Below, one piece after another: positions 1 through 33,137 of a DNA stretch of 33,137 bases. The translations under genes and the position numbers were made by a program. The notes below the pieces were generated by a model. It made no database searches. It worked only from the letters and a program-made list of their open reading frames with translations, and had not been told where the DNA came from. Source of the stretch: an uncultured Rhodospirillales bacterium (GTDB lineage: Bacteria > Pseudomonadota > Alphaproteobacteria > Acetobacterales > Acetobacteraceae); NCBI GenBank assembly GCA_903845065.1, contig CAIMWH010000279.1, forward strand, positions 1 through 33,137, written 5' to 3'. Each line of letters opens with the position of its first letter. Positions within the stretch are counted from its first letter, which is position 1.

Positions 1-1
1 C

Positions 2-850
<849 letters not shown>

Positions 851-854
851 TCCG

Positions 855-1841
855 ATGACCGAACCCACCAACGTCGGTCACGGGCAAAACAGGGAGGGCA
901 GCCAGCCCTCCCTGGCTTTGCTTTCGGGGACCATGGTTTCCGGCCCGGAGGAGGCATTCTCCTCGGCGGCCGATTGGTTTGCCCTGCTCAAGCCGCGGGT
1001 GATGACGCTCGTCGTCTTCACCGGCTGGATCGGGCTGCTGGTGGCGCCTGGCCACCTTCACCCCGTGCTCGCCTTTACCGCCATTCTCTGCATTGCCGTC
1101 GCCGCAGGTGCCGCGGGTGCCATCAACATGTGGTACGACCGCGATATCGATGCCGTGATGCGCCGCACCGCCGGCCGTCCCATCCCTGCCGGGCGCATCG
1201 CCGCCGGCGAGGCGCTGGGCTACGGCATCACCCTTTCCGCCTTTGCCGTGGTTGTGATGGCGCTCGCCACCAACGTGGCCGCCGCTGCCGTGCTGGCGCT
1301 GTCGATCGCGTTCTACGTTTTCGTCTACACGATGTGGCTCAAGCGCCGCACGCCGCAGAACATCGTCATCGGTGGCGCCGCCGGCGCCTTTCCCCCGGTG
1401 ATCGGTTGGGTCGCGGTGACCGGTGGGCTCGACCTGATGCCCATCCTGCTGTTCGCCATCGTGTTTTTCTGGACGCCGCCGCATTTCTGGTCGCTGTCGC
1501 TGTTCGCCCATGCGGACTATGCGCGCGCCGGGGTGCCGATGCTCCCGGTGGTTGCCGGGGCGCGCCACACGCGCTGGCAGATCGTGCTCTACACCCTTTT
1601 CCTCGTGCCGCTAACCGTGGTGCCGTGGGCCCTCGGCCTGACCGGCGCCATCTACGGCATCGCCGCCATCGTGCTCGGTCTCGGCTTCATCGTCTGCGCC
1701 ATCCGCGTGCTGCGCGATGAGCAGGACGCGGTGGGCATCAGCCTGACCAAGGACGCTCCGGCGCGTGCCTCGTTCAAATATTCCATCCTCTACCTCTTCG
1801 TGTTGTTCGCCGCACTCGCGGTGGACCGTTTTGTCGGCTGA
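855..1841 (+). CDS. ctaB: Protoheme IX farnesyltransferase (heme O synthase)
   Basis: The enzyme farnesylates protoheme to heme O, the precursor of the heme a needed by the oxidase encoded beside it. It is a polytopic inner-membrane protein of the UbiA prenyltransferase superfamily, 328 residues here. The first Asp-rich motif appears as NMWYDRDIDAVM followed by RTAGRPIPAGR. The second conserved region carries KRRTPQNIVIGGAAGAFPP, and the third FFWTPPHFWSLS, all diagnostic of CyoE/CtaB. I chose the ATG at 855 because it follows the ctaD stop by four bases and gives the usual length. An upstream in-frame codon would overlap ctaD by about 77 bases. A shorter start at the Met near base 932 is possible, because the first 26 residues look poorly conserved. 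Confidence 0.95.
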   Translation: MTEPTNVGHGQNREGSQPSLALLSGTMVSGPEEAFSSAADWFALLKPRVMTLVVFTGWIGLLVAPGHLHPVLAFTAILCIAVAAGAAGAINMWYDRDIDAVMRRTAGRPIPAGRIAAGEALGYGITLSAFAVVVMALATNVAAAAVLALSIAFYVFVYTMWLKRRTPQNIVIGGAAGAFPPVIGWVAVTGGLDLMPILLFAIVFFWTPPHFWSLSLFAHADYARAGVPMLPVVAGARHTRWQIVLYTLFLVPLTVVPWALGLTGAIYGIAAIVLGLGFIVCAIRVLRDEQDAVGISLTKDAPARASFKYSILYLFVLFAALAVDRFVG

Positions 1842-1845
1842 TCCC

Positions 1846-2004
1846 ATGGAACTTCTCACGCCCCTCTCTCGCGCCGATTCCCAAGCCGTGCAGCGCCGCC
1901 GCCGCGGCCGCAACTGGGCGATGCTGGCGGCCCTGATCGCGCTCGTTGGCCTGTTCTATGCCATCACCCTGGTCAAGATCGGCCAGGGCACGATGGCGTT
2001 CTGA
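1846..2004 (+). CDS. Small single-pass membrane protein of the cox operon (CoxF-like)
   Basis: This 52-residue gene sits between ctaB and ctaG, four bases after the ctaB stop and six bases before the ctaG start. Its N-terminus is polar and ends in an Arg-rich cluster (QRRRRGRN). One hydrophobic segment of about 20 residues follows (MLAALIALVGLFYAITLV) and then a short tail, so the positive-inside rule predicts a cytoplasmic N-terminus. Small proteins of this shape are common at this position in alphaproteobacterial oxidase operons and are often annotated CoxF or as oxidase assembly proteins. No catalytic or metal-binding residue is visible. A structural or assembly role is inferred from position only. 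Confidence 0.8.
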   Translation: MELLTPLSRADSQAVQRRRRGRNWAMLAALIALVGLFYAITLVKIGQGTMAF

Positions 2005-2010
2005 TCGCCC

Positions 2011-2619
2011 ATGGCGCGCAACAACAACGGCTTGATGGCCTTCGGACTTGTCGCGGTCATCGGCGGCATGGTCGGGCTGTCGTTCGCCTCGGTGCCGCTC
2101 TACCGCATGTTCTGTGCCGCCACCGGTTATGGCGGCACGCCGCAGATCGGGCCGGAGGCGGGCCCCGGTGCCACCGGGCGTTTCATCACGGTGCGCTTCA
2201 ACGCCGATGTGAATGGCGGCATGCCGTGGCGCTTCAATCCGGTGCAAAGCGAAATCCGCGTCGCCCTGGGAGACGAGCAGCCGGCCTTCTACGAGGCGCG
2301 CAACCTGGCCAGCACGCCGGTGACCGGTGTGTCCACCTACAACGTCACTCCTGAAAAGGCGGCGATCTATTTCCACAAAACGCAGTGCTTCTGCTTCAAC
2401 GAGCAGACCATCGCGGCCGGTGGGGACGTTCAGTTTCCGCTGAGCTTCTGGGTTGATCCGGCGATCGCGACTGACCCGAATACGGCGGATGTTACCACCA
2501 TCACGCTGTCCTACACCTTCTTCCGCAGCCTCGATGACGCGTCGCGTACCGGCGCACTCGCCAAGGCTGGCCCACATATCGGCGCGGGCGAACCACAGCC
2601 CCGCACCGCGACCCCTTGA
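2011..2619 (+). CDS. ctaG: Cytochrome c oxidase assembly protein CtaG (Cox11 family, copper delivery to CuB)
   Basis: Cox11/CtaG is a membrane-anchored periplasmic copper chaperone that delivers Cu(I) to the CuB centre of subunit I. The 202-residue protein has one N-terminal transmembrane helix (residues about 8-28), then SVPLYRMFC with the conserved Cys35, and a beta-rich periplasmic domain. That domain carries the copper motif CFCF (Cys126 and Cys128, context KTQCFCFNEQ). Length and motif positions are normal for the family. The C-terminal 25 residues after the SYTFF strand are low in complexity. The gene is separated from subunit III by a 51-base gap with no obvious terminator, so co-transcription is likely. 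Confidence 0.95.
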   Translation: MARNNNGLMAFGLVAVIGGMVGLSFASVPLYRMFCAATGYGGTPQIGPEAGPGATGRFITVRFNADVNGGMPWRFNPVQSEIRVALGDEQPAFYEARNLASTPVTGVSTYNVTPEKAAIYFHKTQCFCFNEQTIAAGGDVQFPLSFWVDPAIATDPNTADVTTITLSYTFFRSLDDASRTGALAKAGPHIGAGEPQPRTATP

Positions 2620-2670
2620 TACAGCGCACAAATTGATGATGATGCGCCCACTCCAACGGATGGATCCGGC

Positions 2671-3522
2671 ATGAGCAGCGACACGCACGGCGGTTCGAGT
2701 TTTGTCCCCTCGGGCCTCAAACAGCCTTACCACCTCGTCGACCCGAGCCCCTGGCCGCTGACGGGCGCCCTCGGCGGCGCCTGCACGCTGTTTGGCATCG
2801 TGATCGCCGCCCACTTCCACAACTTCTGGCCGCTCAGCATTGGCCTGGTCGTCGTGCTCGCCACGATGTTCTTTTGGTGGCGCGATGTGCTGAAGGAAAG
2901 CGCGACCCCCGGCCTGCATACGGTCATCGTGCGCCTCGGCCTGCGCTACGGCATGATCATGTTCATCGCCTCCGAGGTGATGTTCTTTGTGGCCTTCTTC
3001 TGGGCCGATTTCCATTTCTGGCTGCTGCCCGAGCATGTGCTGGGCACCGAGACCCCGATGTGGCCGCCCAAGGGCGTGCTGACGTTCGATCCGTGGAACC
3101 TGCCGCTGCTCAACACCATGATCCTGCTGCTCTCGGGCACCACGGTCACCTGGGCGCATCACTCGCTGCTCGAAGGCAACCGCAAGGGCCTCATCACCGG
3201 CCTCGCCTTCACGGTGCTGCTCGGCCTTGCGTTCACCACCTGCCAGGCCATCGAGTACTCGCATGCCCCGTTCGCCTTCTCGGGCGGCGGCATCTACGCC
3301 TCGGTGTTCTTCCTCGCTACCGGTTTCCACGGCTTCCACGTGATTATCGGCACCATCTTCCTCGCGGTCTGCCTGTTCCGCGCGATGGGTGGGGCCTTCA
3401 CCCCGCAGCGCCATTTCGGGCTCGAAGCCGCCGCTTGGTATTGGCACTTCGTGGACGTGGTGTGGCTGTTCCTGTTCATCTGCATCTACTGGCTCGGTCA
3501 CGGCGTGATCGCTGCCGAGTGA
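2671..3522 (+). CDS. ctaE: Cytochrome c oxidase subunit III
   Basis: This is the third core subunit of the aa3 oxidase, a seven-helix membrane protein that stabilises subunit I and its proton uptake. The 283-residue product starts with the polar segment and KQPYHLVDPSPWPLTGALG, typical of the N-terminus. The conserved SEVMFFVAFFWADFH (helix III with the lipid-facing Glu), the loop WPPKGVLTFDPWNLPLLNT, TWAHHSLLEGNRKG, and the final GFHGFHVIIGT and WYWHFVDVVWLFLF helices are all present. The gene is full length. The stop codon overlaps the GTG start of the DUF983 gene, which suggests coupled translation. Confidence 0.97.
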   Translation: MSSDTHGGSSFVPSGLKQPYHLVDPSPWPLTGALGGACTLFGIVIAAHFHNFWPLSIGLVVVLATMFFWWRDVLKESATPGLHTVIVRLGLRYGMIMFIASEVMFFVAFFWADFHFWLLPEHVLGTETPMWPPKGVLTFDPWNLPLLNTMILLLSGTTVTWAHHSLLEGNRKGLITGLAFTVLLGLAFTTCQAIEYSHAPFAFSGGGIYASVFFLATGFHGFHVIIGTIFLAVCLFRAMGGAFTPQRHFGLEAAAWYWHFVDVVWLFLFICIYWLGHGVIAAE

Positions 3523-3878
3523 CGCATATCGCGCCTCCCTGGTGGTTGGCGGCTCTCAACGGCTCCTGTCCGCAGTGCGGGCAGGGCCGTTTGTTTTCCG
3601 GCCTGCTCACCATCCGCGATCGCTGTGACGTTTGTGGTCTCGATCTTCATGCCCATGACAGCGGGGATGGCCCGGCCAGCCTCGCTGTGTTCGCCGTGGG
3701 TGCCATCGTGGTGGGGCTGGCGTTCTGGGTGGAGTTCCGCTTCGAGCCGCCGCTATGGATCCACGTCATCATCTGGCCACTGGTCACGGTGCCGCTCACC
3801 ATCGCCTTGATGCGCCCCCTCAAGGCCGCGCTGGTGGCGCTGCAATACAAGCACCGAAGCAGCGAAATGGGGCTCTGA
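3519..3878 (+). CDS. DUF983 family membrane protein with a zinc-ribbon-like N-terminus
   Basis: The product is 119 residues. Near the N-terminus two CxxC pairs (CPQCGQGRLFSG and CDVCGLDL) form a likely zinc ribbon, and two hydrophobic segments follow (around FAVGAIVVGLAFWV and HVIIWPLVTVPLTIAL). This is the usual architecture of DUF983 proteins, which often lie between subunit III and SURF1 in alphaproteobacterial oxidase operons. I chose the GTG at 3519 because it overlaps the ctaE stop (GTGA arrangement) and gives a protein that begins just before the conserved PPWW..LNGSCPQCG stretch. The function is not established. A role in oxidase assembly is inferred from the neighbourhood. Confidence 0.85.
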   Translation: MTHIAPPWWLAALNGSCPQCGQGRLFSGLLTIRDRCDVCGLDLHAHDSGDGPASLAVFAVGAIVVGLAFWVEFRFEPPLWIHVIIWPLVTVPLTIALMRPLKAALVALQYKHRSSEMGL

Positions 3879-3883
3879 GCCCG

Positions 3884-4555
3884 ATGCGCCGGCTTTGGTT
3901 GCCCGCGCTCTGCACCGCCCTGCTGCTGGGCGTGCTGCTCGCCTTGGGGACATGGCAGTTGCAGCGGATGGCGTGGAAGCACGCCATCCTGGCCGACATC
4001 GCCGCGGCCGAACGCCTGCCCGCCATCGCCATTCCGGCCGAACCGCAGCCCTACAGCAAGGTGCGCGTCAGCGGCCGCCTGCGCTATGATCTCGCGAGCC
4101 TCTACGGCGCCGAAGGGCGGGACATTGCGGGTAGCCCGGTGATGGGTGCCGAACTCGTGGTGCCGCTGGAACGCCCGGATGCTCCCACCCTGCTGGTGGT
4201 CCTCGGCTGGGTTGCTGCGCTGCCTGCCATCACGGCGCCGGCGCCCGCCACGATCGAGGGCTACATCCGTCCCGGTGATGCGCCGGGGCCGTTCGCCGCC
4301 ACCGATGACGTGGCCGGGCGACGTTTCTACACCCTCGATCCGCAACGCATTGGTCTAGCCCTCAAGCTTGGCCCCACCGCGCCGTTCATCCTTGTTGCCC
4401 TCGGCCCCGCCGCCAGCCCGCCGGCGCCCGACCCCGCGCACACCCTGCCGCGCCCGACCGACAATCACCTGAGCTACGCCATCACCTGGTTCGGCCTCGC
4501 GCTTGCCCTCATCGCCGTGTTCCTCGTCTATGCTCGTAAGGTCCTCCGCCCATGA
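3884..4555 (+). CDS. SURF1 family cytochrome oxidase biogenesis protein
   Basis: SURF1 (Shy1/CtaI) assists heme a insertion into subunit I. The 223-residue product has the classic layout of one transmembrane helix at each end with a periplasmic domain between them. The N-terminal helix (residues about 4-20) runs into the family signature GTWQLQRMAWK, and the C-terminal NHLSYAITWFGLALALIAVF helix ends in YARK. The ATG at 3884 lies five bases after the DUF983 stop. An upstream extension in this frame would only overlap that gene. The internal conserved motifs are weaker than in mitochondrial SURF1, as is usual for bacteria. The stop overlaps the next start as ATGA. Confidence 0.93.
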   Translation: MRRLWLPALCTALLLGVLLALGTWQLQRMAWKHAILADIAAAERLPAIAIPAEPQPYSKVRVSGRLRYDLASLYGAEGRDIAGSPVMGAELVVPLERPDAPTLLVVLGWVAALPAITAPAPATIEGYIRPGDAPGPFAATDDVAGRRFYTLDPQRIGLALKLGPTAPFILVALGPAASPPAPDPAHTLPRPTDNHLSYAITWFGLALALIAVFLVYARKVLRP

Positions 4556-6042
4556 ACGCCGCTTACAGCCGCCTCGCCGCCCGTTTCACCCGCATGGCCA
4601 CCATCAACGAAGCCGCCGCCGTGCTGGGCTGGGACGCCGCGACCATGATGCCCGAAGGTGGCGGCGCCGCCCGTGGGGACCAGCTCGCGGTGCTCGCCGG
4701 CCTCGCACATGGCCAGCTCATCGCACCCGAGGTTGCCGATGACCTCGCCACCGCCGAGGCCGGCGAGACTGCGCTCGATGATTGGCAGACGGCCAATCTC
4801 GGGTTGATGCGCCACGCCCATACGCGCGCCAACGCGGTGCCGCCCGATCTCGTGGAGGCGCAGGCGCGGGCCAATTCCGCCTGCGAGAAAATCTGGCGCA
4901 CCGCCCGGCAGAGCGGCGATTTCGCCATGGTGCGGGATCATCTCGCCGAGGTCATCCGCCTGGTGCGTGAACAGGCGGCGGCTCTCGCGCCCGCGCTCGG
5001 GCTGTCGCCGTATGATGCGCTGATGGACGGCTACCAGCGCGGCATCGGGGCAGGGGACGTGGCGCCGGTGTTCGCAGCCTACGAAAGTTTCCTGCGCGAT
5101 GCGCTGCCGCGTGCCGAGGCCATCCAGGCCGCGCGTGGTGCCGCGGTGATGCCCGCCGGCCCGTTCCCCGCCGCGGTGCAGGAGGCCCTGTGCCGCCGCA
5201 TGTCGGCCCGTGCCGGCCTCGAAGCCGAGCACTCGCGGCTGGATCGTTCCACGCACCCGTTTTGCGGCGGCACCCCCACGGATGTGCGCATCACCACGCG
5301 CTACAACGAAGCGGATTTCTCGCAGTCCCTCATGGGGGTGATGCACGAAACCGGCCATGCCCTCTACGAGCGCGGCCTCCCCGCCGCCTATGCCCGCCAG
5401 CCGGTCGGCGAGGCCGGCGGCATGGCGGCGCATGAGAGCCAGTCCCTCATCATCGAAATGCAGGCCTGCCGGTCCGACGCATACCTCGCCGCCATGGCCC
5501 GTGAACTCACCGCCAGCTTCGGTGCCGATCCGGCCTTCGAGGGCGGCAACCTGGCCCGCCTGCTCCGCCACGTGGAGCGCGGTTTCATCCGCGTGGACGC
5601 TGACGAGATGACCTACCCGGCCCACGTCATCCTGCGCTTCCGTCTCGAACAGGCGCTGATCGCGGGCGATCTCGCGGTGGCGGACCTGCCCGGCGCCTGG
5701 AATGACGGGATGAAGGGCCTCCTCGGGGTGACGCCGCCCAACGACACCCTTGGCGTGTTGCAGGATATCCATTGGTATGACGGCGCCGTCGGCTACTTCC
5801 CGAGCTACACGCTGGGCGCCATGGCCGCCGCCCAACTGATGGCCGCTGCCCGGCGCGCCCTGCCGGACCTCGACGCATCGCTCGCCCAGGCCGATTTGTC
5901 ACCGCTGGTGAATTGGCTCCGCACCAATGTGCACTGGCAGGGCAACCGCCTCGGGTTCAATGACCTGCTGCTGGCCGCCACCGGACGCAAACTCGATCCG
6001 TCAGCGTTCACGGCGCATCTTACGGCGCGGTATCTGACCTGA
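4552..6042 (+). CDS. M32 family metallocarboxypeptidase (thermostable carboxypeptidase 1 type)
   Basis: This is a cytoplasmic zinc carboxypeptidase that removes C-terminal amino acids from peptides. The 496-residue length is normal for M32. All family motifs are present: HPF (residues 235-237), the DVRITTRY segment, the zinc site HETGH (His265, Glu266, His269), and HESQS with the third ligand Glu295. The ATG overlaps the SURF1 stop by the ATGA arrangement, so translation is probably coupled, although no functional link between peptide turnover and oxidase assembly is known to me. The last 23 bases overlap the 3' end of the convergent MFS gene. Confidence 0.95.
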   Translation: MNAAYSRLAARFTRMATINEAAAVLGWDAATMMPEGGGAARGDQLAVLAGLAHGQLIAPEVADDLATAEAGETALDDWQTANLGLMRHAHTRANAVPPDLVEAQARANSACEKIWRTARQSGDFAMVRDHLAEVIRLVREQAAALAPALGLSPYDALMDGYQRGIGAGDVAPVFAAYESFLRDALPRAEAIQAARGAAVMPAGPFPAAVQEALCRRMSARAGLEAEHSRLDRSTHPFCGGTPTDVRITTRYNEADFSQSLMGVMHETGHALYERGLPAAYARQPVGEAGGMAAHESQSLIIEMQACRSDAYLAAMARELTASFGADPAFEGGNLARLLRHVERGFIRVDADEMTYPAHVILRFRLEQALIAGDLAVADLPGAWNDGMKGLLGVTPPNDTLGVLQDIHWYDGAVGYFPSYTLGAMAAAQLMAAARRALPDLDASLAQADLSPLVNWLRTNVHWQGNRLGFNDLLLAATGRKLDPSAFTAHLTARYLT

Positions 6043-7192
6043 CCGGCAACCGCAGCGGCAGCAGCAACAGCGCGGCCAGCGCCGTTGTGGCCGCGGCGGC
6101 GAGTGCCATACTGGCCGGGCTCAGTGCATCGAACAGCGGCGCCGTCAGCGTCGGCGCGCTGGCCTGGGCCAGCAGCACGGGCACCGCGAGCCAGCCGAGC
6201 AGGCTCGCGTAACCGGCCGGGCCGAAAATCGCCATCGGCAGGGAGCCGCGGTTGATGGTCAGGATGCCGTTGCTCATCCCGTACAGCAGCGCGAACGCCG
6301 GCGCCGCCAGCGGCCCTCCGAGCGCCAGCACCACAAGGCTCAAGGGTGACAACAGCGCGGCAAGGCGCGCCCGGGTCAGCAAATTGGTGCGCTTGGTCAG
6401 CGTCCATTCCACGATCCGCCCGGCCACCTGGCCCGGCCCGATCAGCGCGGCGACGAAAATCGCCCCGTCCAGGCTTTGCCCGAAGCTCTGCAACAGCGGC
6501 AGCACAAACACCGCGACGGCCGAACTGACGAACCACCGCATGGTGAAAAACGCCGACAAGCACCCGAATGCCATCGCGCGCACCTGGCCGGCGCCCTCGG
6601 CGGGCGGCGCTTTGCTGTCCGTCACGCGCGGCAATCCGGCCGGCACCAGGGCCATCACCATCGGCATGTTCAGTGCGATCTGCACCGCCGCGTAGCAGAA
6701 CAGCGTGCCCTGCCAGCCCACCGCCTGGACCAGCTTGGCGCCGATCGGCCAGAAGATCGTCGAGGCGAACCCGGCCAGCAACGTGATCCCGGTGATCACC
6801 GGCGTCGCCTCGCGGCCCAGCAGGCAGCCCACGGTGGCGAACGCCACATCATACAGCCCGAGCGACATCCCCACGCCCAGCACCAGCCAGCCGGCGTACC
6901 AGGCCGCCCCGCCCTGTGCCAAGGCCAGCACCACCAGCCCCACCGCCGAAATGGCGCAACTCGCCACCAGGATGCCGCGCCCGCCGTGGCGGTCGATATG
7001 CTTGCCAACGCGCGGGGCGCAGAAGCCGCTGATCAGCAGCGCGCAGGAGAACGCCCCCAGCACCGCCGCGCGGGACATCCCGAGATCATGCCCGGCCGGT
7101 CCGGCGATCACGGCGGGCAGATAGAACGTCATCCCCCACGTCAGCGTCTGGTTGATGCCGACGACCAGCGTCAGGCGGCGATGACCGGCCAT
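6020..7192 (-). CDS. MFS transporter (12-helix type)
   Basis: This 390-residue polytopic inner-membrane protein starts MAGHRRLTLVVGINQTLTWGMTFYLPAVIAG, and the loop between helices 2 and 3 reads GKHIDRHGGR, a divergent form of the MFS motif A. The pattern of paired hydrophobic segments either side of a central loop near TDSKAPPAEGAGQ fits 12 helices. The substrate cannot be read from the sequence. The start is the ATG at 7192, four bases after the acyl-CoA dehydrogenase stop. The open frame continues upstream only inside that gene. The tight spacing points to a two-gene operon with the dehydrogenase. The 3' end overlaps the convergent carboxypeptidase gene by 23 bases. Confidence 0.88.
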   Translation of the reverse strand: MAGHRRLTLVVGINQTLTWGMTFYLPAVIAGPAGHDLGMSRAAVLGAFSCALLISGFCAPRVGKHIDRHGGRGILVASCAISAVGLVVLALAQGGAAWYAGWLVLGVGMSLGLYDVAFATVGCLLGREATPVITGITLLAGFASTIFWPIGAKLVQAVGWQGTLFCYAAVQIALNMPMVMALVPAGLPRVTDSKAPPAEGAGQVRAMAFGCLSAFFTMRWFVSSAVAVFVLPLLQSFGQSLDGAIFVAALIGPGQVAGRIVEWTLTKRTNLLTRARLAALLSPLSLVVLALGGPLAAPAFALLYGMSNGILTINRGSLPMAIFGPAGYASLLGWLAVPVLLAQASAPTLTAPLFDALSPASMALAAAATTALAALLLLPLRLPVRSDTAP

Positions 7193-7196
7193 GGCA

Positions 7197-8417
7197 TCAG
7201 CCCTTGCCGTGGCCCCATTTGAAGAAGTCGACTTTCTCGCGGCGCAGGAAGTTCGCCAGTACCATCCGGTGCACCTCGCTCGCGCCATCCACCAGGCGGG
7301 CCTGGCGGGCGTAGCGGTAGATCCACTCGACGGGCGTGTCTTTGGAGTAGCCCTTGGCACCCATGAGTTGCAGCGCGGTGTCGGCGGCTTTCTGGAGCGC
7401 GTCGGCCACCACGATCTTGGCCATCGAGATTTCCTTGCGGGCAAGGTCCCCCTGGTCGAGCTTCCAGGCCGCCTGCATGGTGAGCAGCCGGCCGATCTGG
7501 ATTTCCATTGCGGCCTGGCCGATCAGGCCCTGCACGCTTTCCTTGTCGATCAAGCGCTGGCCGAAGGAGCGCCGGGTTTCGATATGGGCGGCGGCGATTT
7601 CCAGGCATCGCCGGGCGAGGCCGAGCCAGCGCATGCAGTGGGTCAGGCGGGCCGGGCCGAGGCGGATCTGGGTGGCGCGCAGGCCGTCTCCCACTTCCAT
7701 CAGGCGGTCCTCGTCGGGGATTTCCAGGCCGTCGAATTCCAGTTCGCAGTGCCCGCCGTGTTCTTCAGGTCCCATGATCTCGATGCGGCGCACGATGCGC
7801 CAGCCCGGCGTGTCGGCATGGAACAGGAAGGCGGTGAGGCCGCGCCGCTCATCGGCCGAGGTGCGGGCCATCAGGATGAAATGCTTGGAGGATTCAGCGC
7901 CGGTGATGAACCACTTGCGGCCGTGGATTTTCCAGCCGGTGTTGGTGCGCGTCGCCTCGGTATAGGTGAGCGAGGGATCGGAGCCGCAGCCGCGGCCGTC
8001 CTCGTCCATCGGCTCGGTCATGATGAAGGCGGACTGCACCTTGCCGTCGATGATCGGCTGGAGCCATTTCTCCTTCTGCGCCGGCGTGCCCACCATGTTG
8101 AGCAGGCGGATATTGCCGTCATCCGGGGCGGCGGCGAGGAACACTACCGGGCCGAAGATCGAGCGGTTCATTTCCTCGTAGCAGGGCGCGATCTCCGCCA
8201 TCGACAGCCCCATGCCGCCCTGCGCCTTGGGCACGTTGAGCGCCCAGATCCCCATCGCCCGCACCTCGGCGCGCAGGGTTTGCAGCAGCCCCATGGCGAT
8301 GTTTTCGTGCGCGTCGAAATTCGCGCGATCGGCCTCCAGCGGGATCAGCCGGTTGTCGACATAGCTGCGAATGCGCCCGCACAGGGCCTCGACTTCGGGC
8401 GAGAGAGCAAAATCCAC
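7197..8417 (-). CDS. Acyl-CoA dehydrogenase family protein
   Basis: This is an FAD-dependent dehydrogenase with the acyl-CoA dehydrogenase fold, 406 residues from the start chosen here. An N-terminal helical domain begins VDFALSPEVEAL. A middle beta domain carries AFIMTEPMDEDGRG and WKIHGRKWFITGA. A C-terminal helical domain contains RRSFGQRLIDKESVQ and a family-typical QLMGAKGYSKDTPVEWIYRYARQ region. The overall look is ACAD10/11-like rather than a short-chain enzyme. I chose the GTG at 8417 because an AGGAAA ribosome site lies seven bases upstream and the family usually begins M-D-F-A-L-S. The alternative ATG at 8456 adds 13 residues and has no good ribosome site. The substrate is unknown. 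Confidence 0.9.
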   Translation of the reverse strand: MDFALSPEVEALCGRIRSYVDNRLIPLEADRANFDAHENIAMGLLQTLRAEVRAMGIWALNVPKAQGGMGLSMAEIAPCYEEMNRSIFGPVVFLAAAPDDGNIRLLNMVGTPAQKEKWLQPIIDGKVQSAFIMTEPMDEDGRGCGSDPSLTYTEATRTNTGWKIHGRKWFITGAESSKHFILMARTSADERRGLTAFLFHADTPGWRIVRRIEIMGPEEHGGHCELEFDGLEIPDEDRLMEVGDGLRATQIRLGPARLTHCMRWLGLARRCLEIAAAHIETRRSFGQRLIDKESVQGLIGQAAMEIQIGRLLTMQAAWKLDQGDLARKEISMAKIVVADALQKAADTALQLMGAKGYSKDTPVEWIYRYARQARLVDGASEVHRMVLANFLRREKVDFFKWGHGKG

Positions 8418-8424
8418 GGTGGCG

Positions 8425-8430
8425 TTTCCT
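8425..8430 (-). promoter_or_regulatory. Ribosome binding site that decides the GTG start of the acyl-CoA dehydrogenase
   Basis: On the minus strand the bases read AGGAAA, seven bases before the GTG at 8417. The upstream ATG at 8456 has only a G-rich, non-matching leader. The same AGGAAA core precedes other genes here, for example dctQM at 12676, which supports the choice. Confidence 0.6.
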
Positions 8431-8498
8431 GGCTGTTGGACAGTTCCAGCCGCCATTCTCGCGCGGCCGGCGCCGCAGCACCAGACCGCGCGATCGTC

Positions 8499-9746
8499 CT
8501 ACGGCGTATGCAGCGCTCCGCTTGTCACCCGCGTCTGGGTCCAGGTGGTGATGGTATTTCGGCACGGGTATTTCGCTGCCGCCGCCTCGTCGAGATCGAC
8601 GCCGAGGCCGGGCTTGTCGTTGGCGTAGACGTAGCCGCTGCGGAATTCCGGCAGCCCTGGGAACACCTCCAGCAGCGCCCCGCGCGGCCCCGACAGCGCC
8701 TGGATCACCGAATTCGGCGGCGCGATGCCTGACCATTCCTGCACGCCGAAATTGCGCGCGGCGAGGTCGATATGGATGTTCGCGGCGTGCGCCAGCGGGG
8801 ACATGTCGCCCGGCCCGTGCCAGGCGGTCTGCACGCCGTACTGCTCGGCGAAAAGCTGCAACTTGCGGGCCGGGGTGATGCCGCCGATCTGGCTCAGATG
8901 CACCCGGATATAGTCGATCACCCGATCCGCTATGAGATCGCGCCATTCGAACGGGTGGTTGAACAACTCGCCGTGGGCGAGGGGAATGGTGGTTTTTGCG
9001 CGCAACTGGCGCAGCCACTCGCCATCCTCCAGCGGCACCGCGTCTTCGAGGAAGAACAGTTCGAATTGTTCGAGCTGGCCGGCGAAGCGGATGGCGTCGA
9101 TGGGCTTGAGACGCTCATGCACGTCATGGATCAGCTCGACATCGAAGCCGATGCGGGCGCGGATGGCCTCGAACATCTTCAGCGTGGCGCGCATGTAGGC
9201 GCGGCCGTCGAGATACACGCCGTCCATCGCGCCTGCGGGCGCCGATGTGGGGGCCGGGCCGTAGCCGCTGCCGCCGTAGCCGCCGGTCTGGCAGCGGATG
9301 TGGGTGATGCCCTGGTCACGGAATTTCTGGATGTTGTCGCAGATCTCGTTGATGTCGCGGCCGTCGGCATGGCGGTAGATCGGCACCGCGGCGCGCACCT
9401 TGCCGCCGAACAACTGGTACAGCGGCATGTTGGCAAGCTTGCCCTTGATGTCCCACAGCGCCATGTCGATGCCGGAGATGGCGTTGTTCTCGATCGGGCC
9501 GTTCCGCCAATAGGCGTTCTGATGCATGAGCTGCCAGAGATCCTCGATGGCCTCGGCATCGCGCCCGATCAGCAGCGGGCGCAGGTATTCCTCGATCAGG
9601 CAGGCCACCGCGAGGTGACGGTAGGCGAAGGTGGCGCAGCCCAGACCGAACAGCCCGGGCTGGTTTGTATCGACGCGCACCACGATGAGGTTGATGCCCT
9701 CGGGCGCGGTCAGGATGACTTTGACGTTGGTGATCGTGACGGCCAT
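8499..9746 (-). CDS. Enolase-superfamily sugar-acid dehydratase, ManD/RspA type (D-mannonate dehydratase-like)
   Basis: Enzymes of this subgroup remove water from D-mannonate (sometimes D-gluconate or others) to give 2-keto-3-deoxygluconate. The 415-residue protein has the N-terminal capping domain and the barrel. Metal ligands are Asp208, Glu234 (in FFLEDAVPLED) and Glu260 (in LAHGELF). The catalytic acid/base candidates are His210 (DVH) and His310 (WHGPGD). These positions sit about two residues earlier than those I recall for characterised ManD. A glycine-rich loop around residues 155-164 with Tyr157 lies where ManD carries its active-site tyrosine. A GGAGG site precedes the ATG. The TRAP and SDR genes upstream on the same strand support a hexonate or hexuronate pathway. 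High-activity ManD and low-activity RspA cannot be told apart from sequence alone. Confidence 0.9.
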   Translation of the reverse strand: MAVTITNVKVILTAPEGINLIVVRVDTNQPGLFGLGCATFAYRHLAVACLIEEYLRPLLIGRDAEAIEDLWQLMHQNAYWRNGPIENNAISGIDMALWDIKGKLANMPLYQLFGGKVRAAVPIYRHADGRDINEICDNIQKFRDQGITHIRCQTGGYGGSGYGPAPTSAPAGAMDGVYLDGRAYMRATLKMFEAIRARIGFDVELIHDVHERLKPIDAIRFAGQLEQFELFFLEDAVPLEDGEWLRQLRAKTTIPLAHGELFNHPFEWRDLIADRVIDYIRVHLSQIGGITPARKLQLFAEQYGVQTAWHGPGDMSPLAHAANIHIDLAARNFGVQEWSGIAPPNSVIQALSGPRGALLEVFPGLPEFRSGYVYANDKPGLGVDLDEAAAAKYPCRNTITTWTQTRVTSGALHTP

Positions 9747-9769
9747 GGGGTGTCCTCCCTCGTTGGCGC

Positions 9770-9801
9770 GACACCGGGCCGGAGTGCGCCGGCCCGGAGT
9801 C
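9770..9801 (-). terminator. GC-rich stem-loop between dctP and manD
   Basis: Perfect 9-base arms (9774-9782 and 9789-9797) enclose a six-base loop. After one A-A mismatch the stem continues for three more pairs (9770-9772 with 9799-9801). On the minus strand it begins about a dozen bases after the dctP stop and ends 23 bases before the manD start. No U-run follows, so it may be a partial terminator or an RNA-stabilising structure that sets the high binding-protein to enzyme ratio, rather than a full stop. Confidence 0.75.
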
Positions 9802-9812
9802 GCGGTTGGTGA

Positions 9813-10796
9813 TTATTGGATGGCGAGCAGACGCTTCACCAGGTCCTTGCCCTTGTCGCTGCTGATCAGCTCGATCTGGTCGTAGCGGATGGCATTCTTG
9901 AAGGAGGCGATATCGGGCTGCACCACGGTCAGCTTGTCCTTCAGCTTGTCGCGGGCCTCGTTGTCACGCGCGATGGTGAGGGTGAGGTCATACTTGGCGG
10001 CTTCGGCGGCGGCGGCCACCAGCGCGGCCTGGTACTGCACCGGCACCTTCTTGAACGCTTTGTCGGACATCGAGATGGTCGACGGGCCCTCGATGTGGTT
10101 GGACAGGCTCATGTACTTGGTCACCTCCTGCAACGAGGCGGTGAGAATGCCTTCCGGCGTGTTCTCGACGCCCTTGGCGACACCGGTCTGCAACGCGGCA
10201 TAGACCTCGCCCCAGGCCAGCGGGGTCGGCACGGCGCCGAACTGCTTGAAGGCGGCGACATAGATCGGCGATTCCGGCACGCGCATCTTCACGCCCTTGA
10301 GGTCGGCGGCGCTGTTGATCGGGTTGTCCACGGTGAACATCTGGCGGAAGGCCATCGGCAGGAAGGCCAGGACGTGGATGGTGGTCTTCTCGGCGATCAT
10401 GCCCTGGATGTCGCGGGCGACATCGCTGGCGAGCACCTTCGCCACGTGATCGTAGTCCTTGTAGAGGTACGGCAGCACCAGCGCCGCGCTCTCCGGCACG
10501 AAGGACGGGTACTGCTCGACGGCGATGATGCCGAAATCGAGCATGCCGGACTTCAGGGACGCGGTGTTGTCCTTCTCGCCGCCGAGGGCGCCCGAGGGGA
10601 ACACCTTGATGATGACGTTGCCGTTGGTCTTTTCCTTCACCAGATCGGCAAAGCGCTGGGCCACCAGGGTGACGGTGTGGTCGGCCGCCATCTGGTCGCT
10701 GAGGTTGAAGGTAAATTTCTGGTCGGCGGCCTGGGCCACGCCACACATCAGGCCGACGGCGGCGAGCGAGGCGAGGGCGGATTTCATCAGTTTCAT
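9813..10796 (-). CDS. dctP: TRAP transporter substrate-binding protein, DctP family
   Basis: This is the periplasmic binding protein of a TRAP importer, 327 residues. A Sec signal peptide (MKLMKSALASLAAVGLMCGV, cleavage after AQA near residue 23) leads into a DctP fold. The conserved region around KGVKMRVPESPIY carries the Arg that binds the ligand carboxylate in this family, followed by WGEVYAALQTGVAKGVEN. I chose the ATG at 10796 because it starts the signal peptide and has an AGGAAAG site. The longer open frame upstream reads through the permease gene. The ligand is probably a sugar acid, because the neighbours are a fused TRAP permease, a gluconate-dehydrogenase-type SDR and a ManD-type dehydratase. 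Confidence 0.95.
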   Translation of the reverse strand: MKLMKSALASLAAVGLMCGVAQAADQKFTFNLSDQMAADHTVTLVAQRFADLVKEKTNGNVIIKVFPSGALGGEKDNTASLKSGMLDFGIIAVEQYPSFVPESAALVLPYLYKDYDHVAKVLASDVARDIQGMIAEKTTIHVLAFLPMAFRQMFTVDNPINSAADLKGVKMRVPESPIYVAAFKQFGAVPTPLAWGEVYAALQTGVAKGVENTPEGILTASLQEVTKYMSLSNHIEGPSTISMSDKAFKKVPVQYQAALVAAAAEAAKYDLTLTIARDNEARDKLKDKLTVVQPDIASFKNAIRYDQIELISSDKGKDLVKRLLAIQ

Positions 10797-10825
10797 GGAA
10801 TGTCTTTCCTGGGGGATTGCGAGGT

Positions 10826-12676
10826 TCAGATGAAGTGGAACAACCGGGGCAGCACGAGGCTGAACCACGGCACGAACGCCACCAGCAGCAGGCCGGCGAA
10901 CAGCAGGATGGCGTAGGGGATCATCGCCTTGGAGGCGGCCTCCACCTTGGTGCCGGTGACGGAGCAGCTGATGTACATCCCCACTCCGATGATGGGGGCG
11001 AAGCAGCCGAGGCCCATCGAGATCAGCAGCACGATGCCGTACTGGATCGGCGAGACGCCGAATTTGGGGGCCAGCGGCATCAGGATGGGCGCGAAAACCA
11101 GCAGCGCCGGCAGCCCTTCGAGCAGGGCGCCCATCACGATGAGGATCAGCAGGCTCGCCAGCATGAACAGCCAGCCGGTGTGCCCGGCCCACTCGATCAT
11201 CAGTTCGGCGATGCGGGTGGGGATGCCGGCGGCGGTGAGGGTGTAGGCGAAGGAGCTTGCGGTGCTGGTGATGAACAGGATCATACCCGCCTTCACCCCG
11301 GTATCGGAGACCGTGCTCCAGAACGTCCGCCATGTCAGTTCGCGATACAGCACGGCGGAGAGCACCAGGCCGTAGATCACCGCCACCGAGGAAATCTCGG
11401 TGGGTGTCGCGAGCCCAGTGGCGATGCCGACCACCAGCAGCAGGGGGACCAGCAGGGCAGGGGCGGCGAACAGCGATCGGCGGGCCAGCACGCGCAGCGG
11501 GGTTTTGATGCCGGGGTATTTGTTGGCCATGCGGGCACGCACGTAGATCGCCGCCATCAGGCAGAGCGCCAGCACCACCGCCGGCAACAGCCCGGCGATG
11601 AACATCGCACCCATCGAGATGGTGGTGATGGAGCCCAGCACCAGCATGGGCAGGCTCGGCGGAATGGTTTCGCCCATCACCGCGCCGGCCGAAAGGATGG
11701 CGGCGAATTCGGGCTCGTCGTAATCGTTGTCGCGGATCATCTGCTTGAGGGCGGTGCCGACGGCGGCGACATCGGCGGCCTTCGAGCCCGAAATGCCCGA
11801 GAAGATGTACATGCTGACCACGATCACCTGGTACAGCCCGCCGCGCACCCGCCCGACCAGCGCCACCGTGAAGTCCGACAGGCGGCTGCTCAGGCCGCCC
11901 TCGGTCATCACGAAGCCCGCCATCATGAAGAACGGGATGGCCAGCAGCACGAAGTTGGACACGCCGGACTGCATGGTGGCCGGCACGGTGCCGATCGTCG
12001 AGGCGTCGGCGAAGTAGAGGAACAGCATCGAAACCGCCGCCAGCACGAAGCCGACCGGCACGCCGAGGGCCATCAGGCCGGCGAAGCAGACGATGGTGAG
12101 CCAGGTGACGAAGGAGGAGCCGTCGAACGGGCCGGCAAGGGCGGCGAGTAGCACCAGCCCGCCCACCAGCGCGGCAATGGCGATCCCGGCCAGCCCTACC
12201 GCGCGGCGATCGCGACGCAGTAGCCGACCGCCGGCGAAGAAGGCCATCAGCGCCAGCCCCACCGTCAACGGCAATACGAACCAGCGCATCGAAATTTCCA
12301 GCACCGTCGACAATTCGTCGGCGCGGGACTCGACGATGTCGATTGATAGCCAGGCCACGAAGGCCGAGCCGGTCATCACCACCCAGTCGACAAACGCCAG
12401 TACCGGGGCGCGCCAGCGTTCGGCCAGGCGGTCGATCACCGCGTGCACCGCGATGTGCTCGTCACGGTTGTAGGCGAGCGCGCCACCAACGAAGGCGATC
12501 ACGGTGAGCACCAGATGGCCGAATTCGTTGGCCCACAGGATGCTGTAGTCGGCGAAGCTGCGGGTCAGCACGTTGGTGAACAGGATGATCAGTTCGGCCA
12601 GGACGGCGGCGCCGACGATGGCGTCGAGGCCGCGGTCCACCCACCGGACGAGAGCCTGCTGCTTGCGGTCGATCAT
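10826..12676 (-). CDS. TRAP transporter fused permease (DctQ-DctM)
   Basis: This 616-residue inner-membrane protein fuses the small DctQ subunit (residues about 1-170, four hydrophobic segments) to the large DctM subunit that moves substrate with Na+ or H+. DctM landmarks are [46 protein letters not shown], and LLILIVMGALLEGLPALLVFAPILMP. The ATG at 12676 is preceded by AGGAAA at seven bases. The upstream ATG at 12727 would add 17 residues with no ribosome site. It lies between the SDR and dctP genes on the same strand, as one transport and catabolic operon. Confidence 0.95.
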   Translation of the reverse strand: MIDRKQQALVRWVDRGLDAIVGAAVLAELIILFTNVLTRSFADYSILWANEFGHLVLTVIAFVGGALAYNRDEHIAVHAVIDRLAERWRAPVLAFVDWVVMTGSAFVAWLSIDIVESRADELSTVLEISMRWFVLPLTVGLALMAFFAGGRLLRRDRRAVGLAGIAIAALVGGLVLLAALAGPFDGSSFVTWLTIVCFAGLMALGVPVGFVLAAVSMLFLYFADASTIGTVPATMQSGVSNFVLLAIPFFMMAGFVMTEGGLSSRLSDFTVALVGRVRGGLYQVIVVSMYIFSGISGSKAADVAAVGTALKQMIRDNDYDEPEFAAILSAGAVMGETIPPSLPMLVLGSITTISMGAMFIAGLLPAVVLALCLMAAIYVRARMANKYPGIKTPLRVLARRSLFAAPALLVPLLLVVGIATGLATPTEISSVAVIYGLVLSAVLYRELTWRTFWSTVSDTGVKAGMILFITSTASSFAYTLTAAGIPTRIAELMIEWAGHTGWLFMLASLLILIVMGALLEGLPALLVFAPILMPLAPKFGVSPIQYGIVLLISMGLGCFAPIIGVGMYISCSVTGTKVEAASKAMIPYAILLFAGLLLVAFVPWFSLVLPRLFHFI

Positions 12677-12747
12677 GCCGTGGTTTCCTGCCCGGTAGGC
12701 GCCCCCCCGCTTGCCGGGGTTGTTCAAGCTCAGTCGGAGGCGAAGCG

Positions 12748-12762
12748 GGTGCTCAGAGCACC
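12748..12762. repeat. Perfect 7-bp inverted repeat at the 3' end of the SDR gene
   Basis: GGTGCTC and GAGCACC flank a single central A and straddle the SDR stop codon (12753-12755). In RNA this could close as a short hairpin. A second small hairpin (CCCCG at 12705-12709 with CGGGG at 12715-12719) lies in the same gene gap. Neither has a U-tract. Confidence 0.4.
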
Positions 12763-13523
12763 GCGAGCCAGCCGCCGTCGACGTAGATGATCTGGCCGTT
12801 GACGTAGTTGGACGCGGCGGAGGCGAGGAAAATCGCGGCGCCGACCAGTTCCTCGGGCTTGCCCCAGCGCTTGGCCGGGTTGCTCGCCTTCACCCATGCA
12901 TCGAACTGCGGATTGTCGACCAGGGCCTGATTCATGTCGGTGAGGATGTAGCCGGGGCCGATGGAGTTGGCCTGGATATCGAATTGCGCCCACTCGGCGG
13001 CCATGGCGCGGGACAGCATCTTGATGCCGCCCTTGGCGACCGTGTACGGCGCCACGGTGGCGCGGGCGGCCTCGCTGGTGAGGGAGCCGATGTTGATGAT
13101 CTTGCCGCCGCGGCCGCGGGCCACCATGCGGCGGGCGGCTTCGCGGCCGACCAGGAAGGCGGCGGTGAGGTTGGTGTCGATCACGCGCTGCCAGTCGGCC
13201 AGGGACAGTTCGAGCATGGGCTGGCGGTGCTGGATGCCGGCGTTGTTGACCAGGATGTCGATCTCACGGCCATCGCGGTCGAATCCGGCGAAGGCGGCTT
13301 CCACGGCGGCGGGGTCCGCCACGTCAAATGCCGCACCCTCGGCCTTGATGCCCTTGGCCCGCAGCGCCTCGACGGCGGTGGTGACGCTGGCGGCCTGGCG
13401 GCCGTTGACGATCACGGTGGCGCCCGCGGCGCCGAGCCCTTCGGCCAGAGCCAATCCGATGCCCCGGGCGGAGCCGGTGACGAGGGCGGTGTGGCCGGTC
13501 AAGTCGAACAGGGCGGTGCTCAT
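12753..13523 (-). CDS. SDR family oxidoreductase, gluconate 5-dehydrogenase type
   Basis: This is an NAD(P)-dependent classical short-chain dehydrogenase of 256 residues. The Rossmann motif TGSARGIG is at residues 16-23, NNAG at 93-96, and the catalytic triad is Ser147, Tyr160 and Lys164 (APYTVAKGG). The C-terminus has the family NGQIIYVDGGW. The N-terminus LFDLTGHTALVTGSARGIG closely resembles bacterial gluconate 5-dehydrogenases, which interconvert gluconate and 5-ketogluconate. The true substrate could be another hexonate or hexuronate. I chose the ATG at 13523 because AAGGA precedes it and the 20 extra upstream residues are not SDR-like. It is the first gene of the minus-strand TRAP/ManD operon and is divergent from the GntR regulator. 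Confidence 0.9.
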   Translation of the reverse strand: MSTALFDLTGHTALVTGSARGIGLALAEGLGAAGATVIVNGRQAASVTTAVEALRAKGIKAEGAAFDVADPAAVEAAFAGFDRDGREIDILVNNAGIQHRQPMLELSLADWQRVIDTNLTAAFLVGREAARRMVARGRGGKIINIGSLTSEAARATVAPYTVAKGGIKMLSRAMAAEWAQFDIQANSIGPGYILTDMNQALVDNPQFDAWVKASNPAKRWGKPEELVGAAIFLASAASNYVNGQIIYVDGGWLAVL

Positions 13524-13557
13524 GGGTGTCCTTGGGGTTTCCTGGGGTCGGTTATTT

Positions 13558-13571
13558 GTATGACGTATTAC
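13558..13571. promoter_or_regulatory. Candidate GntR/FCD operator in the divergent SDR-regulator spacer
   Basis: GTATGACGTATTAC is an imperfect dyad (10 of 14 positions symmetric around ACGT). It lies three bases upstream of the -35 box of the regulator promoter and where a promoter for the minus-strand SDR operon would sit. Position and size suit a winged-helix GntR dimer. The assignment is inference. Confidence 0.45.
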
Positions 13572-13573
13572 TT

Positions 13574-13602
13574 TTGACCTCACGGAGCGATCAACGCATT
13601 AT
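13574..13602 (+). promoter_or_regulatory. Sigma-70-type promoter for the GntR regulator gene
   Basis: A -35 box TTGACC (13574-13579) and a -10 box CATTAT (13597-13602) are separated by exactly 17 bases. The predicted transcript starts near 13609 and has a leader of about 70 bases. The boxes match the consensus at five of six and four of six positions. Confidence 0.55.
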
Positions 13603-13677
13603 CGGTCGACCCGGCCCTGCGCCGAACGCAAGACCAACGACGAATGACCGGAGCGCAACCGGTTCGAAGCAGGAAAC

Positions 13678-14400
13678 ATGATCCGACCCACCCCGGCGCC
13701 TCGCGCGACGTTCCAGGAGCAGGTGCTCGACCAGCTCGGCCGCGACATCTGCGCCGGGCGTTATCGGCCGGGCGAGGTGCTGCCGTCCGAAACCGAGTTG
13801 TGCGAACGCTTCCACTTCAGCCGCATCGTGATCCGCGAGGCGGTGAAATCCCTCGCCGCCAAGGGGATGCTCGACGTGCGCCGCAAGGTGGGCACTCTGG
13901 TGCAGGACCCGGCGCAGTGGAACCTGTTCGATCCGGACATCATCACCTGGCGCACCCAGTCCAGCGGCGTGGACCGCACCATGTCGCGCGACCTGATGGA
14001 GTTGCGCCGCATCGTCGAACCCGCGGCGGCACGGCTGGCCGCCCAGCGTGCCACCCCCGAGGACCGGCGAAACCTGCGCGCCGCCTATGATGCCATGGTG
14101 TGCGCGGTGGCGGGCGAAGGGGACTACGTGGCGGCGGACCTCGCCTTCCACACCCTGGTGCTGTCCGCCGGCGGCAACCAGTTCGTCCGCCAGATGCATG
14201 TGGCGATGAATGCCATCCTGCGCGGCAGTTTCGAGATCGTGTCGCAGAAACCGGGCGGCCCGGCCTTCTCGCTGCCGATGCATGAGGCGCTGTGCCGCGC
14301 CATCGAACAGGGCGACGCCGCCGCCGCCGAGCGCGCCTCCCTGGTGCTCATCGACCAGGCCGACCATGACCTGCTGGAGCGGCTTGACCTCGGCGGCTAG
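13678..14400 (+). CDS. GntR family regulator, FadR/FCD subfamily (hexonate-type)
   Basis: This 240-residue repressor-type regulator has a winged helix-turn-helix at residues about 10-75 (PGEVLPSETELCERFHFSRIVIREAV spans the recognition region; the wing reads VRRKVGTLVQ). An all-helical FCD effector domain follows. The link WNLFDPDIITWR is typical of sugar-acid regulators such as DgoR-like proteins. The FCD metal site is visible as DLAFH and the later PMHEAL. The ATG at 13678 has AGGA close upstream. It is divergent from the SDR/TRAP/ManD operon across 154 bases that hold a dyad and a promoter, so it most likely represses that operon until a sugar acid binds. It is convergent with a second FCD regulator. 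Confidence 0.92.
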   Translation: MIRPTPAPRATFQEQVLDQLGRDICAGRYRPGEVLPSETELCERFHFSRIVIREAVKSLAAKGMLDVRRKVGTLVQDPAQWNLFDPDIITWRTQSSGVDRTMSRDLMELRRIVEPAAARLAAQRATPEDRRNLRAAYDAMVCAVAGEGDYVAADLAFHTLVLSAGGNQFVRQMHVAMNAILRGSFEIVSQKPGGPAFSLPMHEALCRAIEQGDAAAAERASLVLIDQADHDLLERLDLGG

Positions 14401-14409
14401 GCAACACCG

Positions 14410-14459
14410 CACCGGGCATCGTCTTCACCCCGGGGCGCGGATGGAGGGGGATGCCGGTG
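14410..14459. terminator. Possible bidirectional stem structure between convergent regulator genes
   Basis: CACCGGGCATC (14410-14420) can pair with GATGCCGGTG (14450-14459), leaving one bulged base. The loop contains CCCCGGGG (14428-14435). This is the only structure in the 80-base gap between the two convergent GntR genes. There is no T-run on either side, so it is only a weak terminator candidate. Confidence 0.35.
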
Positions 14460-14480
14460 ATCCTGGTCGGGAGTTCTTCC

Positions 14481-15293
14481 CTAGTGGCCCGGCAAGGGCT
14501 CGAACGTGCAGTCGAGCAAGGCCGGGTCGACCTCGCGCTCCATCACGGTGAACATGCTGTCGGCGAAGGTGATGAGCGCGTCGCTTGCCGCCATGGCGGC
14601 GTCGAGATGGCGGTTGGCGACGGCTTCGATGATGGCGAGGTGGCCGTCGATGGTTTGCCGCAGGTCGGCCGGTTCGGCGATCACGCTGTGGTAGAGCCAG
14701 CCGATGCGGCGCGAAATGGTGCGCAGCGGGCGCAGGGTGTGTTCGAGGAACGGCTCGTCGGCGGCGGCGATCACCAGGCGGTCCAGCCGGCGGTCGAAGC
14801 GGTTGAACTCCTCCACGGTCATGTTGTCGCGCTTGGCGCGCAGGCTGCGGGCGAGGTGCATCAACTGGCTGCGATGCGAGGCGCTGCCGCGCTCGGTGGC
14901 CAGTCGCACCACGAAGCGCTCCACATCCCGCCGCAGTTGCAGCAGCGTGCGGTCCCGCGCGAGGTCCAACGGCGCGATCTGCAGGCCGTGCCGCGGGCGG
15001 ATGATGATCAGGGTATCGCCGGCGAGGCGGTTCACCGCCTGGTGGATGGGCGTGCGGCCAAAGCCCAGCAGTCCCTGCAACTCCAGGATGGTGATCAGTC
15101 GGCCCGGCTTCAGCGCGCAGGTGATGATCATCTCCTCGAGGCGCTCGTAGGCCATCTCGAACAAATTGACCGTGCTGCGCCGCCCGGCTGCCGCCGGTTC
15201 GCCGTTTTTCACCACCAGGCGTGGTGCCTGCTTGCCGCTTCCCGCCACGTTTTGCTCCGCTGTCGGGTCCACCATGGGCACGGCATCGGGCAT
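14481..15293 (-). CDS. GntR family regulator, FCD subfamily, with an N-terminal extension
   Basis: This transcription factor has 270 residues from the ATG at 15293. The winged helix begins only around residue 45 (NLFEMAYERLEEMI, then ITILELQGLLGFGRTPIHQAVNRL as recognition region and PRHGLQIAPLD as wing). A 40-residue polar, probably disordered, N-terminus precedes it. The FCD domain is atypical: the usual DxxxH ligand pair reads DRRLD (Asp167, Asp171), while His202 and His218 remain. No strong ribosome site marks the start; the ATG at 15275 is an alternative. The frame stays open far upstream, but that part is antisense to dctP. It is divergent from the second TRAP operon, which it probably controls through the palindrome at 15308-15319. 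Confidence 0.88.
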   Translation of the reverse strand: MPDAVPMVDPTAEQNVAGSGKQAPRLVVKNGEPAAAGRRSTVNLFEMAYERLEEMIITCALKPGRLITILELQGLLGFGRTPIHQAVNRLAGDTLIIIRPRHGLQIAPLDLARDRTLLQLRRDVERFVVRLATERGSASHRSQLMHLARSLRAKRDNMTVEEFNRFDRRLDRLVIAAADEPFLEHTLRPLRTISRRIGWLYHSVIAEPADLRQTIDGHLAIIEAVANRHLDAAMAASDALITFADSMFTVMEREVDPALLDCTFEPLPGH

Positions 15294-15305
15294 GATCAAG
15301 GCATA

Positions 15306-15334
15306 TTGTGATATATCACGAAGCCCGATATGGT
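15306..15334 (+). promoter_or_regulatory. Sigma-70-type promoter of the second TRAP operon
   Basis: TTGTGA (15306-15311) and TATGGT (15329-15334) are spaced by 17 bases. The predicted start is near 15341, giving a leader of about 100 bases before dctP. The -35 box overlaps a perfect palindrome, the layout expected of a repressible promoter. Confidence 0.5.
15308..15319. promoter_or_regulatory. Perfect 12-bp palindrome, candidate GntR operator
   Basis: GTGATATATCAC is fully self-complementary and A/T-rich in a very GC-rich setting. It lies between the divergent GntR gene (start 15293) and dctP (start 15444) and overlaps the -35 box of the latter. Binding there would block the TRAP promoter and, being only 15 bases before the regulator start, could also control the regulator itself. 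Confidence 0.6.
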
Positions 15335-15443
15335 CCGCCCCGGGAGAAAACCAGACGTGCCGACGATCGATCGCGCCATCCCCCGGGGATAATGCCGCGC
15401 ACTGACCGGCCCACGCCATTCGGAAACGCCAGAGGAAAACACC

Positions 15444-16451
15444 ATGAAAACGCCCCGCCTGTCCCGCCGCGCCGTGCTCGGCGCCGCCCTCGCAGCCCCG
15501 GCCCTCGCGGGCCGCGCGCACGCCGCGACCACCCTGAAAATCTCGACCTCGTTCCCCAACGACCCGAAATTCTCCACCGGCCGCATCTGGTTCGACATTT
15601 TCCAGACCAAGCTTGCCGCCAGCACCGGCGGCCAGCTCGCGGTGCAGTTTTTCCCCGATAACCAGCTCGGCCAGGAGGCCGATGTGGTGAACCAGGTGAA
15701 GCTTGGCGTGGTTGACATCATGCTGGCCGGCACCTCGATCTGGACCAACATCGTCCCCGAATTCGGCGTGTTCGACCTGGGTTATGTATTCCAGGACTAC
15801 GACCACATGCTGCGCACCTCGGCCACCCCCGCCGGCGCCGCGCTCGGCGCGCTGCTGGTGCAGAAGGCCGGCGCCCATTTCCCGGCCTGGGGCCGCAACC
15901 TCGGCGCCCGCAACTTCATCACCAAGTTTGACTTCAAGGACCCCGCCGGCCTCGCGGGCCGCAAGATCCGCTGCCTGCCGAGCCCGGTGGTGACCGAGAC
16001 CGTGCGTCTGATGGGTGCGGCCGCCACGCCCATGGCGTTCGGCGAAATCTACACCGCCCTGCAAGCCGGCGTGATCGATGGTATGGAGCATGACGCGCCC
16101 ACCATCCTGTCCTCCAAGTTCTACGAAACCGCCAAGTTCTTCACCCTCACGAAGCACATTCACAGCCCGTTCGGCGCCTTCCTGTCCGATCGCACGCTGC
16201 AGAAGCTCCCCGCCGCCCAGCGCGACGGCCTGCTGAAGGCGGTGAGCGAGGCCACCACCGAGCAGTTCCAGCGCGCTGCCCAGATCGAGACGGACGCCAT
16301 CGCCGGCCTGAAGGAAAAGGGCGTAACGGTGCAGGAGTGCGACCGCTCTGCCTTCCGCGCCCGCGTGGCGCCGATGTTTGACCGGTTCGTCGAGAAAACC
16401 CCGGGCGCCAAGGCGATGCTTGACGCCGTGCACCAGACCGAGAAGGCCTGA
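15444..16451 (+). CDS. dctP: TRAP transporter substrate-binding protein, DctP family (Tat-type signal)
   Basis: This 335-residue periplasmic binding protein has an N-terminus reading LSRRAVLGAALAAPALAGRAHA, a twin-arginine-type signal with cleavage near residue 28. The DctP fold follows: FSTGRIWFDIFQ, then FFPDNQLGQEADVVNQVKLG, then GRKIRCLPSPVV with the ligand-binding Arg, and FGEIYTALQAGVIDGMEHD. AGAGGAAA precedes the ATG. It is the first gene of an operon with a fused TRAP permease (four bases downstream), an LhgO-like oxidoreductase and an acyl-CoA-dehydrogenase-like flavoprotein. The ligand is therefore probably a hydroxy- or dicarboxylic acid. It is only distantly similar to the DctP encoded at 9813-10796. 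Confidence 0.95.
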   Translation: MKTPRLSRRAVLGAALAAPALAGRAHAATTLKISTSFPNDPKFSTGRIWFDIFQTKLAASTGGQLAVQFFPDNQLGQEADVVNQVKLGVVDIMLAGTSIWTNIVPEFGVFDLGYVFQDYDHMLRTSATPAGAALGALLVQKAGAHFPAWGRNLGARNFITKFDFKDPAGLAGRKIRCLPSPVVTETVRLMGAAATPMAFGEIYTALQAGVIDGMEHDAPTILSSKFYETAKFFTLTKHIHSPFGAFLSDRTLQKLPAAQRDGLLKAVSEATTEQFQRAAQIETDAIAGLKEKGVTVQECDRSAFRARVAPMFDRFVEKTPGAKAMLDAVHQTEKA

Positions 16452-16455
16452 TCGC

Positions 16456-18330
16456 ATGACCGCACCCCACGCCGCCGGCCGTTCCCATATTCCGGGCCGC
16501 CCGGTGGCGTGGGGGCACGTTGTCCGCTTTGCCCTGCTGTTCTGCGAGATCGCCGCGGCCGTGCTGCTGGTGGCCGATCTCAGCGTGGTTTCCGTCTCGG
16601 TGCTGGTGCGGCACTTCTTCGAGGCGCCGCTGGTGTGGAGCGACGATATCGCGCGCACCCTGCTGCTTGCCGTCACCTTCCTCGGGGCCGCCGCCGCCTT
16701 GGCCCATGGCGACAACGCCGGCGTCACGTTCTTCGTCGATCGCCTGCCGCCGCATCTGCGTCGCCGGACGGACGCGCTGATCGCGGTGATCATCGCCGTC
16801 GTGGCCGCCGCCTTGTGCTGGAACACCTATGTGCTGGTGTTGGATACGGCCGGGCAGACCGTCGGCGCCGGTATTCCGCAGGAACTGTTCTTCGCGCCGC
16901 TGTGCCTGGCCGGGGCGGCGATGACGATTTTCGCGCTTGATGCGCTGTTTGCCTACAGCCTGCGCGAAGTGGCCGCCGCCGCCGGCATCTGCCTTGCCAT
17001 CGCGGTGGTGTGGTTCGCCTGGTCCGCCCTGGCGCCCGATGCGCTGCCGCCGGTGCCGTTGATGATGGCGCTCGCCTTTGTCGGCTCGCTGGTCATCGGA
17101 CTGCCGATCGCCTTCGTGCTGGCTTTGTCTGCCCTGGTGTTCATCTGGTGTGGTGACATGCTGCCAGGCGAAATCTTCGCCCAGCAGATGGCGCGCGGCA
17201 TCGACAACTTCGTGCTGCTCGCGGTGCCGTTCTTCATCCTGGTGGGATACCTGATGGAGGCGAACGGCATGTCCGTCCGGCTCATCTCGCTGCTTCAGCG
17301 CGGCGCCGGGCGGCTGCGTGGCGGGCTCGATGTGGTGATGGTGCTGAGCATGGTGGTGTTTTCGGGCATCTCGGGTTCGAAGATGGCGGACATCGCGGCG
17401 GTTGGTTCCGTGCTGGTGCCGGCTGCCCGCAAATCCGGCCAGAAGCCGGGCGAGGCGGTGGCGCTGCTGGCCGCTTCCGCCGTGATGGCCGAAACCATCC
17501 CGCCCTGCGTGAACCTCATCATCCTTGGCTTCGTCACCAACCTCTCGATCGGTGGCCTGTTCATGGCGGGGCTGCTGCCCTCGGCGCTGATGGCGGCGGC
17601 GCTCATCGGCATGTCGATCCTGCTGGGCAAGCGGACGGCGGCGGCGGCCATCGTCGGTGGTGAGCAGGCTTCGGGCATGTGGACCAGCGGGCTCGCCGCG
17701 GTCGGGCTGATCGTGCTGATTTTCGGCGGCTACCGCTCGGGGTTCGCCACCGCCACCGAAATCTCCGCCTTCGCCGTGGTCTATGCGCTGGTGGTTGGCG
17801 GCGTGCTGTTTCGCGAGATGAGCTGGCGCACGGCGATGGCGGTGATCCGGCATACCGCGGTGCGCTCCGGCATGGTGCTGTTCATTGTCGCCGCCGCGCA
17901 GAGCCTTGCCTATACGCTGACCCTCCAGCAGATCCCGCACGTGATCGCCGAGGTCCTGGTTTCGCTGTCGGCCGCGCATGGGGCCTGGCTGTTCCTGCTG
18001 CTGTCGATCGTGATCCTCATCGTGATGGGCTCGGTACTGGAAGGGGCTGCGGCGCTGATCATCTTCGGCCCGCTGCTGATGCCGGTGGCGCGCCAGCTTG
18101 GCGTCGATCCGCTGCACTACGGCATCATCCTGGTGATCGGCATGGGCATCGGCCTGTTCGCCCCGCCGCTCGGCCTCGGGCTCTACGGTGCCTGTCTCAT
18201 CGGCGGGGTGAAACTGGAGGATACCGCCTGGCCGATCATGAAGTATCTCGGCGTGCTGCTGCTCTGCCTCATCGCCATCGCGTTCGTCCCCGAGCTCAGC
18301 ACTGCCTTACCCCGCGCCCTCGGCTACTGA
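16456..18330 (+). CDS. TRAP transporter fused permease (DctQ-DctM)
   Basis: This 624-residue fused TRAP membrane component has a DctQ part at residues about 15-180 and a DctM part after a linker rich in hydrophobic residues. DctM landmarks are [44 protein letters not shown] and [25 protein letters not shown] chose the ATG at 16456 because it lies four bases after the dctP stop. The frame upstream overlaps dctP. The DctM half is clearly related to the other fused permease in this window (same motifs in the same order), so both belong to one TRAP subfamily although they sit in separate operons. Confidence 0.95.
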
Positions 18331-18332
18331 CC

Positions 18333-18375
18333 CGCACCCCCCTTGCACCGCGCCCCGGGTTCGGGCTTGGGTGCG
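18333..18375 (+). repeat. Nested inverted repeats between dctQM and the FAD oxidoreductase gene
   Basis: An outer stem pairs CGCACCC (18333-18339) with GGGTGCG (18369-18375). An inner stem pairs CCCG (18354-18357) with CGGG (18362-18365). The structure ends six bases before the GGAGG ribosome site of the next gene. There is no U-run. It may adjust expression within the operon. Confidence 0.4.
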
Positions 18376-18391
18376 TCCACGGAGGACGATG

Positions 18392-19510
18392 ATGGAAGAC
18401 GTGGATGTGGTGGTGGCGGGTGCCGGCGTGGTCGGCATCGCGGTGGCGCGTGCCCTGGCGCAGGCCGGGCGCGACGTGCTTGTGCTCGATGCCGCCGAGG
18501 GGATCGGCACGGGCACCTCCAGCCGCAACAGCGAGGTGATCCACGCGGGCATCTATTACCCCAAGGGCAGCCTGATGGCGCGCTTCTGCGTTGAGGGCCG
18601 GCGGATGCTCTACGCCTTCTGCGCCGAGCGCGGCGTGGCGCACACCAATTGCGGCAAGCTCATCGTCGCCACCTCGCTGGCCGAGAACGAGATGCTGGCC
18701 GGCATCAAGGCGCGTGCGGAAGCCAACGGTGTGGAAGGGATGCGCCTGCTCAGCGCTGCCGAGGCGCAGGCGATGGAGCCCAACCTCGCCTGCACCGCGG
18801 CCCTGCTGTCCCCCACCACCGGAGTGGTCGACAGCCATGCCTACATGCTGGCGCTGCAAGGCGAAGCCGAACACGCCGGGGCGATGTTCGTCTTCCATAG
18901 CCCGATCAGCGGTGGACGCGTGACCGATGCCGGGATCGAGCTTGATGTGGGGGGCGCCGAGCCGATAGCGCTGCGCTGCAAGCTGTTCATCAATTCCGCA
19001 GGGCTTGCCGCACCCGCCCTCGCGCGCTCCATCACCGGCATTCCGCGCCAACTCATCCCGCAGGGATACTATGCCAAGGGCAACTACTTCACCCTCACCG
19101 GCAAATCTCCGTTCTCCCGGCTGATCTATCCCGTGCCGGTTCCGGGCGGCCTCGGCGTGCACCTCACCATTGACCTTGGCGGTCAGGCGCGGTTCGGGCC
19201 TGATGTGGAGTGGATCGAGCCAAGCGCTGACGGCAGCCTCGATTACGCCGTGAACCCTGCCCGTTGCGACAGTTTCTATGACGCGGTGCGGCGCTACTGG
19301 CCCGACCTTAGGGACGGTGCCCTGCAACCGGGCTACGCCGGCATCCGTCCGAAAATTGTTCCCAAGGGCGCGCCGGGGCAGGATTTCGTCATCCAGGGCA
19401 GCACCGTGCATGCCATCCCGTCGCTGGTGAACCTGTTCGGCATCGAGAGCCCCGGCCTCACCGCTGGCATCGCCATCGCGGCCCATGTGGCGGAGATGGT
19501 GGCGGGGTAG
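18392..19510 (+). CDS. FAD-dependent 2-hydroxyacid oxidoreductase, LhgO-like (DAO family)
   Basis: This is a flavoprotein of the D-amino-acid-oxidase/glycerol-3-phosphate-dehydrogenase superfamily, 372 residues. The FAD-binding [10 protein letters not shown] motif is at the N-terminus, followed by [20 protein letters not shown], the hallmark of L-2-hydroxyglutarate oxidase-type proteins. Later come KGNYFTL and the C-terminal GYAGIRPK and [11 protein letters not shown] segments. Relatives oxidise L-2-hydroxyglutarate or similar 2-hydroxy acids and pass electrons to oxygen or quinone. Two adjacent ATGs exist (18389 and 18392). The second is six bases from GGAGG and fits better. With the TRAP genes directly upstream, the probable task is oxidation of the imported hydroxy acid. 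Confidence 0.88.
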
Positions 19511-19569
19511 CCAACCCGGGTCGCGCGCAGCAGACTGCGGGCGACCCGTCGTCCAAGGAACGCCCCGGC

Positions 19570-20760
19570 ATGAACGCCGCGCCTGAACGCCCTGCCCCCG
19601 ATATCCGCGCCCGCGCCGTGGCACCGGCGATCGCCGCCGCCGCCGATCGCATCGAGGCCGGCTGCGAACTGCCGCCCGATCTGCTGGATGCGCTGCACGC
19701 CGCCGCTTTGTTCCGCGCCTTGCTGCCGCGTGCCCTCGGTGGCGACGAGGCGCGGCCGGCCACCTATGTGCGCATGATGGAGACCATCGCGGCGGCTGAT
19801 GCCTCCACCGCCTGGTGCATCGGGCAGAACTCGGGGTGTTCGATGGCGGCGGCCTACATGCGCCCCGACATCGCCCGCGAAATCTGGGGCGGCGATCCGC
19901 GCGCCGCCCTCGCCTGGGGCGCCGGGCCGCAGGGGCGTGCCCATGTGGTGCCCGGCGGCTATAGGGTCAGCGGAAAATGGGAGTTCGCCTCGGGCGGCCG
20001 CCACGCGACCTGGATCGGCGGCCACTCGCGCATCATCGAGTCCGACGGCAGCATGCGCCGTTGGGCCGAGGGCGCGCAGAAGGGCGAACTCATCGAACGC
20101 AGCATGCTGATGCCGAAATCGGCCGTCACCATGCATGCCAACTGGAACCCCATGGGCCTGCGCGGCACCGGCAGCGACACCTACGAGGTGACGGATCTGT
20201 TCGTGCCGGAGGAATACACTGTCATCCGCGACAATCCGCCCGATCGCCGCGAGGCGGGGGCGCTTTATTGCTTCACCACCACGCATCTCTACGCTTCCGG
20301 CTTCGGCGCGGTGGCTCTCGGTATTGCTCGTGGCGCGCTTGAGGCTTTCGCCGCCCTCGCCCAGGAAAAGACCCCGCAAGCCAGCACCCGCATGATGCGG
20401 GACAGCCACCACGTGCAAACCCAGATGGCCCTCGCCTCCGCCAAACTCGGCGCCGCGCGCGCGCTGCTGATCACGACACTCGAGGAAATATGGGACAGCG
20501 CCGCCAGCACCGGTGCGCTCACCACCGACGAGCGGATGCGCATTCGGCTGGCAGCTACCTTCGCCACCCACCAGGCGCGGGAGGTGGTGGATTTCGCCTA
20601 CCACGAGGCCGGCGCCACCGCGATTTTCCCTGGCCAGCCGTTCGAACGCCGCTTCCGCGACATCAACACCGTCACCCAGCAGGTGCAGGCGCGGGCCACC
20701 CATTTCGAAACCGTCGGCGCCCATCTGCTTGGGCTGCAACCGCCGCTGCGGTTCGTCTGA
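19570..20760 (+). CDS. Acyl-CoA dehydrogenase-fold flavoprotein (flavin monooxygenase-like)
   Basis: This 396-residue protein resembles the group D flavin monooxygenase branch of the acyl-CoA dehydrogenase fold (HsaA/DszC-like) more than true beta-oxidation enzymes. It has LLPRALGGDEA, AADASTAWCIGQNSG, a mid-domain GGYRVSGKWEFASGGRHATW, WNPMGLRGTGSDTYEV, and a C-terminal RFRDINTVTQQVQARATHFETVGAHLLG. Those GTGSDTY and DINTVTQQ blocks are typical of that branch. Relatives use reduced flavin from a separate reductase, and none is encoded nearby. It is the last gene of the TRAP operon, 59 bases after the LhgO-like gene, and its stop lies one base from the stop of the convergent MFS gene. Confidence 0.82.
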   Translation: MNAAPERPAPDIRARAVAPAIAAAADRIEAGCELPPDLLDALHAAALFRALLPRALGGDEARPATYVRMMETIAAADASTAWCIGQNSGCSMAAAYMRPDIAREIWGGDPRAALAWGAGPQGRAHVVPGGYRVSGKWEFASGGRHATWIGGHSRIIESDGSMRRWAEGAQKGELIERSMLMPKSAVTMHANWNPMGLRGTGSDTYEVTDLFVPEEYTVIRDNPPDRREAGALYCFTTTHLYASGFGAVALGIARGALEAFAALAQEKTPQASTRMMRDSHHVQTQMALASAKLGAARALLITTLEEIWDSAASTGALTTDERMRIRLAATFATHQAREVVDFAYHEAGATAIFPGQPFERRFRDINTVTQQVQARATHFETVGAHLLGLQPPLRFV

Positions 20761-20761
20761 G

Positions 20762-22279
20762 CTACCGGCGCGGCGCTCCGGCACGCCGCATCAGTGCGAG
20801 CAGCACCAGTGTCGGTATGGTCACCCAGGTCATCAGCAGGAAATCGTCATTGTAGGCCACGATCAGCGCCTGACGGTTGATCATCTGGTCCAGCGCTGCG
20901 GCGCCGTGGATGGTGCTGGGGTCCAGCGCCCGCGCCACCGCGCCGTTGCCGTGCAGGAGGCGGTTGAACGGATGCGCCACCTCGGACAGTACGCCGTGCA
21001 CCACCTGTGCGTTGCGGGTGAGCGAGAACGAGGTGATGGAGATGCCCACCGCCGCCCCGATATTGCGGAACAGGCTCAGCAGCGCCGCCCCGTCGGCCCT
21101 GAACTGGGCGGGCAGCGTGGCGTAGGCAATCACCGATAACGGGTTGAAAATCCACCCCATGCCGAAGCCTTGCAGCACCAGCGTGACCAGCAACTGCTTC
21201 TGCGAGATATCGGGCGTCCACCCGCTCATGCTGTAGAGCGTGCTTGCCAGTACCACCACGCCCACCGTCATGAACACGCGCGCGTCGACCCGGCTGCCGT
21301 ATTTCCCCGCCAGGATCATCGCCACCATGGTGCCGAGCCCGCGCGGCGCCATCGCCAGGCCGGCCGTCTGCACCGGGTAGCCGGCGAGGTTTTCGAGGTA
21401 GGGGGCCAGCAACGCGGAACTCGCCATCAGCACCATGCCGGTGGTGGCCATGATGAGCATCGCGGAGGTGAAGTTGCGGTCCTTGAAAATCTCGGGCGGA
21501 ATGAAGGACTTCTTGGCGGTGAACATGTGCACCAGGAACAGATACGTCCCGAGCCCCGCCAACACGCACTCCACGACGATTTCGCGCGATGTGAACCAGT
21601 CCTGCTCCTGGCCGCGATCCAGCATCAGTTGCAGGCTGCCGAGGGCCACGCCGAGCACGGCAAATCCGGTCCAGTCGAACCGCAGGGTATCGTTGGGCGA
21701 GGATTTCGGCAGGAACAACGCCAGTCCGGTTACCGCCAGCAGCCCGAACGGCAGGTTGACGTAGAACACCCAGCGCCAGTTGTACACATCGGTCAGCCAG
21801 CCGCCGATGGTCGGCCCCGATATCGGCCCCACCATCACGCCCAGCCCCCAGATCGCCATCGCCTGCGGGCGTTTCTCGACCGGGTAGATATCCAGCATGA
21901 TCGCCTGGCACAGCGGCACCAGGGCGGCGCCGAAGCTCCCCTGCAAAATGCGGAACAGCACCATTTGCGGCAGCGACTGCGCCGCGCCGCACATCATCGA
22001 GGTGATGGTGAAGCCGATCAGGCAAATCATGAACAACCGCTTGCGGCCGAACCGTGCCGCCATCCAACCCACCGGCGCGGTCATGATGGCGGAGGCGATC
22101 ACGTAGGAGGTCAGCACCCAGGTGATCTGGTCCAGCGTGCTGTCCAGGCTCGACTGCATGTAGGGCAGTGCCACGTTGGCGATGGTGGAGTCGAGCACCT
22201 GCATCAGCGTCGCCACCATCACGCAGCCGGTGATGAGGGCGCGATGCTTCACCGCGGGAGCGCGTGCAGGCTCCACCAT
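20762..22279 (-). CDS. DHA2 family MFS drug exporter (EmrB/QacA type)
   Basis: This 505-residue inner-membrane exporter is of the 14-helix drug:H+ antiporter-2 family. The start of helix 1 reads MQVLDSTIANVALPYMQ (motif D1 of DHA2 proteins), motif A appears as GWMAARFGRKRLF, and motif C as GPISGPTIGGWL. I chose the ATG at 22279 because AAGGAA precedes it by five bases; the upstream part of the frame is not conserved-looking. Such EmrB-like pumps usually work with an EmrA membrane-fusion partner, which is absent here. The gene is divergent from the binding-protein gene at 22423, and the shared spacer holds a sigma-54 promoter facing the other way. Confidence 0.93.
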   Translation of the reverse strand: MVEPARAPAVKHRALITGCVMVATLMQVLDSTIANVALPYMQSSLDSTLDQITWVLTSYVIASAIMTAPVGWMAARFGRKRLFMICLIGFTITSMMCGAAQSLPQMVLFRILQGSFGAALVPLCQAIMLDIYPVEKRPQAMAIWGLGVMVGPISGPTIGGWLTDVYNWRWVFYVNLPFGLLAVTGLALFLPKSSPNDTLRFDWTGFAVLGVALGSLQLMLDRGQEQDWFTSREIVVECVLAGLGTYLFLVHMFTAKKSFIPPEIFKDRNFTSAMLIMATTGMVLMASSALLAPYLENLAGYPVQTAGLAMAPRGLGTMVAMILAGKYGSRVDARVFMTVGVVVLASTLYSMSGWTPDISQKQLLVTLVLQGFGMGWIFNPLSVIAYATLPAQFRADGAALLSLFRNIGAAVGISITSFSLTRNAQVVHGVLSEVAHPFNRLLHGNGAVARALDPSTIHGAAALDQMINRQALIVAYNDDFLLMTWVTIPTLVLLALMRRAGAPRR

Positions 22280-22312
22280 GGCCGTTCCTTCATCGGTGCT
22301 GCGTGAGAGGTA

Positions 22313-22334
22313 TGGTCTTTCGCCGGGCAAACCA
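22313..22334. promoter_or_regulatory. Interrupted dyad upstream of the sigma-54 promoter
   Basis: TGGTCTTT (22313-22320) and AAACCA (22329-22334) are complementary apart from one bulged base, with an eight-base centre. The centre lies about 78 bases before the predicted sigma-54 start, where activators of such promoters or a local repressor of the divergent MFS gene could bind. It does not match the NtrC consensus. Confidence 0.25.
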
Positions 22335-22375
22335 AGTCCGATAGTGTGACCCCAGCCATTCGGCCGCCGACCCCC

Positions 22376-22391
22376 TGGCACATCGCTTGCT
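22376..22391 (+). promoter_or_regulatory. Sigma-54 (RpoN) -24/-12 promoter of the binding-protein/amidohydrolase operon
   Basis: TGGCAC (22376-22381), five bases, then TTGCT (22387-22391). The GG and GC dinucleotides are exactly ten bases apart, as required for RpoN. This matches the consensus TGGCAC-N5-TTGCW at every position. Transcription would start near 22402, just before the AAGGAG ribosome site (22409-22414) and the ATG at 22423. RpoN promoters in proteobacteria often serve nitrogen scavenging, which suits the deaminase and amidase genes around it. Confidence 0.8.
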
Positions 22392-22422
22392 AGTTTTCCT
22401 GTACCACCAAGGAGAAGCCCGC

Positions 22423-23415
22423 ATGATCGCCGCACGCTTCATTCTCGCCGCCCTGCTGCTGGCCGCCGCGCCGGCGATGGCGGAAACCAAACTCTCCTTC
22501 GGCACCGACTGGCTGGCCGAGGCCGAGCATGGCGGGTTCTACCAGGCCGTCGCGATGGGCTTCTACAAGAAGCATGGCCTCGACGTGACCATCCGCATGG
22601 GCGGCCCCGGCACCAATGCGCCGCAGATGGTGGCGGCCGGGGTGACGGACCTGCAGATGACCTCGGGCAGTTTCGGCGCGCTGAATATGGTGCAGCAGGA
22701 TGTGCCGGTGCTGGCGGTGGCCGCCTATTTCCAGAAGGACCCGCAGGTGCTGATTTCGCACCCCGGCACCGGCAATGACTCGCTGGCCGAGATGAAGGGC
22801 AAGCCGATCATGATCTCGGCCGGCGCCCGCAGCGGCTATTGGCTGTTCCTCAAGGCGAAATTTGGTTTCAGCGATACCCAGATCAAGCCGTACAACTTCT
22901 CCATGGCGCCGTTCCTGGCCGACAAATCGGCGATCCAGCAGGGTTTCATCTCCTCCGAGCCGTTCCAGATCGAGCGGCAGAGCGGCGAGAAGCCCCTGGT
23001 TCACCTGCTCGCCGACAACGGCTATGCCAACTATTCCAACCTCGTGCTGGCCACCCGCAAGATGGTGACCGAGAAGCCCGAGATCGTGCGCGCCTTCATC
23101 GAGGCCTCCACGGAGGGCTGGTACAGCTACCTCTATGGGGACCCGGCGCCGGGCAATGCGCTGATCCGGGCGGCCAACAAGGACATGACGCAGGAGACCA
23201 TCGACAACTCCATCAAGGTGATGAAGCAATACGGGATCGCCGATTCCGGTGACAGCCTCACCCTCGGCCTCGGCGCCATGAGCGAGGCGCGGTGGAAATC
23301 GTTCTATGACACCATGACCGAAGCCGGCCTCTACAAGCCCGGGCTCGACTGGCACCGCGCCTTCACGCTGGATTTCGTCAATGTGAAATACGGCATGGAG
23401 ATGAAGCCGAAATAA
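22423..23415 (+). CDS. ABC transporter substrate-binding protein, NMT1/THI5-like (SsuA/THI5 superfamily)
   Basis: This 330-residue periplasmic binding protein has a Sec signal peptide at residues 1-18 (IAARFILAALLLAAAPAMA). The diagnostic DWLAEAEHGGFYQAVAMGFYKKHGLDV segment of THI5/NMT1-type proteins, which bind pyrimidines, sulfonates or small heterocycles, comes directly after it. The later EKPEIVRAFIEASTEGW block is also typical. AAGGAG lies eight bases before the ATG. The gene follows a near-perfect sigma-54 promoter, and its stop overlaps the amidohydrolase start (TAATG). The matching ATPase and permease genes are about 4 kb further on (27626-29183), which suggests one importer split over two transcription units. 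The ligand is unknown; a nitrogen-containing ring is my inference. Confidence 0.92.
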   Translation: MIAARFILAALLLAAAPAMAETKLSFGTDWLAEAEHGGFYQAVAMGFYKKHGLDVTIRMGGPGTNAPQMVAAGVTDLQMTSGSFGALNMVQQDVPVLAVAAYFQKDPQVLISHPGTGNDSLAEMKGKPIMISAGARSGYWLFLKAKFGFSDTQIKPYNFSMAPFLADKSAIQQGFISSEPFQIERQSGEKPLVHLLADNGYANYSNLVLATRKMVTEKPEIVRAFIEASTEGWYSYLYGDPAPGNALIRAANKDMTQETIDNSIKVMKQYGIADSGDSLTLGLGAMSEARWKSFYDTMTEAGLYKPGLDWHRAFTLDFVNVKYGMEMKPK

Positions 23416-24650
23416 TGGACCGCATCCTCGCCGACGCCACGCTGCCGGACGGCAGCCGCACCGATATCGCCCTGATAGGTGGCCGCATCGCCGCCATCGG
23501 CCCGCGCTGCGGTGGGGACCTGCCGCGCCAACCCCTGGCCGGGCGCATGGTCTGGCCAGGCTTTGTCGATGTGCACACCCATCTCGACAAAGGCCATGTC
23601 TGGCCCCGCGCCGAGAACCCCGACGGCAGCTTCCAGGGCGCCCTGGCCGCTGTGGGCGCCGATCGGCGGGCGCATTGGACGGCCGACGATGTCTATCGCC
23701 GCTTCGAGTTCGGCCTGCGCTGCGCCTATGCCCACGGCACCGTCGCCATCCGCACCCATATCGACAGCCTCGATCCGCAATACCGCGTCAGTTGGCCGAT
23801 TTTCGCCGAACTGCGTGAGGCCTGGCGCGGCCGGATCGCCCTGCAAGGCGCCGCCATCGTCGGCATCGCCCTTCTTGATGATGACGCCTACGCCCAAAGC
23901 CTGGCCGCTTGCCTGCGCGAGCATGGCGGCATCATGGGCGGGGTGATCTACCCGATGGATGATCTCGCCCCCCGCATTGCCCGCCTCATCGCCCTTTGCC
24001 TGCAACACGACCTGCAACTTGATGTCCACATCGACGAAACTCTCGATCCCGGCGCTCGCTCGCTCCCCATCCTGGCCGAAACCGCGCTGCGCATGGGCTA
24101 CGCTCGGCCCATCACAGTCGGCCATTGTTGCAGCCTCTCCGTGCAGGACGACGCCGAAATCGCCCGCACGCTGGACCTCATGGTGGCGGCGCGGATGCAG
24201 GTGGTGAGCCTGCCGATGTGCAACCTCTACCTCCAGGACCGCGCCCCCGCCCGCACCCCGCGCCGCCGTGGCGTCACCCTTCTGCACGAACTCGCCGTCG
24301 CCGGTATCCCGGTGGCGCTGGCCAGCGACAACTGCCGGGACCCGTTCTACGCCTATGGCGACCACGACATGCTGGAGGTGTTCCGCGAGGCTACCCGCAT
24401 CGCCCATCTCGATCGCCCCACCGGCACCTGGCCCAACGCCGTCACCCAAACCCCCGCCGACATGATGAGCATCGCGGCCGGCCGCATCGCCGTGGGCGCC
24501 GTTGCAGACCTGGTGATCTTCAAGGCCCGCACCATCAACGAACTGCTCAGCCGCCCGCAGTCCGACCGGATGGTGCTGCGCGCCGGCGTGCCGATCGACA
24601 CCAGCCTGCCGGACTATGCCGAACTGGACGACTTGCTCGCCGGGGCCTGA
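23415..24650 (+). CDS. Cytosine deaminase-like amidohydrolase (CodA family)
   Basis: This 411-residue metal-dependent hydrolase of the amidohydrolase superfamily deaminates or opens ring amidines and amides in its relatives. The metal site is complete: His54 and His56 (VHTHLDKGH), His205 with catalytic Glu208 (HIDE), His237 (GHCC) and Asp305 (ASDNCRDPFYAYGD). The spacing follows E. coli CodA to within one or two residues. Cytosine is the reference substrate, but close relatives act on creatinine, isoguanine and other N-heterocycles, so substrate is open. Its ATG overlaps the binding-protein stop by one base, which implies that the imported compound is its substrate or precursor. The stop lies eight bases from the stop of the convergent cupin gene. 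Confidence 0.9.
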   Translation: MDRILADATLPDGSRTDIALIGGRIAAIGPRCGGDLPRQPLAGRMVWPGFVDVHTHLDKGHVWPRAENPDGSFQGALAAVGADRRAHWTADDVYRRFEFGLRCAYAHGTVAIRTHIDSLDPQYRVSWPIFAELREAWRGRIALQGAAIVGIALLDDDAYAQSLAACLREHGGIMGGVIYPMDDLAPRIARLIALCLQHDLQLDVHIDETLDPGARSLPILAETALRMGYARPITVGHCCSLSVQDDAEIARTLDLMVAARMQVVSLPMCNLYLQDRAPARTPRRRGVTLLHELAVAGIPVALASDNCRDPFYAYGDHDMLEVFREATRIAHLDRPTGTWPNAVTQTPADMMSIAAGRIAVGAVADLVIFKARTINELLSRPQSDRMVLRAGVPIDTSLPDYAELDDLLAGA

Positions 24651-24658
24651 GCGGCGGT

Positions 24659-25087
24659 TCAGCCGTGAACGCGGCCGAGAACCGCGAGATCCTCGTCATC
24701 GAGCGCGCTGCGCACGCCGGAGCGGATCAGCGCGGTGAACCCGTCATCCGGCACCATCATCGTCAGGCAATACAACCGGCCCGGCCCGGTGTTCTCCAGC
24801 GCATGCTCGGCCCCCGGCTTGAGCAGCAGCGCATCCCCGCTCGCCACCGGCACTGTCTTGCCGGCGCAGGTCGCGAGCCCCTCGCCCTTGAGGATGAAGA
24901 AGAACTCCTGCCCCACCGGATGCATGTTGGGTGGCGTCTTGCCGCCCACATCGAAAATCTCGACGCAGGCGATGAAACTCGCCCCATCGGCGTCGGGATC
25001 GAAAATCAGCGCCAGCCGGTTGCTGTCGGCCGGATTGATTTTCCAGGCCTCATAGTTCCGGGCGGTCTTGGCAATCGCGGGTTCCAT
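24659..25087 (-). CDS. Small cupin domain protein
   Basis: This 142-residue single-domain cupin has motif 1 reading NMHPVGQEFFFILKGEG (metal-type His and Glu), then AGKTVPVASGDALLLKPGAEHALENTG, which contains the second His of motif 2. The fold may bind a metal and act as a dioxygenase, isomerase or effector sensor; the sequence does not decide. AGGAGG lies six bases before the ATG at 25087 and only three before the ATG at 25090, so I chose 25087. It is 13 bases downstream of the isochorismatase-family gene on the same strand and probably co-transcribed with it. Confidence 0.85.
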   Translation of the reverse strand: MEPAIAKTARNYEAWKINPADSNRLALIFDPDADGASFIACVEIFDVGGKTPPNMHPVGQEFFFILKGEGLATCAGKTVPVASGDALLLKPGAEHALENTGPGRLYCLTMMVPDDGFTALIRSGVRSALDDEDLAVLGRVHG

Positions 25088-25100
25088 CATGCGCCTCCTG

Positions 25101-25859
25101 CTACCCCAGGCGTGACGCAATATCGCTGCCAAGTGCGGTGAAGCCGAAGCACTGGCGCACATTGTAGAGCGTTGCCTCCCAGCAGAACGAGGGCGAGGTG
25201 GTAGCGCTGCAATCCTCCAGCAGGATGGTGTCATAGCCGAGGAAATTCGCGTCCATCAGCGTCGCCAGTACGCACTGGTCGGCGTTCACGCCGGCGAACA
25301 GTATCGTGGTGATCTTGAGGTTGCGCAGGATGCTGTCGAGCGGCGTGTCCCAGAAGCCCGACATGCGGAACTTGTCCACCCGCACGTCCTCCTCCGCCGG
25401 CACCAGCGCATCGATGATGGCGGCTCCCCAGCTATCCTTTTCCAGCACGCGGGACCCGGTTTCCGGCACCACATCGCCCAGCCCGACGCCCACGCCATCC
25501 GGCTTGTAGACGTGCTCGAGCGCCGGGGAGAGGTTCAGGCGATCCGGCCGGTTGCCCCAGTTCAACCACACCACCCGCGCCCCGCCCCGCCGCAGCACCG
25601 GCAACACCGCGTTCAAAGGCGCGATGGCCCGATGGGTGGGGCTCACATCCACATCGATCAGATCGAGCCAGCCGCCCCTGCTGCAGAAGTCGTTCTGCAT
25701 GTCGATCACCACCACGGCTGTCCGCGCCAGATCGATGGTGAGGTTCTGGTCGCGCGCCTGAAAACTCACCGGCTGCGGCGGCACCGCGGCCCGCGTGAGG
25801 TCCGCATGAACCTCATCGACGAGCCATCGGTTGTACGGTCCGCTGCCGAGATGGTGCAT
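25101..25859 (-). CDS. Isochorismatase-family amidohydrolase, RutB-like
   Basis: This 252-residue cysteine hydrolase has the catalytic triad Asp53 (VVVIDMQNDF), Lys163 (VDKFRMSGFW) and Cys196 (GVNADQCVLATLMDA), with spacing almost equal to E. coli RutB. The shared blocks GGWLDL, KDSW, SGFWDTPLDSILRN and ALYN-like TLYNVRQCFGF make RutB (ureidoacrylate amidohydrolase) the closest match I recognise. N-carbamoylsarcosine amidase belongs to the same superfamily and is an alternative. Either way the likely reaction is cleavage of a carbamoyl or amide group with release of ammonia. No other rut gene is in the window. An N-terminal extension of about 30 residues precedes the core. It is divergent from the CocE-like gene across 130 bases. 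Confidence 0.88.
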   Translation of the reverse strand: MHHLGSGPYNRWLVDEVHADLTRAAVPPQPVSFQARDQNLTIDLARTAVVVIDMQNDFCSRGGWLDLIDVDVSPTHRAIAPLNAVLPVLRRGGARVVWLNWGNRPDRLNLSPALEHVYKPDGVGVGLGDVVPETGSRVLEKDSWGAAIIDALVPAEEDVRVDKFRMSGFWDTPLDSILRNLKITTILFAGVNADQCVLATLMDANFLGYDTILLEDCSATTSPSFCWEATLYNVRQCFGFTALGSDIASRLG

Positions 25860-25885
25860 GGAGGGGCTCCTGGGTTGCCGTTATT

Positions 25886-25980
25886 TTGCGCAAGCTGTTG
25901 TGTTCTGCAAAGACATTGTGCAGCACTCCCGGTGGTTGCGGAACGTCATCGGCCTCGAATAGCATGCACATCTTCGTGCA
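25886..25980. promoter_or_regulatory. Cluster of dyad elements in the divergent amidase/CocE spacer
   Basis: Three symmetric elements occur in the 130-base spacer: TTGCGCAA (25886-25893); CTGCA (25905-25909) facing TGCAG (25919-25923); and TGCAC (25965-25969) facing GTGCA (25976-25980). The last two resemble each other (TGCA, eight or nine bases, then TGCAG) and may be two binding sites of one regulator. The third also could fold as a hairpin just before the CocE ribosome site. Confidence 0.35.
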
Positions 25981-25989
25981 GGAGCCGGC

Positions 25990-27603
25990 ATGGGCGTTAC
26001 ACGTGAAACAGTCGCCATGCTGACGTCCGACGGCGTTCGCCTCGATGCCGATGTCTGGCGCCCCGCTGCCGGCGGCCCGCATCCGGTGCTGTTGATGCGG
26101 CAACCCTATGGGCGCGCCATCGCCTCTACCGTGGTCTACGCCCATCCCGCCTGGTATGCCGCGCGCGGCTACATCGTGGTGATCCAGGATGTGCGTGGCC
26201 GCGGCACCTCCGAGGGCGATTTCCGCCTCTGCGAAGCCGAGAAGCGCGACGGTGGCGAGGCCGTCACCTGGGCCGCCGCCCTGCCGGACAGCAACGGCAA
26301 GGTTGGCATGTATGGCTTCTCCTACCAGGGGATGACCCAGCTATTCGCCGCCGCCGCCCGCCCACCCGCGCTCAAGGCGATTGCCCCGGCGATGACGGCC
26401 TGGAACCTGCGCGAGGATTTCTCCCACGAAGGCGGCGCCTTCCGCCTGCAATCCGGCCTCGGCTGGGGCTGCCAGCTCGCGCTCGAAACCGCTCGCCGCA
26501 ATGGTGATGCCGCCGCCCACCAGGCCATCTACGCCGCCAGCCGTGCCGTGCCGCTCAACGCCGAGATCCCCTGCCGGCCGCCGATTTCCGCCATCCTCGG
26601 CACCCATGGCCACTATCTGGACTGGCTGACCGAACCACCGGACTCCCCCTACTGGGCCGCGGTTTCCCCCGCCGCCGCTGGCCCGATCGACATCCCGGCG
26701 CTGCATATCGGCGGCTGGTACGATCCGCTTCTGCGCGGCACCCTGGCCTGCCACCGCGCCCTTTCCGCCGGCACCGCCCTGCAACGCCTCATCATCGGCC
26801 CCTGGGTTCACATCCCCTGGAGCCGCCACGTCGGCGCGCGCGATTTCGGCCCCGAAGCGGCCAGCGACATCGACGAGCAGCAAATCGCCTGGTACGACCA
26901 CTGGCTCAAAGGCGCCCCGCTCGCCCCGGAACCGCCAGTACGGCTGTTCGAACTCAACGGCGGATGGCGTGGCTTCGAGAGCTTCCCGCCCCGCCGCGGC
27001 GCCTGGAGCCTCGCCAGCACCGGCCGCGCCGCGATGACCGAGATGGACGGCCAACTTGCCTCGGCCGCGCGCGATACCGCGCCCCCGGGCGCCGATGTGT
27101 TCGTCTACGATCCCTGGCGCCCTACCCCCTCCATTGGCGGCCACGCCGGCCATCCCGCCGGTCCGCTCGACCGCACCCACGCCGACGCCCGCAGCGATGT
27201 GCTCACCTTCACCACCGAACCCCTCGAAACCGAACTCTCGCTCGCCGGCGAGGTGGCGGCCCGGCTCGCCATCACCGCGGATGCGCCGAGTTTCGACGTC
27301 CACGCCATCCTCTCCGAACTCCCCGCCGGGGGCGGCGCCTATGAACTGACCAGCGGCCACCGGCGTCTCGACACGCCGCCCAACCGCCCCGTTATCGTGT
27401 CCCTGCGCGCCATCTGCGCCCGCATTCCCGCCGGCAGCCGTCTGCGCCTGTCCATCGCCGCCGGAGATTTCCCCGCATTTGCGGTGAATTCCGGCGCCGG
27501 CAAGCCGCCCGCCGAGGAGCGCCTGATCGACCAACACATCATCACCCTCACGTTGCGCCACGGCGCGGGCAGCGGCACCGTGTTGGTGCTGCCGTTGGCA
27601 TGA
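25990..27603 (+). CDS. CocE/NonD family hydrolase
   Basis: This 537-residue alpha/beta hydrolase of the X-Pro dipeptidyl-peptidase S15/cocaine-esterase type has an N-terminal hydrolase core and a C-terminal jelly-roll domain (from about residue 330, beta-rich, ending in HIITLTLRHGAGSG). The catalytic triad is Ser111 in YGFSYQGM, Asp245 in GGWYDPLLRG and His274 in GPWVHIPW. Relatives cleave esters, acylated amides or lactam-like bonds. The ATG at 25990 has GGAG upstream. No signal peptide is seen, so the enzyme is probably cytoplasmic. It begins a plus-strand operon with the ABC ATPase, permease, FAD oxidase and creatininase-type genes, implying a role in processing the imported substrate. Confidence 0.92.
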   Translation: MGVTRETVAMLTSDGVRLDADVWRPAAGGPHPVLLMRQPYGRAIASTVVYAHPAWYAARGYIVVIQDVRGRGTSEGDFRLCEAEKRDGGEAVTWAAALPDSNGKVGMYGFSYQGMTQLFAAAARPPALKAIAPAMTAWNLREDFSHEGGAFRLQSGLGWGCQLALETARRNGDAAAHQAIYAASRAVPLNAEIPCRPPISAILGTHGHYLDWLTEPPDSPYWAAVSPAAAGPIDIPALHIGGWYDPLLRGTLACHRALSAGTALQRLIIGPWVHIPWSRHVGARDFGPEAASDIDEQQIAWYDHWLKGAPLAPEPPVRLFELNGGWRGFESFPPRRGAWSLASTGRAAMTEMDGQLASAARDTAPPGADVFVYDPWRPTPSIGGHAGHPAGPLDRTHADARSDVLTFTTEPLETELSLAGEVAARLAITADAPSFDVHAILSELPAGGGAYELTSGHRRLDTPPNRPVIVSLRAICARIPAGSRLRLSIAAGDFPAFAVNSGAGKPPAEERLIDQHIITLTLRHGAGSGTVLVLPLA

Positions 27604-27625
27604 AGGGTGCAAGGCTCGCGCATGC

Positions 27626-28408
27626 ATGAGAGACTTCGGCATGCTTGAGCAGTCACCTCCCCTCGTCTCCCTTCGCGGCGTCGAGAAGCGCTTCTCGAAC
27701 GGCACGGTGGCCCTGCGCGGGCTGGACCTCGATTTGCGTCGTGGCGGCTTCGTCTCCCTGCTCGGCCCCTCCGGCTGCGGAAAGTCCACCGCGCTGCGCC
27801 TCATCGCTGGCCTCGGCGCCCCTTCCGCCGGGCGGGTGGACTGGGGCAGCGCCCAGCCACCGCTGAGCTTCGTGTTCCAGGAACCCACGTTGATGCCCTG
27901 GCGCAGCGTGGCCGGCAATGTGCGGCTCCCGCTGCAGATGCAGGGCATGTCCAAGGCCAACGCGATGCCGCTGGTGATGAAGGCGCTCGCCGGCGTCGGG
28001 CTTGCCGGCTTCGAGAAGCACTATCCGCGCCAGCTTTCCGGCGGCATGAAGATGCGTGTTTCCATCGCCCGTGCCCTGGTCACCCGCCCGGCGCTGCTGC
28101 TGATGGACGAACCCTTCGCCGCACTGGATGAAATCACCCGCTCCCGACTCAATGACGATATCCTCGCGCTGTGGGCGGCGCAGGGGCTTACCGTCGCCTT
28201 CGTCACCCACTCGGTATTCGAGAGCGTGTTCCTATCCGACCGCATCCTGGTGATGGCCGCCCGCCCCGGTCGCGTGGTGGCTGATATCGCTATCGACGCG
28301 CCCTACCCGCGGGACGACTCCTTCCGCAATTCCGACGCCTACGCCCATTACTGCCGCATCGTCTCGGCGGCCCTGAAGGAGGCCATGGCGGCGCATGACA
28401 CGATCTAG
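27626..28408 (+). CDS. ABC transporter ATP-binding protein (SsuB/TauB type)
   Basis: This 260-residue ATPase powers an importer of the nitrate/sulfonate/taurine/THI5 class. Walker A GPSGCGKST is at residues 47-55, the Q-loop reads VFQEPTLMPWRSV, the signature is LSGGMKMR, Walker B LLLMDEPFAALDE, and the switch His is in THSVFES. The EPTLMPW Q-loop is characteristic of this importer class. The start may be the ATG at 27626 or the one at 27641; neither has a strong ribosome site. It lies 22 bases after the CocE-like gene and overlaps the permease gene by 14 bases. It presumably serves the binding protein encoded at 22423-23415. Confidence 0.94.
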   Translation: MRDFGMLEQSPPLVSLRGVEKRFSNGTVALRGLDLDLRRGGFVSLLGPSGCGKSTALRLIAGLGAPSAGRVDWGSAQPPLSFVFQEPTLMPWRSVAGNVRLPLQMQGMSKANAMPLVMKALAGVGLAGFEKHYPRQLSGGMKMRVSIARALVTRPALLLMDEPFAALDEITRSRLNDDILALWAAQGLTVAFVTHSVFESVFLSDRILVMAARPGRVVADIAIDAPYPRDDSFRNSDAYAHYCRIVSAALKEAMAAHDTI

Positions 28409-29183
28409 GCTCCTCGCCATCCTCCTGCCGCTGGCGTTCGGCGTGTTCGTGCTGGGCGGCTGGGAGTTCCTGGTGCGGGCCGCCGGTATCCCGGTCTATG
28501 TGCTGCCAGGCCCGCTCACGATTGCCGCCAAGTTGGTGGAGGACTGGGCGTCGCTGGCGGAATCGCTGCTGGTGACCCTGCGCATCACCGGCTTGGCGCT
28601 TGCCGCGGCGGTAATCGGCGGGGGCGGGCTGGCGATTCTGTTCGCCCAGTCCAAATGGATCGAGGCGAGCCTGTTCCCGTACGCCGTCATCCTCCAGGTG
28701 ACCCCTATCGTCGCCATCGCGCCGTTGATCCTGATCTATGTGCGGGACACCGAGATGGCGCTGTTGATCTGTGCCTGGCTGGTGGCGTTCTTCCCCATCC
28801 TGTCCAACACGACGCTGGGGCTGAACTCGGTCGACCACAATTTCGTCGACCTGATGCAGCTCTACCGCGCCAAACGCTGGCAGATCCTGTGGTACCTCCG
28901 CCTGCCCGGCGCCATGCCCTACTTCCTCGGCGGCCTGCGCATCGCCGGCGGGCTCAGCCTGATCGGCGCGGTAGTTGCCGAATTCACCGCCGGGACCGCG
29001 GCCGGTGGTTCCGGGCTCGCCTATCGCATCCTCGAAAGCAGCTACCGCCTGGATATTCCGCGCATGTACGCGGCTCTGGTGCTGCTTTCGGCCACCGGTA
29101 TTCTCATCTTTGGCGTATTTGCCGCCTTGTCCTGGCTGGTGCTGCATCGCTGGCACGAAAGTGCCACGCGACGCGAACAATGA
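28395..29183 (+). CDS. ABC transporter permease (SsuC/TauC type)
   Basis: This 262-residue inner-membrane subunit has about six hydrophobic segments. Its conserved cytoplasmic coupling region reads LMQLYRAKRWQILWYLRLPGAMPYFLGGLRIAGGLSLIGAVVAEF, and the N-terminal part GGWEFLVRAAGIPVYVLPGP is typical of sulfonate/nitrate/THI5-class permeases. It would form a homodimer with two copies of the ATPase encoded just upstream, whose gene it overlaps by 14 bases. No binding-protein gene lies in this operon, which points to the one at 22423 as partner. Confidence 0.94.
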   Translation: MTRSRLLAILLPLAFGVFVLGGWEFLVRAAGIPVYVLPGPLTIAAKLVEDWASLAESLLVTLRITGLALAAAVIGGGGLAILFAQSKWIEASLFPYAVILQVTPIVAIAPLILIYVRDTEMALLICAWLVAFFPILSNTTLGLNSVDHNFVDLMQLYRAKRWQILWYLRLPGAMPYFLGGLRIAGGLSLIGAVVAEFTAGTAAGGSGLAYRILESSYRLDIPRMYAALVLLSATGILIFGVFAALSWLVLHRWHESATRREQ

Positions 29184-29193
29184 AAGCCGCCGC

Positions 29194-30540
29194 ATGACCG
29201 ACTGGACCGCCTTCGCCGCCGCCCTCGGCGACATCCCCGTCATCACCGAGCGCGCTCTGGTGCGGCAGAAAAGCCGCGATTTCTTCTGGTACTCCCCCAT
29301 CCTCAAGGAGCAGCTCAACCGCAAATCCGCCGACATCGTGGTCTGCCCGCGTGACGAGGCCGAGGTGATCGCCACCGTCGCCCTCTGCGCCCGCCATCGC
29401 GTTCCTCTCACGGTGCGTGGCGGCGGCACCGGCAACTACGGCCAGGCGGTGCCGCTGAACGGCGGCGTGGTGATGGACATGATGGCGCTCGACCGCATCA
29501 TCGCGCTGGAGGATGGCGCGCTGACCGTGGAAGCCGGCCGCAAACTCATCGATATCGACACCGCGACGCGCCCGATGGGGTGGGAACTGCGGATGCACCC
29601 CTCCACCAAGCGTACCGCCACCATCGGCGGCTTCATTGGTGGCGGCAGCGGGGGCGTCGGCTCTATCACCTATGGCGGCCTGCGCGAGCGGGGCAATGTG
29701 CTTTCCGCTCGGGTGATTTCCTGCGAGGAAACGCCCCGCATCGTCACCCTGCGCGGGGACGAGGTGGCGGCGGTGAACCACGCCTATGGTACAACCGGCA
29801 TCATCACCCAACTCACCATCGGCATGGCGCCGGTGCAGCCGTTCATCGATATCCTTATCACGTTTGACGACTTCATGGATGCTGCCCGATGCGGCCTTAC
29901 TCTCGCCACTGCGGAGGGCATAGTCAAAAAACTCGTTACGGTCGTTGCCGATCCAGTGCCCCAAAGTTTCCGCGGCCTGAATGTCCCTCGAGGTAAAAGC
30001 GTCGTCCTCGCCATGATCGCACGCCAATCGCTGACCGCATTTGGCGACGTGATCCGGATCGCCGGAGGCACTGAAATTATGGCGCAGGACGCCGTTTGGG
30101 CCGAAACCACGCCGGACGCGACGCCGCTCTACGAATACACCTGGAACCACACCACCCTGCACATGCTGCGCGGCGACAAGGGCGTGACCTATCTGCAATG
30201 CCTCTTCCCGCCCGATCGCGGCCTCGATCTCGTCGCCAAGATCAATGCGGACCTTGAGGGGGAACTCATGCAGCACCTCGAATTCCAGCGCAGTGGCGGC
30301 CGCGTGGTCTACAGCGCGCTGCCGGTGATCCGCTACACCACGCCCGAGCGCCTCACCGCCATCGTCGCCCACCACGAGGACAACGGCATCCTTATCGCCA
30401 ACCCGCATTTCTACACGTTGGAGGATGGCGCCGGTCACAAGCGCGTCGGCGCCGACCAGCCGGCCATGAAGGCCCGGATGGACCCGCATGCGTTGCTCAA
30501 TCCGGGCAAGATGCGCACGTACCAAGCCAAGGAGGCCTGA
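29194..30540 (+). CDS. FAD-linked oxidase (VAO/PCMH flavoprotein family)
   Basis: This 448-residue oxidase or dehydrogenase is of the vanillyl-alcohol-oxidase family. The N-terminal FAD domain shows VVCPRDEAEVIATVALCARH, the pyrophosphate loop RGGGTGNYGQAVPLNGG, and STKRTATIGGFIGGGSGG. The C-terminal substrate domain ends with the family-typical DPHALLNPGKM. The substrate is unknown. I chose the ATG at 29194, ten bases after the permease stop; an upstream frame overlaps the permease. Residues about 230-305 (29881-30110) use many A/T-ending and rare codons (CGA, ATA, AAA, ACT, CCT) unlike the rest of the gene, yet the frame is intact. It is followed two bases later by the creatininase-type gene. 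Confidence 0.9.
   Translation: MTDWTAFAAALGDIPVITERALVRQKSRDFFWYSPILKEQLNRKSADIVVCPRDEAEVIATVALCARHRVPLTVRGGGTGNYGQAVPLNGGVVMDMMALDRIIALEDGALTVEAGRKLIDIDTATRPMGWELRMHPSTKRTATIGGFIGGGSGGVGSITYGGLRERGNVLSARVISCEETPRIVTLRGDEVAAVNHAYGTTGIITQLTIGMAPVQPFIDILITFDDFMDAARCGLTLATAEGIVKKLVTVVADPVPQSFRGLNVPRGKSVVLAMIARQSLTAFGDVIRIAGGTEIMAQDAVWAETTPDATPLYEYTWNHTTLHMLRGDKGVTYLQCLFPPDRGLDLVAKINADLEGELMQHLEFQRSGGRVVYSALPVIRYTTPERLTAIVAHHEDNGILIANPHFYTLEDGAGHKRVGADQPAMKARMDPHALLNPGKMRTYQAKEA
30529..30535 (+). promoter_or_regulatory. Strong ribosome binding site for the GTG-started creatininase-type gene
   Basis: AAGGAGG lies inside the last codons of the FAD-oxidase gene, seven bases before GTG at 30543. It supports the GTG start and suggests coupled translation, since the upstream stop (30538-30540) falls between the site and the start. 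Confidence 0.7.
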
Positions 30541-30542
30541 CG

Positions 30543-31340
30543 GTGGCCCGTTGTTGGCGTGATCTGCCGTGGACCGCGTTCCAGGGGCTCGATCCTGAAG
30601 CCACCGTCGCCATCCTCCCCGTGGGGGCGATCGAGCAGCATGGGCCGCATTTGCCGGTGGGCGTTGACGCGTTCATCAACGAGGGCGCCGTCACCGCCGC
30701 GATGCCGCTGATGCCGGACAGCGTGCTGGTGCTTCCCATCGCGCAGGTTGGCAAATCCAACGAACATGTGGCTTTCCCCGGTACCCTGACCCATTCGGCC
30801 GAAACCCTCACCCGCATCTGGACCGAACTCGGCGAGGCCGTCGCGCGCGCCGGTATCCGCAAGTTCGTCATGTTGAACTCGCACGGTGGGCAGCCCCAGA
30901 TCATGGACATCGTGGCGCGGGACCTGCGGGTGCGGCTGGGGATGTTCGCCGTCGCCGCGAACCTGTCCGGACTGAGCACCGCGCGCGGCTTGTTCACCGA
31001 CCTCGAATCCCGCCATGGCATCCACGGTGGCTCATCGGAAACCTCGCAGATGCTGGCGCTGCGGCCGGACCTCGTGCGCATGGAACACGCCGCCAACTTC
31101 GCCCCCAGCACCATCGGGCTGGAGGCCGAGTTTACCTATTTGCGCGCCGAGGGGCACGCGGTTGGCTTCGGTTGGCAAACCCAGGATCTTCATCCCGCCG
31201 GTGCCTGCGGCGATGCCACCGACGCCGATGCGGCACGCGGCGCCACCATCATTGCCTCCAAGGCGCGAGGCATCGCCAACCTCATCGCCGAGGTGGCCCG
31301 CTTTCCGCTTTCCCGCCTGGTGGCCGGCCCGCTCGGATAA
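30543..31340 (+). CDS. Creatininase family amidohydrolase
   Basis: This 265-residue metal-dependent hydrolase is of the creatininase family, whose members open cyclic amides (creatinine to creatine) or remove formyl groups. The family metal ligands are all visible: Glu31, His33 and Asp42 in VGAIEQHGPHLPVGVDAF, His114 in NSHGGQ, and Glu166 in HGGSSETS. The GTG start has an excellent AAGGAGG site. It is the last gene of the CocE/ABC/oxidase operon. Its true substrate need not be creatinine: no creatinase or sarcosine oxidase is nearby, and the family is broad. Its stop is two bases from the stop of the convergent MFS gene. Confidence 0.92.
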   Translation: MARCWRDLPWTAFQGLDPEATVAILPVGAIEQHGPHLPVGVDAFINEGAVTAAMPLMPDSVLVLPIAQVGKSNEHVAFPGTLTHSAETLTRIWTELGEAVARAGIRKFVMLNSHGGQPQIMDIVARDLRVRLGMFAVAANLSGLSTARGLFTDLESRHGIHGGSSETSQMLALRPDLVRMEHAANFAPSTIGLEAEFTYLRAEGHAVGFGWQTQDLHPAGACGDATDADAARGATIIASKARGIANLIAEVARFPLSRLVAGPLG

Positions 31341-31342
31341 GC

Positions 31343-32794
31343 CTACGTCCCGCGATGCCCGCTCAACTCGGTGGCCGCGGCCGGCGGCATGCGCATCGCC
31401 AGCGGGCAGGCGCAGATGGAGACGCAGGACACCACGATGAACGCGATAGAGAAATCGCTCATCATCGGCTCGGTATGCCCGGCCAGCATCATCGTCACGG
31501 TGAGGGATGCGGCGGCGGCCGAAACCCCCAGTGTCTGGGATATCTGCTGCATCGCCGCGTAGAAGCCGGTGGCCGCGCTCATCCGCTCGCGTGGCACATC
31601 GGCGTAGGCCAGGGCGTTGTAGGCTGTGAATTGGAGCGAACGGAAAAACCCGCCTGAAATCAGTACCGCGTAGATCAGGAAAATCGGCCAGCCTGGCCGG
31701 AAAAACGCGATCAGCGCGAGCAGGAAGGACGACAGCACCGCATTCCACACCAACGTGTCGCGGAACCCCAGCCGTCGCAGCGCTGCCGTGGCCGCCGGCT
31801 TCATGAACAACGCACCGAGTGAACTGGCGAAGGTGATCATGCCGCTCTGCGCCGGCGAGCGCCCGAAGGTGAGCTGGAGCATCATTGGCAGCAGGAATGG
31901 GATGGCCCCGATCCCCACCCGGAAAAACGTCCCCGCGATCACCGCCACGGCAAACGTGGGAATGCGGAGCAGTGACAAATCAATGATCGGGCGCGGCACC
32001 AGCCGCGTGTGCAGCACATACAACGCCCCGCCCACCAGCCCCACCGCGAGGAACGCAAGGCTCATCTCGCGCGGCACCACCCCGCGCCCAATGGTCTCCA
32101 GCCCGAACATCATCGACGCCAGCGCGACGCCGGAGATGGCAAACCCCCGCCAGTCGAACTTCGCGCCGGTCGACTCCCGCACATCGCTCACAAACAGGGT
32201 CACCAGCACGATGCCGAGCAGGCCAAAGGGGATGTTGATGTAGAAAATCAGCCGCCACGAGAAATAAGTGACGATGAAGCCGCCGAGCGGCGGCCCCAGC
32301 ACCGGGCCGAGCAGGGCCGGGGTGGATAGCCAGGCCATTGCCGCCACCAACTCGCTTTTCGGCACCGTGCGCAGCAGCACCAGCCGCCCCACCGGCACCA
32401 TCATGGCGCCGCCGAAGCCCTGCAAAACCCGCGAAATCACCAGGAACGGCAGTGAGTCGGCCGCGCCGCACAGCATGGAGCCCAGGGTGAACACCAGGAT
32501 CGCCGCACGAAATATGGTCCGCGTGCCGAAGCGGTCCGCCAGCCATCCGCTGCACGGGATAAACACCGCCAGGCTCAGCATGTAGGACGTCAGCGCCACG
32601 TTCATGTGCGTGGGTTCTTCGCCGAACGCCCGCGCCATCGTCGGCAGCGCCGTGGAAATCACGGTGCTGTCGAGGTTCTGCATGAACAGCGCACAGGCGA
32701 CGATCAGCGCCGTCAACCGCGTCCGCGGCGCCACCGACATGGGCGAAGCGGTCCGGCCGGGCGGGATGGTGGGTTCCTTCATCGAACACAGCAT
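31343..32794 (-). CDS. DHA2 family MFS drug exporter (EmrB/QacA type)
   Basis: This is the second 14-helix drug exporter type protein in the window, up to 483 residues. Helix 1 reads FMQNLDSTVISTALPTMAR, motif A GWLADRFGTRTIF, and motif C GPVLGPPLGGFI. The start is uncertain: ATGs at 32794, 32782 and 32740 are all in frame and none has a clear ribosome site; 32740 (MSVAPRTRL) would give a more usual short N-terminus. It lies 33 bases downstream of the quinone-oxidoreductase gene on the same strand. It may protect against, or export, an intermediate of the neighbouring catabolic genes, but that is inference from position. Confidence 0.92.
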   Translation of the reverse strand: MLCSMKEPTIPPGRTASPMSVAPRTRLTALIVACALFMQNLDSTVISTALPTMARAFGEEPTHMNVALTSYMLSLAVFIPCSGWLADRFGTRTIFRAAILVFTLGSMLCGAADSLPFLVISRVLQGFGGAMMVPVGRLVLLRTVPKSELVAAMAWLSTPALLGPVLGPPLGGFIVTYFSWRLIFYINIPFGLLGIVLVTLFVSDVRESTGAKFDWRGFAISGVALASMMFGLETIGRGVVPREMSLAFLAVGLVGGALYVLHTRLVPRPIIDLSLLRIPTFAVAVIAGTFFRVGIGAIPFLLPMMLQLTFGRSPAQSGMITFASSLGALFMKPAATAALRRLGFRDTLVWNAVLSSFLLALIAFFRPGWPIFLIYAVLISGGFFRSLQFTAYNALAYADVPRERMSAATGFYAAMQQISQTLGVSAAAASLTVTMMLAGHTEPMMSDFSIAFIVVSCVSICACPLAMRMPPAAATELSGHRGT

Positions 32795-32827
32795 CGCCGC
32801 CCGCGCGGCTCAGGAAAAGCCCAGCGG

Positions 32828-33137
32828 CTAGGGCAGCAGCACAGTGCTGCCCGTCGTCTGCCGCGCCTCAAGGGCAATATGCGCGGCCGCAGCCTCGGCA
32901 AGTGGGAAGGTTTGGTTGACACGGATCTTCACGGCACCAGAAGCGACAACGCTGAACAGGTCGGCCGTAACGCGTTCAAGGTCATCGCGCTTGGTGGTGT
33001 AGGTCGCCAGCGTCGGGCGTGTCAGGAACAGACTGCCCTTGGCACTGAGGATCGAAATGTCGACAGGGGGCACCGCACCCGATGCGTTGCCATAGCTGAC
33101 CATCATGCCAAGCGGGGCAAGGCAGTCGAGGCTGGTC
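32828..33137 (-). CDS. Quinone oxidoreductase, zinc-independent alcohol dehydrogenase family (5' end outside window)
   Basis: Only the last 102 or so residues are in the window. The segment SLDCLAPLGMMVSYGNASG, then VDISILSAKGSLFLTRPTL, and the C-terminal FPLAEAAAAHIALEARQTTGSTVLLP are characteristic of NADPH:quinone reductase (QOR/zeta-crystallin) proteins of the medium-chain dehydrogenase superfamily. The frame is open to the window edge. It is upstream of the MFS exporter gene on the same strand. Confidence 0.92.
   Translation of the reverse strand, partial: TSLDCLAPLGMMVSYGNASGAVPPVDISILSAKGSLFLTRPTLATYTTKRDDLERVTADLFSVVASGAVKIRVNQTFPLAEAAAAHIALEARQTTGSTVLLP

Follow-up and report, generated by a model that had tools for sequence, protein, structure and literature searches.

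Background

Folates and pterins are produced by most forms of life, and to our knowledge the mineralisation of the pterin ring by microbes is poorly understood at the level of genes. The one gene-level study of bacterial folate degradation found, on Variovorax, covers the cleavage and deamination steps; what becomes of the deaminated products is left open there (PMC9513972). Pterin-type rings are deaminated by isoxanthopterin and pterin deaminases (PRK12393, 2PAJ, and Arad3529 with its Variovorax F1 orthologue). Moreover, a flavin oxygenase (6v42/6v43) bears the words 'involved in folate catabolism' in the PDB title of 6v42, its role being known here from this title alone. Further points of comparison are the cytosine deaminase CodA and the Rut pyrimidine pathway of E. 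coli, and the ThiXYZ-type importers for formylaminopyrimidine and thiamin.

Gene set and promoter

The locus compared here with these systems lies in the window, i.e. the whole stretch of 33,137 nucleotides that was analysed. Nine genes, each in an open frame, span positions 22423–31340:

22376..22391, plus strand: sigma-54 (-24/-12) promoter TGGCACATCGCTTGCT, 0 mismatches
22423..23415, plus strand: THI5/NMT1-type periplasmic substrate-binding protein (SBP) of an ABC importer; PF09084 (NMT1) 103.6 bits, cut-off 20.5
23415..24650, plus strand: CodA-like metal-dependent deaminase; NF005759 (PRK07583) 589.8 bits, cut-off 403; Amidohydro_3 119.3
24659..25087, minus strand: small cupin protein; PF07883 (Cupin_2) 55.1 bits
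25101..25859, minus strand: RutB/biuret-hydrolase-like cysteine hydrolase, isochorismatase fold; PF00857 (Isochorismatase) 122.6 bits; D53/K163/C196
25990..27603, plus strand: CocE/NonD-type serine hydrolase; TIGR00976 401.6 bits, cut-off 66.3; Peptidase_S15 226, PepX_C 87; S111/D245/H274
27626..28408, plus strand: ABC importer ATPase; PF00005 (ABC_tran) 97.5 bits
28395..29183, plus strand: ABC importer permease; PF00528 (BPD_transp_1) 85.9 bits
29194..30540, plus strand: FAD enzyme, paralogue of 6v42; FAD_binding_4 100.7; 6v42 match 2e-118, 399.2 bits
30543..31340, plus strand: creatininase-family metal hydrolase, GTG start; PF02633 229.6 bits; E31/H33/D42/H114/E166

Open frames and Pfam matches thus bear out the 9-kb set of importer, hydrolases, FAD oxidase and cupin put forward in the original prediction, and the catalytic residues it had named for the hydrolases are all found in place (17 of 17). 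Only the cupin and the cysteine hydrolase are encoded on the minus strand. The SBP gene starts with the ATG at 22423, 31 bases past the sigma-54 site; a longer open reading frame has a TTG start that overlaps the promoter. Protein analyses used the frame from 22426 (without Met) for the SBP and the frame from 29179 for the FAD protein, the gene of which starts with the ATG at 29194.

The predicted sigma-54 promoter proved to be a perfect site. Within 300 bp upstream of the SBP gene, the consensus TGGCAYN5TTGCW occurs in 23 of 82 relatives, with no antisense occurrence and a mean of 0.02 in Markov shuffles. If one mismatch is allowed, the shuffled window averages 1.27 matches, and at least one match appears in 72 of 100 shuffles; a single site is therefore little proof in itself, and the assignment rests mainly on where the site lies, ahead of the importer gene, and on how often it recurs among the relatives. 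With a -24/-12 consensus before the first gene and this conservation, the set qualifies as a putative sigma-54-regulated operon.

Importer

The SBP model (pLDDT 91.7) has its best structural matches in 3ix1, a formylaminopyrimidine binder, and 4nmy, which is thiamin-bound, and as modelled the protein resembles binders of these compounds; the 50 structure matches listed include no pterin binder. Fold and Pfam family are shared with the ThiXYZ-type importers, but identity is only 19% and no thiamin salvage enzyme is recognised in the set of the window.

Deaminases

The CodA-like protein shares with E. coli CodA the catalytic residues and 27% identity. However, the cytosine pocket of the E. coli enzyme, which we take to consist of F154, Q156, D314 and W319, is replaced by I, G, N and F, and none of these four residues is kept in any of the 76 relatives (out of 84) with more than 40% identity. 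The E. coli-type cytosine deaminase model NF006685 gives 104.7 bits against a cut-off of 483, whereas the model that the protein does pass, NF005759, also bears the name cytosine deaminase. Judged from these residues, the enzyme probably acts on an amino-heterocycle other than cytosine.

Ten amidohydrolase neighbours of related clusters were scanned. Five exceed the PRK12393 cut-off (in L047, L057, L061, L069 and L185), two (L135 and L178) exceed that for 8-oxoguanine deaminase, a purine enzyme, and three (in L047, L055 and L116) pass neither. The L069 protein finds its best PDB match in 2paj (436.6 bits), presumably an isoxanthopterin deaminase, an activity that we also assume to be included in the PRK12393 family. 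PRK12393 proteins thus occur in the clusters of five relatives, but the CodA-like enzyme belongs to another family, and the best PRK12393 score in the window's own genome is 133.8 bits against a cut-off of 543.

FAD enzyme

By structure (TM 0.91, E 4.4e-53) as well as by sequence, the best PDB match of the FAD protein is 6v42. Fold and full-length homology are common to both proteins, and close relatives of 6v42 reside in clusters with CodA, creatininase and a THI5-type ABC importer. Identity, however, is limited to 46.7%, and a quickly built tree with 119 rows places the two in separate starred clades. The window protein is accordingly classed as a paralogue of 6v42 rather than a same-clade orthologue, and may therefore act on another compound. 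Of the eight loci nearest to 6v42 among those compared (73.7–75.5% identity), seven adjoin CodA, creatininase, SBP, RidA and NQO, and the eighth, L181, contains CodA too. Both FAD clades are found together in one cluster in L066, L072, L074 and L188.

Co-conservation in relatives

The original prediction had staked itself beforehand on co-conservation of the gene set, which was indeed found. In a phylum-wide sample of 35 loci around FAD genes of relatives, CodA is present in 31 and creatininase and SBP in 30 each, versus none of 20 control stretches. RidA (28/35) and NQO (26/35) are likewise frequent in this sample and are absent from the window, while cysteine hydrolase (3/35), cupin (2/35) and CocE (1/35) are mostly missing. 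Of 20 loci fetched for CodA within the order, 6 have the complete set of nine genes inside 20 kb, though reshuffled. Gluconobacter cerinus (L140), Roseococcus thiosulfatophilus (L127) and Rhizobium johnstonii 3841 (L227) likewise possess a form of the cluster. The cupin of relatives adjoins either the cysteine hydrolase or CocE. Farther away, the cyanobacterial locus L116 has FAD, creatininase, cysteine hydrolase, cupin and CocE genes in one contiguous group, and L199, which belongs to another class, lacks only CodA and keeps the other eight genes. For 24 of the 30 cyanobacterial tree rows, some on short contigs, no other cluster gene is tagged within 9 kb.

Some neighbours vary. Additional oxygenases (Rieske, 2OG-Fe) differ from cluster to cluster, and HpxZ of oxalurate catabolism occurs in 3 of 147 loci (L053, the query source, L065 and L199) and in none of 20 controls. 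In counts that include the query's own locus, the allophanate hydrolase of L051 is found in 3 of 147 loci (controls 1/20), paoA in 2 (controls 1/20) and paoB in 1 (controls 0/20). Recurring in so few loci, none of these is a core gene; HpxZ would fit an oxalyl unit derived from the pyrazine ring.

Creatininase, cysteine hydrolase and known pathways

PF02633 and the metal ligands place the last enzyme of the set in the creatininase superfamily, but the creatininase equivalog TIGR04448 gives 77.6 bits versus a cut-off of 235; the protein may open a cyclic amide. In the cysteine hydrolase, the D/K/C triad of the isochorismatase fold aligns with that of E. coli RutB, but scores stay at 145.4 bits versus 377.95 for the RutB equivalog TIGR03614 and at 126.4 versus 370 for the biuret hydrolase BiuH (NF050097).

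Flavin oxygenation, an isochorismatase-fold amidohydrolase and, in relatives, a RidA-family protein are features in common with the Rut pathway. That pathway was nevertheless rejected, since RutA is missing: relatives of E. coli RutA (E 1e-20) are found in none of the 147 cluster loci and in one of the 20 controls, and none is among the Pfam matches of the window cluster. The RutB shortfall and the ABC-type importer are further differences. Degradation of biuret or cyanurate, suggested by neighbours in R. etli, whose locus carries two more isochorismatase genes, and in R. mucosa, was rejected as well, because the cysteine hydrolases scanned, from the window and from L116, fall below the BiuH cut-off and the amidases of L051, L053 and L199 fall below that for AtzE.

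Proposed function and alternatives

Taken together, the cluster probably serves to scavenge nitrogen from a pterin-type heterocycle, folate-derived or free pteridine. The kinship with 6v42, the PRK12393 and 8-oxoguanine deaminase neighbours, the SBP fold, the co-conservation and the conserved sigma-54 site speak for this assignment; the differing FAD clade, the missing NQO and RidA, the lack of a PRK12393 enzyme in the window's genome, the three of ten amidohydrolases that fail both cut-offs, the two of purine type and the cyanobacterial rows mostly without partners speak against it. Among the annotated neighbourhoods inspected, none lists a folate-cleaving carboxypeptidase, a further point against.

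We infer the substrate, the nitrogen regulation, the order of steps and each reaction as follows. Nitrogen limitation would start transcription from the sigma-54 promoter at the SBP gene, and the THI5-type importer would bring in a pterin-like compound, recognised by its amino-pyrimidine face. Ammonia could then be released from a ring amino group by the CodA-like metallohydrolase, after which the FAD enzyme would oxygenate the ring or an attached carbon and the creatininase-family enzyme hydrolyse the resulting cyclic amide. A ureido or carbamoyl group set free in this way might be converted to ammonia and CO2 by the RutB-like hydrolase, leaving the last steps of the chain to the CocE-type hydrolase and the cupin.

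That the same enzyme families handle another N-heterocycle, such as an oxidised purine, an aminopyrimidine (e.g. the thiamin pyrimidine) or an alkaloid, with the folate link of 6v42 limited to its own clade, is somewhat unlikely. Such a substrate would agree with the 8-oxoguanine-deaminase-type proteins in two relatives' clusters, with the thiamin and formylaminopyrimidine binders among the SBP matches, and with the distinct FAD clades and varying oxygenases; it is opposed by the folate title of the only closely related protein of solved structure for the FAD enzyme and by the joint occurrence of both clades in four clusters. The two halves of the set, importer, deaminase and FAD enzyme on the one hand and the hydrolases on the other, might instead be two or more unrelated adjoining operons, as the reshuffled gene order, the use of both strands and the scarcity of the cysteine hydrolase-cupin-CocE group in the phylum sample would allow. 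Considering the loci that retain all nine genes despite reshuffling, the contiguous group in L116 and the eight genes of L199, this is improbable.

Use of creatinine, hydantoin or cytosine, with deamination by CodA, ring opening by the creatininase and removal of a carbamoyl group by the RutB-like enzyme, draws on the family names, the intact catalytic residues and the PRK07583 match. It is nevertheless highly improbable: these substrates rank low on the equivalog cut-offs and pocket residues, and RutA relatives are lacking. Of the nitrogen-scavenging idea in the original prediction, the N-heterocycle as such is upheld by fold and neighbour evidence, while creatinine and cytosine as substrates are not. 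The label 'undescribed' is likewise retained in part: among the matches listed, the accessible literature does not describe the gene set as a whole, but the folate-catabolism title of 6v42 weakens the term.

Returning to pterins, we tentatively extend the assignment to a gene-level pathway, new to the literature searched, by which the pteridine ring, in folate or in free pterins, would be broken down for its nitrogen. Its modules, which would be interchangeable, comprise the THI5 importer, two sister flavin oxygenases, a CodA-like or isoxanthopterin-type deaminase, a creatininase-family ring opener and hydrolases of the RutB-like and oxalurate types; sigma-54 would drive the pathway in many Pseudomonadota, and cyanobacteria would possess part of the gene set. 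If so, the missing later half of pterin breakdown would gain named genes, names now given in databases, e.g. cytosine deaminase for PRK07583 proteins, would need correction, and soil, plant-associated and acetic-acid-related bacteria would possess a pterin system under nitrogen-type regulation.

Genomic surroundings

On the two annotated Azospirillum plasmids inspected, CocE is not accompanied by any further gene of the cluster. Cobalamin and dimethylglycine-type neighbours in one genus look like synteny rather than part of the pathway. In R. johnstonii 3841 the cluster lies at about pRL120302-310, a position obtained by gene count from pRL120319, the sigma factor assumed to be rpoI. The papers found for this region, on rpoI (PMC1557990) and on pRL120291, about eleven genes off (PMC11103875), give no phenotype for these cluster genes. 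A gamma-glutamyltranspeptidase is located near the cluster of L199.

Gene content of the cluster

The cluster consists of nine genes (22423-31340) coding for a THI5/NMT1-type substrate-binding protein (SBP), a CodA-like deaminase homologue, a cupin, a RutB-like cysteine hydrolase, a CocE-type serine hydrolase, an ABC ATPase, an ABC permease, an FAD enzyme and a creatininase-family protein, with the cupin and cysteine hydrolase genes on the minus strand. RidA and NQO, a flavodoxin-like NAD(P)H oxidoreductase, are not among the nine. All 17 catalytic residues named in the original prediction were correct when checked by position. The window is the whole of contig C279, in a genome of 5.9 Mb and 380 contigs, and its other genes, as we take them from their translations, include:

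2-4555, contig start: cytochrome c oxidase genes (partial subunit I, heme O synthase, CtaG, subunit III, SURF1-like)
8499-9746: enolase-superfamily-like gene
9813-12727, minus strand: TRAP transporter set upstream of the cluster
15444-18330, plus strand: second upstream TRAP set; both are accompanied by the preceding enolase-superfamily-like gene, GntR-type regulators and oxidoreductases
20762-22435, minus strand: EmrB-type major facilitator transporter beside the cluster
31343-32794, minus strand: a further transporter of this type, on the other side

Conservation and distribution

The cluster is real and conserved. Of 150 genomes from the order, 74, the window's own among them, have a CodA-like match (E 0.001), in many cases a short or distant one. 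Twenty of the 26 CodA-like relatives with the highest scores, a non-random choice made by score, were examined in stretches of 20 kb: all nine genes are present in six loci (L037, L045, L046, L048, L049, L050) and eight in three more (L038, L039, L047), with varying gene order. A second sample was obtained by searching the FAD alignment against an even sample of 398 genomes across the phylum, of which 32 carry the enzyme, again counting the window's. Co-conservation of the gene set, on which the original prediction depended, is thus borne out by the six complete loci and by core genes present in 29 to 31 of 35 loci, compared with control stretches.

Genes in the second sample (35 FAD loci from 31 other genomes; ten loci, from eight genomes of one genus, are non-independent) and in 20 control stretches from the genomes sampled. 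Presence: tblastn, E 1e-10, at least half of the query covered. FAD itself: 0 controls.
Gene	Loci (of 35)	Controls (of 20)
CodA-like	31	0
Creatininase-family	30	0
SBP	30	0
ATPase	30	6
Permease	29	0
RidA	28	0
NQO	26	0
Cysteine hydrolase	3	1
Cupin	2	0
CocE-type	1	0
2OG-Fe oxygenase	3	1
PRK12393-type amidohydrolase	2	1
Rieske oxygenase	2	0

These counts point to a common core of importer, CodA-like, FAD and creatininase-family proteins, often with RidA and NQO, and to a rarer module of cysteine hydrolase, cupin and CocE-type hydrolase; the window cluster holds both. The rarer module is contiguous with the FAD and creatininase-family genes in an Oscillatoriaceae cyanobacterium (L116), and with the importer, in a locus without CodA, in a member of another class (L199). 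A search for the FAD family across 84,980 species genomes gave at least 597 matching stretches; of the best 80 loci, which were retained, 40 are cyanobacterial.

A sigma-54 site in front of the cluster

The following site lies in front of the first gene:

22376-22391: sigma-54 site TGGCACATCGCTTGCT, 31 bases upstream of the SBP ATG at 22423

One such site alone is little proof, since chance gives 1.27 per window with one mismatch allowed. Within 300 bases upstream of SBP, TGGCAYN5TTGCW was found in 23 of 82 mutually non-independent relatives, with no antisense match; first-order Markov shuffles yield 0.02 on average. In front of the other genes the motif occurs once for creatininase (1/78) and never for CodA (0/82), FAD (0/160), ATPase (0/96), cysteine hydrolase (0/19) or CocE (0/21); antisense matches number two each for FAD and creatininase and one for CocE. 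Across whole loci, the site density is 1.5 per 100 kb in the cluster set (40 sites, 143 loci) and 0.25 per 100 kb in the controls (one site, 20 loci). A conserved sigma-54 site precedes the cluster, and we infer nitrogen control.

The FAD enzyme is related to a folate-catabolic oxygenase

The single close solved relative of the FAD protein is 6v42 (2e-118), entitled a flavin oxygenase of folate catabolism with its cofactor bound, which the predicted model (pLDDT 86.1) matches at a TM of 0.91 (E 4.4e-53). The eight loci nearest to 6v42 (73.7-75.5% identity) have the common-core cluster, CodA of L181 being taken from the tblastn count. In a quick tree of 119 of 158 rows, from which near-identical rows and ORFs below 380 residues had been removed, 6v42 and the window protein fall into separate, well supported clades; for 24 of its 30 cyanobacterial rows, tagging up to 9 kb away marked no further gene of the cluster. 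Four single clusters (L066, L072, L074, L188) contain one member of each clade, which suggests two flavin-dependent steps. Since the clades are separate yet co-occur, the window enzyme is a sister of 6v42, not the same enzyme, and probably acts in a pathway of that kind.

The title of 6v42 already links a relative of the FAD enzyme with folate catabolism, so the pathway can be called undescribed, as it was originally, only in part. PMC9513972 covers the cleavage and deamination of folate in Variovorax and does not settle what follows. No description of the gene set was found in the literature searched, a weak absence, as subscription journals lay mostly outside it.

Substrate and proposed pathway

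The window proteins pass the cut-offs of PRK07583 and of the broad CocE/NonD subfamily and miss those of creatininase, MftE, RutB, biuret hydrolase and E. coli-type cytosine deaminase. The CodA-like protein was aligned to E. coli CodA, in which we take H61, H63, H214, E217, H246 and D313 to be catalytic and F154, Q156, D314 and W319 to form the cytosine pocket. Among the 76 of 84 relatives above 40% identity to the window protein, the catalytic residues are retained in all and the four pocket residues in none, D314 being replaced by N and W319 by F throughout. This loss makes 'cytosine deaminase' a probable misnomer for the window protein. Creatinine and cytosine, both among the compounds originally listed for growth tests, are unlikely substrates, given the lost pocket and the missed creatininase and cytosine deaminase cut-offs. 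The name 'cytosine deaminase' of NCBIfam NF005759 (PRK07583) is probably also wrong for these proteins, the pocket being gone in 76/76.

Other clues come from companion genes. Ten amidohydrolase neighbours were scanned (one ORF family, L178 and L185; an eleventh, L140, lay outside the scan). Five pass the PRK12393 cut-off (L047, L057, L061, L069, L185), two that of 8-oxoguanine deaminase (L135, L178) and three neither (a second L047 protein, L055, L116); in L057 the matched region runs from residue 2 to residue 352 of 451, and no such gene appears in the gene table of that record. The best PDB match of the L069 protein (436.6 bits) is 2paj, which we take to be the isoxanthopterin deaminase of Hall et al. 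2010. That study is cited in PMC11121863. HpxZ, of oxalurate catabolism, occurs in three of 147 loci (L053, L065, L199), a count including the query's source L053, whose gene table lacks FAD and CodA. The predicted SBP model (pLDDT 91.7) has its best matches, at 14-19% identity, in a formylaminopyrimidine binder, a thiamin-bound SBP and Thi5; its modelled fold resembles ThiXYZ-type binders. Taken together, neighbours, HpxZ and SBP matches favour a fused aminopyrimidine such as pterin, with a purine or thiamin pyrimidine also compatible, and catabolism of a pterin-type ring is the most likely function. As no protein of the window's genome reaches the PRK12393 cut-off, the CodA-like enzyme would have to carry out deamination there.

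In the pathway we infer, the imported substrate would be deaminated and then oxygenated by the flavin enzyme. The creatininase-family enzyme would hydrolyse the cyclic amide, the RutB-like enzyme a ureido or carbamoyl group, and CocE, with the cupin, would perform the final hydrolysis. Opening of a 6,7-dioxo ring by the creatininase-type enzyme would leave an oxalyl unit, which would account for HpxZ in some clusters.

Cluster variants

In Rhizobium johnstonii 3841 (L227, pRL12, 1-11374) the core cluster adjoins paoABC molybdenum hydroxylase genes, which could oxidize an aldehyde or ring carbon; this neighbourhood does not recur in the relatives' loci. Enterobacterales carry a form with importer, CodA-like, creatininase, RidA, FAD and PRK12393-type genes, found on a Rahnella victoriana plasmid (L061) and in Klebsiella pneumoniae record CP125156.1 (L057), named a plasmid yet chromosome-sized at 5.4 Mb. 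On the Roseomonas mucosa HV2 plasmid (L053, 10144-20263), CocE, creatininase, cupin and cysteine hydrolase stand together with HpxZ, an amidase and an ABC importer of a different kind, and transposase genes flank this variant on both sides.
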